The notes under the pieces are model-generated. The model was not told where the DNA came from. It saw nothing but the letters and a program-made list of their open reading frames with translations, and did not search any database. A stretch of 64,000 nucleotides of DNA from a virus. The position numbers and the translations under genes were made by a program. Location: positions 1 through 64,000 of the IMG/VR virus record IMGVR_UViG_3300042561_001206; one strand, 5' to 3'. This document shows, in pieces, positions 1 through 64,000 of this stretch (position 1 is its first letter; each line of letters starts with the position of its first letter).

Positions 1-2
1 TT

Positions 3-1814
3 GGTCCAACAGGCCCACAAGGTCCAATTGGACCAGGAGGTCCGGGCGGTCCAGGTGGACCAATCGGCCCCATAGGCCCCATCGGTCCAATTGGTCCTAT
101 TGGTCCAACAGGCCCACAAGGTCCAATAGGACCAGGAGGTCCAGGTGGTCCAATCGGTCCTATTGGGCCCATCGGCCCCATCGGTCCAATAGGTCCTACT
201 GGTCCACAAGGTCCAATAGGACCAATAGGACCAATAGGACCAGGTGGACCAATAGGTCCAATTGGTCCCATAGGACCAACAGGCCCACAAGGTCCAATAG
301 GACCGATTGGACCAATAGGACCAGGAGGTCCGGGCGGTCCAGGTGGTCCAGGTGGTCCTATTGGGCCCATTGGTCCAATTGGTCCAGTAGGCACTCTAAC
401 TGCTCAGAAAAACTTTGTCGTTACAGATACTAATGTACTTGGAGCATCTGCTTGCTGGAACACATTAATTGGGCAAGGTGCAGGATGCGCGCTTTCATCA
501 GGTGATGGAAATGTTTTTATAGGAAAACAAGCAGGAAGATATAATAACGGGCAAGAAAATGTATTTTTAGGTTCATATGCTGGTTACAAATACACAGGAA
601 ATTATAATATAGCTTTTGGAATTGCAAGTGCTATATGTGCTCAAGGAGCAAATCATAATGTAACTATGGGGTGTAGTGCAGGTAGATATCTTACAACAGG
701 TAGTTATAATATTTTCATAGGGAGATTGTCTGGTTTTTATAGTTCAATTGGAACCAGTAATGTTTTTATAGGTGATCAGGCAGGTTTCTGCGCCGGAAAT
801 TCTGCTGTAAAAACTAATAATGTTTTTATAGGTAGAAGGGCAGGATACGCAGGAGCCGGCCGACAATCTATTTTCATAGGGCAATATTCGGGAGAATTTG
901 GTGCAGGGTCATTACCAAATGCAATTGGAATAGGCAACCAAGCAATGAGGCGTACTCAAGGTACTGCCGCTATTGCCATAGGACATTATGCTGGTGGTTG
1001 CTGTTCAGGAACTTGCGTAATTTCAATTGGTGCAAATGCTGGCATGTATAATGGTGGGCTAGGTAACGTGAATATTGGGCATTGTGCTGGTTGGTGCGCT
1101 TCATCCGGATTAAATGTAATGGTTGGTTATTTGACCGGGCTAATCAACACCGCAGCATGTAATAATTTTTTTGGTTACAACACAGGAAGATTTAACACAA
1201 CAGGAACTATTAATTCTTTTTTTGGCACATTTGCAGGTTACAATAATGCTTCGGGCTCTTGCAACACCGCATTTGGTTCATTTGCGGGTTGCAATATGTC
1301 TACCGGCTCGAATGTAACCACAATTGGATACGACGCGCAACCAAGTTCTGGAACAGTATCAAACGAAGTTACAATAGGAAATGGTGCAGTTACAAGCACA
1401 AGATTGAGGGGGCTAGTTGCAACAGGCAGTGCAATTTTAGAAACTTTTGTTACAGTTGGCGCGGCGACCGGAACAATAAATTATGATGTGTTTTCCCAGA
1501 GTGTTTATTGGTCAAATTCAAACGCTACAGGAAACTGGACTTTAAACATAAGAGGAAATTCTACCACATCACTTAATAGCGTATTAGCCGTAAATCAAAG
1601 CATTTCTATCGCATTTATAGCACAACAAGGTGCAACAGCATATTATCAAACAGGTTTTCAAATAGACGGGTCGGCGGTAACTCCAAAATGGCAAACAGGT
1701 GTGGCACCTGCCAGCGGAAATGCAAACTCAAATGATATGTATGTCATCACGATCTTAAAAACTGGATCGGCAGCGTATACTGTATTTGAAACACAGACTA
1801 AATTTGGATTATAA
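3..1814 (+). CDS. Collagen-like repeat tail fibre/adhesin (5' partial)
   Basis: The frame is open from the left edge to TAA, giving 603 visible codons; the true start lies outside the window. The first ~130 residues are uninterrupted Gly-X-Y triplets ([12 protein letters not shown]), so a collagen-like trimeric shaft is expected. From about residue 143 to 443 come ~22-residue repeats of the form NxFxGxxAGxxxxxG, rich in Asn, Gly and some Cys, like stacked beta-roll repeats of trimeric phage fibres and adhesins. The last ~160 residues are non-repetitive and probably form the tip. It is followed after 2 nt by another fibre-type gene and then a fibre-assembly chaperone, which supports a host-recognition role. 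Fibre identity is inferred from architecture and context; no specific T4 homologue is recognised. Confidence 0.8.
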
Positions 1815-1816
1815 TC

Positions 1817-2497
1817 ATGCCATCATTTGGTAATTTTTCCTCACGAGGGCTAGGGCAAGCAATTTTAATGTATAGATTGCAACTTGGCACCAAAGCTCCA
1901 ACTTTAGGTGCAAGTGGAGCAAGTTGGACGCCTTCTGGTTGGACAAGTCTTCAAAACGCATCTGTTGATGATAGTTTTGTTAGTGTTACAATTCCTTCAT
2001 TTGTCATGGGTAGTGCATCTTTTACAACAGCATATATTGGATCCAATACATATATAACTTTTAGTAGCGGATCTACTGTCTTTAGCGGTTTAAATGGGGG
2101 CAATCCAGTATTAAACAAAATTCATTTAGGTGCAGCCGATAATTCATATCAACGAGTTGCTTATAGAAATTCTCCACGTTCTGGTGCATATACTAGAATA
2201 CGTTACGAAGGTACCGCTTCCACGAGTGGAACCGCAGGATCACCAAATATTGTATATGAAGCAACATTTTTTAATATAGCGGACACTGGAGGAATATCAG
2301 TTGTAGAAGTATTATTTGGAACTCATGGTCGTACAAGTGGTGCAGCAGGTATAGCCGGTTTCAATTCATATTACGCAACACCTTCACCTGCTGGATTTTA
2401 TTCTGCAAATCAAAGTTACGTTTTCATGGCAAATAACACATCAGGTACGTCTTGGACAATATATACTGGTTATTACTTAGCAGGGACGGATTATTAA
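1817..2497 (+). CDS. Putative tail-fibre tip / receptor-binding protein, unknown family
   Basis: 226 residues, starting 2 nt after the collagen-like fibre gene and ending 1 nt before the chaperone gene, so almost certainly co-translated with them. Composition is that of a beta-rich phage surface protein: high Ser, Thr, Gly and aromatic content, few charged residues, no signal peptide and no membrane segment. I recognise no domain. Its place between fibre and fibre chaperone suggests a separate distal fibre or tip subunit. It could instead be a decoration protein; the role is inferred from context only. Confidence 0.6.
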   Translation: MPSFGNFSSRGLGQAILMYRLQLGTKAPTLGASGASWTPSGWTSLQNASVDDSFVSVTIPSFVMGSASFTTAYIGSNTYITFSSGSTVFSGLNGGNPVLNKIHLGAADNSYQRVAYRNSPRSGAYTRIRYEGTASTSGTAGSPNIVYEATFFNIADTGGISVVEVLFGTHGRTSGAAGIAGFNSYYATPSPAGFYSANQSYVFMANNTSGTSWTIYTGYYLAGTDY

Positions 2498-2498
2498 A

Positions 2499-2981
2499 AT
2501 GTATGCAAAAATTTTAAACAATGCGGTTGTAAAATACCCCTTCACTTTAGTTGAATTAGAACAAGAAAATCCATATACGAAATATAATATGGATGTGGAT
2601 TTGATTGATATCTATCCGAAAACAGAAACAGGAACAAGAGAAAATTCTTTTTTGGTTGAAGTGCATTCTTCAACACCTCCGTCTTTTAATCCTGCATTGG
2701 AAAAAATAGTCGAATCGAATCCAGTCCTAAGCAATGGGCAATGGGTACAAAATTGGGTCATTGAACAGTTAACAGAGGAAGAAAGGCTTCAAGCAGAAGA
2801 AGAAAAATCTTCCGAAATTAGAAAACAAAGAAACGAACTTCTATCTGATACTGATTGGACACAATTGAATGATGTTTCTTCAACCGTATCTCAACAATAT
2901 GCGAATTATAGACAAGCATTAAGAGATATGCCACAACAATCAGGATTTCCTTGGAACATTACATGGCCAAATGTGACATGA
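2499..2981 (+). CDS. Tail fibre assembly chaperone-like protein (Phage_tail_APC type)
   Basis: 160 residues. The C-terminal third carries the pattern of the phage tail assembly chaperone family: an acidic helix, then RKQRNELLSDTDWTQL, then YRQALRDMPQQSGFPWNITWP. In this family the DW-TQL and YRQALRD...FPW..WP signatures are typical, and members sit directly after tail fibre genes, where they help fold or oligomerise the fibre or determine its attachment. Here it closes the fibre operon. The N-terminal ~90 residues are a variable domain that may bind the fibre. Family call is from motif recognition. Confidence 0.8.
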   Translation: MYAKILNNAVVKYPFTLVELEQENPYTKYNMDVDLIDIYPKTETGTRENSFLVEVHSSTPPSFNPALEKIVESNPVLSNGQWVQNWVIEQLTEEERLQAEEEKSSEIRKQRNELLSDTDWTQLNDVSSTVSQQYANYRQALRDMPQQSGFPWNITWPNVT

Positions 2982-2987
2982 TAAATA
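2980..2987 (+). promoter_or_regulatory. Candidate late promoter (GATAAATA)
   Basis: One mismatch from the T4 late -10 box TATAAATA, 22 nt before the ATG at 3009 and overlapping the stop of the upstream gene. AT-rich sequence makes chance matches possible. Confidence 0.35.
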
Positions 2988-3008
2988 TTATTTTTATGAA
3001 GGTGAATT

Positions 3009-3650
3009 ATGAAACGTATATTAATTGCTACACCATGTCTTTATGGTAAAGTTGACGCATATTATGTACACAGTTTATGCGAATCAATTAAACTAGGGCT
3101 TAAACACTCCTTAGCCATCAATGCAATTTTTCTCGCAGAAGAAAGTATACTCACAATTGCAAGAAATGAACTTATCAATTTAGCATATCGAGATGAATAT
3201 GATGCTATGGTCTTTATTGATGATGATGAACTTTGGGCTCCAGAAGCATTGATTGAAATTATTCTTTCAGAAAAGGATGTGGTTGGAGTTCCTGTTGTAA
3301 ATAAAGGCGATGCTAAAGTAGAATATAATGTTTCTTATGATAAAAATAAAGTGTATAAAGATAAAGATGATGAGTATATCAAAGTCAGAAGTGTTGGTAC
3401 AGGTTTCCTAAAATTATCCAGAAAAGTCATCGTTGATCTGTGTGAATCAAATTCGGAAATTATTTTCAGAAACAAAAAATTAAAAAATGTATTTGAATTT
3501 AATTATATAAACGGTGCATTTATAGGTGAAGATATAATGCTATGTCGAAAACTACATGAATTGGGGTATGGTATATGGATTAATCCAAAACATACCGTTT
3601 CACATATGGGTGTAAAAATGTATAAAGGTGACTTTCAAAAAAATATTTAA
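3009..3650 (+). CDS. Glycosyltransferase-like protein (GT-A fold, DxD-type)
   Basis: 213 residues, with AAGGTGA upstream of the ATG. The N-terminus RILIATPCLYG and the acidic cluster FIDDDE near residue 72 match a family of phage GT-A-like proteins; a second copy of the same family lies at 30933-31751 (FVATPMYGG, FIDSDI). The DDD cluster would bind a metal and nucleotide sugar. It begins a run of three sugar-transfer genes followed by a sulfotransferase, so it probably helps modify a glycan on the virion, DNA or host surface. The acceptor is unknown. Confidence 0.65.
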   Translation: MKRILIATPCLYGKVDAYYVHSLCESIKLGLKHSLAINAIFLAEESILTIARNELINLAYRDEYDAMVFIDDDELWAPEALIEIILSEKDVVGVPVVNKGDAKVEYNVSYDKNKVYKDKDDEYIKVRSVGTGFLKLSRKVIVDLCESNSEIIFRNKKLKNVFEFNYINGAFIGEDIMLCRKLHELGYGIWINPKHTVSHMGVKMYKGDFQKNI

Positions 3651-3652
3651 TC

Positions 3653-4414
3653 ATGAAAAATAAAATTGATGTTGTTATACCAACAATGTGGGCATATGAG
3701 CCTTTTCCTAAAATTTTAGAAAAATATTCAAAGTTTGAATCTATCAATAATATTTTTTTAATTGACAATTCACTACATTCAAAAAATAAAAAAACAATCA
3801 AACATATTGACAAAGTTGTTGAGATTTGCTATGGTAGAAACATTTATGTGAATTCAGCATGGAATGAAGGCTATCATAGATCAAAGGCTGATATACTGTG
3901 TCTGCTTAATGATGATATTTCAGTTGATGAAAGTATATTTGATAAAATGTCAGAGTTAGATTTCTCTGAAATAGATGTTATTGGAGTACATCTAAAAGGT
4001 AGTATTGATAATTATCATATTGTCGAACATGAAACTATTGAGGATGAATTGATAAAACTTAATGTTGATAAAACAAAAGCAATCGGTGGGCAAAGTTATG
4101 CTTTTGGTGTCTGCATGTTCATCAAACGTTCCTCTTATAGAGTTATACCAAGTTTATATAAAATTTGGTATGGAGATGACTACTTAATTCAAAAATGTAA
4201 AAACATTTATGCTTTGAAAACCAGCAAAATAAAAGGAGAAATTTCAAAAACTATCACTGCATTCGATAAAGACAGTGACATACAAAAACGAATAGAACTG
4301 GATTCAAAAAATGCATACAAGTTTTTTTACCCTGCAAAAAATTGGGATTTAGTACAGAGCTATGCATTGAAAGAACAAAAAACTATACCATTTTTAGAAA
4401 GAAGGAAATATTGA
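3653..4414 (+). CDS. GT2-like glycosyltransferase
   Basis: 253 residues, starting 2 nt after the preceding stop. The N-terminus IDVVIPTMWAYEP, then NEGYHRSKADILCLLNDDI at about residues 65-83, is the GT2 pattern: a nucleotide-binding beta strand followed by N.G...A.....LNDD as the metal-binding DxD equivalent. No membrane segments are seen, so a soluble enzyme. It lies in the glycan/sulfation cassette behind the tail fibre genes. Donor and acceptor cannot be told. Confidence 0.65.
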   Translation: MKNKIDVVIPTMWAYEPFPKILEKYSKFESINNIFLIDNSLHSKNKKTIKHIDKVVEICYGRNIYVNSAWNEGYHRSKADILCLLNDDISVDESIFDKMSELDFSEIDVIGVHLKGSIDNYHIVEHETIEDELIKLNVDKTKAIGGQSYAFGVCMFIKRSSYRVIPSLYKIWYGDDYLIQKCKNIYALKTSKIKGEISKTITAFDKDSDIQKRIELDSKNAYKFFYPAKNWDLVQSYALKEQKTIPFLERRKY

Positions 4415-4416
4415 TT

Positions 4417-5313
4417 ATGAAATATAGTATTTTTCATTTGCAAGGTGGAATTGGAAAGCATATCGCAGCAACGGCCGTTGCGAAAACAATTAAAAATAAT
4501 CATCCTGATAGGAAATTAATTGTTGTCTGCGCCTACCCAGAAATTTTTATTAATCTAAATTTTGTTGATAGAGTTTTTACATTAGGAAATACAAGTTATT
4601 TTTATCAAGAATATATTCAGGATAAAGACTCAATCATCTTTCATCATGAGCCATACTACACCACTAATCACATTCATAAAAGAAAAAAACTTATACCAAA
4701 CTGGTGTGAAATGTATGGTTTGAATTACAATAATGAATGGCCAGAACTGAAGTTCAATAAATTGCAATATGATTTATCTAAAAGGCATTGGCTAAGAAAA
4801 AAACCCATCATGTTAATTCATACCAATGGCGGTATGATGACAATTGATGCAAAATCATATGCATGGACAAGAGATATGCCAGAAAGCATAGCTCAAGAAC
4901 TGGTCGATCACTATAAAAAAGATTATCATATCTATCAAATTACTAAATTGAATTCACCAAAATTAAACGGTGCTGAACATATTTTTGCCACTCAACAACA
5001 ATCATTGACACTGATGGAACTGTTTAGTTTAATACTACACAGTAAAAAAAGAATCTTTATTGATTCTTGTATGCAACATGCAGCAGCCGCAATGAAAAGG
5101 AAATCAACAGTTCTTTGGAATGGCACCAGCCCTAAAGTTTTTGGATATGATGTACATGACAATATAAGCACAGAAATTCCATACGACTTCAAATTACCAG
5201 GAAGTTATCTTTTTGATTTCGACTTTAATGGTAATGAATTAGAATATCCGTTTACTGATGATGTTAAATTATTCGATATAAATAAAATCATCGAGTCTGT
5301 TGATAAACAATAG
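4417..5313 (+). CDS. GT9-like (heptosyltransferase fold) glycosyltransferase
   Basis: 298 residues from the ATG at 4417, chosen because GAAGGA lies about 10 nt upstream; a longer frame from 4342 would overlap the preceding gene. N-terminal FHLQGGIGKHIAATAVAKTI and C-terminal FIDSCMQHAAAAMKRKSTVLWNG match the GT-B architecture of GT9 enzymes, whose C-terminal half carries D...QH.A.A.....V.W.G. Heptosyltransferases of this family build LPS cores; the phage copy is divergent and its acceptor is unknown. Confidence 0.65.
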   Translation: MKYSIFHLQGGIGKHIAATAVAKTIKNNHPDRKLIVVCAYPEIFINLNFVDRVFTLGNTSYFYQEYIQDKDSIIFHHEPYYTTNHIHKRKKLIPNWCEMYGLNYNNEWPELKFNKLQYDLSKRHWLRKKPIMLIHTNGGMMTIDAKSYAWTRDMPESIAQELVDHYKKDYHIYQITKLNSPKLNGAEHIFATQQQSLTLMELFSLILHSKKRIFIDSCMQHAAAAMKRKSTVLWNGTSPKVFGYDVHDNISTEIPYDFKLPGSYLFDFDFNGNELEYPFTDDVKLFDINKIIESVDKQ

Positions 5314-5323
5314 AGGTAAAAAA

Positions 5324-6244
5324 ATGAGCGCAATTGAAAGAAAATATTATTTTATGTCTGGATTACCAAGATCGGGAAGCACTTTGCTTTCGTCATTGTT
5401 AAATCAGAATCCTAGATTTCATTCTGGGCCTAGTTCTCCTGTGGTTCCAACAATTTTAGCTTTGGAAAATTCTTTGTCTCAAGATGAATTATACCTTGCA
5501 TATCCTAAACCAGAACAGGCAAGAAGACTTATCGCAAGTGTTTTACAAATCTATTATTCAGATGTAGAAAGACCTGTAATTTTTGATAAAAACAGGTCAT
5601 GGGTTGACAGAATGAATTATATTGAAGGGTATTTTGGTATTCAACCAAAAATTTTATACCCAGTTAGAAACATCGACGAAATTTTAGCCTCATTTATTTC
5701 TATGTATCGCCGTAATCCATACACAGGAGAAGGTAAAATATCTTTTATGGATGAAATGTTGATTAAAAGTAATCAACCACTAAATGATGATTCTCGTTGT
5801 CAAATGCTTGCCGGTCCAATGGGTATTCTTGGGCAAAGTTACAATGGCTTAAAAACAGTTTTTGAGCAGGGAAAACAAAACTCAATTCATCTTATTGAGT
5901 ATGATGAATTGATTAATCAACCAAAAGAAACTATGGAAAAAATATATGACTTCTTAGAAGAAAAATATTTTGAACATGATTATCAGAACATAGAAAATCT
6001 GCACAGAGAAAGAGACAAAGAAGTATATGGGCTTGCTGATATGCATGAAGTTAGAAAATCTCTAGGTAAGTCCTCATTAGATCCTAAAGAATTATTATCA
6101 GAAAATATTTTAAACTTATGTAAAGGTGTTGAATTCTGGAGGGACGTGAAAGAATTTGATCCCGCAGAACACGAAGAAGATGAAAACGAAATTAATTTCT
6201 TAAACAGTAACTTTGACAACAACGAAAAAATAATAGGAGCATAA
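5324..6244 (+). CDS. Sulfotransferase (PAPS-dependent)
   Basis: 306 residues from the ATG at 5324, preceded by AGAGGTA. GLPRSGSTLLSSLLNQNP near the N-terminus (residues 13-30) is the 5'-phosphosulfate-binding loop of sulfotransferases. YPVRNIDEILASFISMYR (about 112-129) is the 3'-phosphate-binding motif, with the expected Arg and Ser. It would move sulfate from PAPS to a hydroxyl, probably on a sugar given the three neighbouring glycosyltransferases. The APS kinase-like fusion gene at 6548 could supply PAPS. Target is inference. Confidence 0.8.
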   Translation: MSAIERKYYFMSGLPRSGSTLLSSLLNQNPRFHSGPSSPVVPTILALENSLSQDELYLAYPKPEQARRLIASVLQIYYSDVERPVIFDKNRSWVDRMNYIEGYFGIQPKILYPVRNIDEILASFISMYRRNPYTGEGKISFMDEMLIKSNQPLNDDSRCQMLAGPMGILGQSYNGLKTVFEQGKQNSIHLIEYDELINQPKETMEKIYDFLEEKYFEHDYQNIENLHRERDKEVYGLADMHEVRKSLGKSSLDPKELLSENILNLCKGVEFWRDVKEFDPAEHEEDENEINFLNSNFDNNEKIIGA

Positions 6245-6245
6245 C

Positions 6246-6545
6246 ATGACTTTAGAGGAAGAAGTGGAACAAAGAGAAGCACACATCAAATCCATAGAAG
6301 GAATTAGAGAAACTATACTACGAGCAAAAGATTCAGTGTGGGTTATCAATAATGAAATTGATAAAAAAAATAATTCAGCAGATGGAAAATTAACTAAAGA
6401 AGGAAAGGGCAACGTTGAAAGAAATGTTGGGCATCTAGAAATTATTTTGGCCACCCAATATATTGCTGAGTCGGGAGAGGACCTTTCTGAATTACAAGCA
6501 GCGGTCGTAACAGGAAAGGCATTACTTGCAGAAGAAACGGAATAA
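6246..6545 (+). CDS. Hypothetical small protein in sulfation operon
   Basis: 99 residues, starting 1 nt after the sulfotransferase stop and ending 2 nt before the APS-kinase-like gene, so part of one operon. It is charged and mostly helical by composition (Glu/Lys-rich, few aromatics), with no cysteines, signal peptide or membrane segment. I recognise no family. Confidence 0.6.
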   Translation: MTLEEEVEQREAHIKSIEGIRETILRAKDSVWVINNEIDKKNNSADGKLTKEGKGNVERNVGHLEIILATQYIAESGEDLSELQAAVVTGKALLAEETE

Positions 6546-6547
6546 TT

Positions 6548-7402
6548 ATGAAAAAGATTTTGATTATGGGTCTTCCTGGTTCAGGTAAGACATACTTTGC
6601 AGAAAGATTGAAAAAATACTTGGAAGAAAATAGTAATTTACATAATGCTCCAGACGGTGCACTATCGAATTATGAAACCGTTCCAATGCACTGGAAGGCA
6701 AAAGTAGATTGGTTCAATGCAGACGAGGTAAGAAAACGTTATAATGATTGGGATTTTAGCCATGAAGGTAGAATTAGGCAAAGCCTGAGAATGGCAGAGT
6801 TTGCTTTAAAGTGTAAAGGTGACTATGTAATCTGTGACTTTGTTGCACCTTTAGTTGAGATGAGAAACAACTTTAAAGCCGATTGGACAATCTGGATGGA
6901 CACCATAGATGCAGGGCGGTTTGAGGATACTAATAAGGTATTCGTATCTCCTGAAGTATATGATTTCCGAATAAACGAAATGAATGCTGAAAAATGGGTT
7001 TCTTTTGTTGGTGAACATATACTAGAAAATAAAAGGCGTCCAAACTTTGACTGGAAAAAAGAAACAGTACAGATGCTAGGTAGATGGCAACCATGGCATG
7101 CTGGGCACCGTGCGCTTTTTGAACGTGCCATACAGAAAACTGGGCAAGTTGTCATTCAAATTCGTGATTGCCAAGGGTGGCAAGGTACTAATCCATTTGC
7201 TATCGAGCAGGTTAAAAACTACATTCGAAAAGATTTAGACTTGCAATACCAAGGAATGTATACGATTCAAGTTGTTCCAAATATCGTAAATATTACTTAT
7301 GGAAGAGATGTTGGTTATAAAATTGAGCAAGAAGTGTTTGAACAATCTATACATGATATCAGTGCAACAAAAATTAGAAAAGGAATGGGTTTCGATAAAT
7401 AA
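6548..7402 (+). CDS. Bifunctional APS kinase-like / HxGH nucleotidyltransferase fusion
   Basis: 284 residues with two domains. Residues 1-~165 look like adenylylsulfate kinase: P-loop GLPGSGKT (8-15), then WFNADEVRKRYNDWDFS and RIRQSLRMAEFA, matching the CysC D..N.R....L.FS..DR motif series. Residues ~175-284 form a cytidylyltransferase-like domain with GRWQPWHAGH (HAGH at 184-187) and a C-terminal ISATKIRKGM, as in NMNAT/cytidylyltransferase enzymes. A PAPS-making role fits the adjacent sulfotransferase. Whether the second domain makes APS, like ATP sulfurylase, or another nucleotide adduct is open, since it looks more NMNAT-like. Confidence 0.7.
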   Translation: MKKILIMGLPGSGKTYFAERLKKYLEENSNLHNAPDGALSNYETVPMHWKAKVDWFNADEVRKRYNDWDFSHEGRIRQSLRMAEFALKCKGDYVICDFVAPLVEMRNNFKADWTIWMDTIDAGRFEDTNKVFVSPEVYDFRINEMNAEKWVSFVGEHILENKRRPNFDWKKETVQMLGRWQPWHAGHRALFERAIQKTGQVVIQIRDCQGWQGTNPFAIEQVKNYIRKDLDLQYQGMYTIQVVPNIVNITYGRDVGYKIEQEVFEQSIHDISATKIRKGMGFDK

Positions 7403-7429
7403 TCCATTATATCCTAAAAGGGCAGAAAA

Positions 7430-8206
7430 ATGCCAGCAGTAACTAATAGAAACACATTTAAAGACTATTGTTTACGCAGACTGGGATTTCCTACCATTGA
7501 GATAAACGTTGATGATGATCAGGTAGAAGATCGTATCGATGACGCTTTACAATATTGGCAAGATTACCACTTTGATGCTTTACAGAAGGTTTATTATATT
7601 CGTGCATTAAATGCTACGGATATGACAAACAAATATATAAATTTAAGCCCTTCTGTAACGCTAGACACAAGTGGTAACTCAGTTAATATTATTGGCGTTA
7701 CTCGTGTATTTCCAATCTCAGACTCAATCAACCAAAACAATATGTTCGACCTCAGATACCAATTACGTCTGAACGAACTGTATGATTTTACGTCTGCATC
7801 CTATATCAATTATACTTTGACAATGCAGCACCTCCGTTCATTGGAACTTCTATTTACGGGTGAAGTTCCAATACGATTCCAACGTCATATGCACCGTTTG
7901 TACTGTGACTGGGGATGGGGATCCGCTGTTCAACAAGGTACAGTTGTTATCGCAGAATGTTTTGCTCTCATTAAACCTGAAGATTACATCTCTGTATGGA
8001 ATGACCGTTGGCTAAAAGAATATGCCACCTCATTAATCAAAAGGAACTGGGGTAGTAACCTTAAAAAGTTTGCAGGAGTTCAATTGCCCGGAGGAGTAAT
8101 GCTCAATGGGCAGGTAATTTATGATGAAGCCGTCGAAGAAATAAAGGGCTTAGAACAAGAAATGCAAAGCAAATATGAACTTCCAGTGGACTTTTATCTA
8201 AACTAA
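7430..8206 (+). CDS. gp13: Neck protein gp13
   Basis: 258 residues. It opens the T4-order block 13-14-15-16-17-18-19-20, and its sequence fits gp13: an N-terminal helical segment with DDQVEDRIDDALQYWQDYHFDA and an aromatic-rich core ending GVMLNGQVIYDEAVEEI. gp13 and gp14 assemble on the filled head above the portal and form the site where the tail docks. Its stop overlaps the gp14 start. Length is close to T4 gp13. Confidence 0.85.
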   Translation: MPAVTNRNTFKDYCLRRLGFPTIEINVDDDQVEDRIDDALQYWQDYHFDALQKVYYIRALNATDMTNKYINLSPSVTLDTSGNSVNIIGVTRVFPISDSINQNNMFDLRYQLRLNELYDFTSASYINYTLTMQHLRSLELLFTGEVPIRFQRHMHRLYCDWGWGSAVQQGTVVIAECFALIKPEDYISVWNDRWLKEYATSLIKRNWGSNLKKFAGVQLPGGVMLNGQVIYDEAVEEIKGLEQEMQSKYELPVDFYLN

Positions 8207-9078
8207 TGGCTACCAATCTATATTTTAATAACTTTAATTCAAGCCCAGAACAAAGACTTGTTGAGGACTTGATGATCGAAACCATTAAAATTAATGGTGT
8301 CGATTGCTATTACATTCCAAACATAAATGAAGCGGCTAGGGATCTTCTTTATGGTGAAGATCCACTTAAAAAATTTACTGCTGCTTATCCGCTTGAACTC
8401 TATATTACAAATGTAGACGGTTACGAAGGCGAAAGAGAGTTCTTCTCGAAATTTGGTTTAGAAATTCGTAACAACATGTCGGTAATTATATCAAAAAGAT
8501 CATTTGCTCGTTGGGTTCCACAGACATATCACCGCCCAAGAGAGGGTGATTTAATTTACATACCCTTCTTTGCTCAGACTGGTGAAATGTATGAGATTAA
8601 ATATGTGAATTTCTCAGAAGCATTCTATGTTTTGGGTAACAAGTATCCATATTTCTATAAACTTGAACTAGAGAAATTCAAATACTCACAAGAAACTATC
8701 GATGTTGGCATTCCAATTATCGATGAATTGGTTTATCAGGATGCTTACTCAATAGAATTAACAATAAACAAAGCAACTGGCAACGGAAACTTTATACGTG
8801 GCGAATCTATACATAACACATCGAATACAGTGTACGGAACTGTGACAGATTGGAATGCAAACACAGGCATTATAAAAGTAACCGATCTGTATGGAACTTT
8901 TGCTAACAGTATGCTTCTGCGTGGAAATACAAGTAATGCTTCCTACACAACGACAGCAGCACCAGATGAATTAAAAGATAATCAAATACGAGAAATGTAC
9001 GATAACAAAGTAATTCAAAACGAAGCTGATGTTATCATAGACACAACAGAAACAAATCCTTTTGGTAGAATATCATGA
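8206..9078 (+). CDS. gp14: Neck protein gp14 with C-terminal beta-domain
   Basis: 290 residues, ATG overlapping the gp13 stop by one base. N-terminal NLYFNNFNSSPEQRLVEDLMIETIKINGVDCYYIPN is characteristic of T4 gp14, the neck protein that works with gp13 in head completion and tail joining. From about residue 180 a stretch with YGTVTDWNANTGIIKVTDLYG resembles a small beta-barrel also visible in the next gene (gp15), suggesting an accessory inserted domain. The stop overlaps gp15 by 4 bp. Confidence 0.85.
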   Translation: MATNLYFNNFNSSPEQRLVEDLMIETIKINGVDCYYIPNINEAARDLLYGEDPLKKFTAAYPLELYITNVDGYEGEREFFSKFGLEIRNNMSVIISKRSFARWVPQTYHRPREGDLIYIPFFAQTGEMYEIKYVNFSEAFYVLGNKYPYFYKLELEKFKYSQETIDVGIPIIDELVYQDAYSIELTINKATGNGNFIRGESIHNTSNTVYGTVTDWNANTGIIKVTDLYGTFANSMLLRGNTSNASYTTTAAPDELKDNQIREMYDNKVIQNEADVIIDTTETNPFGRIS

Positions 9079-10079
9079 CTACAAACTATTCTTACCATAG
9101 AATTATCAGAAAGATAATTGTAGCTTTCGGTGATATGTTCAATAGCGTTAAAATTGGAAGATATGACGCTAATGGCAATGAGCTTGAAAAATTTCTTGTT
9201 CCTTTGTTATACGGTGGTAAAGAAAAATATGTCTCCCGTTTAGAAGGTGATCCAGAACTCGACAAAAAGGTTCAGATTACTCTTCCAGTTATGTCTTACG
9301 AAATGACAAACATGTCATATGATGCAGGAAGAAAACTGAATTCGAATTTCAAAAATATCGGATCAAGTTATTCGCAAAATGCGGCTTTAGCAGTTTATAA
9401 TCCAGTGCCATTTGATTTCGATTTTTCTCTTTTTGCTTATGTTCGTAACTTTGAAGATGGTGCTCAAATCATGGAAAAAATTCTTCCATATTTTACACCA
9501 GATTATACAATAAATGTAAATTTAATACCAGAATTAGGTATAATTAAACAACTTCCAATCGTACTAAAGAGTGTATCACACGAAAATGATTATGAAGGTG
9601 CTTATGATTCAGATGTTAGAAGAATAATTTGGACTTTAAACTTTACGGTTAAGGGTTACATATATGGTCCGATATCTGAACCAAAGATTATTAGAACTTC
9701 AATTACGAATATATTAGATGACAATACATTGAATCAAGAAAGTGTCGTAGGTATAACCATGAATTCTGGAGGGTTTGGTAATTACCAACTATCGGAAACA
9801 GTATATCAAGGTTACTCGTTTGAAACATCGACAGCTAGTGCAGCCGTAACTAATTGGAATTCCACAACTAAAACTTTGACGATTGGTAAACCGACAGGGC
9901 ATTTTATTAGTGGGCAGAACGTCATTGGATTAACCACGCACTCAACTTGGACAGCCAATACATTCAGTATAAATCCATCGGATCTTGTAACTATCACCAT
10001 AACACCAAATCCTTCCAATGTTATTCTTCCAAATAACTATACATATACAACCGTAATAACTGAATTTCCAAATACATAA
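9075..10079 (+). CDS. gp15: Tail completion / sheath terminator gp15
   Basis: 334 residues, longer than T4 gp15 (about 270). N-terminal YSYHRIIRKIIVAFGDMFN and FLVPLLYGGKEKYVSRL match gp15, the ring that caps the sheath and tube and binds the neck. The extra length is at the C-terminus, where AAVTNWNSTTKTLTIGKPTG resembles the added beta-domain of gp14. Starts inside the gp14 stop (ATGA overlap), so translation is coupled. Confidence 0.85.
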   Translation: MTTNYSYHRIIRKIIVAFGDMFNSVKIGRYDANGNELEKFLVPLLYGGKEKYVSRLEGDPELDKKVQITLPVMSYEMTNMSYDAGRKLNSNFKNIGSSYSQNAALAVYNPVPFDFDFSLFAYVRNFEDGAQIMEKILPYFTPDYTINVNLIPELGIIKQLPIVLKSVSHENDYEGAYDSDVRRIIWTLNFTVKGYIYGPISEPKIIRTSITNILDDNTLNQESVVGITMNSGGFGNYQLSETVYQGYSFETSTASAAVTNWNSTTKTLTIGKPTGHFISGQNVIGLTTHSTWTANTFSINPSDLVTITITPNPSNVILPNNYTYTTVITEFPNT

Positions 10080-10502
10080 ATGTCAAACTTTGAAAAAAAT
10101 ATGGCTGAAATTTTTGATGTAGTGCCAGTCGAAAAACCAAATTTACCAGTCGCAAAACAAACACCAAGCACAGAAGGTTTGGAAATAGACCTAGATGCCG
10201 ACTATCTAGAATCCAGACAAACATACAAAGAGCTTATTGAAAAGGGCAATCAAGCTATTGACCACCTCCTTGCAATCGCATCAGAGACAGAACACCCAAG
10301 AGCATTTGAAGTTGTAGCCACACTCATTAAAAACACCACTGAGGCAAACGAAAAACTTCTAACTATGCAGAAAATGATGCGAGAAATGAAAGGTATGAAA
10401 TCTAATGATCAAAATAAGGTTTCTGTAGATAAAGCTATATTCATCGGATCGACTGCTGAACTGTCAAAACTGATAAAAGGTAAGAAATCTCTTGATGAAT
10501 AA
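10080..10502 (+). CDS. gp16: Small terminase subunit gp16
   Basis: 140 residues directly between gp15 and gp17, the invariant place of the T4 small terminase. It is mainly helical, with a central segment ESRQTYKELIEKGNQAIDHL and ETEHPRAFEVVATLIKNTTEANEKLL that fits the oligomerising coiled coil of gp16-like proteins. It regulates packaging initiation by gp17. Slightly shorter than T4 gp16 (164). Overlaps gp17 by 8 bp. Confidence 0.8.
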   Translation: MSNFEKNMAEIFDVVPVEKPNLPVAKQTPSTEGLEIDLDADYLESRQTYKELIEKGNQAIDHLLAIASETEHPRAFEVVATLIKNTTEANEKLLTMQKMMREMKGMKSNDQNKVSVDKAIFIGSTAELSKLIKGKKSLDE

Positions 10503-12141
10503 AGATTCTTATAGAGATAATCCTCTACTAAAACGTGCAGGAGTACAGCACAATTATACAGAAGAAGAGATTAAAGAATATATTACGTGTTCGAAAGATC
10601 CCGTTTACTTTGCGGAAAAATATATCAAAATCGTGAACGTTGATAAAGGTTTGATACCGTTTGATATGTGGCCGTTTCAAAAAGATATGATTCGGTTGTT
10701 TCATGAAAACAGATTTGTAATTACAAAATGCCCCCGACAGGTCGGTAAAACAACCACATCAGTAGGTTACCTTCTTTGGCTAACACTCTTTTCTGATTCT
10801 CAAAACATTGCCGTTCTTGCAAATAAAGGTTCTTTAGCTAGAGACATTCTATCCAAGTATCAACTTGCGTATGAGAATTTACCTATGTGGTTGCAACAAG
10901 GTGTTGTGACCTGGAACAAAGGTAACGTCGAACTGGAAAACGGTTCAAAGATTATTGCTGCTTCAACCTCATCTTCTGCCATTCGAGGTGGAGCTTTCAA
11001 CGTGGTTTTCTTGGACGAATTTGCGTTCGTTCCAGCCAATATTGCAAACGAATTCTTCAACTCTGTTTACCCTGTTATTTCGTCTGGTAAATCCACAAAA
11101 ATCATTATAGTTTCCACACCAAACGGTATGAATCTGTTCTACAAGCTTTGGATGGATGCTATAGGCAAGAAAAACGGATACAAACCTTTCCAAATTCATT
11201 GGTCCATGGTGCCAGGTAGAGATGAAAAATGGAGAGAAGAAACAATCAAGAACACGTCCGAAGAACAATTTAGACAAGAGTTTGAATGTGAATTCTTAGG
11301 TTCAACAAATACACTAATCTCTGGCTCAAAACTTGCGCAACTTGTGTATAGTGAGCCAGTTATTCGGCATGAATTGCTTCATATCTATGAGCCTCCAGTC
11401 AAAGGTGATGATGAAAAAACAAAAGATCATATATATGCTATATGCGTAGACCCTTCAGAGGGTAATAATCTAGACGATTCTGCATTTTCTGTCTTCGATA
11501 TTTCAACGGTACCATATAAGCAAGTAGCAAAATACAACAGTTCTTCTATTTCACCTCTTCTCTTCCCCACGGTAATCTACAATACAGCAAAACTATATAA
11601 TGATGCATATGTTTTAGTGGAGATTAACAATACTCCTCAAATAGCAGACACGTTACATCGTGATTTTGAATATGAAAATGTTGTAAAAGTTGAAACAGGA
11701 AATAAAAAAGCACAATCAATTGGTACGGGTTTTGGTAGAGGTGTACAACTTGGTGTGAAAATGTCTGCGCAGGTGAAAAGAATTGGTTGTTCAAATTTGA
11801 AAACACTGATTGAATCCAATAAATTAATCATACAAGACTTTGACACGATCTCGCAATTAACAACATTTGTTTCGGCTCATAACAGTTTTAGAGCAGAAGA
11901 AGGTTCGAATGATGATATTGTTATGACACTCGTTATGTTTGCATGGATGACCACTCAGCAATATTTCAAAGAAATCGTAAATCATGATTTAAGAAAACAG
12001 ATGCAATTGGAAATGATGAATCAAAAGGACGAAGAAATACCCTCCTTTGGTTTATATGATGACGGAAAACAAGAAAAATACATCGTTGAAGGTGGTGATG
12101 TATGGCTAGTAAAGGAAGAAGAATCACTATTTAGATTCTGA
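10495..12141 (+). CDS. gp17: Large terminase subunit gp17 (packaging ATPase/nuclease)
   Basis: 548 residues from the ATG at 10495, inside the gp16 3' end. N-terminal ATPase: Walker A CPRQVGKTT (about 79-87), Walker B VFLDE (171-175), coupling motif IIVSTPNG. C-terminal RNase H-fold nuclease: first acidic residue in CVDPSEGNN, last in SNDDIVMTL. This is the motor that cuts concatemeric DNA and drives it through the gp20 portal. Somewhat shorter than T4 gp17 (610); no intron or split is seen. Confidence 0.95.
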   Translation: MNKDSYRDNPLLKRAGVQHNYTEEEIKEYITCSKDPVYFAEKYIKIVNVDKGLIPFDMWPFQKDMIRLFHENRFVITKCPRQVGKTTTSVGYLLWLTLFSDSQNIAVLANKGSLARDILSKYQLAYENLPMWLQQGVVTWNKGNVELENGSKIIAASTSSSAIRGGAFNVVFLDEFAFVPANIANEFFNSVYPVISSGKSTKIIIVSTPNGMNLFYKLWMDAIGKKNGYKPFQIHWSMVPGRDEKWREETIKNTSEEQFRQEFECEFLGSTNTLISGSKLAQLVYSEPVIRHELLHIYEPPVKGDDEKTKDHIYAICVDPSEGNNLDDSAFSVFDISTVPYKQVAKYNSSSISPLLFPTVIYNTAKLYNDAYVLVEINNTPQIADTLHRDFEYENVVKVETGNKKAQSIGTGFGRGVQLGVKMSAQVKRIGCSNLKTLIESNKLIIQDFDTISQLTTFVSAHNSFRAEEGSNDDIVMTLVMFAWMTTQQYFKEIVNHDLRKQMQLEMMNQKDEEIPSFGLYDDGKQEKYIVEGGDVWLVKEEESLFRF

Positions 12142-12158
12142 CTCTAAAATCACCATTT

Positions 12159-12166
12159 CATAAATA
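12159..12166 (+). promoter_or_regulatory. Candidate late promoter for gp18 (CATAAATA)
   Basis: One mismatch to the gp55-type late box TATAAATA, in the 74-nt gap between gp17 and gp18, about 50 nt before the gp18 ATG. Its position before a very highly expressed tail gene supports it. Confidence 0.6.
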
Positions 12167-12215
12167 TACCATAGGTTAAATTGCCAAAGCAAGATCATAT
12201 AACAAGGAGATAAAA

Positions 12216-14144
12216 ATGGCATTTCAGATTTCTCCAGGCGTAAACGTTTCCGAGGTCGACCTAACTACAGTCGTACCTGCGGTTTCTACTACTGCTGGTG
12301 CTTTCGTTGGACCATTTCAATGGGGTCCAGTCAATAAAAGAACACTTGTTACAAGCGAATCTGCGCTTGTAAATACTTTCGGTAAGCCTGACGGAAACAC
12401 AGCAACTTCTTTCTTTTCCGCAGCTAACTTTTTGGCATATGGAAACAATCTTCAAGTTGTTCGTGTGGCTAACACAGGTTCAAATAACGCCATCATTGCA
12501 GCCAATGTTTCTTTGCAAACTGCGAATTTGGATTCTCTGTTTTATCCAAATGCAAATAATGCTAATGCAGTAGCCAATCTACTTTCAAATCTTTATAGTT
12601 ACATAACTACTTTAAACAATGAAGATGTTTACGATATAAATTATCAAACAGATTCATATTTGGCAACTTTTGCAGCAAGATATCCTGGTGTTTTAGGTAA
12701 CAGCTTAAAAGTTGTAGTTTGGGATGCTAACGTTTCAACATCTCAAATTTATACTTCAAATACACAATTACCTTCTGATACTATTACTGGCGGAAATACA
12801 CAAGCACTTCTTGCAAATACTAATACTGCTCCTCAAATATTTTCATCTTGGGCATATAAAAATTATTTCTCGGGTGCTCCGTCTACATCTTCGTACACTA
12901 GTGCAAGAAATGGAGCTAACGATCAGTTTCATATGGTTGTTCTTGATGAAGGTGGTATATTTACTGGGACTAAAGGTGCGATACTAGAAACTTTCCCCTT
13001 CTTATCAAAAGCAGTGGATTGTATTAATGATGATGGTTCTTCAGCATACTATAGAACAGTAATTAGAGATCAATCACGTTATATCTATGCTTTAGGTCCT
13101 ATGGAAACTAGACCACAGGCTAACATTGCAAATGGTGTTACAGCGTTTTCTTCTAGCATCACCAACTGGGGCAATTCAGCCGCCGGCACAAGCTTTATTG
13201 GTGCCGCCATGGGCGCTGCCAATACTGGAGCAGCATTCTCATTCGCCGGCGGTAGATCACTAGCTGTTAACAACGGAACAAAACAATCGGGATATGATTT
13301 GTTTGATAATCCAGATGAAGTTGATATTTCATTAATTGTAACCGCTGATGCAAACACATCTGTACAACAAACTGCAATTGATTTAGCAGGTTCTAGAAAA
13401 GATTGTATAGCTTTTGTATCTCCAGAATATGTAAATGTTGTCAACACTGCAACGCCGGCAACCAGTATTGCCACTTGGGCAAGCACACTGTCAAGAGCAT
13501 CAACTTATGCAGTCGCAGATTCGGGTTGGAAATATCAATTCGATAAGTACAATAATGTTTATCGTTGGATACCATTAAATGGTGACATTGCTGGTTTGTG
13601 TGCAAGAACGGATCAAACAAATGATCCTTGGTTCTCTCCTGCTGGTGTAAATCGTGGTGCAATTAAAAATGTCGTAAAACTGGCATGGAATCCAACACAA
13701 GCAGATCGTGATAATATTTACTCTATCGGTGTAAACCCTGTTGTATCCTTACCAGGGCAAGGCACCATTCTGTATGGCGATAAAACACTAACAACACAGC
13801 CCTCTGCTTTCAGTAGAATTAATGTTCGCCGCCTGTTTATTGTACTTGAAAAAGCAATTTCAACTGCTGCCAAATTCTCACTGTTTGAACTGAACGATGA
13901 ATTTACTAGAGCGCAATTTGTAGCAATCGTTGAGCCATACTTACGTGACGTTAAAGGTCGCCGTGGTATTTACGATTATCGTGTTGTTTGCGATACAACT
14001 AATAATACTCCACAAGTAATTGACTCGAACCAGTTTGTTGGTGACATTTACATCAAGCCTGCTCGTTCTATCAACTATATTCAGTTGAACTTCATAGCAG
14101 TGCGTAGTGGTGTAAGCTTCAGTGAAATCGTCGGTTCTGTCTAA
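12216..14144 (+). CDS. gp18: Tail sheath protein gp18
   Basis: 642 residues, near T4 gp18 (659). N-terminal FQISPGVNVSEVDLTTVVPAVSTTAGAFVG is the usual contractile-sheath start (Phage_sheath), and the C-terminal ~150 residues (INVRRLFIVLEKAIS, FTRAQFVAIVEPYLRDVKGRRGI) form the conserved inner domain that packs on the tube. The central part is the variable outer domain. A strong AAGGAGA site precedes the ATG, and a late-type promoter lies upstream. Confidence 0.95.
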   Translation: MAFQISPGVNVSEVDLTTVVPAVSTTAGAFVGPFQWGPVNKRTLVTSESALVNTFGKPDGNTATSFFSAANFLAYGNNLQVVRVANTGSNNAIIAANVSLQTANLDSLFYPNANNANAVANLLSNLYSYITTLNNEDVYDINYQTDSYLATFAARYPGVLGNSLKVVVWDANVSTSQIYTSNTQLPSDTITGGNTQALLANTNTAPQIFSSWAYKNYFSGAPSTSSYTSARNGANDQFHMVVLDEGGIFTGTKGAILETFPFLSKAVDCINDDGSSAYYRTVIRDQSRYIYALGPMETRPQANIANGVTAFSSSITNWGNSAAGTSFIGAAMGAANTGAAFSFAGGRSLAVNNGTKQSGYDLFDNPDEVDISLIVTADANTSVQQTAIDLAGSRKDCIAFVSPEYVNVVNTATPATSIATWASTLSRASTYAVADSGWKYQFDKYNNVYRWIPLNGDIAGLCARTDQTNDPWFSPAGVNRGAIKNVVKLAWNPTQADRDNIYSIGVNPVVSLPGQGTILYGDKTLTTQPSAFSRINVRRLFIVLEKAISTAAKFSLFELNDEFTRAQFVAIVEPYLRDVKGRRGIYDYRVVCDTTNNTPQVIDSNQFVGDIYIKPARSINYIQLNFIAVRSGVSFSEIVGSV

Positions 14145-14150
14145 TAAATA
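14143..14150 (+). promoter_or_regulatory. Candidate late promoter for gp19 (AATAAATA)
   Basis: One mismatch from TATAAATA, overlapping the gp18 stop and 21 nt before the gp19 ATG. The same AATAAATAATA context also precedes the capsid gene. Confidence 0.45.
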
Positions 14151-14170
14151 ATAGGAAATAGGAGAAAACA

Positions 14171-14713
14171 ATGGCTTTTAATGTAGCAGAGTTCAGAGCA
14201 AATCTTGTAGGAGATGGTGCTCGTCCAAATCTGTTCCAAGTCACAATGACTTTTCCAACATTTAGTACAGAGGCCGCATCTTCTGCACAAGCACTGACAT
14301 TTTTATGTAAGAGCGCACAGTTGCCAGGTTCAACACTTGGCACTGTACCACTGTTCTACTTTGGGCGCGAATTGAAATTTGCTGGAAATAGAAATTTTGC
14401 TGACTGGACGATTACAATAATCAACGATGAAAACTTTAAAGTTCGTAAAGCTTTTGAATCTTGGATGAACGGTATTAATTCACATACAACTAATTTGAGA
14501 AACGGAGTTGCAGGAACACCAGCAGGTTATTCTGTCGATGCGAAAGTAAATCAGTATGATAAAGGTGGAAATATTATTAAAGCATATAACTTTGTAGGTG
14601 CATTCCCTGTTGACTTAGCACCAATTGATCTTGACTGGGGTTCGAATGATGCAATCGAAGAATTTTCGGTGACCCTAGCATATCAGTGGTGGGAATCGGA
14701 TACTACTTCTTAA
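14171..14713 (+). CDS. gp19: Tail tube protein gp19
   Basis: 180 residues (T4 gp19, 163). Typical tube fold features: N-terminal NLFQVTMTFP, then FLCKSAQLPGSTLG, the FYFGRELKFAG strand, and DWTITIINDENFKVRKAFESWMN. It polymerises into the inner tail tube under the sheath. Followed by a terminator-like hairpin. A paralogue is encoded at 21677-22159. Confidence 0.95.
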   Translation: MAFNVAEFRANLVGDGARPNLFQVTMTFPTFSTEAASSAQALTFLCKSAQLPGSTLGTVPLFYFGRELKFAGNRNFADWTITIINDENFKVRKAFESWMNGINSHTTNLRNGVAGTPAGYSVDAKVNQYDKGGNIIKAYNFVGAFPVDLAPIDLDWGSNDAIEEFSVTLAYQWWESDTTS

Positions 14714-14717
14714 TATA

Positions 14718-14746
14718 GAGGGGCTTATGCTCCTCATTATGTTTAA
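14718..14746 (+). terminator. Terminator-like hairpin after gp19
   Basis: GAGGGGC-TTAT-GCTCCTC forms a 7-bp stem with one G-T pair, followed by a T-rich but interrupted tract. Probably a partial terminator or mRNA-stabilising hairpin between gp19 and gp20. Confidence 0.55.
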
Positions 14747-14767
14747 TTTGAAAAGAAAGAGAAATCA

Positions 14768-16459
14768 ATGGCTTTGAACTTGTTCGGCTTTCAAATCTCA
14801 AGACAAAAGACTGAAGTACAACAACAGTCTGAGAAAACTTTTGCCGTCCCATCTAATGAGGACGGTGCATTAACTATTTCTGCCGCAGCATATTATGGCA
14901 CGTATGTTGATTTAGACGGTACAGCAAAAAACGAGGTCGAATTAATTTCTCGTTATCGAGAAATGGCAATGCAGCCAGAAATCGAATCGGCGATTGATGA
15001 TATTGTCAACGAAGCAATTGTTCAAAACGACAATGGGCAATCGATTCGAATTATTATGGACGATCTAAAGCAACCAGACAGAATCAAAAAAGCCATCGAA
15101 GAAGAATTCAAAATTATATTAAGAGTATTGAATTATAATAACATGGCCACGGATATTTTCCGTAGATTCTATGTTGATGGTAGATTGTTCTATCACATCA
15201 TTATAGACCAAGAAAATCCACAGTCTGGTATTAAAGCACTTAGATATATTGATCCAAGAAAAATACGAAAAGTTCGTGAAGTTAAAAAAGAAAAAGATAA
15301 ATCAACAGCAGCGGATGTGGTAACAACTGTAAATGAATATTACATTTACAATGACAAAGTAGTTTCAGGCACTTCATCCAGTTATGGACCTGTAGGCGTT
15401 CGTATTGCAAAAGACTCTATCATCAATATCAATTCAGGATTGATGGATTCTCGTCGTGCAGTTGTGCTTTCATATCTTCATAAGGCAATCAAACCACTCA
15501 ATCAGTTACGTATGATTGAAGATGCTACAGTAATTTACCGTATATCAAGAGCACCAGAACGTAGAATTTTCTATATCGATGTAGGCAATTTGCCTAAGTT
15601 AAAGGCTGAACAATACCTACGCGACATTATGGTCAAGTATAAAAATAAACTTGTCTATGATGCTCAGACAGGTGAGGTCCGTGATGATAGAAAATTCCTG
15701 TCAATGATGGAAGATTTCTGGTTACCTCGCCGAGAAGGCGGTAAAGGTACAGAAATTACAACATTACCTGGTGGGCAGAATCTAGGTGAACTAGAAGACG
15801 TTAAATACTTTGAAAAGAAATTGTACAAAGCATTAAATGTTCCAGTGTCACGTTTAGATCCAAATCAAACTGGGTTTTCACTTGGCAGAGTTGGTGAAAT
15901 TACACGTGATGAAGTAAAGTTTTCAAAGTTTGTTGATCGCCAAAGACAAAAGTTTGCAGAAGTTTTCGATCAAGCACTGCGTGTGCAATGTGTACTAAAA
16001 GGTATTTGTACATCTGATGAGTTCGACGAATTTAAAGAGTACATATACTACGATTTCTTAAAAGACAATAATTTTGCCGAATTAAAAGAAGCAGAATTGG
16101 TAAGAGAACGTCTGTCACTTCTTGGTTCCGTAGACCCATATGTCGGGCGCTATTATTCGATGGAGTGGATACAAAGAAATGTATTGAGAATGACGGATGA
16201 AGATATCAAAGAAATGCGTGAACAAATTGATGATGAAAAAGAAGCAGGATTAATTTTAGATCCAATGCAAATAGCACAGCAGGGTCAAGCAGAATTAGCT
16301 GCTGATGCGGCCGATGCAAAAACTGGAAATGCTCCAACATCTCCTGCAATTTCAAATGCTTCACCAGTATCCGGAGATACAGCAGATAATAAACCAATAA
16401 AAGGTGATTTGAGTTTGAAAGAATCTCTCGCATTGCGTATGCTGAAAAGAGTGGTATAA
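14768..16459 (+). CDS. gp20: Portal protein gp20
   Basis: 563 residues (T4 gp20, 524). Conserved portal segments are visible: RYREMAMQPEIESAIDDIVNEAIV near the N-terminus, YHIIIDQENP, LRYIDPRKIRKVREV, and VPVSRLDPNQTGFSLGRVGEITRDEVKF followed by the basic wing helix KFVDRQRQKFAEVF. It forms the dodecameric ring at the packaging vertex and initiates prohead assembly. The last ~60 residues are a low-complexity tail. Confidence 0.95.
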   Translation: MALNLFGFQISRQKTEVQQQSEKTFAVPSNEDGALTISAAAYYGTYVDLDGTAKNEVELISRYREMAMQPEIESAIDDIVNEAIVQNDNGQSIRIIMDDLKQPDRIKKAIEEEFKIILRVLNYNNMATDIFRRFYVDGRLFYHIIIDQENPQSGIKALRYIDPRKIRKVREVKKEKDKSTAADVVTTVNEYYIYNDKVVSGTSSSYGPVGVRIAKDSIININSGLMDSRRAVVLSYLHKAIKPLNQLRMIEDATVIYRISRAPERRIFYIDVGNLPKLKAEQYLRDIMVKYKNKLVYDAQTGEVRDDRKFLSMMEDFWLPRREGGKGTEITTLPGGQNLGELEDVKYFEKKLYKALNVPVSRLDPNQTGFSLGRVGEITRDEVKFSKFVDRQRQKFAEVFDQALRVQCVLKGICTSDEFDEFKEYIYYDFLKDNNFAELKEAELVRERLSLLGSVDPYVGRYYSMEWIQRNVLRMTDEDIKEMREQIDDEKEAGLILDPMQIAQQGQAELAADAADAKTGNAPTSPAISNASPVSGDTADNKPIKGDLSLKESLALRMLKRVV

Positions 16460-16462
16460 ATA
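16455..16462 (+). promoter_or_regulatory. Late promoter (exact TATAAATA)
   Basis: Exact match to the T4 late box, overlapping the gp20 stop codon, 26 nt before the acidic prohead-core gene. In T4 this interval also feeds the prohead core genes. Confidence 0.65.
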
Positions 16463-16487
16463 ATTTATATTTAATGGAGAAAAAATA

Positions 16488-16745
16488 ATGCCAGATGAAA
16501 ATATTCAAGCAGTGGTTGACAACGCTCTCGTCGATAACGCCACAGAAATGAGAGCTGCGTTTTATAATGCAATCAATGATAAAATTTTTGACGCTCTAGA
16601 ACAACGTAAACAAGAGATGGCAAGAAACTTTATTTCTCAATATGATTCCGATAATGAAGAAGAATCAGAAGAACAAGAAGAAGATTCTGCTGAAGAAGGG
16701 CAAGAAGAACAAAATACGGAAGATTCAGAAGAAACGCAGCAATGA
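16488..16745 (+). CDS. gp67: Prohead core protein, gp67-like
   Basis: 85 residues, placed directly after gp20 as gene 67 is in T4. Residues 1-45 are amphipathic helix (NALVDNATEMRAAFYNAINDKIFDAL) and residues 48-85 are extremely acidic (mostly Glu, Asp, Gln, Ser). T4 gp67 has the same size and acidic character, is part of the prohead core and is cut to internal peptides by gp21. The assignment rests on size, position and composition. Overlaps the next gene by 4 bp. Confidence 0.65.
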   Translation: MPDENIQAVVDNALVDNATEMRAAFYNAINDKIFDALEQRKQEMARNFISQYDSDNEEESEEQEEDSAEEGQEEQNTEDSEETQQ

Positions 16746-17449
16746 AAAGATTAAAAGACTTTCTTCAAACAAAGATTGACGAAGATGGTTCTCCTGATGT
16801 AGACGGAGATGGTTGGCTTTCACCATCAGAATTACATCAGCATTTAGATATTCAGAAAAGAGGAAAAGTCGATCTTGGTGATTATGCTGCGCATGTAATG
16901 TTTCATGCTCACCACCCAGAATACCTTGCACCATATGTCGCATCATTTAATGATGTGCAAAAAAGGCACGCTGAAGGTCAACACATGTGTGACCACGATC
17001 CGGTCTTCAAAAAATTAATCAACAAGGATTCTTTGGTTGCAACAAATTATCCTGTATATGAAGGAAGAGAAGCTGGGCATTCCGAGCAAGATCCTCCAGC
17101 GGTTTTAATTATGAGAAGAAAATCTATTCGTTTATTCCCGAATGGGCAAAAAGTTGCTTTGTATTACGTTGATAAAATTAACAAGTATGTCACTGTGCCA
17201 TATGACGGTATTATGCAACTGTCTACCGAAGAAACGATATTAGATAAAATTAAAATTGTTGCAGAACAAAAACAAAAAATGGTTGTTGAACATTTAGATG
17301 GTTCAACATCCGAAATCACTCCAGAAATAGCAAACAATATAATGGCTGTTTATAAAAAAATCAATGAGGCAAACAAAGAAAAAATGGCCGATATGCTAGA
17401 AGCTAGTGCAAAACATTTTCAAACTATAGTTAAGTTTTCCAAGGAATAA
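16742..17449 (+). CDS. Putative prohead-core-region protein with EF-hand loop
   Basis: 235 residues, translationally coupled to the gp67-like gene (ATGA overlap). Residues 19-30 read DVDGDGWLSPSE, a canonical 12-residue EF-hand calcium loop (D1, D3, D5, G6, E12). The middle part (VLIMRRKSIRLFPNGQKVALYYVDKINKYVTVP) looks beta-rich, and the C-terminal ~60 residues are helical and charged. The position between portal and protease suggests a core or head role. I do not recognise a T4 counterpart. Confidence 0.6.
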   Translation: MKRLKDFLQTKIDEDGSPDVDGDGWLSPSELHQHLDIQKRGKVDLGDYAAHVMFHAHHPEYLAPYVASFNDVQKRHAEGQHMCDHDPVFKKLINKDSLVATNYPVYEGREAGHSEQDPPAVLIMRRKSIRLFPNGQKVALYYVDKINKYVTVPYDGIMQLSTEETILDKIKIVAEQKQKMVVEHLDGSTSEITPEIANNIMAVYKKINEANKEKMADMLEASAKHFQTIVKFSKE

Positions 17450-17451
17450 AA

Positions 17452-17997
17452 ATGGCAAACAAATTCTCATATCAAGTTTTAAAAGACGATACGCAACACG
17501 CCGTTATTAAACTTACGGCAGATTTCGATGGATCAGGGCAAGAAGATAATGTTGCAAGAATTAAAGCTAATTCTTTATATGGTGCATTGGCAACAAACGG
17601 ATTCCCTGTTGCAAACGTCTGGGGCGGTTCTGCTAACACTACTCTATCGTATTACGGTTTAACCGTAAATAGAATTTGGTATGACACATACGGCACTGGT
17701 GGTACAGTTCAACTATATTGGTCAAACACAGAATTTCAAACAGCAAACAGTGGTGTGCCACTTTTCTTCTTACATGGAAATGGAGAATATGATGGCGAGG
17801 GCAATTGGATTACAGTAAAAAATACTTCAGTTGGAGAAAACAATAACGGTGATATAGGAATTTATACTAAAGGTCAAATTGCAAATTCTAGCTATAGCAT
17901 TGTTATTGAACTGAGAAAAGATAATACTTATTATCAGCGCGGGCAATTTAATGATCCTGCTGCATTTAACTATGGTGCATTTTCACTTAAACCATAA
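17452..17997 (+). CDS. Hypothetical virion-region protein
   Basis: 181 residues, 2 nt after the preceding gene and overlapping the next start by one base. Beta-rich, with many Asn, Gly, Thr and Tyr; central WYDTYGTGGTVQLYWSNTEF. No signal peptide or membrane segment. Its place inside the head gene block suggests a structural or decoration protein, but I recognise no family. Confidence 0.6.
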   Translation: MANKFSYQVLKDDTQHAVIKLTADFDGSGQEDNVARIKANSLYGALATNGFPVANVWGGSANTTLSYYGLTVNRIWYDTYGTGGTVQLYWSNTEFQTANSGVPLFFLHGNGEYDGEGNWITVKNTSVGENNNGDIGIYTKGQIANSSYSIVIELRKDNTYYQRGQFNDPAAFNYGAFSLKP

Positions 17998-18320
17998 TGT
18001 CAATAATTAAAGAAAGAATTGAGCGTTTATTTGAAAAGAAGTTGCTCGAATTAAATGAGGGCAACGTACAAAAATTTGGTAGAACAAAATTAGTAAAAGT
18101 GAGAGTACGAGGCGGTAAGGTACAAAGAAGAAGAAAGTTTTCTAGCGTTCCAGGTTATACAATTAGAGGTGGCAGACTTGTTAGAATGTCACCTCAAGAA
18201 AGACGAAGAAGAAAGATGGGTGCTAGAAAAGCTAAGATTAAACGTAAAGGCAAATTAAACACAATTCTTCGTAAAAGAAGAATGTCACTTAGAAGAAGGG
18301 CGTCTTTGGGGGTAAGATGA
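17997..18320 (+). CDS. Highly basic prohead-region protein (gp68 position)
   Basis: 107 residues, overlapping both neighbours by 1-4 bp. More than a third of the residues are Arg or Lys, with runs such as QERRRRKMGARKAKIKRKGK and RKRRMSLRRRASLG in the C-terminal half. It occupies the gene 68 (prohead core) slot just before the gp21 protease. Charge opposite to the acidic gp67-like protein suggests core assembly or DNA binding inside the head. Homology to gp68 is not established. Confidence 0.55.
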   Translation: MSIIKERIERLFEKKLLELNEGNVQKFGRTKLVKVRVRGGKVQRRRKFSSVPGYTIRGGRLVRMSPQERRRRKMGARKAKIKRKGKLNTILRKRRMSLRRRASLGVR

Positions 18321-18961
18321 AATTAATAAAAGAAATCACAGAATCGGTACAATACCTTACAGAAGAAAAGGACGGAAAGAAGTCACTTTTTATTGAAGGT
18401 CCTTTCCTTGTAGCCGAGAGACAAAATAAAAATAAACGCCTCTACGAATACAATACTTTGAAAAAAGAAGTAGATCGTTATACCCAAGAATATATCAATA
18501 AGAATCGAGCTTTTGGTGAATTAGGGCATCCTGATTCACCAACTATTAATCTGGATCGCGTATCACATATGGTTACCGGTTTGAGAGAAGATGGTACGCA
18601 ATGGGTTGGTAAAGCAAAGATTCTCGATACACCAATGGGTAACATTGCAAGAAATCTAATCGAAGGTGGAGCTATGCTAGGAGTTTCATCAAGAGGTATG
18701 GGTTCTCTTAAAATGGTCAACGGTGTCAATGTTGTACAACCCGATTTTTATCTAGCCACAGCGGCAGATATTGTGGCCGACCCTTCTGCACCAGGTGCAT
18801 TTGTGCAGGGAATTATGGAAGGCAAAGAATGGATGTTAGTAGAGGGTAAATGGACTGAAGTTCATCTTCAAGAGGCAACGAAAGAAATTCGTAAGGCTTC
18901 GAGAAAACAAATTGAACAAGTAAGTTTACAAATATTCGAAAACTTCATTAAAAAATTATAA
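18317..18961 (+). CDS. gp21: Prohead maturation protease gp21
   Basis: 214 residues (T4 gp21, 212). Serine protease of the herpesvirus-assemblin type: catalytic His71 in GELGHPDSP and Ser in MLGVSSRGMGS (about 124-125), with FIEGPFLVAERQNKNKRLY at the start of the domain. It cleaves core and capsid proteins during head maturation. Starts within the 3' end of the basic gene (ATGA overlap). Confidence 0.9.
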   Translation: MKLIKEITESVQYLTEEKDGKKSLFIEGPFLVAERQNKNKRLYEYNTLKKEVDRYTQEYINKNRAFGELGHPDSPTINLDRVSHMVTGLREDGTQWVGKAKILDTPMGNIARNLIEGGAMLGVSSRGMGSLKMVNGVNVVQPDFYLATAADIVADPSAPGAFVQGIMEGKEWMLVEGKWTEVHLQEATKEIRKASRKQIEQVSLQIFENFIKKL

Positions 18962-18964
18962 TAT

Positions 18965-18972
18965 TATAAATA
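18965..18972 (+). promoter_or_regulatory. Late promoter for gp22 (exact TATAAATA)
   Basis: Exact late box in the 39-nt gap between gp21 and gp22, 29 nt before the gp22 ATG, with AAGGAGAT as ribosome site between them. Confidence 0.7.
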
Positions 18973-19000
18973 TTCCACATATAACCAAGGAGATTTCCAA

Positions 19001-20197
19001 ATGGGTAAGAAGTTCAATTTATCTGAAGCTGCCGCTGAAATTCTAAACAAAAGTATCAGCACAGCTAAAAAAGATGCGCCAGGCCGTCTGCCAACCTCAG
19101 TCGTTTCTGGTCAAAAAGAAGTAGGTGACATTGGCACCGAAGTTACAAAAACTACAGATGGTGGTCCAGATGCAACTAAAGGTGTTCCAACAGCAACACC
19201 TCCAGGTGCAACACCTCCAGTTGGTGCTGAGCCAATGAAAAAACTAAAAGGTCAACCTGCTGAACAAGGTTCCGTTGAAAGCCCAGAAGGAAAATCAGGG
19301 CGTCAAATGATGGACAAAAACAAAGGTGCCACATTTCAATCGTATGGTGGGCAGCACGAAGAAGTTGATGCTGATGAAGAAGATATGATTGAAGAAGAAA
19401 AAGAAGAAGGACATGAAGATGAGAAAGAAGATAAGAAGCTCATGAAAAAAATGGTCAAAAAAGATAGCATGAAAGAAGATATTGATGCGCTTATGCAAGG
19501 TGAAGACTTGTCTGAAGAATTCGTTCAAAAAGCAACAACAATTTTTGAAGCAGCGGTTATGTCTCGCGTACAGGAAATTGTTGAAGAAATGGAAACAGAA
19601 TATGAAGAACAATTCGATTCTGCTCTTACCGAACTCAGAGAAGATTTTGCAACAAAGATTGATGACTATCTGAACTATATGGTTCAAGAATGGATGGAAG
19701 AAAATCAACTTGCCATCGAATCTGGGCTTCGTTCAGAAATCGTAGAAGACTTTATCGTTGGTCTACGCAACCTGTTTGCTGAACACTACATTGACATTCC
19801 AGAGGAAAAAGTTGATGCAGTGGAAGAACTTGCTGGTAAAGTTGAAGAATTGGAAGAAGAACTTAACGAACAGATTCAACGTTCTGTTGAGCTTTCCAAA
19901 ACAATTAATGAATACAAAAAAATTCAGGCCGTGCAAGCAGTTTGCGAAGGCCTAACGCAGACTCAGGTAGAGAAACTTAAATCACTCGCAGAGAGTGTCG
20001 AGTTCACTTCTGAGGAAGATTTCACCGAAAAGCTTAATACGCTGAAAGAAGCATATGCTCCTTCAACAGTTAAAGCTGGTGAAAAGTCTGCCCTAGAAGA
20101 AGGCGTTGAAGTACCAGAAGACAAACCAACAAAGTTGTCATCTGACCCACTCGTAGACGCTGTAGCAAAAACAATCTCAAAATCGGTATTAAAATAA
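19001..20197 (+). CDS. gp22: Prohead core scaffold gp22
   Basis: 398 residues, longer than T4 gp22 (269). Located between protease and capsid genes. N-terminal ~110 residues are Pro/Gly/Thr-rich, then a Glu/Lys-rich block (about 120-165), then long heptad-like helices (MSRVQEIVEEMETEYEEQFD; KVEELEEELNEQIQRSVELS). The C-terminus VDAVAKTISKSVLK matches the usual gp22 ending. Major scaffold around which gp23 assembles, degraded by gp21. Confidence 0.85.
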   Translation: MGKKFNLSEAAAEILNKSISTAKKDAPGRLPTSVVSGQKEVGDIGTEVTKTTDGGPDATKGVPTATPPGATPPVGAEPMKKLKGQPAEQGSVESPEGKSGRQMMDKNKGATFQSYGGQHEEVDADEEDMIEEEKEEGHEDEKEDKKLMKKMVKKDSMKEDIDALMQGEDLSEEFVQKATTIFEAAVMSRVQEIVEEMETEYEEQFDSALTELREDFATKIDDYLNYMVQEWMEENQLAIESGLRSEIVEDFIVGLRNLFAEHYIDIPEEKVDAVEELAGKVEELEEELNEQIQRSVELSKTINEYKKIQAVQAVCEGLTQTQVEKLKSLAESVEFTSEEDFTEKLNTLKEAYAPSTVKAGEKSALEEGVEVPEDKPTKLSSDPLVDAVAKTISKSVLK

Positions 20198-20200
20198 ATA
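20193..20200 (+). promoter_or_regulatory. Candidate late promoter for capsid gene (AATAAATA)
   Basis: One mismatch from TATAAATA, overlapping the gp22 stop, 31 nt before the gp23 ATG, followed by a good ribosome site (TAGGAGT). Confidence 0.5.
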
Positions 20201-20230
20201 ATACCATAATTAACACATAGGAGTATTTAA

Positions 20231-21580
20231 ATGTACCTATCTGAAGAAATTCAATCAAAATGGAAACCAGTTCTTGAGCATCCAGAGCTGGAAGCAATTA
20301 AGGATCCATATCGTAAAGCCGTCACTGCAATGGTTCTTGAGAACCAGTCACAGGCAATGGCATCTGATCGCGCTCAAATGGGCATGCTTACAGAAACAAC
20401 AAGCGTAGGACCAACAAACGTTACTGGTTCTGGCGTTCAGAACTTTGACCCTATTCTTATTAGCCTGGTTCGCCGTGCGCTTCCTAACCTGATCGCTTAT
20501 GACGTTGCTGGCGTTCAGCCAATGACAGGTCCCACTGGTCTTATTTTTGCAATGCGCGCACGTTATGGTCAGAACATGACTTCTGGTTCAGAAGCCTTCT
20601 TCAATGAAGCTAATACACAGTTCTCTGGTATCGGTTCAGATACAAACCGTTTCGGTTTCGCCAACAACACAACTGGTGACACAATCACCAATCCAGTTGG
20701 TAACGGTTTTACAACTGCTAATACCTTCACAACTGGTATCGGTATGCCAACTGCTACTGCTGAATTCTTGGGTTCTGAAAGCAACACAGCATTTGGTCAA
20801 ATGGCATTCTCAATTGAGAAAGTTACTGTTACTGCACAAAGCCGTGCGCTGAAAGCTGAATACTCACTAGAACTTGCACAAGACCTGAAAGCAATTCACG
20901 GGCTTGATGCTGAGACAGAACTTTCAAACATTCTGTCAACAGAAATTCTTGCTGAGATCAACCGTGAAGTTATCCGTACAATCTACACTGTTGCTAAGAA
21001 CGGTGCTCAGTATGGTACGACAACCGCTGGTGTATTTGACCTTGACACAGATTCAAATGGTCGTTGGTCAGTTGAGCGTTTCAAAGGTCTGATTTTCCAG
21101 ATCGAACGTGATGCTAACGTTATTGCTAAAGAAACTCGTCGTGGTAAAGGTAACGTTCTGATCGTTTCTTCAGACGTTGCTTCTGCAATGGCCATGGCTG
21201 GTGTTCTTCAGTACACACCTGCTCTGTCAGCCGATCTACAAGTTGATGACACTGGTAACACTTTTGCAGGTCTTCTGCATGGTCGTATCAAGGTTTACAT
21301 CGATCCATACTTCGGTGGCTATACAAGCAATCAAGAGCTTGTTACAATCGGTTATAAGGGTTCTTCACCTTATGACGCTGGTCTGTTCTACTGCCCATAC
21401 GTTCCTCTCCAGATGGTTCGTGCGGTTGATCAGTATACCTTCCAGCCAAAGATTGGTTTCAAGACTCGTTACGGCATGGTAGCAAACCCATTTGCTGGTG
21501 GTCCTAACGCTGATCTGGGTCAGTTGTACTCTAAGCGTAACACATACTACCGCATCTTCCGTGTTGCTAACCTGATGTAA
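20231..21580 (+). CDS. gp23: Major capsid protein gp23
   Basis: 449 residues (T4 gp23, 521). The HK97-fold major head protein: N-terminal helix to be removed by gp21, then FDPILISLVRRALPNLIAYDVAGVQPMTGPTGLIFAMR, the conserved gp23 segment; C-terminal YCPYVPLQMVRAVDQYTFQPKIGFKTRYGM and FRVANLM are also typical. Codon use here is visibly less AT-rich than neighbours, as expected for the most highly expressed gene. Confidence 0.97.
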   Translation: MYLSEEIQSKWKPVLEHPELEAIKDPYRKAVTAMVLENQSQAMASDRAQMGMLTETTSVGPTNVTGSGVQNFDPILISLVRRALPNLIAYDVAGVQPMTGPTGLIFAMRARYGQNMTSGSEAFFNEANTQFSGIGSDTNRFGFANNTTGDTITNPVGNGFTTANTFTTGIGMPTATAEFLGSESNTAFGQMAFSIEKVTVTAQSRALKAEYSLELAQDLKAIHGLDAETELSNILSTEILAEINREVIRTIYTVAKNGAQYGTTTAGVFDLDTDSNGRWSVERFKGLIFQIERDANVIAKETRRGKGNVLIVSSDVASAMAMAGVLQYTPALSADLQVDDTGNTFAGLLHGRIKVYIDPYFGGYTSNQELVTIGYKGSSPYDAGLFYCPYVPLQMVRAVDQYTFQPKIGFKTRYGMVANPFAGGPNADLGQLYSKRNTYYRIFRVANLM

Positions 21581-21620
21581 TAGTAGTATCGATAAAACCA
21601 CCGTTAAGAGTGGTCTTTCA

Positions 21621-21648
21621 GAGGAGCCTTCGGGCTCCTCTTTTTTTA
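21621..21648 (+). terminator. Rho-independent terminator after capsid gene
   Basis: GAGGAGCC-TTCG-GGCTCCTC: perfect 8-bp stem with a UUCG tetraloop, followed by seven T. Ends the structural transcription unit 40 nt after gp23. Confidence 0.95.
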
Positions 21649-21676
21649 TTCCTAAATAGTAGATAAGGAGGAAACT

Positions 21677-22159
21677 ATGAGTGGGCTAATCACAAAACCT
21701 AAGAATACTAATCTATTACAACCTACCAAATATTCTGTTAGTTTTCCAGAAATTTCAGATACGATTTATTTTTGCCAAAAAGTAAATTTACCTGGTGTTC
21801 AAGTCAGTGAATTACCACATGTAACTCCTAATCTCGATCTTTTTGTAGCTGGTACCAAAATCACATATGGTTCTTTTGATATAGAATTTTTGGTAAATGA
21901 GGATTTGACCTCGTGGCTGTATATTCATAATTGGATAAAAGGTATTACGACAGACATGAACTATCGATCATTTCCAAAAGTTCAAGCCATATTAACCATT
22001 TATTCTAATCAAAACAATCCAAAATTCAGAATAAAATATAATGATATTTTTCCATTAAATTTGGGGGACATAGAATTCGATACCACTTTATCGGCTGAAG
22101 ACCATCTAATATCTAGTGCATCTTTCCGTTTTAATTATTTTGACATTGAAAGACTTTAA
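21677..22159 (+). CDS. Tail tube paralogue (gp19/gp54-like structural protein)
   Basis: 160 residues. Segments align with tail tube gp19 of this genome: KYSVSFPEISDTIYFCQKVNLPGVQVSE, then an LFVAGTKITYGSFDIEFLVNED strand pair and an IHNWIKGI helix in place of gp19 FESWMNGI. T4 has such paralogues at the tube ends (gp54, which caps the baseplate, and gp3). Which one this is cannot be decided from sequence alone. An AAGGAGG site lies upstream. Confidence 0.65.
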   Translation: MSGLITKPKNTNLLQPTKYSVSFPEISDTIYFCQKVNLPGVQVSELPHVTPNLDLFVAGTKITYGSFDIEFLVNEDLTSWLYIHNWIKGITTDMNYRSFPKVQAILTIYSNQNNPKFRIKYNDIFPLNLGDIEFDTTLSAEDHLISSASFRFNYFDIERL

Positions 22160-22191
22160 TGTTAAAATAAAGGTTTATAAATGGATTAGTC

Positions 22192-22632
22192 ATGGAAAAT
22201 CTTGAACAAATTATGAAGTTGTGGGAAGAAGACTCTATCATTGACTCGACTGAACCTGGTAAAGAACTTCTTAAAATACCAACTCTGCACAATAAGTATT
22301 TGAAAATATTAGTGAAACATAGAATCTCAAATAAAAAACTTAATTTTGATTATTCTAGGCAAAGAAAGATCAAAGAAGAATACTACAATGGTAGTCTGTC
22401 TCAAGAAGAACTAGAAGAATATGGCTGGGAACCTTTTCTTCTTAACATTAAAACGAAGCAAGGCATAGAACGATATATAGATTCAGACAAAGATTTAATT
22501 AGATTACTAGAAAAAAAGATGCATCATGAAGAATGCATTTCAGTATGCGAATCTATTCTTCAAGAATTGAAAAGTAGAACTTATCAACTAAGAGATTATA
22601 TTTCATGGGAAAGATTTATAGGTGGAAACTAA
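22192..22632 (+). CDS. uvsY: Recombination mediator UvsY
   Basis: 146 residues (T4 UvsY, 137). N-terminal MENLEQIMKLWEEDSIIDST and the IPTLHNKYLKILVKHR segment are characteristic of UvsY, which loads UvsX on gp32-covered single-stranded DNA. C-terminal basic/aromatic RTYQLRDYISWERF. Next to uvsW, overlapping its start by 11 bp, as in related phages. Confidence 0.85.
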   Translation: MENLEQIMKLWEEDSIIDSTEPGKELLKIPTLHNKYLKILVKHRISNKKLNFDYSRQRKIKEEYYNGSLSQEELEEYGWEPFLLNIKTKQGIERYIDSDKDLIRLLEKKMHHEECISVCESILQELKSRTYQLRDYISWERFIGGN

Positions 22633-24151
22633 AATAATAGTTAAAAAGAGTAACGAAGCCTACGTTAAAGTAGAGTGTGATCGTAGCACAGCACAAGAAC
22701 TATCCGACTATTTCACGTTCTTTGTTCCAGGATTTCAATTTACACCAGCTTTTAGAAATAAAATTTGGGACGGTAAGATAAGGTTGTTCGATCAAAGAAG
22801 TAATGAACTATATCATGGGTTATATTCATTAATTGAAACATTTGCAAGTGAAAGAGATTATTCTGTAGAATACAGGGATCCACGCCCAGACCTCGTTGAT
22901 GATTTTTCAGAATACTTAGCAGACAAATATATACAACAGTTAAACGCACATTCAAGAGGCCAAAAGTTAACTGTAGATTCTCATCAAAAAACTGCATTTA
23001 TACATGCAATGAGAAAAAGAAGATGCTTACTACTTTCTCCGACAGCATCAGGCAAATCATTAATCATGTACATGATTGTACGCCAATTATTAGACTATCA
23101 CTGCAAAAAAGGTCTGATAATTGTACCAAGAACATCTTTGGTTGAACAACTTTATTCTGATTTTGCCGACTATTCTTCAGAGAACGAATGGGATGTATCA
23201 AACACAATACATAAAATTTACCAGGGCAAAGAAAAAACAACACAACTACCTTTGATAATAACAACTTGGCAATCAATCTATCAATTTCCTAAAGAATATT
23301 TCGAACAATTTGATTTTGTTATAGGTGATGAAGCTCACCTTTTCAAATCACAATCGTTAACATCAATACTGACCAAGTGTATCAATGCAAAATATAGAGT
23401 AGGTTTGACAGGTAGTTTAGATGGCACTAAAACCCATAAGTTAGTTTTAGAGGGGCTTTTTGGTCTAGCCGAAAGAGTTGCCACCACAAAAGAACTGATG
23501 GACAAAAACAGACTTGCAGAGTTTGAAATCAAATGTTTGGTTCTAAAACATAATGATGAAATTTGTGAGTTAATGAAAAAAACTACGTACCAAGAAGAAA
23601 TTGAATACCTGATATTGAATGAAACGAGAAACAAATTCATCAAAAATTTAGCGGTATCATTAAAAGGTAATACACTCATATTGTACCAATACGTTGACAA
23701 ACATGGGAAAATACTATATGATCTTATCACCAATACAAAAAATATTGGTGACAGAAAAGTTTTCTTCATATATGGAAAAACAGATGTTGAAACGAGGGAG
23801 AATGTCCGCAGTATAACAGAAAAAGAAGAAAATGCAATCATTATCGCATCGTATGGTACGTTCTCTACCGGTATTAATATTAGAAATTTGCATAATGTGA
23901 TTTTTGCTTCACCATCAAAGTCTAGAGTACGTAATCTTCAATCGATAGGTAGGGCACTTAGAATAGGTGATAAAAAAGAAAAAGCAATATTATATGATAT
24001 AGCAGATGATTTGAGATACAAAAACCATATGAATTATACACTCAAACATTTCGTGGAAAGAACAAAGATATATAATGAAGAGAAGTTTGTTTACAAACTC
24101 TATAAAATAGGACTAAAAAATGGAAAGAGTTCAAGTAATCAAGTTGTATAA
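22622..24151 (+). CDS. uvsW: UvsW helicase
   Basis: 509 residues; the only in-frame start near the conserved N-terminus is GTG at 22622, inside the uvsY stop. The N-terminal domain (FVPGFQFTPAFRNKIWDGKIRLFD) is that of T4 UvsW. Superfamily 2 helicase motifs follow: SPTASGKS (about 139-146), GDEAHLF, LTGSL, IASYGTFSTGINI and QSIGRALR. It unwinds branched DNA and R-loops, switching replication from origin- to recombination-dependent mode. Length equals T4 UvsW (503). Confidence 0.95.
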   Translation: METKIIVKKSNEAYVKVECDRSTAQELSDYFTFFVPGFQFTPAFRNKIWDGKIRLFDQRSNELYHGLYSLIETFASERDYSVEYRDPRPDLVDDFSEYLADKYIQQLNAHSRGQKLTVDSHQKTAFIHAMRKRRCLLLSPTASGKSLIMYMIVRQLLDYHCKKGLIIVPRTSLVEQLYSDFADYSSENEWDVSNTIHKIYQGKEKTTQLPLIITTWQSIYQFPKEYFEQFDFVIGDEAHLFKSQSLTSILTKCINAKYRVGLTGSLDGTKTHKLVLEGLFGLAERVATTKELMDKNRLAEFEIKCLVLKHNDEICELMKKTTYQEEIEYLILNETRNKFIKNLAVSLKGNTLILYQYVDKHGKILYDLITNTKNIGDRKVFFIYGKTDVETRENVRSITEKEENAIIIASYGTFSTGINIRNLHNVIFASPSKSRVRNLQSIGRALRIGDKKEKAILYDIADDLRYKNHMNYTLKHFVERTKIYNEEKFVYKLYKIGLKNGKSSSNQVV

Positions 24152-24494
24152 TGGTGACCAAATCATTTGCTATGCCGAAGAGGAAAAAGAACAGATTGTT
24201 GTTAAAAAGCCCCTTCAATTCTTTCTAAAAATTGATAGAAGTGGTGCGCATAATATTTCAATGGACTTTTGGTTACCCTACCCAGTCACTAAATCAAATA
24301 CTGCTTCTATTAAACGGGATCAGATTATTGCTGTGCTTGATCCTTCTGATGACTTTGAAGAATACTATGAGAATGCATTAGATGCTCTTGAGAAATCTAG
24401 AGAAAGTGATTCATCTTTTGAAGATGAAAATGAAGATAAGTTGAAAGTATTACTGGAGGCACTCCAGATACCTAAGGAAAGATTTATTAATTAA
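24120..24494 (+). CDS. Sm-like fold phage protein
   Basis: 124 residues, overlapping the uvsW 3' end by 32 bp. VQVIKLYNGDQIICYAEEEKEQIVVKKPLQF followed by MDFWLPYP and ...IIAVLDPSDDFEEYYENAL resembles small phage proteins with an Sm-like beta-barrel. A second copy of this type is at 50839-51150 (LGIKLVTGEEIVADV). The family occurs in T4-like cyanophages; function unknown. C-terminal ~50 residues are acidic and helical. Confidence 0.5.
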   Translation: MERVQVIKLYNGDQIICYAEEEKEQIVVKKPLQFFLKIDRSGAHNISMDFWLPYPVTKSNTASIKRDQIIAVLDPSDDFEEYYENALDALEKSRESDSSFEDENEDKLKVLLEALQIPKERFIN

Positions 24495-24552
24495 CATGCA
24501 GAGGGTACATAGTGGAGTGTAGACCTTTGTCAAGTGGAAATCAATACTTATT

Positions 24553-25101
24553 ATGGTGAACAATATGACAAATACCAAAAAACATTACATAAACAATGCT
24601 GATTTTTGCAAAGCATTGGTCGATTACAAAGAAGCGGTAGCTCTTGCAAAAAAAGAGAGACAACCAAAACCTATTATTCCAAATTACATTGGTGAGTGTT
24701 TCATGAAGATTGCTGAAGGGCTTTCTCACAAACCAAACTTCATCAACTATACCTATCGTGATGAAATGATCGCAGATGGTATTGAAAACTGTCTGATGTA
24801 TTTTGAAAACTTTGACCCTCAAAAATCCAATAACGCATTTGCCTATTTTACTCAAATCATATATTATGCTTTTCTCAGGAGAATACAGAAAGAGAAAAAA
24901 CAACTCTATGTCAAATACAAATCAACTGAAAATTTTGGTATTCTAGATGAGTCTGAACTCATGGGTTTCGATGAAATTAATTCCAAACCATTTGAACTGT
25001 ACGACAATATATCAGAGTTTATTGAAAATTTCGAAGAGACCAAAAAGAAAAAGAAAATCGTGAAAAAAGAAAAGGGTATTGAAAAATTTCTTGAAGACTA
25101 A
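24553..25101 (+). CDS. gp55: Late transcription sigma factor gp55
   Basis: 182 residues (T4 gp55, 185). YIGECFMKIAEGLSHKPNF, YRDEMIADGIENCLMYFENFD and NAFAYFTQIIYYAFLRRIQKEKKQ are the gp55 equivalent of sigma region 2, which recognises the TATAAATA box. C-terminal Lys-rich tail ends with the clamp-binding-like EKFLED, as gp55 must contact gp45. Starts at ATG 24553 or 24565; neither has a strong ribosome site. Late boxes seen before virion genes fit its presence. Confidence 0.9.
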   Translation: MVNNMTNTKKHYINNADFCKALVDYKEAVALAKKERQPKPIIPNYIGECFMKIAEGLSHKPNFINYTYRDEMIADGIENCLMYFENFDPQKSNNAFAYFTQIIYYAFLRRIQKEKKQLYVKYKSTENFGILDESELMGFDEINSKPFELYDNISEFIENFEETKKKKKIVKKEKGIEKFLED

Positions 25102-25103
25102 TT

Positions 25104-26168
25104 ATGAAAATAGCATTGATAACTGACCAGCACTTCGGTGCAAGAAACGATTCACTTCATTTCCTAGATTTCTATGAAAAATTTTATAATCTTTTTTTCT
25201 TAGAAATCGATGATAGAGGTATCGACACCGTTGTAATATTGGGAGACACATTCGACCGTCGCAAGTATGTAAACTTTTATACCTTGCAGAGGTCAAAGAA
25301 AATGTTTTTTGAAAGACTAAAAACACGAGGTATAAAAGTTTACATGCTGGTGGGTAATCATGATACCTATTACAAAAACACGAACGAAGTTAATTCACCA
25401 GACCTGATGCTGAGTGAATATGATAACATCACCACCATAAACGATCCTCAAACGATACAGATTTCTGACTATCCAGTCACCATGATGCCATGGATTTGTT
25501 CAGAAAATTATGTCGCATCTATGGAAGAATTAAAAAACACGACAGCACCTATTTGCATGGGTCATTTTGAAATTGAAGGTTTTCAAATGTATAGAGGAGC
25601 ACCTTCACATGAAGGGCTCGATCCTAAATTATTCGATAGGTTTGATGTAGTTTTTTCTGGGCATTATCACCACAAATCTTCAAAAGGCAATATTCATTAT
25701 CTTGGTAATCCATATGAATTAACCTGGCAAGATTACGATGATAAAAGGGGCTTTCATATTTTCGATCTGAAAACTCACGAATTGGAATTTATACCTAATC
25801 CTTATAGAATGTTCCATAAGTTAACATATGACGATAAGGTTTCATCTATAAAAGAGATACAGGAAATGGATCTTGCTCCTTTTGCATCAGTATATGTAAA
25901 AGTTGTTGTCATAAACAAAACCAATCCATACCTATTTGATATGCTGATTAATAAATTATATCAAGTGAATCCAATAGACATTACTATTGCAGAAGATTTT
26001 ACCGATGTAGAAGATATTATGGATGATGACATTGATCAAGCTGAAGATACCATTACCATATTGAACAAATATGTAGATAACTTGACAACTGATTTAGAAA
26101 AGAGTAAACTAAAAACTCTATTTCAAGAAATTTATATTGAAGCTTTAAATGAAGGAGAAACATCATGA
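25104..26168 (+). CDS. gp47: Recombination nuclease subunit gp47 (SbcD/Mre11-like)
   Basis: 354 residues (T4 gp47, 339). Calcineurin-like phosphoesterase motifs: TDQHFG (7-12), GDTFDRR, LVGNHDTYY, MGHFEIEG and SGHYHHKS. With gp46 it forms the Mre11-Rad50-type complex that resects DNA ends for recombination-dependent replication. Overlaps the next gene by 4 bp. Confidence 0.92.
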   Translation: MKIALITDQHFGARNDSLHFLDFYEKFYNLFFLEIDDRGIDTVVILGDTFDRRKYVNFYTLQRSKKMFFERLKTRGIKVYMLVGNHDTYYKNTNEVNSPDLMLSEYDNITTINDPQTIQISDYPVTMMPWICSENYVASMEELKNTTAPICMGHFEIEGFQMYRGAPSHEGLDPKLFDRFDVVFSGHYHHKSSKGNIHYLGNPYELTWQDYDDKRGFHIFDLKTHELEFIPNPYRMFHKLTYDDKVSSIKEIQEMDLAPFASVYVKVVVINKTNPYLFDMLINKLYQVNPIDITIAEDFTDVEDIMDDDIDQAEDTITILNKYVDNLTTDLEKSKLKTLFQEIYIEALNEGETS

Positions 26169-26794
26169 GCCATGCTACCAGATTGGTTAATAACCCTTTG
26201 GATAAACTTTTATTTTTTCCAAGCATGCATGTTGACACAGGGTTTTTTACAAGCCAAGAGGTTGACATTATTTCAAATTACTGTTCTTCTTTACCTTTAG
26301 GTAAAGGGCAACTATTTGACGGCACTGACGTTTACAGCACACGAAATGCTAAAACAGCATTCATAAATTCACCGGATAATAACAACAGATGGATTTATGA
26401 AAAATTAAATACATTGATAGGATTCTATAATGACACAATGTTTGGCTTTGACCTATTAGGATTTGATTATATGCAATATGCTGAATATGATGTTACAGGA
26501 AAACATGAATTTCATATGGATATTGCAATGAATACACCACAGAATATAACATACAGAATTAATGAACATTTAAGAAAAATGACCATTGTATTAATGTTGA
26601 ATCAACAAGGTGTTGATTTTGAAGGTGGAGACTTTCAAGTGAATCTTTCTGAAGAAAGACTTCCTGTAAATGTAAACATGAACAAAGGTCATGTTCTTTT
26701 ACTGCCCTCTTTTTTACTTCACAGGGTTACACCAGTCACAAAAGGAATTAGAAAAACTCTTGTTTCTTGGGTTATTGGGCCAAAATTTAGATAA
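26165..26794 (+). CDS. 2OG-Fe(II) oxygenase (PiuC/prolyl-hydroxylase type)
   Basis: 209 residues inserted between gp47 and gp46, overlapping both. The double-stranded beta-helix signature is complete: HEFHMDIA gives His117 and Asp119, LLHRVTPV gives His186, and GIRKTLVSW gives the 2OG-binding Arg196. Members hydroxylate protein side chains or modify nucleobases. This position and family recur in marine T4-like phages; substrate unknown. Confidence 0.75.
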   Translation: MSHATRLVNNPLDKLLFFPSMHVDTGFFTSQEVDIISNYCSSLPLGKGQLFDGTDVYSTRNAKTAFINSPDNNNRWIYEKLNTLIGFYNDTMFGFDLLGFDYMQYAEYDVTGKHEFHMDIAMNTPQNITYRINEHLRKMTIVLMLNQQGVDFEGGDFQVNLSEERLPVNVNMNKGHVLLLPSFLLHRVTPVTKGIRKTLVSWVIGPKFR

Positions 26795-28509
26795 TGATTA
26801 TATTTAAAAAATGTAGGTGGAAAAATTTTCTTTCCACGGGAAACTCATTTACAGAGGTTGATCTAAATCAATCAACTAACACATTGATTATTGGGCAAAA
26901 TGGTGCAGGCAAATCTACCATATTAGATGCTCTTACGTTTGGTTTATTTGGCAAACCTTTTAGGAAAATAAACAAGCCACAGCTATTGAACTCTATCAAT
27001 AACTCAAACTGTGTTGTTGAAATTGAATTCTCTATTGGTAAAAAAGAATATAAAATTATTCGAGGAATAAAACCTAATGTATTTGAAATCTATTGCAATA
27101 ATGTTTTAGTAAATCAAGATGCCAAAGCAAAAGATTATCAAGAACATCTCGAAAAATTTATTCTGAAATGGAACTTAAAAGCCTTTACTCAAATTGTAGT
27201 TTTGGGTTCCGCATCTTTCGTACCATTCATGCAATTGACTCCGGCAGATAGACGAACTATTATTGAGGACCTATTAGATATACAAATATTTTCTTCAATG
27301 AATAACATTGTCAAAAATAAAATTAGTGCAATTAAAGATTCACAAAAAGACTACGAGTATCAAATAAAATTAATTAACGAAAAAATACAACTTCAAAAAC
27401 AAAATCTTGAAGAGCATAGAAAAAATTTTGAATCGGAAATTCAAAAGAAAAAAGAAGAAGGAATAAAAAATCAGGAGTTTGTGGAAAAGACAACCCGTGA
27501 CATTGAGTTAATTCAAAAACATATCGAACAGTTACAGAATAGTATTTCGGATGAAAAAAATATTCATTCAAAAAGTACCAAAATTGTAACATTACAATCA
27601 AAACTTTCTGATAACATTAAAAAATTAAATAAAGAAATAGATTTTTTTGAAAAGAATAATGATTGCCCAACATGCCATCAGATCATTACTCATGATACTA
27701 AAACTAATCACATCACAACCAAAAAAGATAAAATACAAGAAATCGATGTGGCAAGTGAAAAGCTTTCTGATGAATTGAATAAATTACATTCCCGTTTGGA
27801 TCAAATTCAAAAAATACAGAAACATATTAATGAACATAACTCTGAAGTAGTTAAATTAAATACACAGATTTTTAGCGTTAATAAGTATAACCTTAAACTA
27901 ATTGAAGAAATAAAATCTCTAGAACAGAATACATTTTTTACAGAGAATGATAATGAAAAACTAAAAACTTTAAATGATGAATTAAAGAATGCAGAAACAA
28001 ATGGTAATGAATTATCTGTTCAAAAACAATATCATGAATTTGCTGCTACTCTTTTAAAAGATACAGGCATCAAGACTAAAATTATTAAGCAATATTTGCC
28101 AATAATGAATAAGTTGATCAATAAGTATTTAACTGCAATGGACTTTTTTGTTAATTTTAATCTAAATGAAAACTTCGAAGAAACTATTAAGTCAAGGCAT
28201 CGTGATGTTTTTTCTTACGCTTCCTTTTCTGAGGGAGAAAAGATGCGAATTGACCTCGCTCTATTATTTACGTGGAGACAAATAGCAAAATTAAAAAATT
28301 CAACTAATACCAATTTGCTTATTCTAGATGAAGTTTTTGATTCTTCATTAGATGGTGTTGGCACAGAAGAATTTATGAAGCTTTTGAATACACTAGATAA
28401 TAACACTAACGTTTTTGTTATCTCACATAAGGGAGATCAACTGTTCGACAAGTTTAGATCCGTAATTAGATTTGAAAAGAAAAATAATTTTTCACAGGTG
28501 GTAAAATGA
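26794..28509 (+). CDS. gp46: Recombination ATPase subunit gp46 (SbcC/Rad50-like)
   Basis: 571 residues (T4 gp46, 560). Walker A GQNGAGKST (34-42), a long coiled coil interrupted by the zinc hook CPTC (about 291-294), ABC signature FSEGEKMRIDLALLF and Walker B NLLILDEVFDSSLD. Partner of gp47 in DNA end processing. ATG overlaps the oxygenase stop. Confidence 0.95.
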   Translation: MIIFKKCRWKNFLSTGNSFTEVDLNQSTNTLIIGQNGAGKSTILDALTFGLFGKPFRKINKPQLLNSINNSNCVVEIEFSIGKKEYKIIRGIKPNVFEIYCNNVLVNQDAKAKDYQEHLEKFILKWNLKAFTQIVVLGSASFVPFMQLTPADRRTIIEDLLDIQIFSSMNNIVKNKISAIKDSQKDYEYQIKLINEKIQLQKQNLEEHRKNFESEIQKKKEEGIKNQEFVEKTTRDIELIQKHIEQLQNSISDEKNIHSKSTKIVTLQSKLSDNIKKLNKEIDFFEKNNDCPTCHQIITHDTKTNHITTKKDKIQEIDVASEKLSDELNKLHSRLDQIQKIQKHINEHNSEVVKLNTQIFSVNKYNLKLIEEIKSLEQNTFFTENDNEKLKTLNDELKNAETNGNELSVQKQYHEFAATLLKDTGIKTKIIKQYLPIMNKLINKYLTAMDFFVNFNLNENFEETIKSRHRDVFSYASFSEGEKMRIDLALLFTWRQIAKLKNSTNTNLLILDEVFDSSLDGVGTEEFMKLLNTLDNNTNVFVISHKGDQLFDKFRSVIRFEKKNNFSQVVK

Positions 28510-29153
28510 CTGATGTAATTAAAGAAAACGATGTTATCCGAATTAATACAGATCCATATAAAAATGAACCTTCCGTTTTACAAGAAAAGATTCGTATTTT
28601 CGATCTGGTGCCTGAAGCCCATCCTGCTTTAAAAAAAGTTTTACCAGATTTTGATTTTAAAAAGCCACCAGTTGACCCTAATTTTTTCGCCAGTTCGTTG
28701 GTTGAAACCTGCAAACTTCATAATGGATTGGGGCTGTCAGCTAACCAATGCGGATTTGAATATCGAGTGTTTGTAATGGGTTCTGCTGACAACTATGTGG
28801 CATTTTTTAATCCTAAAATTTTAAAGTCTTCCGAACAGCAAAGTAAAATGGAAGAAGGTTGCTTATCCTACAAAGGTTTGTTTTTGAACGTAGAAAGACC
28901 AGCAGAAATTGAGGTAGAATACCAAGATTTTAATGGTATTTTAAGGCAAGCAAAGTTTACCGGTATGACTGCTAGATGTTTTCAACATGAACTTGACCAT
29001 ATGAACGGAATCACGTATCATAGTCATGTAGGCACCGTATCAATACAACTTGCTCAGAAAAGACGAAGCAAGTATCTAAAACTATTATCCAAAACTTTGA
29101 AAGAAACAAATAATGGAAACAATCGAAGCGGAAATTACAGAAACATTCGATAA
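28506..29153 (+). CDS. def: Peptide deformylase
   Basis: 215 residues with all three deformylase motifs: GLGLSANQCG (74-83, the GxGLAAxQ motif), EEGCLS (116-121) and QHELDHMNG (160-168). Removes the N-formyl group from new proteins; phage copies are well known in marine phages, where a C-terminally short form is common. Here there are ~45 residues after the metal-binding motif. Overlaps gp46 by 4 bp and the next gene by 41 bp. Confidence 0.9.
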   Translation: MTDVIKENDVIRINTDPYKNEPSVLQEKIRIFDLVPEAHPALKKVLPDFDFKKPPVDPNFFASSLVETCKLHNGLGLSANQCGFEYRVFVMGSADNYVAFFNPKILKSSEQQSKMEEGCLSYKGLFLNVERPAEIEVEYQDFNGILRQAKFTGMTARCFQHELDHMNGITYHSHVGTVSIQLAQKRRSKYLKLLSKTLKETNNGNNRSGNYRNIR

Positions 29154-30486
29154 AGAAAAATGGCCAGATTTTGTAAAAAAACAATGGGAAGATTGGAGTT
29201 CTAAAAACCCGTGTTCAAATTTTGAACACATTGATACAAATCAGCTAACAGAAATACTTACCAGTGACCTGTCATATGCGTCAAAAATGGACGTAAAAGA
29301 GTACACGTTATATCAAAAGTGGTGTGAAATTCAAGAGAAGTATCCTGTAAAAGAAACTACGTCAGTTTTTGGTGATGTAGAAAAGCATCTTGTAGATGCT
29401 TCTCAAGAGCAATATATTAATTTTGTTAAAAATAACATTTGGATTCCAGAATCTCCTGACGATTTTATAAAACTTAAACCCGTCATGGAATACACCGATG
29501 ATTCTGGTGAAGTTTTTGTTACTGCTGTTGATGGATCTAAAACAAAGAAAGACAAAAAAAGAACAAAAGATTTACCTGTAATTTGGAATACCGCAAGAAC
29601 ATTTATTTCCACCATGAAAAACAATTCTAATATCGGAAGAAATTTGAACTTCATGGTAAAGGATGACGTAACAGGTAAATACTTGGGTGTTATTTGTATC
29701 TCATCCGACTTTCTTGATTTGACACCAAGAGATAAGTTTATTGGATGGGAACGTGAAAAGAAAACACAGGGTGGTATGATCAATTATACTGCTATTGGTT
29801 CTTCGATAGTACCATTTCAGCCTCTAGGGTTTAATTACATGGGTGGCAAATTGCTTGCCCTTCTATGTCTCTCTGATGATGTACAGAGAATTTGGAAAGA
29901 AAAATATGGTAATACTTTGGTCGGAGTGACCACAACTTCACTTTACGGAAATACAAAAGCAAACGGATTGAGTCAATATGATGGGCTGGAATATTGGCAG
30001 AAAATGGGTTTTTCTTCAGGTTCAGTAGCATTTGAACCGAGGAAAAATACACTTCAAATGCTTTGGAACTGGTTGAAAGAAAACCATACTGAAAAATATT
30101 TTGAATGGTGGGAAGCTAAGAACGCACAAGGTTTGCCGTTTAAGCGTGATCACAAGAATCGTTCTTTGCATTTTGCATATCCTAAATTTGGTATTCCAAA
30201 AGAACTTACGAAAACAGACCATCAAAGAGGAATTTATTTTTCACCTCTGTATAATAACACCTGTGAATTTCTGCGTGGTGAAATAACTGAGGATAAACTT
30301 GTTAAATCTTTTGATACAAGCTGCGAAGCATTATCGGAAATCTGGAAAACTAAGTATGCAAAACCCAGGATTTCTATGCTGAAGAAGAAAAATAATGTTT
30401 CCAAAGAATCTCTTTTCTATGATGATTTGATCTATCTTACATGGGAAGAAGCTAAACAAAAATATTTGCCTCAGGTTGGTCGGTAA
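29113..30486 (+). CDS. DUF4338 (DruA-like) protein
   Basis: 457 residues. From about residue 190 the sequence ICISSDFLDLTPRDKFIGW, then PFQPLGFNYMGGKLLALLCLSDDV, then VGVTTTSLYGN and YWQKMGFSSG, has the order and spacing of DUF4338: SSDF....RD.WIGW, N..SK.L, T.....G..Y and W...G...G. That domain is known from DruA of the Druantia defence system and is also found in phages. The N-terminal ~100 residues and basic middle KTKKDKKRTK are specific. Activity unknown. Family call from memory of the motif pattern. Confidence 0.6.
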   Translation: METIEAEITETFDKEKWPDFVKKQWEDWSSKNPCSNFEHIDTNQLTEILTSDLSYASKMDVKEYTLYQKWCEIQEKYPVKETTSVFGDVEKHLVDASQEQYINFVKNNIWIPESPDDFIKLKPVMEYTDDSGEVFVTAVDGSKTKKDKKRTKDLPVIWNTARTFISTMKNNSNIGRNLNFMVKDDVTGKYLGVICISSDFLDLTPRDKFIGWEREKKTQGGMINYTAIGSSIVPFQPLGFNYMGGKLLALLCLSDDVQRIWKEKYGNTLVGVTTTSLYGNTKANGLSQYDGLEYWQKMGFSSGSVAFEPRKNTLQMLWNWLKENHTEKYFEWWEAKNAQGLPFKRDHKNRSLHFAYPKFGIPKELTKTDHQRGIYFSPLYNNTCEFLRGEITEDKLVKSFDTSCEALSEIWKTKYAKPRISMLKKKNNVSKESLFYDDLIYLTWEEAKQKYLPQVGR

Positions 30487-30512
30487 TAATCAATGTTTAC
30501 CTCACAAACCCA

Positions 30513-30541
30513 TTGACAAATATACTACATAGTAGTATGAT
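30513..30541 (+). promoter_or_regulatory. Sigma70-type promoter with embedded operator-like palindrome
   Basis: TTGACA, 17-nt spacer, TATGAT, 55 nt before the winged-helix gene. A perfect inverted repeat ATACTAC-ATA-GTAGTAT (30522-30538) lies in the spacer and overlaps the -10 box, a typical repressor site. Confidence 0.8.
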
Positions 30542-30595
30542 GTGCGTACTCGTTTGATCGAGTTTTATTTTTATTTTTTGATATAGGAGTTAGTT

Positions 30596-30868
30596 ATGAG
30601 TAAAACCAGTGCAAAAGAACGTATGCTTAATACTTTGAAACAGACTAAAGGATATAATACCTTTAGTGTTGCACAAGCTCGTGTTCGGTTTGGTGTTAAA
30701 AATGTTGCTGCTCGAATCCATGAACTCCGTAAGGAAGGGTATGCAATTTATACCAACACTCGGATTCGTGGTAATGGTACTAAAGTATCCGTTTATCGCC
30801 TAGGAAAACCTTCAAAATCTATGAAGGCTCAGTTCCGTTCTATGGGTGTACGCGCACAAACCGCTTAA
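30596..30868 (+). CDS. Winged-helix (HTH_39-like) DNA-binding protein
   Basis: 90 residues, own sigma70 promoter and own terminator, so an isolated monocistronic unit. SAKERMLNTLKQTKGYNTFSVAQARVRFGVKNVAARIHELRKEGYAIYTN followed by a basic wing VSVYRLG is a winged helix: helix, helix, recognition helix VAARIHELRKEG and beta wing. The family is common in T4-like marine phages. It could bind the palindrome in its own promoter (inference). Confidence 0.75.
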   Translation: MSKTSAKERMLNTLKQTKGYNTFSVAQARVRFGVKNVAARIHELRKEGYAIYTNTRIRGNGTKVSVYRLGKPSKSMKAQFRSMGVRAQTA

Positions 30869-30883
30869 TAATGGTTTGATACA

Positions 30884-30918
30884 GGAGAGGTCATTAATTT
30901 GGTGACCTCTCCTTTTTT
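30884..30918 (+). terminator. Rho-independent terminator
   Basis: GGAGAGGTCA - 9-nt loop - TGACCTCTCC, a perfect 10-bp stem, then six T. Ends the winged-helix transcript. Confidence 0.95.
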
Positions 30919-30932
30919 ATTTTGGAGTGCAA

Positions 30933-31751
30933 ATGGAAATTCAAATAAAAACAGATGAACTTAGAAAGAAAAGTCTATTTGTTGCTACACCCATGTATGG
31001 TGGTATGAACCATGGTTTGTATATGAAAGCATGCCTTGATCTTCAAGGTATGTGTATTCAATACGGTATCAATGTTAAATTTTCCTTCTTATTTAATGAA
31101 TCACTAATTACTAGGGCGAGAAATTATCTTGTAGATGAATTCTACAATCGTTCAGAATGCACACATCTACTTTTCATCGATTCGGATATCTGTTTTAATC
31201 CGCAAGATGTTATTGCCATGTTGGCTCTAGACAAAGATGTTATTGGCGGACCTTATCCTAAAAAAGCGATTAAGTGGAAAAGCGTTCAAAAGGCTGCGCT
31301 TCTTCATCCAGAAATTGCACCACACGACCTAGAAAAGGTTGCTGGTGATTTTGTATTTAATCCTGTTAAAGGTACTGCACAATTTCAAGTTTCTGAGCCA
31401 CTAGAAGTTATGGAAATTGGAACAGGTTTCATGTTAATTAACCGTGAAGTCTTTCCGAAAATGGAAGAAGCATATCCTCAGCTTCGTTATAAACCAGATC
31501 ATGTTGGGCAACAACATTTTGACGGTTCACGTTACATTCATGCTTTCTTCGATACTATTATTGACACAAAAGATTCTGCAACTGGTGGCGGTTCAGATCG
31601 TTATCTGTCAGAAGATTATATGTTTTGTCAACTTTGGAGAAAAATTGGTGGAAAAATTTGGTTGTGCCCATGGATGAGAACACAACATATCGGAACTTAT
31701 CACTTTCATGGTGATATGCCTGCTGTAGCAAGTTTTGTTGGTGAAATGTAA
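30933..31751 (+). CDS. Glycosyltransferase-like protein (GT-A fold), second copy
   Basis: 272 residues from the ATG at 30933 with TTTGGAG 6 nt upstream. SLFVATPMYGGMNHGLYMKA, LFNESLITRARNYLVDEF, HLLFIDSDICF and DVIGGPYPKK match the shorter protein at 3009-3650, so the two are paralogues. The DSD is the metal site of a GT-A enzyme. C-terminal SEDYMFCQLWRKIGGKIWLCPWMRTQHIG is typical of phage members. Target unknown. Confidence 0.7.
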   Translation: MEIQIKTDELRKKSLFVATPMYGGMNHGLYMKACLDLQGMCIQYGINVKFSFLFNESLITRARNYLVDEFYNRSECTHLLFIDSDICFNPQDVIAMLALDKDVIGGPYPKKAIKWKSVQKAALLHPEIAPHDLEKVAGDFVFNPVKGTAQFQVSEPLEVMEIGTGFMLINREVFPKMEEAYPQLRYKPDHVGQQHFDGSRYIHAFFDTIIDTKDSATGGGSDRYLSEDYMFCQLWRKIGGKIWLCPWMRTQHIGTYHFHGDMPAVASFVGEM

Positions 31752-32425
31752 TGATCGTTGGTGTAGTAGGGTTCATCGGTTCCGGAAAAGGAACCGTTGG
31801 TGATTTTCTAAAAACTGAATTTGGATTTCACTCATTAAGCTTTGCTTCACACTTAAAAGACGTTGCTTCAGTCCTCTTCGGTTGGGAAAGGAATCTTTTG
31901 GAGGGTGATACAGAAGAATCTAGAAAATTCAGAGAAAGACCGGACGGTTTTTGGTCTAAAAAAATCGGTGAACACTTTACACCACGATTAGCACTTCAAC
32001 TACTTGGTACAGAAGCAGGAAGAAAAGTCTTTCATGAAGACTTTTGGGTTTATGCATTAGAAAATAAAATCAATAACTTAGGAGCAAATCAAAATGTGGT
32101 GGTAACCGACGTTAGATTTAAAAATGAAATTGAATGGATAAAAAGCAAAGAAGGTATTCTAATTGAAGTTAGAAGAGGTTCAAGACCTTCTTGGTTTCAT
32201 ATTGCAGCCGATGCCAATAAACACGGTGGTTCTGTTTTTTCGGAAAAATTTATGTTGGAAAAATCTGGTGTTCATGAATCAGAATGGAGATGGATTGGAA
32301 GTGGAATAGATTACATTATTGATAATATTGGCACACTGGAAAACTTGAAAGAAAGAGTCACTGAATGCTTGAAAAGTTATTACGGAAGTAATATAATTGA
32401 ATCCCTTAGACAAAGGAGTTTGTAA
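31751..32425 (+). CDS. gp1: Deoxynucleoside monophosphate kinase (T4 gp1-like)
   Basis: 224 residues. P-loop GFIGSGKGT near residues 7-15, then FHSLSFASHLKDVASVLFGW, PRLALQLLGTEAGR and NVVVTDVRFKNEIEWI: the dNMP kinase family pattern (T4 gp1). It feeds dNTP synthesis for replication. Overlaps its neighbours by one base each, in the replication cluster before gp45. Confidence 0.85.
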   Translation: MIVGVVGFIGSGKGTVGDFLKTEFGFHSLSFASHLKDVASVLFGWERNLLEGDTEESRKFRERPDGFWSKKIGEHFTPRLALQLLGTEAGRKVFHEDFWVYALENKINNLGANQNVVVTDVRFKNEIEWIKSKEGILIEVRRGSRPSWFHIAADANKHGGSVFSEKFMLEKSGVHESEWRWIGSGIDYIIDNIGTLENLKERVTECLKSYYGSNIIESLRQRSL

Positions 32426-33105
32426 TGAAGTTGACAAATAATACCATGAATGTATTGAAGAATTTTTCTACAATTAATCAAAACATTTATGTTAAACCTG
32501 GTAATGTTATTGAAACTGTTTCAAAGCAGAAAAATATTTTGGCTAAAGCAACAGTGGAAGAAAACTTTCCACAAGAGTTCGGCATTTACGATCTAAACAA
32601 TTTTTTGGGCGTTCTATCCCTTTCTAAAGGTACTTTACCTGAACTTGATTTTGAAGATCAAAAAATTATTATCCGCAATCGAGTAGGCAAAAGTAGCACG
32701 ACATATCATCAATCTAAAAAGGAACTTTTACTTCTTGCACCTGAGAAAAAGGTCAGCATGGAAAATGCTGAAATTATTTTCACCATCACAGAAGAGGATC
32801 TTGATTGGTGTTTGAAAGCTGCATCTGCACTTAACTCAACGAATATCGCTTTTGTTTCTGATGGTGTAAATGTCACGGTTGATGTTTTTAATGTAAAAGA
32901 TGATTCATCTAACGTAAATACAACAACTATTGCAGAAGGTGATGGCAAAACTTTTAAAATGATTTTTGCTATAGAAAATTTTAAGTTTATTCTTGGTTCA
33001 TACGATGTTACAATTCATTCTCGTGGAATTGGGCACTTTAAAAACAAGTCTGTACCAATTGAATATTGGGTCACCACTGAACCTGGTTCTACTTACGGAG
33101 CTTAA
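32425..33105 (+). CDS. gp45: Sliding clamp gp45
   Basis: 226 residues (T4 gp45, 228). KLTNNTMNVLKNFSTINQNIYVKPGNVIETVSKQKNILAKA at the start and LAPEKKVSMENAEIIFTITEEDL in the middle are typical of gp45. Trimeric clamp that gives processivity to gp43 and, with gp55, activates late transcription. Followed directly by a DsbA-like gene. Confidence 0.92.
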   Translation: MKLTNNTMNVLKNFSTINQNIYVKPGNVIETVSKQKNILAKATVEENFPQEFGIYDLNNFLGVLSLSKGTLPELDFEDQKIIIRNRVGKSSTTYHQSKKELLLLAPEKKVSMENAEIIFTITEEDLDWCLKAASALNSTNIAFVSDGVNVTVDVFNVKDDSSNVNTTTIAEGDGKTFKMIFAIENFKFILGSYDVTIHSRGIGHFKNKSVPIEYWVTTEPGSTYGA

Positions 33106-33107
33106 TG

Positions 33108-33383
33108 ATGACTGATATTGTTACACAATATGGTACTTTTAAAGAAGAAGATTTGAAATCGATCAAAGAAGCTTTGAATGAAATTTCAAATGAGCTTGAC
33201 ATTATCTCTCAGCATAAAGATGCAATCAAAGATGTTATCAATGCAGTCTTTGATAATTATAAAATCCCTAAAAAAGTAATTCGCCGTTTGGCAAAAGCAC
33301 ATCATAAAAATTCTTTTCAGGAAGAACTTGCGCATGATAGTGAATTTGAGACCCTCTATATCGGGCTTACGGAGGCAAAATGA
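33108..33383 (+). CDS. dsbA: Late-promoter double-stranded DNA-binding protein, DsbA-like
   Basis: 91 residues. Two adjacent ATG codons (33105, 33108); the second is better spaced from ACGGAG. KEEDLKSIKEALNEISNELDIISQHKDAIKDVINAVF followed by KKVIRRLAKAHHKNSFQEEL resembles the small helical T4 DsbA, which binds DNA near late promoters. Highly similar in size (T4, 89). Overlaps the next gene by 4 bp. Confidence 0.7.
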   Translation: MTDIVTQYGTFKEEDLKSIKEALNEISNELDIISQHKDAIKDVINAVFDNYKIPKKVIRRLAKAHHKNSFQEELAHDSEFETLYIGLTEAK

Positions 33384-33712
33384 ATGAAGAACGTAGAGGG
33401 TTTACTAAAGGTTTAGGTCTAGCAGGATTTGTTGCAGTTGGAATTGCTGGTTATAAAGAAGCAAAAGAAAGGATTGTTTATAAACAGGATGAAATTCCAA
33501 CACCTGAGTTAGAAAAACAATTAGAAACAAAACCCGTTCTACAATTGTCCGCTACTTACGGAGAAGAAATGCCTCCTTCATCTGACTTATACGTATTCTC
33601 ATTTGGTCCAAATTACAAACCTGGAACAGAAAACCATGTAAATGTTAAAATTGTTCCTGGTCCCGATGGCAAACTATACGTAAAAGAAAACGATAGTTGG
33701 AGAAAAATATGA
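33380..33712 (+). CDS. Hypothetical protein with Tat-like N-terminus
   Basis: 110 residues. The start MNEERRGFTKGLGLAGFVAVGIAG has a twin-arginine motif (RRGFTK, Arg5-Arg6) followed by a short hydrophobic stretch, as in Tat signal peptides. The rest is a small soluble domain (SSDLYVFSFGPNYKPG, VNVKIVPGPDGKLYV). Translationally coupled to dsbA. Export is possible but the hydrophobic stretch is short; no family recognised. Confidence 0.55.
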   Translation: MNEERRGFTKGLGLAGFVAVGIAGYKEAKERIVYKQDEIPTPELEKQLETKPVLQLSATYGEEMPPSSDLYVFSFGPNYKPGTENHVNVKIVPGPDGKLYVKENDSWRKI

Positions 33713-34452
33713 ATGTAGCAATGATTGCTTCCGGGCAACCTCGATACAAAAAATATATTTTCGACAATTATTATAAAATAAAAGACGCAACTAGCATAGA
33801 ACTTTATTTCTATATGTGGAGTAATTATTACTTAGAAAACGATGATAAAAATATTTTTGAAGGTGGAGGTTCGGTTGAGGAACAAATAATTAAGGGGCTA
33901 CCTAAACACTGCATCATAAAAAAATTCATAACTGAAAATGAACCTTCTATTGAAAAATTATTTAATAATGAACTAGAAATATTAGTAGAAAAAACTCTTG
34001 GAGCAAATCATATATTTGAGCCTGATAGAATGAGAACCAGTCTTATTGATCTATATTATCAAAGATATTCAGCAATGAAAGCTTTTGAATTACTTGACAA
34101 AGAATATGATTGTGTTATAAGATATAGACCCGATTGTTACCTCGCTGATGATGTTTACTTAAAGGAAGTAGATTTAGATAAAGGAATTTATGTTCCTAGG
34201 AACATGGGAGGAGGAGGTATGAACGATCAATTTGCAATCGGAAATATGAAAAATATGAAGGTATATTTTGATGCGTTCAACAGTTTATTTGTCGATCAAA
34301 TGGAAAATAAAGAGTTGGTTCAACAGGAAACTTCTTTAAAATATCATCTATCAAAAAATAATATTAATATTCATGGACTACCTAATAATGCACGATATTT
34401 TATGGTAAGAATAGAAAAAGGAGATGGTGGAAAAAAACTTCAAAGAATTTAA
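33709..34452 (+). CDS. TGxPR-family putative glycosyltransferase (copy 1)
   Basis: 247 residues from the ATG at 33709, with TTGGAG 6 nt upstream and overlapping the previous stop (ATGA). N-terminal NVAMIASGQPRYKKYI, then IELYFYMWSNYY and YDCVIRYRPDCYL, define a family with further members at 39732, 61778, 62489 and 63629. The pattern (glycine loop, then YD.VIR.R.D) suggests a nucleotide-sugar-binding GT-like fold; function unproven. Inserted between the clamp and clamp-loader genes. Confidence 0.55.
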   Translation: MNVAMIASGQPRYKKYIFDNYYKIKDATSIELYFYMWSNYYLENDDKNIFEGGGSVEEQIIKGLPKHCIIKKFITENEPSIEKLFNNELEILVEKTLGANHIFEPDRMRTSLIDLYYQRYSAMKAFELLDKEYDCVIRYRPDCYLADDVYLKEVDLDKGIYVPRNMGGGGMNDQFAIGNMKNMKVYFDAFNSLFVDQMENKELVQQETSLKYHLSKNNINIHGLPNNARYFMVRIEKGDGGKKLQRI

Positions 34453-34483
34453 AGTATTTCATTTTACATTATGGAGATTGTGA

Positions 34484-35425
34484 TTGGAAAATAAACAAAT
34501 TTTATGGGTAGAAAAATATCGCCCGAATAAAGTTGAAGACTGTATACTTCCCGAAAACATCAAAACTATATTTCAAGAATATGTCAACAGAAAAGAAATC
34601 CCAAATTTGTTACTTGCTGGATCCGCAGGCGTTGGTAAAACAACAATCGCTAAAGCCCTCTGCGAAGAAATTGGCTGTGATTACATCATCATCAATGGGT
34701 CAGATGAAAGCGGCATTGACACATTCCGCACCAAGATCAAAAACTATGCATCAGCAATGAGTTTTTCTGGTGACCGGAGGGTCATCATCATTGATGAAGC
34801 AGACTATCTAAATCCCAATTCTACACAGCCCGCCCTACGTGGTGCCATTGAAGAGTTTTCAATTAATTGTTCTTTTATTTTCACTTGTAATTTTAAGAAT
34901 AGGATTATTGAACCTCTTCATTCACGTTGTTCCGTTATTGAATTTAAACTTCAAAATGGGCAAAAGGCTAAGATGGCGGCTCAGTTCTTTAAACGTGTTG
35001 AATGGATCTTAAAACAAGAAAACATTCCATATGAAAAAGATGTTGTTGCAGCCGTCATTACAAAATACTTTCCTGATAACCGACGCATTCTAAATGAATT
35101 ACAACGATATTCAGTTTCAGGAGCAATCGATAAAGGTATTTTGTCAAATGTTTCAGACGTAAACATTGCAACGCTTATCAAATCCATTAAAGAAAAAGAT
35201 TTTGGATCAGCAAGAAAATGGGTCACTTCGAATCTTGACAATGATGCAGCAACCATAATCAGAAAAATATATGATTCGATGTATGAATATTTAACTCCTG
35301 ACAGCATTCCACCTGCTGTTTTAATTTTGTCAAAATACCAATATCAATCTGCATTCGTGGCGGATCAGGAAATTAACTTAATGGCCTGTTTGACCGAATT
35401 TATGGTTGAATGTTCCTTTAAGTGA
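34484..35425 (+). CDS. gp44: Clamp loader large subunit gp44
   Basis: 313 residues (T4 gp44, 319). Starts at TTG 34484 with GGAG 8 nt upstream; no in-frame ATG lies near. LWVEKYRPNKVEDCILP, Walker A GSAGVGKT (46-53), Walker B IIIDEADYL (101-109), sensor FTCNFKNRIIEPLHSRC. AAA+ ATPase that loads gp45 with gp62. Confidence 0.95.
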   Translation: MENKQILWVEKYRPNKVEDCILPENIKTIFQEYVNRKEIPNLLLAGSAGVGKTTIAKALCEEIGCDYIIINGSDESGIDTFRTKIKNYASAMSFSGDRRVIIIDEADYLNPNSTQPALRGAIEEFSINCSFIFTCNFKNRIIEPLHSRCSVIEFKLQNGQKAKMAAQFFKRVEWILKQENIPYEKDVVAAVITKYFPDNRRILNELQRYSVSGAIDKGILSNVSDVNIATLIKSIKEKDFGSARKWVTSNLDNDAATIIRKIYDSMYEYLTPDSIPPAVLILSKYQYQSAFVADQEINLMACLTEFMVECSFK

Positions 35426-35433
35426 GAAGGAAC

Positions 35434-35847
35434 ATGTTTCAAACGAAAATATATGATTTATTTGGTGATGAAATTCTTTTGAATAGTAAAAGCTGTGTTT
35501 ATTGTGGAATACAGAAAAAAATAATAGAGTTTCCTAAACATATTCATCGAAATGATGGATACGATTCTAGATGCAAAGAATGCAAAAATAAAAGAGGAAA
35601 ACTTGTAGATCAAATAAGAAAAAATTCTCCACCAAAACCTGAAATATGTGATTGTTGTGGAAAAAAACCTAAGGAAGGCAATGGTAGAAGAAAAATTGGA
35701 TTAGCACTTGATCATTGCCCTAAAACTAATACCTTTAGAGGTTGGCTTTGTTTTGATTGTAATCTTGGGATTGGTTTATTAGGTGACGATACTCAAGGAT
35801 TAAAAAGAGCTTTAGACTATTTGGTGAAACATGACCGACCTATTTAA
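35434..35847 (+). CDS. Endonuclease VII-like HNH nuclease
   Basis: 137 residues. Cysteine pairs CVYCG and CKECKN, then CDCCGKKP, then LALDHCPKTNTFRGWLCFDCNLGIGLLGDDTQGLKRALDYL: the Endonuclease_VII (HNH) pattern of DHc......RG.LC..CN...G.f.D. T4 gp49 resolves DNA branches with this fold. Here it sits between gp44 and gp62, unlike T4, as an inserted gene. A GTG at 35422 (overlapping the gp44 stop) is an alternative start. Confidence 0.75.
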   Translation: MFQTKIYDLFGDEILLNSKSCVYCGIQKKIIEFPKHIHRNDGYDSRCKECKNKRGKLVDQIRKNSPPKPEICDCCGKKPKEGNGRRKIGLALDHCPKTNTFRGWLCFDCNLGIGLLGDDTQGLKRALDYLVKHDRPI

Positions 35848-36211
35848 AGAAATCTTACCAAGCATTCTTCAAACGAAGAAAGACGTTCTAGAAAATGAAT
35901 CTGATTATAAACCTTTTATCATAAATCGCTCACTCTCATATCATATGGATTGTATTTTATATGCAAATCAAATGAATATGTGTGGAAATTTACCTCCAAA
36001 ACTACAATACCAATATTTTCTAAATACCGTAAGACCAATGAAACGTAAGTTTCAGTCTTGGCAAAAGCAAGAGACCATCAAAAATTTAGATTGCGTTAAA
36101 GAATATTTTGGTTATTCAAATGAAAAAGCCAAAGAGGCCTTGCGTATTCTAACCGATGAACATATCGCTTTCATAAAAGAACAATTAGAAAAAGGTGGAG
36201 TGAAAAAATAA
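35831..36211 (+). CDS. gp62: Clamp loader small subunit gp62
   Basis: 126 residues, shorter than T4 gp62 (187). DYKPFIINRSLSYHMDCILYANQMN and YFLNTVRPMKRKFQSWQKQE match the conserved gp62 core. One copy joins four gp44 subunits in the loader. Overlaps the HNH gene by 17 bp and regA by one base, so translational coupling is likely. Confidence 0.85.
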   Translation: MTDLFKEILPSILQTKKDVLENESDYKPFIINRSLSYHMDCILYANQMNMCGNLPPKLQYQYFLNTVRPMKRKFQSWQKQETIKNLDCVKEYFGYSNEKAKEALRILTDEHIAFIKEQLEKGGVKK

Positions 36212-36621
36212 TGGTAAAAATAGAAAACATGGTAGAGGTGACTCTAAAGGAAAAAGATGACTTTTTAAAAGTTCGTGAAACTTTAACGCGAATCGGTGTC
36301 GCTTCCAAAAAAGAAAAAGTTCTTTACCAGTCTTGTCACATTCTACATAAGCAAGGCAGATACTACATCGTACACTTTAAAGAACTTTTTGCATTAGATG
36401 GTAAAAATACAGACTTTTCCGAGAACGATATTGCAAGAAGAAATACAATTGCAAAATTGTTGGAGGACTGGGAACTGTTAAAAATTGTTGATAAGAATAT
36501 GGTTGAAGACCCCATAGTTTCTTTATCTCAAATTAAAATTCTTTCGCATAAAGAAAAAGAAGATTGGCAATTAATTACCAAATATAATATTGGTAAAAAA
36601 GCACAGAACGTGAATAAATAA
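36211..36621 (+). CDS. regA: Translational repressor RegA
   Basis: 136 residues (T4 RegA, 122). MVEVTLKEKDDFLKVRETLTRIGVASKKEKVLYQSCHILHKQGRYYIVHFKELFALDGK is the RegA signature. It binds start regions of early mRNAs and represses them. Its order after gp44 and gp62 is as in T4; gp43 is displaced ~14.5 kb downstream here. A structured leader follows immediately. Confidence 0.92.
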   Translation: MVKIENMVEVTLKEKDDFLKVRETLTRIGVASKKEKVLYQSCHILHKQGRYYIVHFKELFALDGKNTDFSENDIARRNTIAKLLEDWELLKIVDKNMVEDPIVSLSQIKILSHKEKEDWQLITKYNIGKKAQNVNK

Positions 36622-36623
36622 CC

Positions 36624-36702
36624 ATATCCCAATCGGGATGGGCTAGCCTACCGAGGTTAAGGCTAGTAAAATAAACCTCGGACCAACGCCTTATGGGTTG
36701 GT
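36624..36702 (+). ncRNA. Structured leader with H-type pseudoknot before hsp20
   Basis: Three elements in ~80 nt. A small hairpin ATCCC-AATC-GGGAT (36626-36639). Then a pseudoknot: CTAGCCT (36643-36649) pairs with AGGCTAG (36660-36666), and the loop sequence CCGAGGTT (36651-36658) pairs with AACCTCGG (36674-36681). Loops are 1, 1 and 7 nt (A-rich), the classical H-type geometry. Then hairpin ACCAAC...GTTGGT (36682-36702) followed by ATTTTATT. Could be a regulatory RNA, an autoregulatory site or an mRNA stabiliser; no known riboswitch consensus recognised. Confidence 0.65.
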
Positions 36703-36736
36703 ATTTTATTAACTCGCTTATTTTAAGGAGAAAAGC

Positions 36737-37180
36737 ATGACTCTTCACTACGGCAAATCTTTGCTGCCTGCAACTGTTGGTTTCGAACGTCTTCTTAGCA
36801 CATTTGAAGAATTTGATAGGGCGGTCAAACCACAAACCTACCCTCCATACAATTTAGTAAAAACAAGTGATACCAATTGGACTATTGAAATCGCTATTGC
36901 GGGGTTTACCCGAGATGAAATTGATATTACTCTTGACGATGGTAAACTTTTGGTCACAGGTAAAAGTGCCGATAAAGATACTACTCGTGAATTTATCCAC
37001 TATGGTATTGCAAAGCGGGACTTCAATCATCGATTTATTTTGGCACAAACGGTACAGGTAAAATCTGCTAATATTGTCGATGGGCTTCTTATAATTGAAC
37101 TGGAAAATATTATTCCAGAAGAAAGAAAGCCAAAGAAAATTCAAATTGGTAGCAAAAATACAACACTCTTGACAGAATAG
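36737..37180 (+). CDS. hsp20: Small heat shock protein Hsp20
   Basis: 147 residues with an alpha-crystallin domain: YNLVKTSDTNWTIEIAIAGF, DEIDITLDDGKLLVTGK, YGIAKRDFNHRFILAQTVQV and VDGLLIIELENIIPEE, the IbpA-type pattern. Hsp20 is a near-universal gene of marine T4-like phages and is thought to help fold virion or scaffold proteins. AAGGAG precedes the ATG. An AATAAATA late-like box (36613-36620) and the pseudoknot leader lie upstream. Confidence 0.9.
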   Translation: MTLHYGKSLLPATVGFERLLSTFEEFDRAVKPQTYPPYNLVKTSDTNWTIEIAIAGFTRDEIDITLDDGKLLVTGKSADKDTTREFIHYGIAKRDFNHRFILAQTVQVKSANIVDGLLIIELENIIPEERKPKKIQIGSKNTTLLTE

Positions 37181-37197
37181 TCATTTTCGAGTATAAT
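37169..37197 (+). promoter_or_regulatory. Consensus sigma70 promoter (TTGACA-17-TATAAT)
   Basis: Both hexamers match the consensus perfectly with a 17-nt spacer. It starts inside the end of hsp20 and drives the small-gene operon from 37223. Confidence 0.92.
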
Positions 37198-37222
37198 TTT
37201 ATTATGGATGCGGTGAGTTAAC

Positions 37223-37354
37223 ATGGAAACATACTTGACAATGACAACTTTTACTGCCTTTGCTTTGGGTGCCTTTCTTGGTGCACTAGTTGGAAGGTTG
37301 GTAACATTTTGTCTCATGTCAGTATGTTTCCTTTTCTTATTGTTTAAGCTATGA
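37223..37354 (+). CDS. Small membrane protein, 43 residues
   Basis: ATG at 37223 with GGTGAG 5 nt upstream, 26 nt behind a perfect sigma70 promoter, and its stop overlapping the next start (ATGA). Nearly the whole peptide is hydrophobic (FTAFALGAFLGALVGRLVTF and then CLMSVCFLFLLFKL), with a Gly-rich GxxxG-like stretch, so one or two membrane passes. Early expression plus membrane insertion suggests a host-envelope or exclusion function; that is inference. Confidence 0.65.
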   Translation: METYLTMTTFTAFALGAFLGALVGRLVTFCLMSVCFLFLLFKL

Positions 37355-37542
37355 ATACAAAAGATCAACCAATTAAAATGCGCAATCGCTTTAATTTGAC
37401 GGATGTTTATTACACATTAGCGCACTGGCCGTCTAAAGAAATTGATGGTGTTTTGTTTCTACCTGTAGTAAAAAATTATCCTTCAAATCAAAAACAACCT
37501 TTACATTATATCCGAAAAGATTCTTTGGAAAAAACTAAATGA
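37351..37542 (+). CDS. Hypothetical small protein
   Basis: 63 residues, coupled to the small membrane gene upstream (ATGA) and overlapping the phosphoesterase gene by 4 bp. FNLTDVYYTLAHWPSKEIDGVLFLPVVK is the central stretch. No family recognised. The tight overlaps support that it is real. Confidence 0.6.
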   Translation: MNTKDQPIKMRNRFNLTDVYYTLAHWPSKEIDGVLFLPVVKNYPSNQKQPLHYIRKDSLEKTK

Positions 37543-38318
37543 AAATTGCACTTGCATCTGACGTTCATCTGGAATTCGGTACTACATCATTCAATAACAC
37601 TGATAATGCAGATGTTCTTATTTTATCGGGTGATATTTGTGTCGCTAACAATTTTCATCCTACAGATAAAAAATTTTTTCGTGAATGTTCTGAGCGTTTT
37701 CCAAATGTGATTTATATCATGGGAAACCATGAACACTACAATGGTGATTATACACTGACCGAAAATCTTCTTCGTGAAGAGTTGGAAGAATTTACAAATA
37801 TTCATCTGCTTGAAAAGCAAACGGTTGAGATCAATGGCTACACTTTTATTGGTGCTACTCTTTGGACCGACATGAACAAAAACGATCCTAATACTTTGTG
37901 GCATGTTAGCCGTGTAATGAACGATTTTCGTATTATTCGTAATAGTGGAGCGATTGAAGATCGAGAAAAACTTACTCCAATGTTTGTGTATAATGAACAT
38001 GTGAGTACAATGCACTATATCAAGAGTGTCATTGACGCTAACCCTGAAGGTAAGTTCGTAGTTGTTGGGCATCATGCACCATCTAAGAAGTCAGTGAAAC
38101 CTCGCTATCATGGCGATATTCTTACGAACGGTGCTTATTCTTCGGACTTGTCGGAGTTTATTCTTGACCACCCACAAATCAAACTATGGACGCATGGGCA
38201 CACTCATGATGTTTTTGATTATATGATCGGTGATACTCGTATATTGTGTAATCCTCGTGGATATGCTCTATACGAAGAGCGCGCTGATGAATTTGAATTG
38301 CTTTTTACGGAGATTTAA
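37539..38318 (+). CDS. Calcineurin-like metallophosphoesterase
   Basis: 259 residues with the full motif set: ASDVHLEF (DxH), LSGDIC (GD), MGNHEHY (GNHE), VVGHHAP and THGHTHDVFDY (GHxH). Cytosolic; probably a phosphodiesterase acting on nucleotides or cyclic nucleotides. Distinct from gp47 and from the LpxH/PlcP-like enzyme at 46605. Expressed from the perfect sigma70 promoter, hence early. Confidence 0.85.
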   Translation: MKIALASDVHLEFGTTSFNNTDNADVLILSGDICVANNFHPTDKKFFRECSERFPNVIYIMGNHEHYNGDYTLTENLLREELEEFTNIHLLEKQTVEINGYTFIGATLWTDMNKNDPNTLWHVSRVMNDFRIIRNSGAIEDREKLTPMFVYNEHVSTMHYIKSVIDANPEGKFVVVGHHAPSKKSVKPRYHGDILTNGAYSSDLSEFILDHPQIKLWTHGHTHDVFDYMIGDTRILCNPRGYALYEERADEFELLFTEI

Positions 38319-38319
38319 A

Positions 38320-38601
38320 ATGCCTATTTTTATGATTGATACTGTTCACACTTTTCGCCATAAGTGGCTGATTGAAGCAGAGACATTGGAACACGCTTAC
38401 GATGAAATGGTGATGACTGAACATGATCGTAAGTTTGATGAACTGACACAAAAATGTCTCGGTGAAATGATTATTGATGGGCGTGAAGTGACACGTGAAG
38501 AAATTGATAAAGTAGTTGCAACTCTTAAAGAGGACAAGGATGAATGGGTAAATCATTGGCTTGTGGATAAATGTATTCATAAAGTCGATTATTCTAAATA
38601 A
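38320..38601 (+). CDS. Hypothetical acidic protein
   Basis: 93 residues from the ATG at 38320 with ACGGAG upstream; a longer frame from 38230 would overlap the phosphoesterase. MIDTVHTFRHKWLIEAETLEHAYDEMVM at the start, then charged helices. No family recognised. Last gene before tRNA-Arg(TCT). Confidence 0.55.
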   Translation: MPIFMIDTVHTFRHKWLIEAETLEHAYDEMVMTEHDRKFDELTQKCLGEMIIDGREVTREEIDKVVATLKEDKDEWVNHWLVDKCIHKVDYSK

Positions 38602-38606
38602 TATTT

Positions 38607-38681
38607 CTGGCCGTCGTTCAATGGATAGGACAGCATTCTTCTAAAGTGCGAATGGGGGTTCGATTCCCTCCGGCCGGGCCA
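38607..38681 (+). tRNA. tRNA-Arg (TCT)
   Basis: Acceptor CTGGCCG/CGGCCGG, anticodon loop CTTCTAA (TCT, reads AGA), T-loop TTCGATT, encoded CCA. Lies apart from the main array, between two protein genes. Confidence 0.92.
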
Positions 38682-38698
38682 AACAATTTCGAGGTTTT

Positions 38699-39157
38699 GT
38701 GAAAGAAAAATTTATTAATGCATATATGAAGGTAGCCGAAACGTTTGCCGAATTGTCATCGGCTCGGCGCCTTCATGTTGGCGCGATTATTGTAAAAGAT
38801 GATCGTATCATTTCCATTGGTTATAATGGAATGCCCTCTGGTTGGGACAATGATTGTGAGGATTTAGTTGTCTATAGAAAAGAAATCGAACCTGGCATTT
38901 TTAACAACGAATATAAACATGAATGGAAAACAAAACCCGAAGTCCTTCACGCTGAGACGAATGCAATTGCTAAGTTAGCTAAATCTACCGAATCTGGAAA
39001 CGGCTCAACTTTATTTGTTACGCATGCACCTTGTATGGATTGTGCAAAACTAGTTTATCAAAGTGGCATTAGTTCAGTTTACTATAGAAATACTTACCGT
39101 TCCGAAGATGGTATTAATTTTTTAAATGCTGCTGGAGTGAACGTAAACAGAGTATAA
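38699..39157 (+). CDS. cd: dCMP deaminase
   Basis: 152 residues from GTG 38699 with CGAGG just upstream. Zinc-dependent deaminase motifs HAETNAI (His84, Glu86) and THAPCMDCAKLVYQSGI (PCMDC 111-115), plus RRLHVGAIIVKDDRIISIGYNGMP. Makes dUMP for thymidylate synthesis, as T4 Cd does. Usual length would be ~170-190; this one is compact. Confidence 0.9.
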   Translation: MKEKFINAYMKVAETFAELSSARRLHVGAIIVKDDRIISIGYNGMPSGWDNDCEDLVVYRKEIEPGIFNNEYKHEWKTKPEVLHAETNAIAKLAKSTESGNGSTLFVTHAPCMDCAKLVYQSGISSVYYRNTYRSEDGINFLNAAGVNVNRV

Positions 39158-39214
39158 TTCACCAGATGAAAAATCCATTGCTCTAAATAAAATGGAGCAT
39201 ACCTGGAGGATTAT

Positions 39215-39730
39215 ATGCATCTCAGAGTGATCAATAGTCCAGAAAAAAATTTCACCCCATTTGTAAGAAAAGCCTCACTTTTTTATGCGGAATATCTGAT
39301 GCCAAGTAAAAGGCTCAGAGATAACGTGCATCTAAAAATAAAGTTCAATAAAAAAAGTAACTATTGGGGTTTGGCATACATTGATGATAATAATGATGCT
39401 AAAAAACCTAGAAAGTTTGTAGTAGAATTACATCCTTGGATCGGCGCAAGAGAAATTTTTATAACCTTAGCACATGAAATGGTGCACATTCGACAATATG
39501 TCAAGGGTGACACCAATGAAAATTTATCCAAATGGAAAGGTGAAAGAATCAATTCAGAAGTGATGGATTATTACCATCATCCATGGGAAATGGAAGCTTA
39601 TAGTTTAGAAACTTGTCTATATACCAAGTTCGCTATAAAAGAACAATTATGGTATGTTTTTAAAGATATAGGTAATCCAGAATTACCAATCAAAGAAGAA
39701 AAAATAAAATGGAGAAGTAAACCAATTTAA
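39215..39730 (+). CDS. SprT-like zinc metallopeptidase
   Basis: 171 residues. AREIFITLAHEMVHIRQYV provides HEMVH (His87, Glu88, His91) and HHPWEMEAYS a downstream third ligand, the arrangement of SprT-like/M48-like zincin domains. Phage SprT-like proteins are of unknown target; cellular SPRTN degrades DNA-bound proteins. CTGGAGG precedes the ATG. The next gene starts 1 nt downstream. Confidence 0.7.
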   Translation: MHLRVINSPEKNFTPFVRKASLFYAEYLMPSKRLRDNVHLKIKFNKKSNYWGLAYIDDNNDAKKPRKFVVELHPWIGAREIFITLAHEMVHIRQYVKGDTNENLSKWKGERINSEVMDYYHHPWEMEAYSLETCLYTKFAIKEQLWYVFKDIGNPELPIKEEKIKWRSKPI

Positions 39731-39731
39731 T

Positions 39732-40475
39732 ATGAAAACTGCTTTATTATTGACAGGTAATCCAAGATTTTCAAAAGACTTCGATTCACAGATACATAAT
39801 CTAAAAAATAGCGAAATAGATTGGTATATTTGTTTTTGGAAAAGAGAAGAAGGTTTTGATCCAAAAATATCCAAAAATTGGCATGTGAAAAATTCTTGGC
39901 AAGTGTTGGAAAAAATAAAACCTTTTCTTCCACCTGGGCATAGAATTAAATATATTGAACTTCTCGATCCTAACGATTACTCCGTTTTGCCTTACGATTA
40001 TCAAGACTATTACAGTAATCCAATAAACATCTGGCAACAATATAAAATATTACAATATTGTGATAGGTGGAGAAGAGAATTAGATTCTTATGATTTAGTT
40101 ATTCGTTCAAGAACAGATTTAGGGCTTAGTGAAAATATCGATTTAAAATTGGCGTACAGTTGTTTGTCTAAAGATTCGAAGGTCATTTATACACCTAATA
40201 ATCAAAGAAACGGCTATATAGCAAATGTCGGTGGTTATCAAACCGGATTTTGTGACCAATTTGCAATAGGGTTACCACACATAATATCGGCATATTGTGA
40301 TTCTATAGATAAATTTCATGATTTGTATATGTCAGGCACAAAATACAATCCGGAATATCTTTTACAAACTGCACTGATGAACGAAGGTATAACTTGGCCT
40401 CCAACTTCTTTTGAGATAATAAGAGAAAATATACACTGGCAACCTATTGACCATGGAAAATGGGCGAACGTGTAA
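39732..40475 (+). CDS. TGxPR-family putative glycosyltransferase (copy 2)
   Basis: 247 residues. KTALLLTGNPRFSKDF, then IDWYICFWKRE and YDLVIRSRTDLGL, then YQTGFCDQFAIGLPH: the same plan as the protein at 33709 (MNDQFAIGN near the same place). Directly follows the SprT-like gene and precedes the tRNA array. Function inferred only from GT-like pattern. Confidence 0.55.
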   Translation: MKTALLLTGNPRFSKDFDSQIHNLKNSEIDWYICFWKREEGFDPKISKNWHVKNSWQVLEKIKPFLPPGHRIKYIELLDPNDYSVLPYDYQDYYSNPINIWQQYKILQYCDRWRRELDSYDLVIRSRTDLGLSENIDLKLAYSCLSKDSKVIYTPNNQRNGYIANVGGYQTGFCDQFAIGLPHIISAYCDSIDKFHDLYMSGTKYNPEYLLQTALMNEGITWPPTSFEIIRENIHWQPIDHGKWANV

Positions 40476-40541
40476 ATATTTTTATAAAAAATTAATAAAA
40501 AGCCTATATACCTGTATATTAAATTTTTTACGGAGATTTTT

Positions 40542-40646
40542 GTGTTAGTCTTATCCAAACCTACCTTTACAACATGCGAGTATCGCCCAAGCATTGCCGG
40601 CGATAATCTGTCATGGATACAAGGTACAAGGGGTTTGATGAGTTAA
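40542..40646 (+). CDS. 34-residue leader-peptide-like ORF
   Basis: GTG start with ACGGAG 7 nt upstream, TAA at 40644. The 34 residues (through TFTTCEYRPSIAGDNLSW to RGLMS) contain 19 of the 20 amino acids (no His). The end of the ORF lies over the 5' arm (40629-40638) of a hairpin that competes with the terminator at 40673-40704, the layout of a transcription attenuator. It might equally be a small gene of its own. Confidence 0.45.
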   Translation: MLVLSKPTFTTCEYRPSIAGDNLSWIQGTRGLMS

Positions 40647-40680
40647 AGTTCCAAAAAGTTCCAAAAATTCTCAAACCCCT
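40629..40680 (+). promoter_or_regulatory. Antiterminator-like hairpin overlapping terminator
   Basis: AGGGGTTTGA (40629-40638) pairs perfectly with TCAAACCCCT (40671-40680). The 3' arm shares bases 40674-40680 with the terminator stem, so the two structures exclude each other. Between them lies a short direct repeat AAGTTCCAAAAA. Confidence 0.55.
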
Positions 40681-40704
40681 AGATCGAAAGACTAGGGGTT
40701 TTTT
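40673..40704 (+). terminator. Rho-independent terminator before tRNA array
   Basis: AACCCCTAG (40674-40682) and CTAGGGGTT (40692-40700), 9-bp perfect stem, 9-nt loop, six T. Separates the upstream genes from the tRNA promoter at 40730. Confidence 0.9.
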
Positions 40705-40729
40705 GTTGTTGTATAAAAACAACAGTGTA

Positions 40730-40758
40730 TTGCCAAGACAAGCAAATGCTACTATAAT
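40730..40758 (+). promoter_or_regulatory. Sigma70 promoter P1 of tRNA array, with boxA-like leader
   Basis: TTGCCA, 17-nt spacer, TATAAT, 38 nt before tRNA-Gln. Just upstream is an inverted repeat GTTGTT...AACAAC. Downstream, GTTCTTTAAAAATTAG (40769-40784) resembles the boxA antitermination signal of proteobacterial rRNA leaders. Confidence 0.85.
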
Positions 40759-40795
40759 ACACATATACGTTCTTTAAAAATTAGATGTAACTTGT

Positions 40796-40869
40796 TGGGG
40801 TGTGGTGAAATGGTATCACACAGGATTTTGATTCCCGTATTCTTGGTTCGATTCCAAGCACCCCTGCCA
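40796..40869 (+). tRNA. tRNA-Gln (TTG)
   Basis: Acceptor TGGGGTG/CACCCCT with an open first pair, anticodon loop TTTTGAT (TTG), T-loop TTCGATT, encoded CCA. First tRNA behind promoter P1. Confidence 0.92.
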
Positions 40870-40876
40870 AAATTTA

Positions 40877-40964
40877 GGAAGCGTGGTCGAGTGGTCTATG
40901 GCGCCAGTCTTGAAATCTGGAGGTCCGAAAGGGTCCGTGAGTTCGAATCTCACCGCTTCCGCCA
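40877..40964 (+). tRNA. tRNA-Ser (TGA)
   Basis: Class II with long variable arm GGTCCGAAAGGGTCC-like; acceptor GGAAGCG/CGCTTCC; anticodon loop CTTGAAA; discriminator G; encoded CCA. Confidence 0.95.
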
Positions 40965-40972
40965 AATTTAAT

Positions 40973-41062
40973 GGAGTGATCCCATAATGGTATTGGAGCG
41001 GATTGCTAATCCGTCGGTTTGCGAAAGCAGGCTTCTGGGTTCGAGTCCCAGTCACTCCGCCA
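40973..41062 (+). tRNA. tRNA-Ser (GCT)
   Basis: Class II, acceptor GGAGTGA/TCACTCC, anticodon loop TTGCTAA (GCT), long variable arm, discriminator G, encoded CCA. Confidence 0.95.
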
Positions 41063-41064
41063 AC

Positions 41065-41159
41065 GGTAGGTAGCACTGGTGTGCGGCTGAGTCTTATAAG
41101 CTCGGGAGATCGGTCAGATGGGCTGAAACGGAAGGGTTCGAATCCCTTACCTACTACCA
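41065..41159 (+). tRNA. Class II tRNA with TAT anticodon (identity uncertain)
   Basis: 95 nt. Acceptor GGTAGGT/ACCTACT (G1-T72 wobble), anticodon stem TGAGT/GCTCG with loop CTTATAA (TAT, would read AUA), T-arm AAGGG-TTCGAAT-CCCTT, discriminator A, encoded CCA. The variable region is 27 nt and folds as TCGGTC/GGCTGA with a 5-nt loop, a class II arm. Isoleucine tRNAs are class I, so the amino acid is uncertain. Confidence 0.75.
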
Positions 41160-41166
41160 AATACAT

Positions 41167-41244
41167 GCACAGGTGGCAGAGAGGCCCAATGCAAGAGTCT
41201 GCAAAACTCTAAAGCCGTCGGTTCGAATCCGACCCTGTGCTCCA
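41167..41244 (+). tRNA. tRNA-Cys (GCA)
   Basis: Acceptor GCACAGG/CCTGTGC, anticodon loop CTGCAAA, T-loop TTCGAAT, discriminator T as expected for Cys, encoded CCA. Confidence 0.95.
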
Positions 41245-41286
41245 GTTGCAATAAAACAACGTTGTAAAAATACAACAAAATCGAAG

Positions 41287-41314
41287 TTGACAACGGTACC
41301 AATACCTGTATAAT
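41287..41314 (+). promoter_or_regulatory. Sigma70 promoter P2 of tRNA array, with boxA-like leader
   Basis: TTGACA, 16-nt spacer, TATAAT, preceded by the inverted repeat GTTGTAAAAATACAAC. Leader contains ATCTTTAAAAA...TAGCTGT (from 41350), shared with the P1 leader. Drives tRNA-Glu and what follows. Confidence 0.85.
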
Positions 41315-41375
41315 TGATTCTGTTGTCGATGCAGTAGTGATAACAAACGATCTTTAAAAAAAATAGCTGTTCAAT

Positions 41376-41450
41376 GCACGGTTCGTCTATCGGTTAGGAC
41401 GCTAGCCTTTCACGCTGGAAAGACGGGTTCGATTCCCGTACCGTGTACCA
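41376..41450 (+). tRNA. tRNA-Glu (TTC)
   Basis: Acceptor GCACGGT/ACCGTGT, anticodon loop CTTTCAC (TTC), T-loop TTCGATT, encoded CCA. Its ACCA end doubles as the first bases of the stem of the next RNA element. Confidence 0.93.
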
Positions 41451-41572
41451 TATTGAAGCACATTAGAATCTGTAAAAAGATCCAGGGTTGGTACACCTCA
41501 TGACTTTCGGCCGTGCTGAGTTTACGGAAACAAGCGGAAGCATGCATAGACCGTAGTGTGTTTCAATATGGT
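41447..41572 (+). ncRNA. Structured RNA element A joined to tRNA-Glu 3' end
   Basis: ACCATATTGAAGCACA (41447-41462) pairs with TGTGTTTCAATATGGT (41557-41572): 16 bp with one G-T. The arm begins in the tRNA-Glu ACCA. The 94-nt interior has further pairing potential (for example ACGG/CCGT). The same stem core ATATTGAAGCA recurs in element B. No ORF or tRNA inside. Comparable in position to the stable RNAs C and D of the T4 tRNA cluster. Confidence 0.6.
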
Positions 41573-41745
41573 AATAGGGTTCTGTCCCGTAAGGGAATGG
41601 TAACGAAAGTGCCTTCCAATATGTTCGGTGGCCAACGAGCATAGATGCGGAATGTATGAGTAGAGAGGTGAACGAAAGTTTGCGATAAAGCCCCGGTAGG
41701 CCTAAGCATGTAATGTGTACAAAGTACATCCCTGTATCAATTTTC
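41573..41745 (+). other. Untranslated stretch between element A and tRNA-Tyr
   Basis: 173 nt with no convincing ORF on either strand and no tRNA. It has local pairing such as ATGTGTAC-AAA-GTACAT (ending near 41730) and GC-rich segments (AAGCCCCGGTAGGCCT), unlike the AT-rich spacers of this genome. Probably transcribed and structured; function unknown. Confidence 0.45.
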
Positions 41746-41832
41746 GGGTGCGTAGCCAAATGGTTGACGGCAGCAGACTGTAAATCTGTGACATAAGAAA
41801 CGCTGGTGGTTCGAATCCATCCGCACCCACCA
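41746..41832 (+). tRNA. tRNA-Tyr (GTA)
   Basis: Class II, acceptor GGGTGCG/CGCACCC, anticodon loop CTGTAAA, variable arm, T-loop TTCGAAT, encoded CCA. Confidence 0.95.
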
Positions 41833-41834
41833 AT

Positions 41835-41908
41835 GCGGGTATAACTTAGTGGTAAAGTAGCTGGCTTTTAACCAGCAAATCCGAGTTCGATTCTCGGTGC
41901 CCGTACCA
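41835..41908 (+). tRNA. tRNA-Lys (TTT)
   Basis: Acceptor GCGGGTA/TGCCCGT, anticodon loop CTTTTAA, T-loop TTCGATT, encoded CCA. Confidence 0.94.
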
Positions 41909-41912
41909 AATT

Positions 41913-41989
41913 GCCCTCTTACTCCAATTGGTAGAGAGGACGGTCTTAGAAGCCGTAGAGTCTCAGTTCGAATCTGAGAGAGGGCACCA
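41913..41989 (+). tRNA. Class I tRNA with TAG anticodon (Leu by codon; identity uncertain)
   Basis: 77 nt. Acceptor GCCCTCT/AGAGGGC, anticodon stem ACGGT/GCCGT with loop CTTAGAA (TAG, reads CUA), variable loop of only 5 nt, T-arm CTCAG-TTCGAAT-CTGAG, encoded CCA. Leucine tRNAs are normally class II with a long variable arm, so the charged amino acid is uncertain. Its ACCA is part of the stem of element B. Confidence 0.78.
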
Positions 41990-42085
41990 TATTGAAGCAT
42001 TCTAAACTGGACGCAGGATCGGGGAAAGTCAAAAGCGGGTTGATCACCACAAGTAGACTGGAGATCAAGAGTGCTTTAATATGGT
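41986..42085 (+). ncRNA. Structured RNA element B bridging two tRNAs
   Basis: ACCATATTGAAGCA (41986-41999) pairs with TGCTTTAATATGGT (42072-42085): 14 bp with one G-T. The 5' arm uses the ACCA end of the TAG tRNA and the 3' arm uses the first three bases of tRNA-Asp. Interior 72 nt, no ORF. The stem core is the same as in element A while the interiors differ. Confidence 0.6.
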
Positions 42086-42157
42086 TCCATAGTATATCGG
42101 CGAGTATAGCGCCCTGTCACGGCGCAGGAACGGGTTCGAATCCCGTTGGGACCGCCA
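42083..42157 (+). tRNA. tRNA-Asp (GTC)
   Basis: Acceptor GGTTCCA/TGGGACC, anticodon loop CTGTCAC (GTC), T-loop TTCGAAT, discriminator G, encoded CCA. Confidence 0.95.
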
Positions 42158-42159
42158 AT

Positions 42160-42233
42160 ACCTGATTAGCTCAAAGGTAGAGCACCCGGCTGATAACCGG
42201 AAGACACTGGATCGTTACCAGTATCAGGTACCA
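42160..42233 (+). tRNA. tRNA-Ile (GAT)
   Basis: Acceptor ACCTGAT/ATCAGGT, anticodon loop CTGATAA, encoded CCA. T-stem ACTGG/CCAGT closes an unusual loop ATCGTTA in place of TTCRANY. Confidence 0.88.
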
Positions 42234-42259
42234 GATTTAGTTGTTTATATACAACAGTA

Positions 42260-42288
42260 TTGCCAAGTTCGATATATAGTTATATAAT
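42260..42288 (+). promoter_or_regulatory. Sigma70 promoter P3 inside tRNA array
   Basis: TTGCCA, 17-nt spacer, TATAAT. Preceded, as P1, by an inverted repeat GTTGT...ACAAC and the same CAGT(GT)ATTGCCAAG context, so P1 and P3 are copies of one promoter module. The first product would be the long-stem RNA. Confidence 0.82.
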
Positions 42289-42356
42289 GTTTTTCAAGTC
42301 GGGAGACTTTAAGAAGTACGCCGTTTCCTTCGGGTAACCCTGTATACGGTAAGCAG
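42289..42356 (+). other. Leader between P3 and the long-stem RNA
   Basis: About 70 nt without ORF or tRNA. Contains CCGT...ACGG (ends at 42331-42350 area) enclosing CCTTCGGGTAACCC, so it is probably folded and may belong to the same RNA. Confidence 0.4.
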
Positions 42357-42557
42357 GATTTTTATTGTTGTCGTTTTGGAAAATACCTGTGAACGCAGGT
42401 TAGTGAATCTGTCAATGTGTGGTTAATTCGAATAGACCACGTATACAGTTGTTATCAAGTGAAGACCTTTTGGACGCATTAGGAATAAGCTTGGTCGTTA
42501 AAATCAAACGCCAGTACGGTGAAGGCTGGCTATAACGAAACGACAACAATAAAAATT
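42357..42557 (+). ncRNA. Putative ~200-nt structured RNA closed by an 18-20 bp helix
   Basis: Bases 42359-42376 and 42538-42555 are perfectly complementary over 18 bp (TTTTTATTGTTGTCGTTT arm), extending to ~20 with wobble pairs. The ~160-nt interior holds hairpins ACCTG-TGAACG-CAGGT, GTGGT...ACCAC and GCCAGTACGGTGAAGGCTGGC-like (AGTA/GAA, a sarcin-ricin-like motif). No ORF. It lies 70 nt after P3 and ends against tRNA-Ala. Phage tRNA clusters are known sites of large ornate RNAs (GOLLD, ROOL); membership here is untested. Confidence 0.65.
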
Positions 42558-42632
42558 GGGCTGCTAGTGATAATGGGAGCACGCCGCCTTTGCACGGCGG
42601 AGGTTGGAGTTCGATCCTCCAGCGGTCCACCA
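42558..42632 (+). tRNA. tRNA-Ala (TGC)
   Basis: Acceptor GGGCTGC/GCGGTCC including the G3-T70 pair that identifies alanine, anticodon loop TTTGCAC, discriminator A, encoded CCA. Confidence 0.95.
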
Positions 42633-42638
42633 AGTTTC

Positions 42639-42712
42639 GCCCCTATAGTTAAATGGTATAACAGTTGACTTGTAATCATCAATTTCCAGTTCGATTCCGG
42701 GTGGGGGCACCA
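42639..42712 (+). tRNA. tRNA-Thr (TGT)
   Basis: Acceptor GCCCCTA/TGGGGGC, anticodon loop CTTGTAA, T-loop with TTCGATT, encoded CCA. Confidence 0.94.
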
Positions 42713-42720
42713 ATTTTAAG

Positions 42721-42798
42721 CCGAGTGTAGGATAGCCCGGTCATTCCGCCTGCTTTGGGAGCAGGAAATCGTGTGTTCGAATCACACCACTCGGACCA
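42721..42798 (+). tRNA. tRNA-Pro (TGG)
   Basis: Acceptor CCGAGTG/CACTCGG, anticodon stem CCTGC/GCAGG with loop TTTGGGA, T-loop TTCGAAT, encoded CCA. Confidence 0.95.
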
Positions 42799-42804
42799 GT
42801 TTAT

Positions 42805-42880
42805 TCCGGAGTAGCACAGAGGTAGTTGCGTCTGACTGTTAATCAGAATGTCGTTGGTTCGATCCCAGCCTCCGGAGCCA
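42805..42880 (+). tRNA. tRNA-Asn (GTT)
   Basis: Acceptor TCCGGAG/CTCCGGA, anticodon loop CTGTTAA, T-loop TTCGATC, discriminator G, encoded CCA. Confidence 0.95.
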
Positions 42881-42886
42881 GTTGAA

Positions 42887-42961
42887 GGTAATGTAGCATA
42901 ACGGTAGTGCGCCTCCTTCATACGGAGAAAAGTGTTGGTTCAACTCCAACCATTACCACCA
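42887..42961 (+). tRNA. tRNA (CAT), Met elongator or Ile2
   Basis: Acceptor GGTAATG/CATTACC, loop TTCATAC (CAT), T-loop TTCAACT, encoded CCA. One of three CAT tRNAs; fully paired acceptor argues against initiator. Confidence 0.9.
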
Positions 42962-42973
42962 AAGGAGATTATT

Positions 42974-43861
42974 ATGTTGTTGGATGAAATTATTTCTGTT
43001 CCATATACTACTCATCCTAAGATGACGAAAAATAAAGGCAACATTTTCAACAAAACTCCAAATTTAGATTATATTCGTTCTAAAGAAAAAGAGTTAAAAC
43101 AATTTGCTCCTGATTTGTGTGCCGAGACATTTGAAAATATCTCAAAGCAACTTGTTCGAAAAAGTTCAATCTACTGTGGTGTACCACAAACAGATTCAAT
43201 GATTGAATTTGCAATGAATTTTGAAGAAGATGTTGCAATTATGCATAACGGAAAATTATCAGGAATTTGTTTCTGTTTTCCAAGCAGTTGGATTCCTAAA
43301 AAACGCATAGGTATGTCTCTAGAAGATATTCATTCACAAGTTGCGGATAATGAAAGACTTATAAAAATGAGCGCAAAAATTGCAAGCACAATGGCTGATC
43401 CTGTTTTAGGTTCTTTTCGAAGATATGTATGGACGATTACAAATAATCCTGAATTGAGTAATCATCCAAAAAGAAAAAGTATGATTGTTCCTAAAAGTTT
43501 AGATGATTTGTATTTTAGACTTGAAACTCAAACAACTGCACCTATAGGTGACTGTGTGACAAGTTTGTTCTTTGTTAAAGTTCAAGTAATTCCTCTTAGT
43601 CATGTCTGGGGAAGTTACGGTAAACTAATTACTAACAGTGTAAATTCTATGAGTGATGCAATCTTGGAATACAAAAATCTAAAGCATATTAAAACGGTCC
43701 TTAGTTCAATGGATCAGAACACCGGGCTACGAACCCGTGAGGTTGGGAGTTCGAATCTCTCAGGACCGGCCAACCATAATTTGAAAGATGAGTATTATGA
43801 TATTCTTACAACTGAAGATTGTTTAGTTAAAGATTCTCCCAGTGGTGTAAAGGCAACATAA
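42974..43861 (+). CDS. DUF3445-like (heme-dependent N-demethylase type) protein with tRNA-Arg inside its frame
   Basis: 295 residues from the ATG at 42974 (AAGGAG 7 nt upstream), between tRNA-Met and tRNA-Trp. FPSSWIPKKRIGMSLEDIHSQV, FRRYVWTITNNPEL and YFRLETQTTAPIG resemble the W...K.G..L..IH..V, R.NW.I and R.E.QT motifs of DUF3445. The family-like part ends near residue 240. There tRNA-Arg(ACG), exactly 78 nt, is traversed in frame without a stop; ~21 more plausible residues (NLKDEYYDILTTEDCLVK) follow, and the stop lies within tRNA-Trp. Family call moderate. Confidence 0.6.
   Translation: MLLDEIISVPYTTHPKMTKNKGNIFNKTPNLDYIRSKEKELKQFAPDLCAETFENISKQLVRKSSIYCGVPQTDSMIEFAMNFEEDVAIMHNGKLSGICFCFPSSWIPKKRIGMSLEDIHSQVADNERLIKMSAKIASTMADPVLGSFRRYVWTITNNPELSNHPKRKSMIVPKSLDDLYFRLETQTTAPIGDCVTSLFFVKVQVIPLSHVWGSYGKLITNSVNSMSDAILEYKNLKHIKTVLSSMDQNTGLRTREVGSSNLSGPANHNLKDEYYDILTTEDCLVKDSPSGVKAT
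43695..43772 (+). tRNA. tRNA-Arg (ACG), embedded in a CDS
   Basis: Acceptor CGGTCCT/AGGACCG, anticodon stem CGGG/CCCG with loop CTACGAA, T-loop TTCGAAT, encoded CCA. Same strand and inside the open frame of the DUF3445-like gene. Confidence 0.94.
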
Positions 43862-43909
43862 GAGTCTCCAAAACTTTTGATTGCGGTTCGAATCCGTACT
43901 GGGAGGCCA
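43836..43909 (+). tRNA. tRNA-Trp (CCA)
   Basis: Acceptor CTCCCAG/CTGGGAG, anticodon loop CTCCAAA, T-loop TTCGAAT, discriminator G, encoded CCA. Its 5' part contains the stop codon of the upstream gene. Confidence 0.94.
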
Positions 43910-43927
43910 TTTTATCAGAGGTGGATT

Positions 43928-44398
43928 ATGTACAACAAAAAAATTAATCTAGAAGAAGTTAAATCGTTTATTGAAAGCTGTGGTCCCAATACCAAAGTTT
44001 ATCTTGGTTGTGACTCGGAAAAAGTTAAAATGAATGGTGTTTGGCATGCTGATTATATTATAGCCATTGTTGTGCATATGAATAGCAAAAATGGTTGTAA
44101 AATTTTCGGGCAAATCACTCGTGAACGTGACTATGATCAAGCTCGCAATAAGCCACGTATGCGTCTGATGAATGAAGTTTATAAAGTTGCAGAAATGTAT
44201 CTGAATCTTGCGGCAATCATTGATGTGGATATTGAAGTACATCTTGACATTAACCCAAATGAAGAGTATAATTCAAATATCGTAATTAATGAAGCAATTG
44301 GCTATATAAAAGGCATGTGTAATGTTGTTCCTCTTGTAAAACCAAATGCTTTTGCTGCGTCTTATGCAGCAGATAGATTGAAGAGTCTTGCAGCATAG
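43928..44398 (+). CDS. DUF458 / YkuK-like RNase H-fold protein
   Basis: 156 residues from the ATG at 43928 with AGAGGTGG upstream; longer frames would start inside tRNA-Trp. KVYLGCDSEKVK (first acidic), WHADYIIAIVVHM, RMRLMNEVYKVAEMYL, IEVHLDINPNEEYNSN and PNAFAASYAADRL match the DUF458 ribonuclease-H-like family. Sandwiched between tRNA-Trp and tRNA-Gly, so a nucleic-acid or tRNA-linked function is tempting but unproven. Confidence 0.7.
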   Translation: MYNKKINLEEVKSFIESCGPNTKVYLGCDSEKVKMNGVWHADYIIAIVVHMNSKNGCKIFGQITRERDYDQARNKPRMRLMNEVYKVAEMYLNLAAIIDVDIEVHLDINPNEEYNSNIVINEAIGYIKGMCNVVPLVKPNAFAASYAADRLKSLAA

Positions 44399-44404
44399 AA
44401 TATA

Positions 44405-44479
44405 GCGGGTATGATGTTAACGGTAGCATGACAGCCTTCCAAGCTGATCGAATCGGTTCGAATCCGATTACCCGCTCCA
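44405..44479 (+). tRNA. tRNA-Gly (TCC)
   Basis: Acceptor GCGGGTA/TACCCGC, anticodon loop CTTCCAA, T-loop TTCGAAT, discriminator T, encoded CCA. Confidence 0.95.
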
Positions 44480-44485
44480 AAATTT

Positions 44486-44562
44486 GCGGCTATGGTGTTT
44501 AACGGTTAGCACGAGACCTTGCCAAGGTTTAGGTTCCAGTTCGAATCTGGATAGCCGCTCCA
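44486..44562 (+). tRNA. tRNA-Gly (GCC)
   Basis: Acceptor GCGGCTA/TAGCCGC, anticodon loop TTGCCAA, T-loop TTCGAAT, discriminator T, encoded CCA. Confidence 0.95.
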
Positions 44563-44568
44563 ATCAAT

Positions 44569-44643
44569 GGTGTCTATGGTGTAGTGGAAGCATTACTCTC
44601 TGTGAAAGAGTAGGTACGAGGTCGGTACTCGTTAGACACCCCA
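44569..44643 (+). tRNA. tRNA-His (GTG)
   Basis: Extra G-1 opposite discriminator C, acceptor GTGTCTA/TAGACAC, anticodon loop CTGTGAA, encoded CCA. T-loop GTCGGTA is atypical. Confidence 0.92.
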
Positions 44644-44644
44644 G

Positions 44645-44718
44645 GCTTCGTTAGTTTAATGGTAGAACACCGCCCTTACAAGACGGTTACGGCAGTTCGA
44701 TTCTGTCACGAAGCACCA
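44645..44718 (+). tRNA. tRNA-Val (TAC)
   Basis: Acceptor GCTTCGT/ACGAAGC, anticodon loop CTTACAA, T-loop TTCGATT, discriminator A, encoded CCA. Confidence 0.95.
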
Positions 44719-44722
44719 ATTT

Positions 44723-44798
44723 GCCGCTTTAGCTGATGTGGTCATAGCAACGGTCTGAAGAGCCGTGGAATCTGGTTCGATTCCAGAAGGCGGTACCA
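44723..44798 (+). tRNA. tRNA-Phe (GAA)
   Basis: Acceptor GCCGCTT/AGGCGGT, anticodon loop CTGAAGA, T-loop TTCGATT, discriminator A, encoded CCA. Confidence 0.93.
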
Positions 44799-44799
44799 T

Positions 44800-44828
44800 T
44801 TGACAAGTTACATTTAATTTGATATAAT
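44800..44828 (+). promoter_or_regulatory. Sigma70 promoter P4 inside tRNA array
   Basis: TTGACA, 17-nt spacer, TATAAT, perfect consensus, starting 1 nt after tRNA-Phe and 10 nt before tRNA-Leu(TAA). Confidence 0.88.
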
Positions 44829-44838
44829 GTTTTATAAT

Positions 44839-44926
44839 GCGGATGTGGCGAAATTGGTGAAACGCAGCAGACTTAAAATCTGCCACATTAGAAACACTGC
44901 GGGTTCGAATCCCGCCATCCGCACCA
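44839..44926 (+). tRNA. tRNA-Leu (TAA)
   Basis: Class II, acceptor GCGGATG/CATCCGC, anticodon loop CTTAAAA, long variable arm, discriminator A, encoded CCA. Confidence 0.95.
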
Positions 44927-44934
44927 AGTTTAAA

Positions 44935-45013
44935 GGGCCTCTAGCTCATGCATGGTTAGAGCAGCGAACTCATAATTCGTTGGTGCGGGGTTCGACTCCC
45001 CGGGGGCCCACCA
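44935..45013 (+). tRNA. tRNA (CAT), probably Ile2 (lysidine) or Met elongator
   Basis: Acceptor GGGCCTC/GGGGCCC, D-arm TAGCTCATGCATGGTTAGAGC, anticodon loop CTCATAA, encoded CCA. The D-arm and acceptor resemble bacterial tRNA-Ile(CAT). Confidence 0.9.
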
Positions 45014-45021
45014 GATTCAAT

Positions 45022-45095
45022 CGCGGGTTAGAGAAACGGTATCTCAGAAGCCTCATAAGCTTCAGTTGTTGGTTCGACTCCAGCACCCGCTACCA
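45022..45095 (+). tRNA. tRNA (CAT) with C1-T72 mismatch, initiator-like
   Basis: Acceptor CGCGGGT/ACCCGCT has an unpaired first position, the mark of formylated initiator tRNA, but the anticodon stem GAAGC/GCTTC lacks the three G-C pairs of initiators. Loop CTCATAA, encoded CCA. Last tRNA; overlaps the convergent gene by 6 bp. Confidence 0.85.
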
Positions 45096-45608
45096 CTTTC
45101 CTGCTTCTCTACCAAAATCAAAAAACCATACACAAAATCGTATTGCAACTGTTAATGTAATAATAAGAATTATTCCCCAAAAAGTATTTTCAATAAATCT
45201 CTTTCTTCGAATTGCTTGATCACGAATCATTCTTTCTCTTTTTTCACGTATGTCTCTTCTTAAATGAAGAAACTGACTGTAACCTTCTGCACCAAGATGT
45301 TGAAGTTCCCCATAGTAAAACATATGATATATCTCTGCTTCCATTTCACGGAGTTTTTGTTGTGCAATGATAATATCAAATGCTTCGGCTGTTTCGCTTT
45401 GCCCAAATCCTATCTTTTCAAATAAACCTAATTTTCTCTCACCCGAATCATTTTTACTATTGTTTATAAGTTGTTGTAATTGCCCAGCAGCATCAGCCCA
45501 TTTTGAAAGCTGTCGATAAACACCTTCAATTTCTTGCCCAACTTTAACCGCAGCCTTTAAGCCATTAAAGGCGGCTGTCACTGTTCCCATTAGAGTTATT
45601 GGATCCAT
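45090..45608 (-). CDS. Membrane-anchored helical protein, unknown
   Basis: 172 residues. Long helices (TAAFNGLKAAVKVGQEIEGVY; the conserved-looking GYSQFLHLRRDIREKRERM) and a single C-terminal membrane segment NTFWGIILIITLTVAIRFCVWF with basic residues before it. Last gene of the minus-strand cassette; the stop overlaps the convergent tRNA. Similar membrane proteins occur in marine T4-like phages; function unknown. Confidence 0.6.
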   Translation of the reverse strand: MDPITLMGTVTAAFNGLKAAVKVGQEIEGVYRQLSKWADAAGQLQQLINNSKNDSGERKLGLFEKIGFGQSETAEAFDIIIAQQKLREMEAEIYHMFYYGELQHLGAEGYSQFLHLRRDIREKRERMIRDQAIRRKRFIENTFWGIILIITLTVAIRFCVWFFDFGREAGKW

Positions 45609-46612
45609 CAGTTTACCTTTACAAGGTTATTCCTAAAAATACGCCATGCATTCTCCCAACTCCATTCTTTACTCTTTTCAAGTACAACATCTCGGTTTAA
45701 ATTTAAACAATCATCCACTGCGATTGAAAGATTGTCGTTCATATATCCAGTTAGTCCTTGTGATACTATGTCTTTAGGTCCTCTACATGGATATGCCGCT
45801 ATAGGTGTTCCGCATGCCATAGCCTCAATCATGACGATACCAAATGTTTCCCATTTGCTCGGAAAAACAAATACATCAGCATTAGCATAATAATATGCTA
45901 AGTCTAAACCCGTTTTAAAGCCAACGAATTCAACGTCTGGATAATTCTTTTCATATACATCTCGCATAGGTCCATCACCCACCATAATCTTGTGAGAATT
46001 CGGATAATCGATATTAAAGAAATCTTCTAGATTTTTTTCTTTACTAACTCTACTCACACATACAAGCAATTTTTTATCATCAGACTTGTTGCGCTGACTA
46101 GGATTAAATATTGCCCTATCAACTCCTCTTGTCCATGAAATTAGCTCACCATCAAACCCATTTTCGCGTAGATGCTTTACCATCGTATCTGTAGTAGTTA
46201 ATACTTTTCCCGAATGCTTGTGAAACCAACGTATTAAAGGCCAAGTAAGGGCTTCAGGAATTCCAAAAAGTTTTCTAAGTCCTTCCGGAAAATTAGTGTG
46301 ATAAGCAGTATTGTACCGATAACCGCGTTTGTCAAGATATTGTCGAGCACACAAACCAAGAGGACCCTCGGTGGCGATATGGATATGATCCGGAGATATC
46401 TCCTCAATCTTCTCGCCGATTTTCCTGGGATAGGCAATCTTGACTTCGTTGTAGCCAGGGCAATCAATGTAGTTGAACCACCCGGGATTAAGATATACAA
46501 AACGATAACCGTCCAAAAGCGCACAAGCCTCGATATTTTTGTAGGTTGTGACCACTCCATTTATTTGATCCTGCAAGTTGTCTGTAATAATTAGTACAAT
46601 TTTTTCAGACAT
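45608..46612 (-). CDS. agt-like: GT4 glycosyltransferase, Agt/SqdX-like
   Basis: 334 residues. TDNLQDQINGVVTTYKNIE at the N-terminus, AYHTNFPEG, then GVDRAIFNP, VSRVSKEKNLEDFF, MVGDGPM and VFPSKWETFGIVMIEAMACGTP: the GT4 pattern of enzymes that glycosylate diacylglycerol (SqdX, Agt). It overlaps the upstream PlcP-like gene by 8 bp. In bacteria plcP-agt pairs replace phospholipids with glycolipids under phosphate starvation, so the same reaction is likely here. Substrate is inferred from the pair. Confidence 0.7.
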   Translation of the reverse strand: MSEKIVLIITDNLQDQINGVVTTYKNIEACALLDGYRFVYLNPGWFNYIDCPGYNEVKIAYPRKIGEKIEEISPDHIHIATEGPLGLCARQYLDKRGYRYNTAYHTNFPEGLRKLFGIPEALTWPLIRWFHKHSGKVLTTTDTMVKHLRENGFDGELISWTRGVDRAIFNPSQRNKSDDKKLLVCVSRVSKEKNLEDFFNIDYPNSHKIMVGDGPMRDVYEKNYPDVEFVGFKTGLDLAYYYANADVFVFPSKWETFGIVMIEAMACGTPIAAYPCRGPKDIVSQGLTGYMNDNLSIAVDDCLNLNRDVVLEKSKEWSWENAWRIFRNNLVKVN

Positions 46613-47369
46613 TCTCCACTTCCTCTTCTATTTCTTTCAACCATGTTACTATTTCCCATCTGCCGTCATAGTGTTCAACTAATGCTGTACAACTTTCTAC
46701 CCAATCACCGTCATTCATATAAACTACGCCGTTAATGGTTTTTATCTCAGCCAAATGAATGTGCCCACATATGACGCCATCAAATTTTCTTTTCTTACAA
46801 TATTCTGAAAGCGTATTTTCAAACTTAAAAATAAAGTCTACTGCTCTTTTCACCTTCACTTTAAGAAATTTTGATAAACTCCAGTAGCCGAATCCTAACC
46901 TTCTTCTAAACCAATTAAACTTAGTGTTGAAAGATAATATTGCATCATATGCTGAATCACCTAAGAACGATATCCATTTATGCAATCGTACAACGCCATC
47001 GAAAAAATCTCCGTGAGTAACAAGATATCTTTTACCGTCTATACCTAAGTGAGTACACTGATTTACGACTTCAATATTACCGAAGTTTGTATTATAGGGT
47101 ATCAACAATCTTAGAAACTCATCATGATTACCCGCTACGTAAGTTACTTTGGTGCCGCTTTTTGCGAATCCCAGAATTTTTCTTATGACTCTCGTATGTG
47201 ATTCTTTCCATTTTAATTTATTTTTCTTAACTTTCCATCCATCGATAATGTCACCAACAAGATATAATTCATCACATTGATTGTGAGTTAAAAAATTTAA
47301 TAAAAGATTTGCTTTGCAATCTTTTGTTCCAAGATGAACATCGCTGATGAATATTGATTTGTATTTCAT
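46605..47369 (-). CDS. plcP-like: PlcP/LpxH-like metallophosphoesterase (COG2908 type)
   Basis: 254 residues. FISDVHLGTKDCKANLLLNF, VGDIIDGW, AGNHDEFLR, VTHGDFFDGVVR, FGYWSLSKFLKVKVKRAV, VICGHIHLAEI and NDGDWVESCTALVEH match the proteobacterial COG2908 subgroup that includes PlcP, which removes the headgroup from phospholipids to leave diacylglycerol. LpxH (lipid A synthesis) is the alternative, but the coupling to a GT4 gene favours PlcP. Confidence 0.75.
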   Translation of the reverse strand: MKYKSIFISDVHLGTKDCKANLLLNFLTHNQCDELYLVGDIIDGWKVKKNKLKWKESHTRVIRKILGFAKSGTKVTYVAGNHDEFLRLLIPYNTNFGNIEVVNQCTHLGIDGKRYLVTHGDFFDGVVRLHKWISFLGDSAYDAILSFNTKFNWFRRRLGFGYWSLSKFLKVKVKRAVDFIFKFENTLSEYCKKRKFDGVICGHIHLAEIKTINGVVYMNDGDWVESCTALVEHYDGRWEIVTWLKEIEEEVENV

Positions 47370-48035
47370 TTAATTTGCCAGAGGATTATCCAATGCTTTC
47401 TTAATCTTATCATCCACTTCACGGCGAATAGTTCTAAGTTCAGCATTTGTTTCACGCTCAATACGATTGACACGCTCATTAACATTTTGTACGGTAGAGT
47501 CAACTTGCTTTTGCATCTCTCTTACTTGTGAATCAGCACTGCGGCGAATCTCTTTTATTTCTGCTTCAGTACCAAGTCTAATTTCTTTTATTTCACTGTC
47601 AATCTGTCTTCTAATTTGGTTTATATCTTTTTCAACTTCACGTTGAGCAACTTTCGATCCGCGTTCAACACCTTCCAGTACAGTCTCAGTTCTACGAATA
47701 TCACCTTTTAAATTTTGATTAATATCGCGGGTATATCCGACAACTTTTTCGCTGTTCTCTTCTAATTTAATAATACGTGCTTCATACTCACTGAAGTCGG
47801 GAGCAACATAATTTGCAATTTTCTTCTTCATGCCCTCATAATCTTTATACGCTTCGAATACACCGTACATACCACCAATCACAGATGAAACAATACCAAA
47901 AGCAATCATAAGTTTTGCAGGTGTAAAACTATAACCACCAATACTGATAACAGTATCTTTACTAGCATACTTCTTCATTGCATCTTGAAGTTCATCGACT
48001 TTTTTATCAACGTTTTTATCTTCTGTACTGCTCAT
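47370..48035 (-). CDS. Membrane-anchored coiled-coil protein
   Basis: 221 residues. One membrane segment near residues 39-62 (PAKLMIAFGIVSSVIGGMYG), then a long charged helix (residues ~80-215) with heptad character: RREVEKDINQIRRQIDSEIK-type repeats. Overlaps the upstream exported protein by 20 bp and abuts the PlcP-like gene. Likely a scaffold or spacer at the inner membrane; no family recognised. Confidence 0.6.
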   Translation of the reverse strand: MSSTEDKNVDKKVDELQDAMKKYASKDTVISIGGYSFTPAKLMIAFGIVSSVIGGMYGVFEAYKDYEGMKKKIANYVAPDFSEYEARIIKLEENSEKVVGYTRDINQNLKGDIRRTETVLEGVERGSKVAQREVEKDINQIRRQIDSEIKEIRLGTEAEIKEIRRSADSQVREMQKQVDSTVQNVNERVNRIERETNAELRTIRREVDDKIKKALDNPLAN

Positions 48036-49707
48036 CTACCATCTCCTTATGGATTCTATCTGATCTTTGATTAAGTTGCCTTAAAGCTCTTGCGTTATCA
48101 CTAATAGTTGCTCTCTTATAAATATCTTCTGCTTTGTAAAAAGGCAGGTCAGGCAATTTCGCCTGTTCATACGCACTAAAACCAGGAACAGTCGATAATG
48201 AAGCCATCACATCATCTTGTGGGTCCTTTTGAGCGTTTCTTTGGGAAGATTGTTGACTTCTCTGTTGATCACCCGCGCGTCGTTGTTGTTCTCTTATTTG
48301 TTGCCTTTGTTGTTGGGGTGACTGTGGCGAAACATTACGACTTGTTATACCAGTTCCTAGTTGCTGAGATTGTTGGTTAGAACTCAGGGCTTGATTAACA
48401 ATTGGATCACTTGTTACTTGTGATGTAGTTAATAACTTTGCAACATCTTCATTACCCACCGAAGGCACAGGAAGTGATGTTGTTGTAGTTACTGTGTTAA
48501 TTTGCTGTGCAGTGGTATAACCTGGGCACTGTGGATTGCTTTGTGGGTTAGCAGAACATGCATCAGCAATTTGTTTCTTTCTAAAAGCGTCGGCATATCC
48601 TGGGCAACCAGAATTGTATAGAGGATTTATTGTGCATTGTTGATTGAAGTATGCCTGTTGGTACAGTGGGCAAGATGTAGAAAAAAGGGGATTAGAAGTA
48701 CACTGTTGGTTTAAATATGCTGATTCATAAAGTGGACATGATGTACTCGAAAGCGGATTTTCATTGCAGGTCTTATCAAATAAGGCTTTAGCATATCCTG
48801 GACAAGATGAGTTATAAAGAGGATTTGCTGTGCATTGTTGGGTAAAATATGCTTGTTGATATTCAGGACATAAAGGAGAAAATAGTTGATTTAAACTACA
48901 TTGTTGTGCTTGATAAGCAGCAGCATAGCCTGGGCAATTCGATCCAAATAGGGGATTTGCTGAACATTGTTGATTGAACCATGCTTGTTGCCACCCCGGG
49001 CAAGACTGACTGTAAAGTGGACTAATTGCACATTGTTGCTGTAGAAATGCCTGTTGATAACCTTCGCATGTTGGTGATGCGAGAGGATTTGCACCGCAAG
49101 GATCAACAGAATATCTTAAACGAACATCTATATCTCTTATTTCAGGACCATAATAACCTTTCCATTGCCCATCATCTCGACTTGAAATATCTATGGAAAC
49201 ATTTCCTACAGATGCTAAACTATACTTATTTTTAAAATCTTCAATTCCCGTAAATCGTGTCCAGTCATTAATACGTCTACCATAATCGAAAGTTTTATTT
49301 TCTATGATGTTGATATTCGTATTATCGTAAAGAGATACACGAATAGTTAAAGGATCAAAAGATGGGTTTTGATTTGATCCTGCATTAGCATTTTTAATAG
49401 TCCAGCCGTATTGATACCCACGAACCTGAATACCAGTTCCAGATAGTGCTTGATTGACGGCTATGTTTTGGTGTAAAATTGAGCCGCCATAGCTAAAAAG
49501 TATAGCTCCGTCTGCTGACCTTTGAACTGGGCAAGGACCTCCTGTTGTACCACCCCAAATCATTCCGTTATGCTGAGTTAAACATCCTTGCCAACCTGTT
49601 TGGTTGATTATGTTTGAGGATGTTTGTATATCCTGAGCGTTACAGAAGAAGGAGAAGAACAGCCAAGACGCCAAGCCCAGCAGAAACTTTTTGCCAGAAA
49701 CTTGCAT
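48016..49707 (-). CDS. Exported protein with 22-residue Cys repeats
   Basis: 563 residues. Signal peptide KKFLLGLASWLFFSFFCNAQ at the N-terminus. Residues ~30-210 form a beta-rich domain (DPLTIRVSLYDN, DIDVRLRYSVDPC). Then nine repeats of about 22 residues of the form QQCxxNPLxxxxCPxYxxAYxx, each with two Cys that could form disulfides after export. The C-terminal ~150 residues are Gln/Ser/Arg-rich. Function unknown; coexpression with membrane genes suggests an envelope or cell-surface role. Confidence 0.6.
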   Translation of the reverse strand: MQVSGKKFLLGLASWLFFSFFCNAQDIQTSSNIINQTGWQGCLTQHNGMIWGGTTGGPCPVQRSADGAILFSYGGSILHQNIAVNQALSGTGIQVRGYQYGWTIKNANAGSNQNPSFDPLTIRVSLYDNTNINIIENKTFDYGRRINDWTRFTGIEDFKNKYSLASVGNVSIDISSRDDGQWKGYYGPEIRDIDVRLRYSVDPCGANPLASPTCEGYQQAFLQQQCAISPLYSQSCPGWQQAWFNQQCSANPLFGSNCPGYAAAYQAQQCSLNQLFSPLCPEYQQAYFTQQCTANPLYNSSCPGYAKALFDKTCNENPLSSTSCPLYESAYLNQQCTSNPLFSTSCPLYQQAYFNQQCTINPLYNSGCPGYADAFRKKQIADACSANPQSNPQCPGYTTAQQINTVTTTTSLPVPSVGNEDVAKLLTTSQVTSDPIVNQALSSNQQSQQLGTGITSRNVSPQSPQQQRQQIREQQRRAGDQQRSQQSSQRNAQKDPQDDVMASLSTVPGFSAYEQAKLPDLPFYKAEDIYKRATISDNARALRQLNQRSDRIHKEMVDEQYRR

Positions 49708-50188
49708 TCGAATTCTCGCTTATAGGTTTAGGTTTACGATCTGGAGATGATTCCCAAATTCTTTTAGCATCCTCACCTATTCTACCATCAACTGGGCATG
49801 GGGTTCCAGCATTCATCATGGCATCAAAAACTCTATCATCTTGGCATAAAGTAGCCACAGCAGCAACCTTCATACCCATATCGTATAAGTTTTTGGCAAG
49901 TTTTAATCGTTCGCAATTTAAATCACGAACCATTGTTCCACCAGAAATACCCAAAATTTGTGTTTGAACGGCACCACCCACTCCTACGGTACATAAATCA
50001 TTATTGAGTACATTAAAAGAAGGAGAGATAGCCGAAGCTGGAGGAGACCTAACAGTGGTATCATTCACACTATTAGAATTTGTAGTTACTGTGCTGGTAC
50101 TTTTCGAATCAGTAACTATCACATCAGATTGAGCAAACGTTAATGAAGACATGACAAAAAGTACCAAGAAGGTTAACTTTTTGTACAT
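49640..50188 (-). CDS. Exported protein with C-terminal membrane anchor
   Basis: 182 residues from the ATG at 50188 (AAAGGATG upstream); a longer frame exists but would lack the signal start. Signal peptide YKKLTFLVLFVMSSLTFAQ, Ser/Thr-rich linker, a Cys-containing domain (NNDLCTVGVGGAVQTQ; DLNCERLKLAKNLYDMGMK; TLCQDDRVFDAM), and a final hydrophobic stretch VSAGLGVLAVLLLLL. Overlaps the next minus gene by 68 bp. First gene of the cassette. No family recognised. Confidence 0.6.
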   Translation of the reverse strand: MYKKLTFLVLFVMSSLTFAQSDVIVTDSKSTSTVTTNSNSVNDTTVRSPPASAISPSFNVLNNDLCTVGVGGAVQTQILGISGGTMVRDLNCERLKLAKNLYDMGMKVAAVATLCQDDRVFDAMMNAGTPCPVDGRIGEDAKRIWESSPDRKPKPISENSNASFWQKVSAGLGVLAVLLLLL

Positions 50189-50202
50189 TTTACATCCTTT
50201 TC

Positions 50203-50230
50203 TTGACTTTATAGACTTATATGATATAAT
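50203..50230 (+). promoter_or_regulatory. Sigma70-type promoter for the gp43 operon
   Basis: TTGACT, 16-nt spacer, TATAAT, 45 nt before the oxygenase ATG at 50275. It drives oxygenase, Sm-like gene, gp43, uvsX and gp41. Confidence 0.75.
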
Positions 50231-50231
50231 A

Positions 50232-50239
50232 TATTTATG
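50232..50239 (-). promoter_or_regulatory. Candidate late promoter for the minus-strand cassette
   Basis: Reads CATAAATA on the minus strand, the same box as before gp18, 44 nt before the first minus-strand start. The region is very AT-rich, so this is tentative. Confidence 0.4.
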
Positions 50240-50274
50240 AATATATAATGTTATAATTTCATTAAGGTGATAAA

Positions 50275-50835
50275 ATGACTCCATCAATTATGTTATTCGA
50301 TAATTTTTATGCAAATCCGACTGATGTTAGAAACTTTGCTCTCAGTATGGATTTTAATATTTCCGGTAATTTTCCTGGGTTTAGGACTAAACCTTTGGAT
50401 GGTGAAAACAATAAAAACGCTAAACTATTAATGGAAAATATAATAAAAAAGAAAATAGTTTGGTGGCCAGAAGAGTATAATACTGCCTTTCAGTATACAA
50501 CTGAAAATGATGAAACATGGATTCATTACGACCCTACTAATTGGGCAGCCGTTTTGTATCTAACTCCTGATGCACCACTTGATTCTGGAACAGCCATTTA
50601 CATGCATAATGAAACTAAAATTTATATGTTGGACAGAAATGATCCAAAAACAGATTTGAATCAATATGGTAGAGATTTAACACAATGGACACCTATTGCT
50701 AAGGTTTCAAATATTTTTAATAGATTGGTTGTATATCGTGGCAATTATTATCACAGAAGTGTCAAACCAGGGTTTGGGCAAAACCAACACAATGGTAGAC
50801 TTTTTCAAACTTTCTTTTTCAATACTGAGGATTAA
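50275..50835 (+). CDS. 2OG-Fe(II) oxygenase-like protein (DUF6445 type)
   Basis: 186 residues. TWIHYDPTNWAAVLYLTPDAPLDSGTAIYMH gives His84 and Asp86; RLVVYRGNYYHRS gives His160; NGRLFQTFFF gives the 2OG-binding Arg175. This layout is that of small oxygenases frequent in marine phages. First gene after the sigma70 promoter, before gp43. A different oxygenase from the one at 26165. Substrate unknown. Confidence 0.65.
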   Translation: MTPSIMLFDNFYANPTDVRNFALSMDFNISGNFPGFRTKPLDGENNKNAKLLMENIIKKKIVWWPEEYNTAFQYTTENDETWIHYDPTNWAAVLYLTPDAPLDSGTAIYMHNETKIYMLDRNDPKTDLNQYGRDLTQWTPIAKVSNIFNRLVVYRGNYYHRSVKPGFGQNQHNGRLFQTFFFNTED

Positions 50836-50838
50836 AAA

Positions 50839-51150
50839 ATGAATATTTTAGGAATTAAACTTGTGACTGGTGAAGAAATCGTTGCAGATGTAACTTTCAC
50901 TGAAGATGGTAGATTCAAATTAACAAACAGTGTTCAACTCAGGCTTATGCCACCGCAAAGACCTGGAACTGAACCGTCGATGGGATTTGCACCGTTTCCT
51001 GCTCTAGCAAAACAAGGTAAAGATGTTACGACCGTTATTGAACCTTTACATATTGTGTATACTTATGAGCCAGAAGATGTTATAATTGACAATTATCGGG
51101 CAGCTTTTTCAGGCATCGTAACTCCAACCAAACAGATTATTACAGGATAA
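50839..51150 (+). CDS. Sm-like fold phage protein, second copy
   Basis: 103 residues. NILGIKLVTGEEIVADVTFTEDG, LTNSVQLRLMPP, MGFAPFPAL and IEPLHIVYTYEPEDVIIDNY: the same barrel-like plan as the protein at 24120. Overlaps the gp43 start by one base. Conserved next to replication genes in related phages; function unknown. Confidence 0.55.
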   Translation: MNILGIKLVTGEEIVADVTFTEDGRFKLTNSVQLRLMPPQRPGTEPSMGFAPFPALAKQGKDVTTVIEPLHIVYTYEPEDVIIDNYRAAFSGIVTPTKQIITG

Positions 51151-53684
51151 TGACAAACTTTTACACAAATGTGCAAGCCGTTGGTAGCAACATACTTTTC
51201 AGAGGTGTTGTAAACGGCAAAAAAATCAAAAATAAGATCGCCTATCAACCAAGACTTTTCGAACTTGCAAAAAAGGTTACACCATATACCACTTTAAATG
51301 GTGAATATCTTCAAGAAATAAAATTCGATTCGATGAGAGAAGCCCGAGATTACCTTCGTCAATTTGAAGGTGTCTCTGGCAAAAAAATCTATGGCAATTC
51401 AAGATTCGAATATGCATTCATTGCTGACCAATATAAAGGTATGATCGAATGGGATTTAGATAAAATTTCAATCGCTATTCTAGATATTGAGGTCGGATCA
51501 GAGAATGGATTTCCAGATCCATATCAAGCAAATGAACCAGTTACAGCAATTTCTGTCAAGTATGTAAATGGTGATATTTACGTTTTTGGTTGTGGTGACT
51601 ATAAAGTAAAGGGTGAAGAACGTTACACTAAATGTGTAGATGAATATAATCTTCTAAAGTTCTTTTTGAAATTGTGGGAACAGAAATGCCCAGATATTCT
51701 AACAGGCTGGAATACTAAGTTTTTTGATATTCCATATCTTGTTAATCGCATGAGGAAAATTCTAGGTCCTGATGAAGCAAAAAAGCTTTCACCTTGGAAT
51801 ATGATTTCTGAACGGGAAGCATATGTCATGAATCGAAAAATGACTGTGTATGAATTGGTTGGTATTGGTGATTTTGATTATCTTGAACTATACAAGTGGT
51901 ATTCACCCAGCGGCAAATCACAGGAATCATACCGTCTAGATAATATTGCAAACGTAGAAATTGGTGAAAAGAAGATTGATTATTCAGAATACGAATCATT
52001 ACATCAACTTTATAGACTCGATTTTCAAAAGTTCATTGAATATAACATTAAAGACGTAGAACTTATTTTGAAACTTGATGACAAGTTGAAGTTGCTTGAA
52101 CTCGGTATTACTCTTGCATATGACACAAAGTGTAACTATGATGATGTGTTTGCACAAACAAGAATGTGGGACGCACTGACGTATAATCATCTGCTTGAAA
52201 ATAAAATTATAGTTCCGCCAAGAGTAATTAAAGAAAAAGATGCCGCATTTGAAGGTGCTTATGTAAAAGAGCCTCAAGTCGGAATGCATGAATGGGTTGC
52301 ATCATTTGACCTTAATAGTCTTTACCCACACCTCATGATGCAGTATAATATTTCACCAGAGACTCTTATCGAGCCAGAGAAATACACTCAAGAAATGAGA
52401 GATGTACTATCTCAAGGTGTTTCTGTCGATAAACTTTTGCATAAAAAAATCGATACATCAAGTTTGGAAAATGTGACTTTGACTCCCAATGGGCAATTTT
52501 TTAGAACTGATTTTCAGGGCTTTCTACCAAAAATGATGGAAGAAATGTACGAAGACAGGAAAAAATTTAAGAAGTTAATGTTAACCGCCAAACAGGAGAA
52601 AGAAAAAGAAACAAATGAAAGCAAAAAATATGAGATTGAAAAGCGTATTGCTCGTTACAACAATCTACAACTTGCAAAAAAAGTTTCTCTAAACTCCGCT
52701 TACGGTGCTTTGGGAAGTCAGTATTTTCGTTTCTATGATTTGCGCATGGCTCTTGGTGTTACAACTGCTGGGCAATTAAGTATTCGTTGGATCGAAAAGA
52801 AGATGAATGAATATATGAACAATCTGTTGAAGACGGATAAAGATTTCATAATTGCTTCCGATACTGATTCGATTTATTTGAGATTGTCAGAACTTGTGTA
52901 TAAAGTTTATGGTGCTGAAAACAAGATTGAATTGCCTAAAAGCAAAGTCATAGAGTTTATGGATCGTGTATGTGAACAAAAGATTCAACCATTTATTGAT
53001 AAATCATATGAAGAATTGGCACATTACGTTCATGCATATGCACAAAAAATGCAAATGAAGCGCGAAGCTTTGGCTGACAAAGGTATCTGGACGGCAAAGA
53101 AACGTTACATTATGCATGTATACAATAATGAAGGTGTACAGTATTCTGAGCCTGACATGAAAGTGATGGGTCTAGAAATGATTAAATCTTCCACGCCGGC
53201 GCCTGTGCGTGGTAAAATGAAAGAAGCTTTGCAGATAATGATGAAAGGTAAAGAAAGTGATATTCATCTTTTCATCGAGAACTTTAGGAAATATTTTAAA
53301 ACATTGCCACCAGAAGATATTTCATTCCCCAGAGGTATAAATGGTTTGAAGGAGTACCATAACAAAACCACAATTTATTCAAAAGGTACGCCAATTCATG
53401 TTAAGGGTGCATTGCTATATAATAAGTATCTTGAAGAAAAATCATTGACAAAAAAATATCCTTTTATTCAAGAAGGTGAAAAGATAAAGTTTGCATATTT
53501 AAAACAGCCAAATCCAATTAAAGATACCGTAATTTCTTTTCCAAATATTTTACCACCCGAATTCAATCTTCAAAGCTTTATTGATTATGATATGCAATTC
53601 GAAAAAACTTTTTTAGATCCAATTAAAGTTGTTTTGGAATGTATGGGTTGGTCTACACATAAAACCGTTTCATTATTTGACTAA
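51150..53684 (+). CDS. gp43: DNA polymerase gp43 (family B)
   Basis: 844 residues (T4 gp43, 898). Exonuclease motifs: AILDIEVGSENGFPDP (about 110), then TGWNTKFFDIPYL and FIEYNIKDVELI. Polymerase motifs: ASFDLNSLYPHLMMQYNISP (A), KKVSLNSAYGALGSQYFRFYD (B), IASDTDSIYLRL (C). C-terminal end KTVSLFD has the clamp-binding look. Replicative polymerase; uncoupled from regA, which is 14.5 kb upstream. Confidence 0.97.
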   Translation: MTNFYTNVQAVGSNILFRGVVNGKKIKNKIAYQPRLFELAKKVTPYTTLNGEYLQEIKFDSMREARDYLRQFEGVSGKKIYGNSRFEYAFIADQYKGMIEWDLDKISIAILDIEVGSENGFPDPYQANEPVTAISVKYVNGDIYVFGCGDYKVKGEERYTKCVDEYNLLKFFLKLWEQKCPDILTGWNTKFFDIPYLVNRMRKILGPDEAKKLSPWNMISEREAYVMNRKMTVYELVGIGDFDYLELYKWYSPSGKSQESYRLDNIANVEIGEKKIDYSEYESLHQLYRLDFQKFIEYNIKDVELILKLDDKLKLLELGITLAYDTKCNYDDVFAQTRMWDALTYNHLLENKIIVPPRVIKEKDAAFEGAYVKEPQVGMHEWVASFDLNSLYPHLMMQYNISPETLIEPEKYTQEMRDVLSQGVSVDKLLHKKIDTSSLENVTLTPNGQFFRTDFQGFLPKMMEEMYEDRKKFKKLMLTAKQEKEKETNESKKYEIEKRIARYNNLQLAKKVSLNSAYGALGSQYFRFYDLRMALGVTTAGQLSIRWIEKKMNEYMNNLLKTDKDFIIASDTDSIYLRLSELVYKVYGAENKIELPKSKVIEFMDRVCEQKIQPFIDKSYEELAHYVHAYAQKMQMKREALADKGIWTAKKRYIMHVYNNEGVQYSEPDMKVMGLEMIKSSTPAPVRGKMKEALQIMMKGKESDIHLFIENFRKYFKTLPPEDISFPRGINGLKEYHNKTTIYSKGTPIHVKGALLYNKYLEEKSLTKKYPFIQEGEKIKFAYLKQPNPIKDTVISFPNILPPEFNLQSFIDYDMQFEKTFLDPIKVVLECMGWSTHKTVSLFD

Positions 53685-53693
53685 GGGCACAAA

Positions 53694-54743
53694 ATGAGTA
53701 TTCTTGAAAAAATTAAGAAAAATTCTAGCATTAAAGAATCTGCTATTCTTTCTAAGTCAAAATTTTTTACACAGAAAGATATGATTCCTACTTCTATTCC
53801 TATCATCAATGTGGCTTTGAGTGGGCGTCTCGATGGTGGGCTAACACCAGGGCTAACGATGTGGGCAGGTCCATCAAAACATTTCAAGACGGCTTTTAGT
53901 TTACTGATGGCAAAATCTTATTTGGAAAAATATGAAGATTCCGCACTATTGTATTATGATTCAGAATTCGGTACACCTCAATCGTATTTCGACACTTTTG
54001 GTATTAACACTGATAGAGTTCTACATACTCCCATAACAGATATTGAACAACTAAAATTCGATATTATGAACCAACTTCAAAATTTAGAACGAGGTGAACA
54101 TCTAATTATTATCGTCGATTCAATTGGCAATCTTGCTTCAAAAAAAGAAGTTGAAGATGCCCTCGAACAAAAATCCGTTGCAGATATGAGTAGGGCAAAA
54201 CAAATTAAATCTCTTTTTCGTATGGTAACACCCCACCTTACGATGAAGGATATTCCAATGGTAGTTGTAAACCACACTTACAAAGAAATTGGAATGTTCC
54301 CTAAAGATATTGTTGGTGGCGGAACAGGCTCTTATTATTCTGCTGACAATATTTTCATTATTGGCCGACAACAAGAGAAAGAAGGAACAGAAATTGTCGG
54401 GTACAATTTTATCATCAACGTCGAGAAATCAAGATATGTCAAAGAAAAATCTAAAATACCTGTTACTGTATCTTTTGATGGTGGCATTAGTAAGTGGTCT
54501 GGCCTTTTGGATATCGCATTGGAATCCGGGCATGTTATCAAGCCATCAAATGGTTGGTATTCAAAAGTAAACATGGAAACTGGAGAAATGGAAGACCAGA
54601 AATTCCGGGAAAAAGATACAAACACAAGGGATTTTTGGATGCCGATCTTGAAGCAAGAATCATTTCAAAATTTTATTAAAAACAAATATCAAGTTGCAGC
54701 CGGTGAAATAATCCAATCTGAAGAGGAAGAAAATGCAATTTAA
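53694..54743 (+). CDS. uvsX: Recombinase UvsX
   Basis: 349 residues (T4 UvsX, 391). RecA-type ATPase with Walker A-like AGPSKHFKT (58-66), SALLYYDSEFGTPQSYF, Walker B LIIIVDSIGNLA and KDIPMVVVNHTYKE. Strand exchange protein loaded by UvsY. Overlaps the next gene by 11 bp. Confidence 0.95.
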   Translation: MSILEKIKKNSSIKESAILSKSKFFTQKDMIPTSIPIINVALSGRLDGGLTPGLTMWAGPSKHFKTAFSLLMAKSYLEKYEDSALLYYDSEFGTPQSYFDTFGINTDRVLHTPITDIEQLKFDIMNQLQNLERGEHLIIIVDSIGNLASKKEVEDALEQKSVADMSRAKQIKSLFRMVTPHLTMKDIPMVVVNHTYKEIGMFPKDIVGGGTGSYYSADNIFIIGRQQEKEGTEIVGYNFIINVEKSRYVKEKSKIPVTVSFDGGISKWSGLLDIALESGHVIKPSNGWYSKVNMETGEMEDQKFREKDTNTRDFWMPILKQESFQNFIKNKYQVAAGEIIQSEEEENAI

Positions 54744-55056
54744 AGAAGGTGTTGATTACAACTATGTAATTCCAGAAAACGAAAGTACAACAGTTGGTAT
54801 AAAATTATTAACAGGTCCTTTTAGAGATGTTGTGTATCAATATGGTAAAGTAAAGTTTGAAGAGGGCGCTAATGATGACATTTATCTAGGATTCATTTAT
54901 AATGTCATAGAGTCACCTTACGAAAAAGATTATTTGAACGAAAAATTCAAAAATTATATTGGTGACATTCTTGTGGAAATTATGTCGCAAAACATTGAAA
55001 AAGGACTTCTAGATGAGGCTGGAACAGACTATATTGAGGACTCTGATACAAAGTGA
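54733..55056 (+). CDS. Hypothetical protein between uvsX and gp41
   Basis: 107 residues overlapping uvsX (11 bp) and gp41 (44 bp). GVDYNYVIPENESTTVGIKLLTGPFRDVVYQYGKV and a C-terminal acidic helix. Small proteins of this kind lie at the same place in related T4-like phages. No function known. Confidence 0.65.
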   Translation: MQFKEGVDYNYVIPENESTTVGIKLLTGPFRDVVYQYGKVKFEEGANDDIYLGFIYNVIESPYEKDYLNEKFKNYIGDILVEIMSQNIEKGLLDEAGTDYIEDSDTK

Positions 55057-56392
55057 AGATTTCCTTAGAAAAGTTCTTCCGTTTATTAAAGATGAATATT
55101 TTTCCGATAGAGTTGAAAAGTATATCTTTAAAGAAATAAATGTATATGCTAACCAATACAACACCACTCCGTCTGTAGAAGCTTTGATTCTTGCTTCAAA
55201 GGAAAGTAAGAATATTACTGATGAAGAATTTAAGAGTTGTGAAGAATACCTTAAAGAAATCGATAAGCATAATCGTGAGCTGGAAACACCGAATCAGGAA
55301 TGGCTAATCGACAAAACGGAAAAATTTTGTCAGGAAAAGGCCATTTACAATGCAGTTCGTAATTCAATCACAATCTTAGAAGGAAAAGATAAAACGAACG
55401 ACAAAGGTTCAATACCAAAACTATTGTCAGATGCTCTTGCTGTAAGCTTTGACAATTCAATTGGGCATGATTATTTGGAGAACTCCGATGAACGATATGA
55501 ATTCTATCACCGAAAAGAGGAACGAATCCCGTTCGACCTTGAATTTTTCAACAAGATCACCAAAGGAGGTCTCCCTGCCAAGACACTTAACATTGCTCTT
55601 GCTGGGACCGGTGTTGGTAAGTCTCTTTTCATGTGTCATGTTGCCGCTGGTTGTATGTCGCAAGGAAAAAATGTTCTATACATCACCCTTGAAATGGCAG
55701 AGGAAAAAATAGCCGAACGTATTGATGCGAATCTATTAAATGTATCAATAGACAATTTAATGGAGTTGCCGAAAGATATATATGATAAGAAAGTGAAACG
55801 TGTCAAAGAAATGACAACGGGCAAATTGATTATCAAAGAATATCCAACGGCATCAGCTTCAGCAATCCACTTTAGAACACTTCTGAATGAACTCAACCTT
55901 AAAAGGAATTTTGTTCCTGATATCATTTTTATTGATTATCTTAACATCTGCTGTTCTTCACGAATTAAAGCGGGAGCGAATGTTAACTCTTATACTTACG
56001 TCAAATCTATTGCAGAAGAGTTACGAGGATTGGCTGTTGAGTTTGGGGTGCCAATTGTTTCAGCTACCCAAACAACACGAAGCGGATACACAAACTCAGA
56101 TCCAGGGCTTGAAGACACCAGTGAAAGTTTTGGTTTGCCGGCTACAGCAGACCTGATGTTTGCTTTGATTTCATCAGAAGAACTTGAGGCACTCAATCAA
56201 ATCATGGTCAAACAGTTGAAGAATCGATATTCTGATCCGACAACACACAAAAGGTTTGTTCTTGGTATTGATAGGTCGAAGATGAAGTTATATGATGTCG
56301 AACAAGATGCTCAAATAGGTATTGCGGATGCTGGGCAACAATATGTGCCGCAGGAAAAACCCAAAAATAAATTTGGTGGATTTAAAGTATAA
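55013..56392 (+). CDS. gp41: Replicative helicase gp41 (DnaB-like)
   Basis: 459 residues (T4 gp41, 475). N-terminal QTILRTLIQSEDFLRKVLPFIKDEYF, Walker A AGTGVGKS (197-204), VLYITLEMAEEKIAERI, Walker B DIIFIDYLNICCS and VPIVSATQTTRSGY: the DnaB-type hexameric helicase set. Works with gp43 at the fork. The 5' end overlaps the preceding gene. Confidence 0.95.
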   Translation: MRLEQTILRTLIQSEDFLRKVLPFIKDEYFSDRVEKYIFKEINVYANQYNTTPSVEALILASKESKNITDEEFKSCEEYLKEIDKHNRELETPNQEWLIDKTEKFCQEKAIYNAVRNSITILEGKDKTNDKGSIPKLLSDALAVSFDNSIGHDYLENSDERYEFYHRKEERIPFDLEFFNKITKGGLPAKTLNIALAGTGVGKSLFMCHVAAGCMSQGKNVLYITLEMAEEKIAERIDANLLNVSIDNLMELPKDIYDKKVKRVKEMTTGKLIIKEYPTASASAIHFRTLLNELNLKRNFVPDIIFIDYLNICCSSRIKAGANVNSYTYVKSIAEELRGLAVEFGVPIVSATQTTRSGYTNSDPGLEDTSESFGLPATADLMFALISSEELEALNQIMVKQLKNRYSDPTTHKRFVLGIDRSKMKLYDVEQDAQIGIADAGQQYVPQEKPKNKFGGFKV

Positions 56393-56395
56393 ATA
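56388..56395 (+). promoter_or_regulatory. Late promoter (exact TATAAATA)
   Basis: Exact late box over the gp41 stop, 24 nt before the ATG at 56419, with TAGGAGAT as ribosome site. Confidence 0.6.
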
Positions 56396-56418
56396 TCTCC
56401 ATCATTAGGAGATATAAA

Positions 56419-57246
56419 ATGGCTCAAAAAGGTTTTGAATATGAACAAAATGCATATAATGCATTAGCAAAATATGGCATAACGACCGGTGGTGTTGCTG
56501 GTGCATCACATGATAAACCCGATTTAACTATGGGTGCTGGAAATATAAAAACTGGTTGTGAACTAAAAAATTCACCCACTGCCGCAGGTTCTTTAGTTAT
56601 GAAATATTATAATGGAAAATGGGATTTTGGTGACTATAAAGGTGAAGCAGAAAAGGAAATGTTAGTAAGCATAGCAAAAAAAGTGAATTTGTTGCGTGAA
56701 ATGAACACTTCAGGTTCAGCGGGAAAACTATGGAGAGAATCTGTACCGATTTTACAAAATGATAATTCTGGTAAAAAGAGGTTACTCATAGGTGACATTA
56801 AAAAACTTGCTGATAAGAAAAAAGCATATTCGATTGACATAGAAAATTACGGTGGAAAAAAAGAAGTTCATATTGATGTTGGCTCAAAAGCGATATGTGA
56901 TTATTACATAACAAAAAAATGTTCGTATATTAATATCGGTACACATGGTTTCTTTACATTAGGCAGAGACGATTTACGTTTAAATGAAAAAATGAAAAGA
57001 CTAGGATTGGATCCAATACCAAACTTTGCAACAAATTCAAAAACAATTATTAGAGTCAGATGCCAACCAAAAAGTATATCGAAAATGGATTATCAATTCG
57101 CTTTAACTTTACAGTTTAGTTCCGTTAAAATGTCTCCATATAATTTAGCTCCACTAAAAAAAGGTTCAAAAGCAGAAATTGATACTGAGGCATTACAACA
57201 GGATAGTTTACGTAAAGTCTTTTTAGCATTCTATTCATTAATGTAA
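56419..57246 (+). CDS. Putative PD-(D/E)XK-type nuclease-like protein
   Basis: 275 residues. FEYEQNAYNALAKYG, then SHDKPDLTMGAGNIKTGCELKNSPTAAGS places PD and E-x-K in the spacing of the restriction-endonuclease fold. The C-terminal two thirds (RDDLRLNEKMKRLGL; MDYQFALTLQF) are unfamiliar. Phages of this branch often carry such a protein after gp41. A packaging, recombination or host-DNA-degrading role is possible; a late box lies upstream. Confidence 0.5.
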   Translation: MAQKGFEYEQNAYNALAKYGITTGGVAGASHDKPDLTMGAGNIKTGCELKNSPTAAGSLVMKYYNGKWDFGDYKGEAEKEMLVSIAKKVNLLREMNTSGSAGKLWRESVPILQNDNSGKKRLLIGDIKKLADKKKAYSIDIENYGGKKEVHIDVGSKAICDYYITKKCSYINIGTHGFFTLGRDDLRLNEKMKRLGLDPIPNFATNSKTIIRVRCQPKSISKMDYQFALTLQFSSVKMSPYNLAPLKKGSKAEIDTEALQQDSLRKVFLAFYSLM

Positions 57247-57260
57247 TCTGAAGATATATT

Positions 57261-57998
57261 ATGAAACCTTTGATCACAATCATAACACCGACAACAGGTA
57301 ATTCACATTTAGCCGAAGCCGTTCGGTCGGTTGAAAAACAAACATATGAAAAAATACAGTATCTTGTTGTTGTAGACGGACAACAAAGATTAGAAAATAC
57401 TAACAAAGTATTAAACTCTCTCGGTTGCAATAGATACAATACTGTTGTTTTACCTGAAGCTACAGGATATGAACAATACAATGGTCACAGAATTTATGGT
57501 GCAATGACATACATCGCAGAAGGTGAATATCTTTGTTTTCTAGATGAAGATAATTGGTATGAACCTAATCATGTCGAGTCTCTTGTAGAAGCAGTTCAAG
57601 GAAAAACCTGGGCTTACTCACTCAGAAAAATTGTTGACCAAGAAAATAATTATATCTGTAATGATGATTGTGAATCTCTGGGTAAATGGAAGTCGGTGTT
57701 AAATGATAATTTCATCGATGTTGGTTGTTTTATGCTACCTAAAAAAATAGCAATTCAATTTTCGCCAGGTTGGTACAGACGAGCCAGACATCCACAAGAA
57801 CAACCTGAAGTGGACAGATTACTTTCTCATATACTGTTCACACAAATACCACACGAACAGGTTGACACCAATGGTCAATATACATTAAACTACAGAGTTG
57901 CCAGTAGAGGTGACTCTGTTCAAGGATCTTTTTTTGAAAAAGGTAATGAACACATGAAAAACATTATGAATGGAGAATACCCATGGAGAAAGATTTAA
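57261..57998 (+). CDS. GT2 glycosyltransferase
   Basis: 245 residues. LITIITPTTGNSHLAEAVRSVEKQTYEKIQYLVVVDGQQ and YLCFLDEDNWYEPNHVE (metal-binding DED) define a family 2 GT-A enzyme. Starts the second glycan cassette. Overlaps the next gene by 16 bp. Soluble; donor and acceptor unknown. Confidence 0.75.
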   Translation: MKPLITIITPTTGNSHLAEAVRSVEKQTYEKIQYLVVVDGQQRLENTNKVLNSLGCNRYNTVVLPEATGYEQYNGHRIYGAMTYIAEGEYLCFLDEDNWYEPNHVESLVEAVQGKTWAYSLRKIVDQENNYICNDDCESLGKWKSVLNDNFIDVGCFMLPKKIAIQFSPGWYRRARHPQEQPEVDRLLSHILFTQIPHEQVDTNGQYTLNYRVASRGDSVQGSFFEKGNEHMKNIMNGEYPWRKI

Positions 57999-58867
57999 TT
58001 ATAGGAGCATTCACAAATTATACAGACTATGATGTATTAAAGCCGTGGGTGCAATCAATTAAAGATACAGGTTTTGAAGGTGACATTGTACTGTCAGCAA
58101 TCGATGCTACCGATACGATTGTTCAAAAACTAGAGTCTGAGGGAGTAAAAGTTCTAAGGTCTAGTAACTCTCAAAAAATGATGGTACATATGTTGAGATT
58201 CCTTTCAATTTATGATTATTTAAAAAGCAATAAAAACAAATACCGTTTTGTGGTGACAACAGATGTAAGAGATGTTATTTTTCAAAGCAATCCGATTGAT
58301 TTCATTAAAACAAAATTTTATAATATTGGATTAATTGCTGCATCTGAAGCGATTAAAATAAAAGATGAAAAATGGAATCGTGAAAATATTATTAAAAATT
58401 TTGGACCTTATTTTTACAATGATGTTTCTGAGAGAGAAGTTTTAAATGTGGGGCTAATTGCAGGAAAAGCCGAACTCGTGAAAGACCTTTGTTTCACACT
58501 CTTTCAAATGTCTTCAAATCGCCCAGACTGGGTAGCCGATCAAGCCGCATATAATATGATACTTTCATTTGAACCTTGGAAATCTAAGTGTGCAATATTG
58601 AGATTAAGAGATGCATGGGCACTTAATGCTCATGTTACAAATAAGCCGGATCAAATGGAAGAATTTGGTCCATATTTATTGGAAAATCGCCCCTACATGG
58701 ACGAAAATGGTAAAGTTGTAAACTCAGAAGGAAAACCTTTTGTTATTGTACATCAATATGATAGAATTCCAGAATGGATGGAATATTTCTCTAAAAAATA
58801 TGGAATAAAAATTACAAAAGATACAAATACTGGCACATCACCTAAATACTTCCTATATAAATCGTAA
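57983..58867 (+). CDS. Putative glycosyltransferase (DxRD type)
   Basis: 294 residues. LIIGAFTNYTDYDVLKPWVQSIKDTGFEGDIVL, then RFVVTTDVRDVIFQSNP (TDVRD as metal site), then VLNVGLIAGKAELVKDL and DQAAYNMIL: the plan of GT8-like or nucleotide-diphosphosugar transferases. Coupled to the preceding GT2. Target unknown. Confidence 0.6.
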   Translation: MEKDLIIGAFTNYTDYDVLKPWVQSIKDTGFEGDIVLSAIDATDTIVQKLESEGVKVLRSSNSQKMMVHMLRFLSIYDYLKSNKNKYRFVVTTDVRDVIFQSNPIDFIKTKFYNIGLIAASEAIKIKDEKWNRENIIKNFGPYFYNDVSEREVLNVGLIAGKAELVKDLCFTLFQMSSNRPDWVADQAAYNMILSFEPWKSKCAILRLRDAWALNAHVTNKPDQMEEFGPYLLENRPYMDENGKVVNSEGKPFVIVHQYDRIPEWMEYFSKKYGIKITKDTNTGTSPKYFLYKS

Positions 58868-58870
58868 TTT

Positions 58871-58878
58871 TATAAATA
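58871..58878 (+). promoter_or_regulatory. Late promoter (exact TATAAATA)
   Basis: Exact late box 20 nt before the ATG at 58891, directly after the upstream stop codon. Suggests that the second glycan cassette is expressed late. Confidence 0.6.
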
Positions 58879-58890
58879 TGAGGTTTTGAA

Positions 58891-59721
58891 ATGAGCAAAA
58901 TCACTTTAGTTACCGCTTTCTATGATATCGGGCGCGGTGACTGGTCAACAAATGTCCACAAAAATGGTGGACCTCTCCCGCATTATCTTCAACGTTCTGT
59001 TGACAAATACATTGAACACTTCACAAGAATGTGTGAAATCGACACCGAAATAATCGTCTACACTTCACCGGATTTGGTTGAACGTCTTTCAAATATTTCT
59101 CCTAACGTAAAAGTTGTTTCATATGATTACGAGAATGTACAACAGGAACTAAGAGAAAAAATTCACAACATTCAAAGTTCTCCAGAATTTACAAGGAGAA
59201 TCAATCCTTATCAAGTTCGAAACCCTGAATATTGGTCAAAAGATTATGTTGGAGTTACTTCACTCAAAGCTTTTTATGTTTATGACGCTTTTGAAAAGGG
59301 GCTCATTACTAATGATTGGGCATCATGGATCGATTTTGGATATTGTAGAGATGATGAACATATTCCTAAATCAAAAAAATGGGAATACGATTTTACTCCA
59401 GGAAAAATGCATTTCTTTAATTACAGGGAACCTGTATTGTCAAGAGCGATGGAGCAAATTCAAACGGCCGTTCTGAATAACCTTGTTTATATTATTGGTG
59501 GAGTTTTTGTAGGAGAAAAAGAACAATGGTGCATGCTAAAAACACACATGGAAAAATCTTTAAATGTTCTTTTTGAAAACAACTTGGTCGATGATGATCA
59601 AGGGCTTTTGCTCATGTCCTACTTCAGAAATCCTGAAAAATATGAACTTCATAAAATGCCTCTAGATCAGGATATTGAGCAAGTTCGTTCGATTTTGAGG
59701 AGATTTAATAAACATGAATAA
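58891..59721 (+). CDS. HtrL/WlaTC-like glycosyltransferase
   Basis: 276 residues. ITLVTAFYDIGRGDWSTN, YLQRSVDKYIEHFTRMCEIDTEIIVYTSPD, WASWIDFGYCRDDEHIP and NLVYIIGGVFVGEKEQW match the HtrL_YibB family (TAFyDIGR....., WiDfG..r). Members act in LPS or capsule synthesis. Overlaps the next gene by 8 bp. Confidence 0.75.
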   Translation: MSKITLVTAFYDIGRGDWSTNVHKNGGPLPHYLQRSVDKYIEHFTRMCEIDTEIIVYTSPDLVERLSNISPNVKVVSYDYENVQQELREKIHNIQSSPEFTRRINPYQVRNPEYWSKDYVGVTSLKAFYVYDAFEKGLITNDWASWIDFGYCRDDEHIPKSKKWEYDFTPGKMHFFNYREPVLSRAMEQIQTAVLNNLVYIIGGVFVGEKEQWCMLKTHMEKSLNVLFENNLVDDDQGLLLMSYFRNPEKYELHKMPLDQDIEQVRSILRRFNKHE

Positions 59722-61096
59722 GTTAGTCATATTTGATCTCGATGGTGTGTTAATTGATTCTAGAGAATTACATTATGATGCTTTGAACAAAGCTCTTGAA
59801 AAGATTGATCCGAAATATGTGATTTCTAGAGATGAACATCTAAGCATTTACGATGGGTTAAACACAACAAAAAAACTTAAAATGTTGACTGAAAGAAAAG
59901 GTCTACCCACATCTTCATACGATAAGGTTTGGGCTGATAAACAAGAAGCAACATTTAATTTAGTTCGTGGTTTTATGCCTAATTATTTTTTATCTGCATT
60001 GTTTTCGGATATTAAAAAAAGAGGATATAAAATTGCCGTTGCATCAAATTCAATTCGTGAAACAGTAAAATTGTCATTACTAAGTATTGGCGTACTAGAT
60101 TCAGTAGACTATTACGTTAGTAACGAAGATGTTTCAAGGACAAAACCATATCCAGAAATGTACTGGAAATGCATGACGGCTTTGAACGCTCTTCCAAAAA
60201 ACACTATTATAGTAGAAGATAGCCACATCGGAAGACAAGGCGCCATGGATTCAGGAGCGCATTTATTACCAGTTGAAAATTCACATGAAGTAAATTCTGA
60301 TAGATTTTTAAAAAGGTTGACTGATATGATTCAAACGATTGAAGGAAAAAGTAAAAAATCATTACCTTGGAGGGACAGTAGGCTTAATGTTCTGATTCCA
60401 ATGGCGGGTGCTGGCTCAAGGTTTGCATCTGTTGGTTATACTTTTCCAAAACCTCTAATTGAAGTTCGTGGAAAGCCAATGATTCAAGTAGTTGTTGAGA
60501 ACTTAAACATTGAAGCAAACTATATTTTTATTGTACAAAAAGAACATTATGAAAAATATAATTTAAAATATCTGCTTAATGTCATTGCACCTGACTGCAA
60601 GATTGTACAGGTTGATGGGCTCACTGAAGGTGCAGCATGTACAACATTACTTGCAAAGGAATTTATTGATAATGATGCACCATTGGTAATGGCTAATTCA
60701 GATCAATTTGTTGAATGGAACTCAAATGAATGCTTATATGCATTTACTGCCGACTCTATTGACGGTGGAATCGTCACATTCGAAGCAACACATCCTAAAT
60801 GGTCTTATGCAAAATTAGGAGAAGATGGTTTCGTGTCTGAAGTTGCAGAGAAACGCCCTATTAGTAATCTTGCAACAGTTGGCATTTATTATTGGAAACA
60901 AGGATCCGATTATGTTAAATATGCTGAACAAATGATTCAAAAAAATATTCGTGTCAATAATGAATTTTATGTTTGCCCAGTTTTCAATGAAGCAATTCAG
61001 GATAACAAAAAAATACGTATAAAAAATATCGAACGTATGTGGGGAATTGGAACACCAGAAGATTTAAATTATTTTTTGGATAACTACAAAGAATAA
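59714..61096 (+). CDS. HAD phosphatase / sugar nucleotidyltransferase fusion
   Basis: 460 residues, two domains. Residues 1-~215: HAD hydrolase with IFDLDGVLIDSRELH (Asp8, Asp10), IAVASNSIRE, SRTKPYPEMY and IIVEDSHIG. Residues ~225-460: GT-A nucleotidyltransferase with VLIPMAGAGSRF, PKPLIEVRGKPMIQ, LVMANSDQFVEWN and GIYYWKQG. It could dephosphorylate and activate a sugar phosphate in one pathway. A complete, unbroken fusion. Confidence 0.8.
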   Translation: MNKLVIFDLDGVLIDSRELHYDALNKALEKIDPKYVISRDEHLSIYDGLNTTKKLKMLTERKGLPTSSYDKVWADKQEATFNLVRGFMPNYFLSALFSDIKKRGYKIAVASNSIRETVKLSLLSIGVLDSVDYYVSNEDVSRTKPYPEMYWKCMTALNALPKNTIIVEDSHIGRQGAMDSGAHLLPVENSHEVNSDRFLKRLTDMIQTIEGKSKKSLPWRDSRLNVLIPMAGAGSRFASVGYTFPKPLIEVRGKPMIQVVVENLNIEANYIFIVQKEHYEKYNLKYLLNVIAPDCKIVQVDGLTEGAACTTLLAKEFIDNDAPLVMANSDQFVEWNSNECLYAFTADSIDGGIVTFEATHPKWSYAKLGEDGFVSEVAEKRPISNLATVGIYYWKQGSDYVKYAEQMIQKNIRVNNEFYVCPVFNEAIQDNKKIRIKNIERMWGIGTPEDLNYFLDNYKE

Positions 61097-61115
61097 CCTA
61101 TAGAGAGAATGTAAT

Positions 61116-61781
61116 ATGTTAGAATCATTATTTCAAAATCATTATAATGATTGGAGGGAAAAGAGAATAAAAAAAATAGAAAATCTTTTGTCTGTTGATT
61201 TTATCAAAAATAAATCTATTTTGGAAGTAGCATGTGGGCTAGGTGATATAGGAAATTATTTTAGAACTACACATAATTGTAGTATTACATTCACAGAAGG
61301 CAGAAAAGAATATCTACCTATAATTCGGTCAAAAAATCCAAATAGTGAAATACATCAATTAAATCATGAAGAAAACTGGAACCTAAACAAAAAATTTGAT
61401 ATTGTGATAAATTTTGGATTACTTTATCACCTTTATAATTGGAAACAAGATTTAATTTGTTCACTGAATCATACTGACATTTTGGTTTTAGAAACGGAAG
61501 TAGCAGATTCGGATAAGCCCCTCTTCGAATATGAATTTACCGATAGAAATGATTACGACCAATCGATAACAGAAACTAGAAGAGTTAAAAGAGTTTCTGC
61601 AAACCACATAGAACATGTTTTAGAAGAAAACAATTTTTCGTTTGTTAGGTATGATGATGAAGATTTAAATTCAACAATGCACATTTATGATTGGAAAGTA
61701 TCAGGGTCATCTGAAAAAGAAAATTTGGATCCCAATAATGACATGGGTAGAAGAAGATTCTGGATAGCAAGAAGAAAATGA
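61116..61781 (+). CDS. SAM-dependent methyltransferase (class I)
   Basis: 221 residues. NKSILEVACGLGDIGNYF (motif I, about 32-49), ITFTEGRKEYLPIIRSKNP (motif II acidic end) and KFDIVINFGLLYHLYNW (motif IV). The remaining C-terminal part is typical of small phage methyltransferases. In this cassette the target is probably a sugar. Coupled to the next gene (ATGA overlap). Confidence 0.75.
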   Translation: MLESLFQNHYNDWREKRIKKIENLLSVDFIKNKSILEVACGLGDIGNYFRTTHNCSITFTEGRKEYLPIIRSKNPNSEIHQLNHEENWNLNKKFDIVINFGLLYHLYNWKQDLICSLNHTDILVLETEVADSDKPLFEYEFTDRNDYDQSITETRRVKRVSANHIEHVLEENNFSFVRYDDEDLNSTMHIYDWKVSGSSEKENLDPNNDMGRRRFWIARRK

Positions 61782-62485
61782 AGATAGCGATGGTTACTGG
61801 TGGTCAACCGAGATTTAGAAATGCATGGATAACAAATATCACATCACTGCCAAGTGATAATGAAATACACCTTTATATGTATCTATGGAAAGATTACGGT
61901 AAAGCCAAAAAATTTGACAATGACGAAAAAGAAATAACTGAAAATAATGTTGAAAGATTAATCGTAAAAAATTTACCTAATAATTGCTTGTTAAAAAAAT
62001 TTATTCAATGTGAAATGCCAAAATATGAAGAAATAGTACCAGAAGATATTGTTTCATTTCCGGGAGCAAATGGTTCTGTTCCTTCTGGTAAAAATTATAT
62101 AGAGAGACTTTATATGCAACATTACTCTCTGCATAAAGCTTTCTGTTTAATTGACGAAGAATATGATTGTGTGATAAGATATAGGTTAGACGGAAACACA
62201 GAATATAAAATTGATTTAAACAAATTTAATTTAGAAGAAGGCATTTATATACCTGATAGTATGAAATTTTCTGAATATCGTGATTTTTGTCCGGAAATTA
62301 ATGACCAGTATGCAATTGGAAGTATGAAATCTATGAAAGTTTATTTCGATCTTTATAACAAACTCTCTCAATATATAAGAGAAGATTCAAAATGTTTTCA
62401 TTTCGAAACAATACTAAGTTATCACATGGTTAAAAATTCTATAAACGTAAAATCGGCTGAATTCCAATACAGGTTAGAAAGGTGA
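61778..62485 (+). CDS. TGxPR-family putative glycosyltransferase (copy 3)
   Basis: 235 residues. KIAMVTGGQPRFRNAW, IHLYMYLWKDYG, YDCVIRYRLDGNT and INDQYAIGSMKSMKVYFDLYN closely follow the copy at 33709 (MNDQFAIGNMKNMKVYFDAFN), so these two are the closest pair in the family here. Function not established. Confidence 0.55.
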   Translation: MKIAMVTGGQPRFRNAWITNITSLPSDNEIHLYMYLWKDYGKAKKFDNDEKEITENNVERLIVKNLPNNCLLKKFIQCEMPKYEEIVPEDIVSFPGANGSVPSGKNYIERLYMQHYSLHKAFCLIDEEYDCVIRYRLDGNTEYKIDLNKFNLEEGIYIPDSMKFSEYRDFCPEINDQYAIGSMKSMKVYFDLYNKLSQYIREDSKCFHFETILSYHMVKNSINVKSAEFQYRLER

Positions 62486-62488
62486 AAA

Positions 62489-63205
62489 ATGAAAGTTGCT
62501 ATTGTACTTACCGGGCATATGAGGTGTTGGAAACAAGTTTATCCAAATTTCAAACAACGTCTTGTTGAGAGGTATGATCCGGATATTTTTATTGAGACAT
62601 GGGAAGATGAGGCGTATTGGGATCCACATAGTCAACATGGAATAGTTAAAGATGCTCCAAAAGTGAACTTTGACGATCTAAGAAATACTTACAGACCGAT
62701 TGCAATGAGATTTGACTCATATGAAAAATATCAAACCTCATTCGAAGAAAGATCAAAGCAATATTCAAACTTCTATCATGTTCCTAAAAACATCATATCG
62801 ATGTTATTTAAATTAGGGCGAGGAATTTTAATGTTAGAAGATTATATGTTTCTAACAGGTAAAACTTATGATCTTGTTATAAGAATGCGCCCAGATTTAG
62901 TTTTTAATGAACCTCTTCCTGAATTTGATCCGAATAAATTTTATACGTTAGGGTATAGGAACCATATGGGGCAAGGAACCTCAGATATGATTCAAGTGGG
63001 CAATTTTTTTACAATAAGCCTTTTCTCTAAACTATTACACCATCTTCCTCAGATTTATAGAGAAACAGGATTACTTTGCCCGCATGTTGTTTCAGAACAT
63101 TTCATAAGAAGATTGGGTTTCCCATGGGAAGAATTCATGATTGATAAAACTATTATGCATACACCTCTCGGTGAATATAAACGAAAGGAGATGTATTTGA
63201 AATGA
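62489..63205 (+). CDS. TGxPR-family putative glycosyltransferase (copy 4)
   Basis: 238 residues. KVAIVLTGHMRCWKQVYPNF, PDIFIETWEDE and YDLVIRMRPDLVFNEPLPEF, then TSDMIQVGNFFTISLFSKL in the place of the DQFAIG segment. A more diverged member. Overlaps the next gene by 4 bp. Confidence 0.55.
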   Translation: MKVAIVLTGHMRCWKQVYPNFKQRLVERYDPDIFIETWEDEAYWDPHSQHGIVKDAPKVNFDDLRNTYRPIAMRFDSYEKYQTSFEERSKQYSNFYHVPKNIISMLFKLGRGILMLEDYMFLTGKTYDLVIRMRPDLVFNEPLPEFDPNKFYTLGYRNHMGQGTSDMIQVGNFFTISLFSKLLHHLPQIYRETGLLCPHVVSEHFIRRLGFPWEEFMIDKTIMHTPLGEYKRKEMYLK

Positions 63206-63693
63206 GATACATAGCACATCGAGGCTTATTGAATGGCCCGGACAAAAATTTAGAAAACTCTCCCGATCAAATTGAAAAAGTTCTAAAACACGGTTATGAT
63301 TGCGAAGTAGACGTATGGGCAATTTATGATAAATGGTTTCTTGGGCATGATGAACCTCAATATGAAGTTCCTGTTAGTTTCTTAGGTAAACAGGGGCTCT
63401 GGATACATTGCAAAAATCTAGATGCATTGTATAAACTTAATGATTTACCTATTCATTATGAATATTTCTGGCATCAAAACGATGATTTCACGTTAACTTC
63501 AGGCAAGTTTATATGGACATATCCTGGCAAACATTTAACGAGAAAATCTATTGCTGTATTACCTGAAATAAATCAAGAATATTGGGATTATGTAAAAAGT
63601 TTAAATATTTTTGGAGTTTGCACAGATTATGTCGAAAAATTCATTTCCGAAATTAGCTCTTTGCCTGTCGGGCCAACCAAGAAGTTATTTTGA
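63202..63693 (+). CDS. Short GDPD-like phosphodiesterase
   Basis: 163 residues, shorter than usual GDPDs (~240). YIAHRGLLNGPD..LENS (His6, Arg7), YDCEVDVW (Glu35, Asp37) and FLGHDEPQY (His49) give the GDPD catalytic set in order. The barrel's second half is reduced. It may act on glycerophosphodiesters or on sugar-phosphodiester linkages of surface polymers. Overlaps the next frame by 65 bp. Confidence 0.65.
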   Translation: MRYIAHRGLLNGPDKNLENSPDQIEKVLKHGYDCEVDVWAIYDKWFLGHDEPQYEVPVSFLGKQGLWIHCKNLDALYKLNDLPIHYEYFWHQNDDFTLTSGKFIWTYPGKHLTRKSIAVLPEINQEYWDYVKSLNIFGVCTDYVEKFISEISSLPVGPTKKLF

Positions 63694-64000
63694 TGCCTAT
63701 CAATATGTTAAAAAGAACCTCTTAGATCATTTCACTGTTGATGTTTTTGCGCACTCTTGGAAAAGTTCAAATCAATTAAATCAACTAAAAATATATGAAG
63801 AAATAAACGCAATCTATTCTCCATTGCTTTTATTGTTTGACAAGCCTTTGAATACCAACATCAATAGTGATATGGTAGTTACTAATTCGTCACATCCAGC
63901 AAATTTCTGTACCTCGATGTTTTACTCGATACAAAAGGCTGACCATTTTAGGGTTGTCACAGAAGCCACTTTGAGTAAAAAATATGATTTTGTAATTCGA
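63629..64000 (+). CDS. TGxPR-family putative glycosyltransferase (copy 5, 3' partial)
   Basis: ATG at 63629 in another frame inside the GDPD-like 3' end; 124 codons open to the right edge. FPKLALCLSGQPRSYFDAYQ, VDVFAHSWKSS and a final KKYDFVIR at the edge match the family's SGQPR, W and YDxVIR blocks, which confirms the frame. The remainder lies outside the window. Confidence 0.7.
   Translation, partial: MSKNSFPKLALCLSGQPRSYFDAYQYVKKNLLDHFTVDVFAHSWKSSNQLNQLKIYEEINAIYSPLLLLFDKPLNTNINSDMVVTNSSHPANFCTSMFYSIQKADHFRVVTEATLSKKYDFVIR

Follow-up and report, generated by a model that had tools for sequence, protein, structure and literature searches.

The window, i.e. the whole 64,000-nucleotide stretch of DNA that was analysed, is part of a 91,595-base IMG/VR virus record and contains T4-like structural genes, namely those of the neck protein gp13, the terminase and the sheath, together with 27 tRNA genes. 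A sulfotransferase gene, a small 99-aa gene and a gene encoding a fusion of a kinase with an HxGH nucleotidyltransferase (NT) lie on one strand, with their ends touching or almost so (Table 1). The earlier note had called the sulfotransferase and the fusion, and both calls held as described; the 99-aa gene between them had been overlooked.

Table 1. Features of the sulfotransferase and fusion locus in the phage window
Feature	Position	Strand	Evidence
Tail-fibre assembly chaperone-like gene	2499-2981	+	PF16778, 71.7 bits (cut-off 26.6)
Three genes read as glycosyltransferases	3009-3650, 3653-4414, 4417-5313	+	
PAPS-dependent sulfotransferase, 306 aa	5324-6244	+	PF13469, PF00685, phrog_27463, cyanophage homologues
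Small conserved gene, 99 aa	6246-6545	+	Between sulfotransferase and fusion
Bifunctional kinase-nucleotidyltransferase, 284 aa, candidate compact PAPS synthase	6548-7402	+	
N-terminal APS-kinase-like domain, about residues 1-165	6548-7042	+	PDB profile matches, Foldseek, conserved columns
C-terminal HxGH NT domain, about residues 169-284, candidate minimal ATP sulfurylase	7052-7402	+	
Neck protein gp13 / head-tail adaptor Ad2	7430-8206	+	phrog_211, E=8e-40

The sulfotransferase reading frame, which runs from an ATG at 5324 to a stop at 6244, matches PF13469 with 59.4 bits (cut-off 27), PF00685 with 45.4 bits (cut-off 22) and phrog_27463 (E=8e-76), and its homologues in the cyanophages S-SKS1 and S-SRM01 carry sulfotransferase annotation. 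The PAPS motifs are readable in the sequence, the 5'-PSB loop as GLPRSGST and the 3'-PB segment as YPVRNIDEILASF, and the claim that both PAPS-binding motifs are present held on the profile match and the motifs. The 99-aa gene gave no Pfam, no PHROG and no meaningful NCBIfam match; in 14 loci a homologue of it is found beside a sulfotransferase of the same type. The description of the three upstream genes as glycosyltransferases is weakly backed: the first and the third have GT2/GT9 matches, both below the Pfam cut-off, the middle one is without any Pfam match, and the PHROG search returned the glycosyltransferase families phrog_1574 and phrog_34859. By inference, these glycosyltransferase-like genes are the probable makers of a glycan that is sulfated.

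Domains of the fusion protein

The fusion is not a chance reading frame, because relatives are encoded in more than 580 viral stretches and its motif columns are invariant in 60 homologues. Residues from about 1 to 165 match the APS kinase family PF01583 with 27.3 bits, above the cut-off of 21.1; the same residues also match KTI12 (27.0 bits, cut-off 22), and the score against the NCBIfam equivalog apsK (TIGR00455) is far under its cut-off (16.3 vs 138.7 bits). In a profile search of the PDB, APS kinases are the top matches of the first domain (best E 7.5e-12). The predicted structure of the fusion has a pLDDT of 90.4, and with it Foldseek places APS kinases at all of ranks 1-15, several of them solved with APS, the best viral structural match being the APS kinase of Ralstonia phage phiRSL1.

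An alignment of 60 diverse homologues, 40-83% identical to the fusion protein of the window, keeps the kinase motifs GLPGSGKT (the P-loop, residues 8-15), NADEVR (57-62), DFSHEGR (69-75, kept as DFSxEGR), FVAP (98-101) and DTNKxF (127-132). The DGDN motif of APS kinases (PMC11697783) reads NADE, with N57 at the place of the first Asp and the second, D59, invariant across the 60 homologues, as are R62 and F70 of the putative APS site, where R75 is nearly invariant. The domain shares with CysC (PF01583; PDB 7yq1, 2ofw and 1m7g) the P-loop, the second DGDN Asp, the Arg/Phe/Arg of the putative APS site, the FxxP strand and the overall fold, but differs from it in the Asn at the first DGDN Asp, in a lid that is about 17 residues shorter (judged by eye from the sequence) and in falling below the apsK cut-off. 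Thus, the first domain meets the Pfam and fold tests for an APS kinase, while its conversion of APS to PAPS is inferred from sequence alone. Missing APS-binding residues had been named beforehand as a result that would refute the reading; these residues are mostly present, apart from the substituted DGDN Asp and the short lid.

The second domain, residues from about 169 to 284, falls just under the cut-off of CTP_transf_like (19.1 vs 21). It contains the motifs GRWQPWHAGH (178-187), NPF (215-217), YGRDVGY (251-257) and ISATKIR (271-277), for which the alignment consensus is GRWQPWHxGH, NPF, YGRxVGY and ISATxIR. The HxxH test is met, H184 and H187 being invariant in the 60 homologues; within YGRDVGY, G252, R253, V255, G256 and Y257 are invariant and the D is variable, and this motif may correspond to the GRD loop of Sat. 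No match to PF01747 (Sat) was found in the fusion, nor did the NT profile match the ATP sulfurylase chains in the PDB, and the second domain was accordingly rejected as a PF01747 sulfurylase. The QXRN loop described for ATP sulfurylases (PMC3779200) is absent ahead of HxxH, and the NMNAT-type GRxQPxHxGH is present instead. The NT has in common with Sat the HxGH motif, a GR-containing loop and membership of the adenylyltransferase superfamily, but lacks the PF01747 match, the QXRN loop, the N- and C-terminal domains and a conserved D in the GRD loop.

The relationship to NMN adenylyltransferases is closer and also partial. In the PDB profile search with the fusion the second domain retrieves these enzymes (E 8.8e-9), and the NT domain alone gives an NMNAT match at 5.9e-10 that ends near residue 80 of 120, while the cut-offs of the NCBIfam NMNAT models are missed widely (TIGR01527 26.1 vs 181.2; NF003785 28.4 vs 418). 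The structure predicted for the NT domain alone (pLDDT 90.5) has NadM-type NMNAT and PPAT as the nearest folds, over about 78 of 120 columns, and Allochromatium ATP sulfurylase at rank 35 with a TM-score similar to those of the NMNAT matches; no match in this search fell under E = 0.001. The best-match alignments do not cover the NMN-binding half of the NMNAT fold, stopping at about residue 80 of 120, and where an alignment does run full length, in a few cases (1ej2, 1f9a), the rmsd is 4.5-5.4. Because the NMNAT alignments stop there, the nucleotide half is regarded as NMNAT-like and the acceptor half as the domain's own. With NadM-type NMNAT (2qjt, 2qjo and 1ej2) the NT thus shares GRxQPxHxGH, ISxTxIR and the nucleotide-binding half, but not an alignable acceptor-binding half or scores above the family cut-offs. 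From the sequence and the predicted structure the second domain is inferred to be an HxGH adenylyltransferase; since it fails both the PF01747 and the NMNAT family tests it is assigned to neither family, and is said only to work like an ATP sulfurylase. The earlier description of the domain as NMNAT-like rather than like known ATP sulfurylases held on the NCBIfam, PDB profile and structure matches. A clear match to NAD enzymes, named in the same note as a possible refutation, is limited to the nucleotide-binding half, and the structural comparison that it proposed, with ATP sulfurylase and NMNAT, placed NMNAT and PPAT nearest, in part only.

The architecture of a bifunctional PAPS synthase is present, and the sulfate-activating activity of the second domain is inferred. 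As in animal PAPSS1/2, the APS kinase comes first and an HxGH sulfate-activating domain second, with HxGH histidines that are invariant in the fusion homologues; the HNGH histidines of human PAPS synthase are essential (PMC11697783). In contrast to PAPSS1/2, the fusion has 284 instead of about 620 residues, its kinase lid is short, and its second domain, of about 115 residues, is NMNAT-like and not of the PF01747 type.

Relatives in viruses

The collections were sampled by best match, so the frequencies given here are not population values. A sulfotransferase-family reading frame is present in 55 of the 83 loci holding the fusion, and all 86 sulfotransferase reading frames within 6 kb lie upstream of the fusion on the same strand. 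The linked sulfotransferases are found at variable distance, also without a gp13 neighbour, and their identity to that of the window goes down to 21%. As an independent control, loci were fetched by gp13 rather than by the fusion, and those with 2.5 kb of upstream sequence were counted: a sulfotransferase occurs in five of six loci with the fusion vs two of 52 without it (Fisher p=2.7e-5, a guide only because related loci are not independent). Chance co-location near gp13 is rejected by these loci. A reverse control starting from the sulfotransferase of the window was not possible, because only two contigs with close relatives of it were found.

In about 40% of the viral loci with enough upstream sequence no sulfotransferase was found by the single family model. 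This model undercounts, as inspection by eye showed divergent sulfotransferase-like reading frames, without a Pfam match, in L027, L030, L031 and L137, and a Sulfotransfer_2 gene in L130 was missed by it. Cultured relatives, 32-39% identical, are encoded by Stenotrophomonas phages DLP6, Suzuki and Bhz60, Clavibacter phage 33 and Xanthomonas phage AhaSv. Four of these (Sanovirus/Salvovirus phages, 32-37% identical) have a Sulfotransfer_4-like gene two places upstream; the match was run on Bhz60 only (PF17784 26.2 bits, cut-off 22.8), the others being close sequence homologues. No recognised sulfotransferase lies beside the fusion relative of phage DLP6. In Bhz60 a NADAR gene (L002:7559-8002; PF08719 92.6 bits) overlaps the start of the kinase-NT gene, and the sulfotransferase-like gene adjoins the NADAR gene.

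Several loci show other gene arrangements. Proteins of about 590 aa encoded upstream of the fusion in L037 (3443-5215) and L057 (4999-6768) consist of a sulfotransferase domain and a TPR/glycosyltransferase-like C-terminal part. Two loci without a recognised sulfotransferase have a carbamoyltransferase gene (PF02543/PF16861) preceding the fusion (L028:6486-7955 and L032:6526-7998), and several radical-SAM-like reading frames were noted there by eye. A second kinase-like domain, forming the C-terminal part of another reading frame, is encoded directly upstream of the fusion in L015 and L017 (7900-8412 in both) and in L251 (about 6500-7050); its P-loop is degraded in the first two (GLPESSKN) and intact in L251 (GEKGSGKT), and it is possibly a paralogue or a pseudokinase.

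In a tree of 71 proteins viral and bacterial rows are mixed, with at least five changes forced, so several transfers have occurred; no direction is claimed from the tree, and three entries titled cellular (L084, L085 and L089) may be phage contigs.

Relatives in bacterial sulfur operons

A genome scan revealed relatives of the fusion protein in SAR11 bacteria, where the NT is encoded alone, next to a separate kinase gene, or fused to the kinase. In one locus (L088) aprB (PF12139 E=3e-34) and aprA follow the fusion at a distance of a few genes. In another (L196) the NT gene alone directly precedes genes for a membrane protein, which we take to be AprM-like from its position only, AprB and AprA, with a TauE/SafE permease gene downstream, and the gene order of a third (L197) is identical. 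The same place before aprMBA is that of sat (PF01747) in sat-aprMBA operons, sat being immediately upstream of aprMBA in Allochromatium (PMC3779200). SAR11 has been described as possessing AprBA while lacking sat and cysDNC (PMC5069961; PMC10356861). Since NT relatives occupy the vacant position of the sulfate-activating enzyme, the NT is a strong candidate for the missing SAR11 enzyme.

Co-occurrence was counted in 197 genomes of the SAR11 family, without correction for relatedness or genome incompleteness. The NT family is present in 122 genomes, aprA in 101 and both in 90 (p=1.8e-16); the canonical ATP sulfurylase PF01747 was found in only nine, in eight of them together with the NT family. 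Among 37 NT/aprA pairs that were compared, the two genes are no more than 6 kb apart in 20, far apart on one contig in ten and on different contigs in seven, which gives at least 20 genomes with the NT this close to aprA. A role of the NT in making or consuming APS and of the kinase in making PAPS would predict AprA in NT-only genomes and users of PAPS in kinase-bearing ones. In the SAR11 genomes, aprA is present in 24 of 25 NT-only genomes and Sulfotransfer_3 in four of these 25, vs 63 of 89 kinase-bearing genomes (p=1.2e-6, relatedness uncorrected). Genomes were classed as NT-only by the number and scores of their matches, and Sulfotransfer_3 is only one of several sulfotransferase families. 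In two SAR11 loci (L200:4398-9886 and L201:4625-11840) two or three secreted-looking proteins of great length (590-777 aa) are encoded between the NT and kinase genes, and in L200 EgtB/EgtD-like genes, named by eye, adjoin the kinase gene.

The second bacterial context, judged to be stronger evidence than the aprMBA context of SAR11, is an assimilatory sulfate-reduction operon in very small alphaproteobacterial genomes of a family other than SAR11, in which separate NT and kinase genes take the place of cysDNC (L220:5992-11165 and L221:6323-11461). The gene order in L220 is NT, kinase, DUF2061, CysH, CysI and CobA, and that of L221 is similar, the DUF2061 gene between kinase and CysH being noted for L220; the downstream genes of both encode uroporphyrinogen-III methyltransferase and a sirohydrochlorin chelatase-like protein. 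The HMM matches were run on L220, where CysH scores 251.9 bits (cut-off 154) and CysI 707.8 bits (cut-off 457). Like CysDN and CysC, the NT and kinase stand at the head of a cysH-cysI-cobA operon, but the fold of the pair is unrelated to that of CysN (a GTPase) and CysD (PP-loop). In the six genomes of this family CysI is present in all and the NT in five; CysN was not found over the cut-off in any of the six, and PF01747 is absent from five, the exception being G226, which has it on a different contig. Sulfate assimilation by this pathway requires APS, and PAPS as well with a PAPS-type CysH. The NT and kinase pair is inferred to be the only visible source of APS in four of the five NT-bearing genomes. 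What is expected of a functional ATP sulfurylase, to be encoded with APS-using enzymes where other ATP sulfurylases are lacking, is thus seen in the aprMBA operons, with PF01747 in nine of 197 genomes, and in the cysHI operons, with PF01747 in one of six and no CysN.

Proposed reactions and rival explanations

It is likely that the 284-aa protein is a compact single-chain PAPS synthase in a phage sulfation cassette. Sequence, fold, neighbourhood and co-occurrence are established; the two catalytic activities, the direction in which they run and the acceptor are inferred, and no activity was measured. The NT domain would convert ATP and sulfate to APS and PPi, as an ATP sulfurylase does but with an NMNAT-like instead of a Sat-type domain; the P-loop kinase domain would phosphorylate the 3'-OH of APS, yielding PAPS and ADP from APS and ATP; and the sulfotransferase encoded two genes upstream would use PAPS to sulfate an acceptor. 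The acceptor would most likely be a glycan built by the products of the adjoining glycosyltransferase-like genes, and a virion or cell glycan is favoured, as a guess, because these genes and the tail-fibre region adjoin. In bacteria the NT and kinase would replace sat beside aprMBA (SAR11) and cysDNC before cysH-cysI, and in the aprMBA operons of SAR11 the NT may run in reverse, converting APS and PPi to ATP and sulfate as the last step of sulfite oxidation.

PAPS synthesis and sulfation, as the earlier note had proposed, are supported by structure, by the viral neighbourhood and, decisively, by the two bacterial sulfur operons. Of its two alternatives, a single-chain route from sulfate to PAPS and a novel nucleotide donor, the former is the better. 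Its glycan target, on the fibre or on host LPS, remains a guess from the neighbours, the sulfated acceptor not being identified. A compact ATP sulfurylase derived from NMNAT is the best explanation of the second domain, by inference from sequence alone. A bolder reading, also inferred and in our view probable, is that APS in SAR11 and in some further alphaproteobacteria comes from a new class of ATP sulfurylase, about 115 aa long and descended from the NMNAT branch of the HxGH enzymes, which together with an APS kinase forms the smallest known PAPS synthase, carried by many T4-like and other phages for their own sulfotransferases. No earlier description of phage PAPS synthases or of NMNAT-like ATP sulfurylases was found in the open-access literature searched (subscription papers were outside its scope).

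The rival that survives best, although unlikely, holds that the kinase is a genuine APS kinase but that the NT performs other APS chemistry (e.g. APS and phosphate to ADP and sulfate) or only binds or channels host-supplied APS. In its favour, the NT has no sulfate-binding loop of the PF01747 type; it is linked to AprA, the maker of APS, and an APS:phosphate transfer would equally serve sulfite oxidation; and marine and freshwater hosts may provide APS themselves. Against it, cysH-cysI operons need APS from sulfate, with no other ATP sulfurylase found in four of the five NT-bearing genomes, and NT-only genes hold the position of sat before aprMBA. Moreover, cleavage of an NTP between its alpha and beta phosphates, with release of PPi, is the general reaction of HxGH enzymes.

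NadR-like NAD salvage by a riboside kinase and an NMN adenylyltransferase, with the phage refilling NAD as NMNAT-carrying phages do, is very unlikely. It is favoured by the NadM/NMNAT enzymes being the nearest sequences and folds of the NT and by the NADAR gene directly upstream in Bhz60. However, the similarity is limited to the nucleotide-binding half, with NMNAT cut-offs far off (TIGR01527, 26 vs 181 bits), the kinase resembles APS kinase and not the NadR kinase, and the sulfotransferase, aprMBA and cysHI contexts would be left unexplained; it was rejected on the aprMBA and cysHI operons and on the sulfotransferase-like gene that the NADAR gene of Bhz60 itself adjoins. Even less likely is an HldE-type sugar or alcohol activation (kinase, then NT) feeding the glycosyltransferases, with the sulfotransferase coincidental, which is suggested by glycan genes nearby in the window and in the SAR11 locus L202, but the aprMBA and cysHI operons hold the same genes without glycan genes, and the sulfotransferase association holds in the independent gp13 control.

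If the preferred reading, a single-chain PAPS synthase with an NMNAT-like ATP sulfurylase, is true, it would represent a third structural solution for sulfate activation beside Sat and CysDN, and would give a function to hundreds of genes that are annotated as kinase, cytidylyltransferase or hypothetical. SAR11, the most abundant bacteria of the ocean, expresses APS reductase but has been described without an enzyme converting APS to sulfate and ATP (PMC5069961, PMC10356861); the NT is a candidate encoded beside aprBA, and brings a long-standing question on marine sulfite oxidation and sulfur energy metabolism within reach of a direct test. For the phages, a self-sufficient sulfation pathway is suggested, which implies sulfated glycans on virions or infected cells.

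Elsewhere in the window, an opposite-strand block (45090-50287, minus strand) encodes a group 1/4 glycosyltransferase (45608-46612), a calcineurin-like (LpxH-like) phosphoesterase (46605-47369), a membrane protein with a coiled coil and a protein of 563 aa that contains repeated Cys-rich units and matches no Pfam family. The tRNA array includes a HODM_asu-like gene (haem-dependent oxidative N-demethylase; 42932-43861; PF11927 72.5 bits), and a second large glycan-like gene block (57261-63205) contains a HAD phosphatase fused to a sugar nucleotidyltransferase (59714-61096; PF13419 and PF00483).
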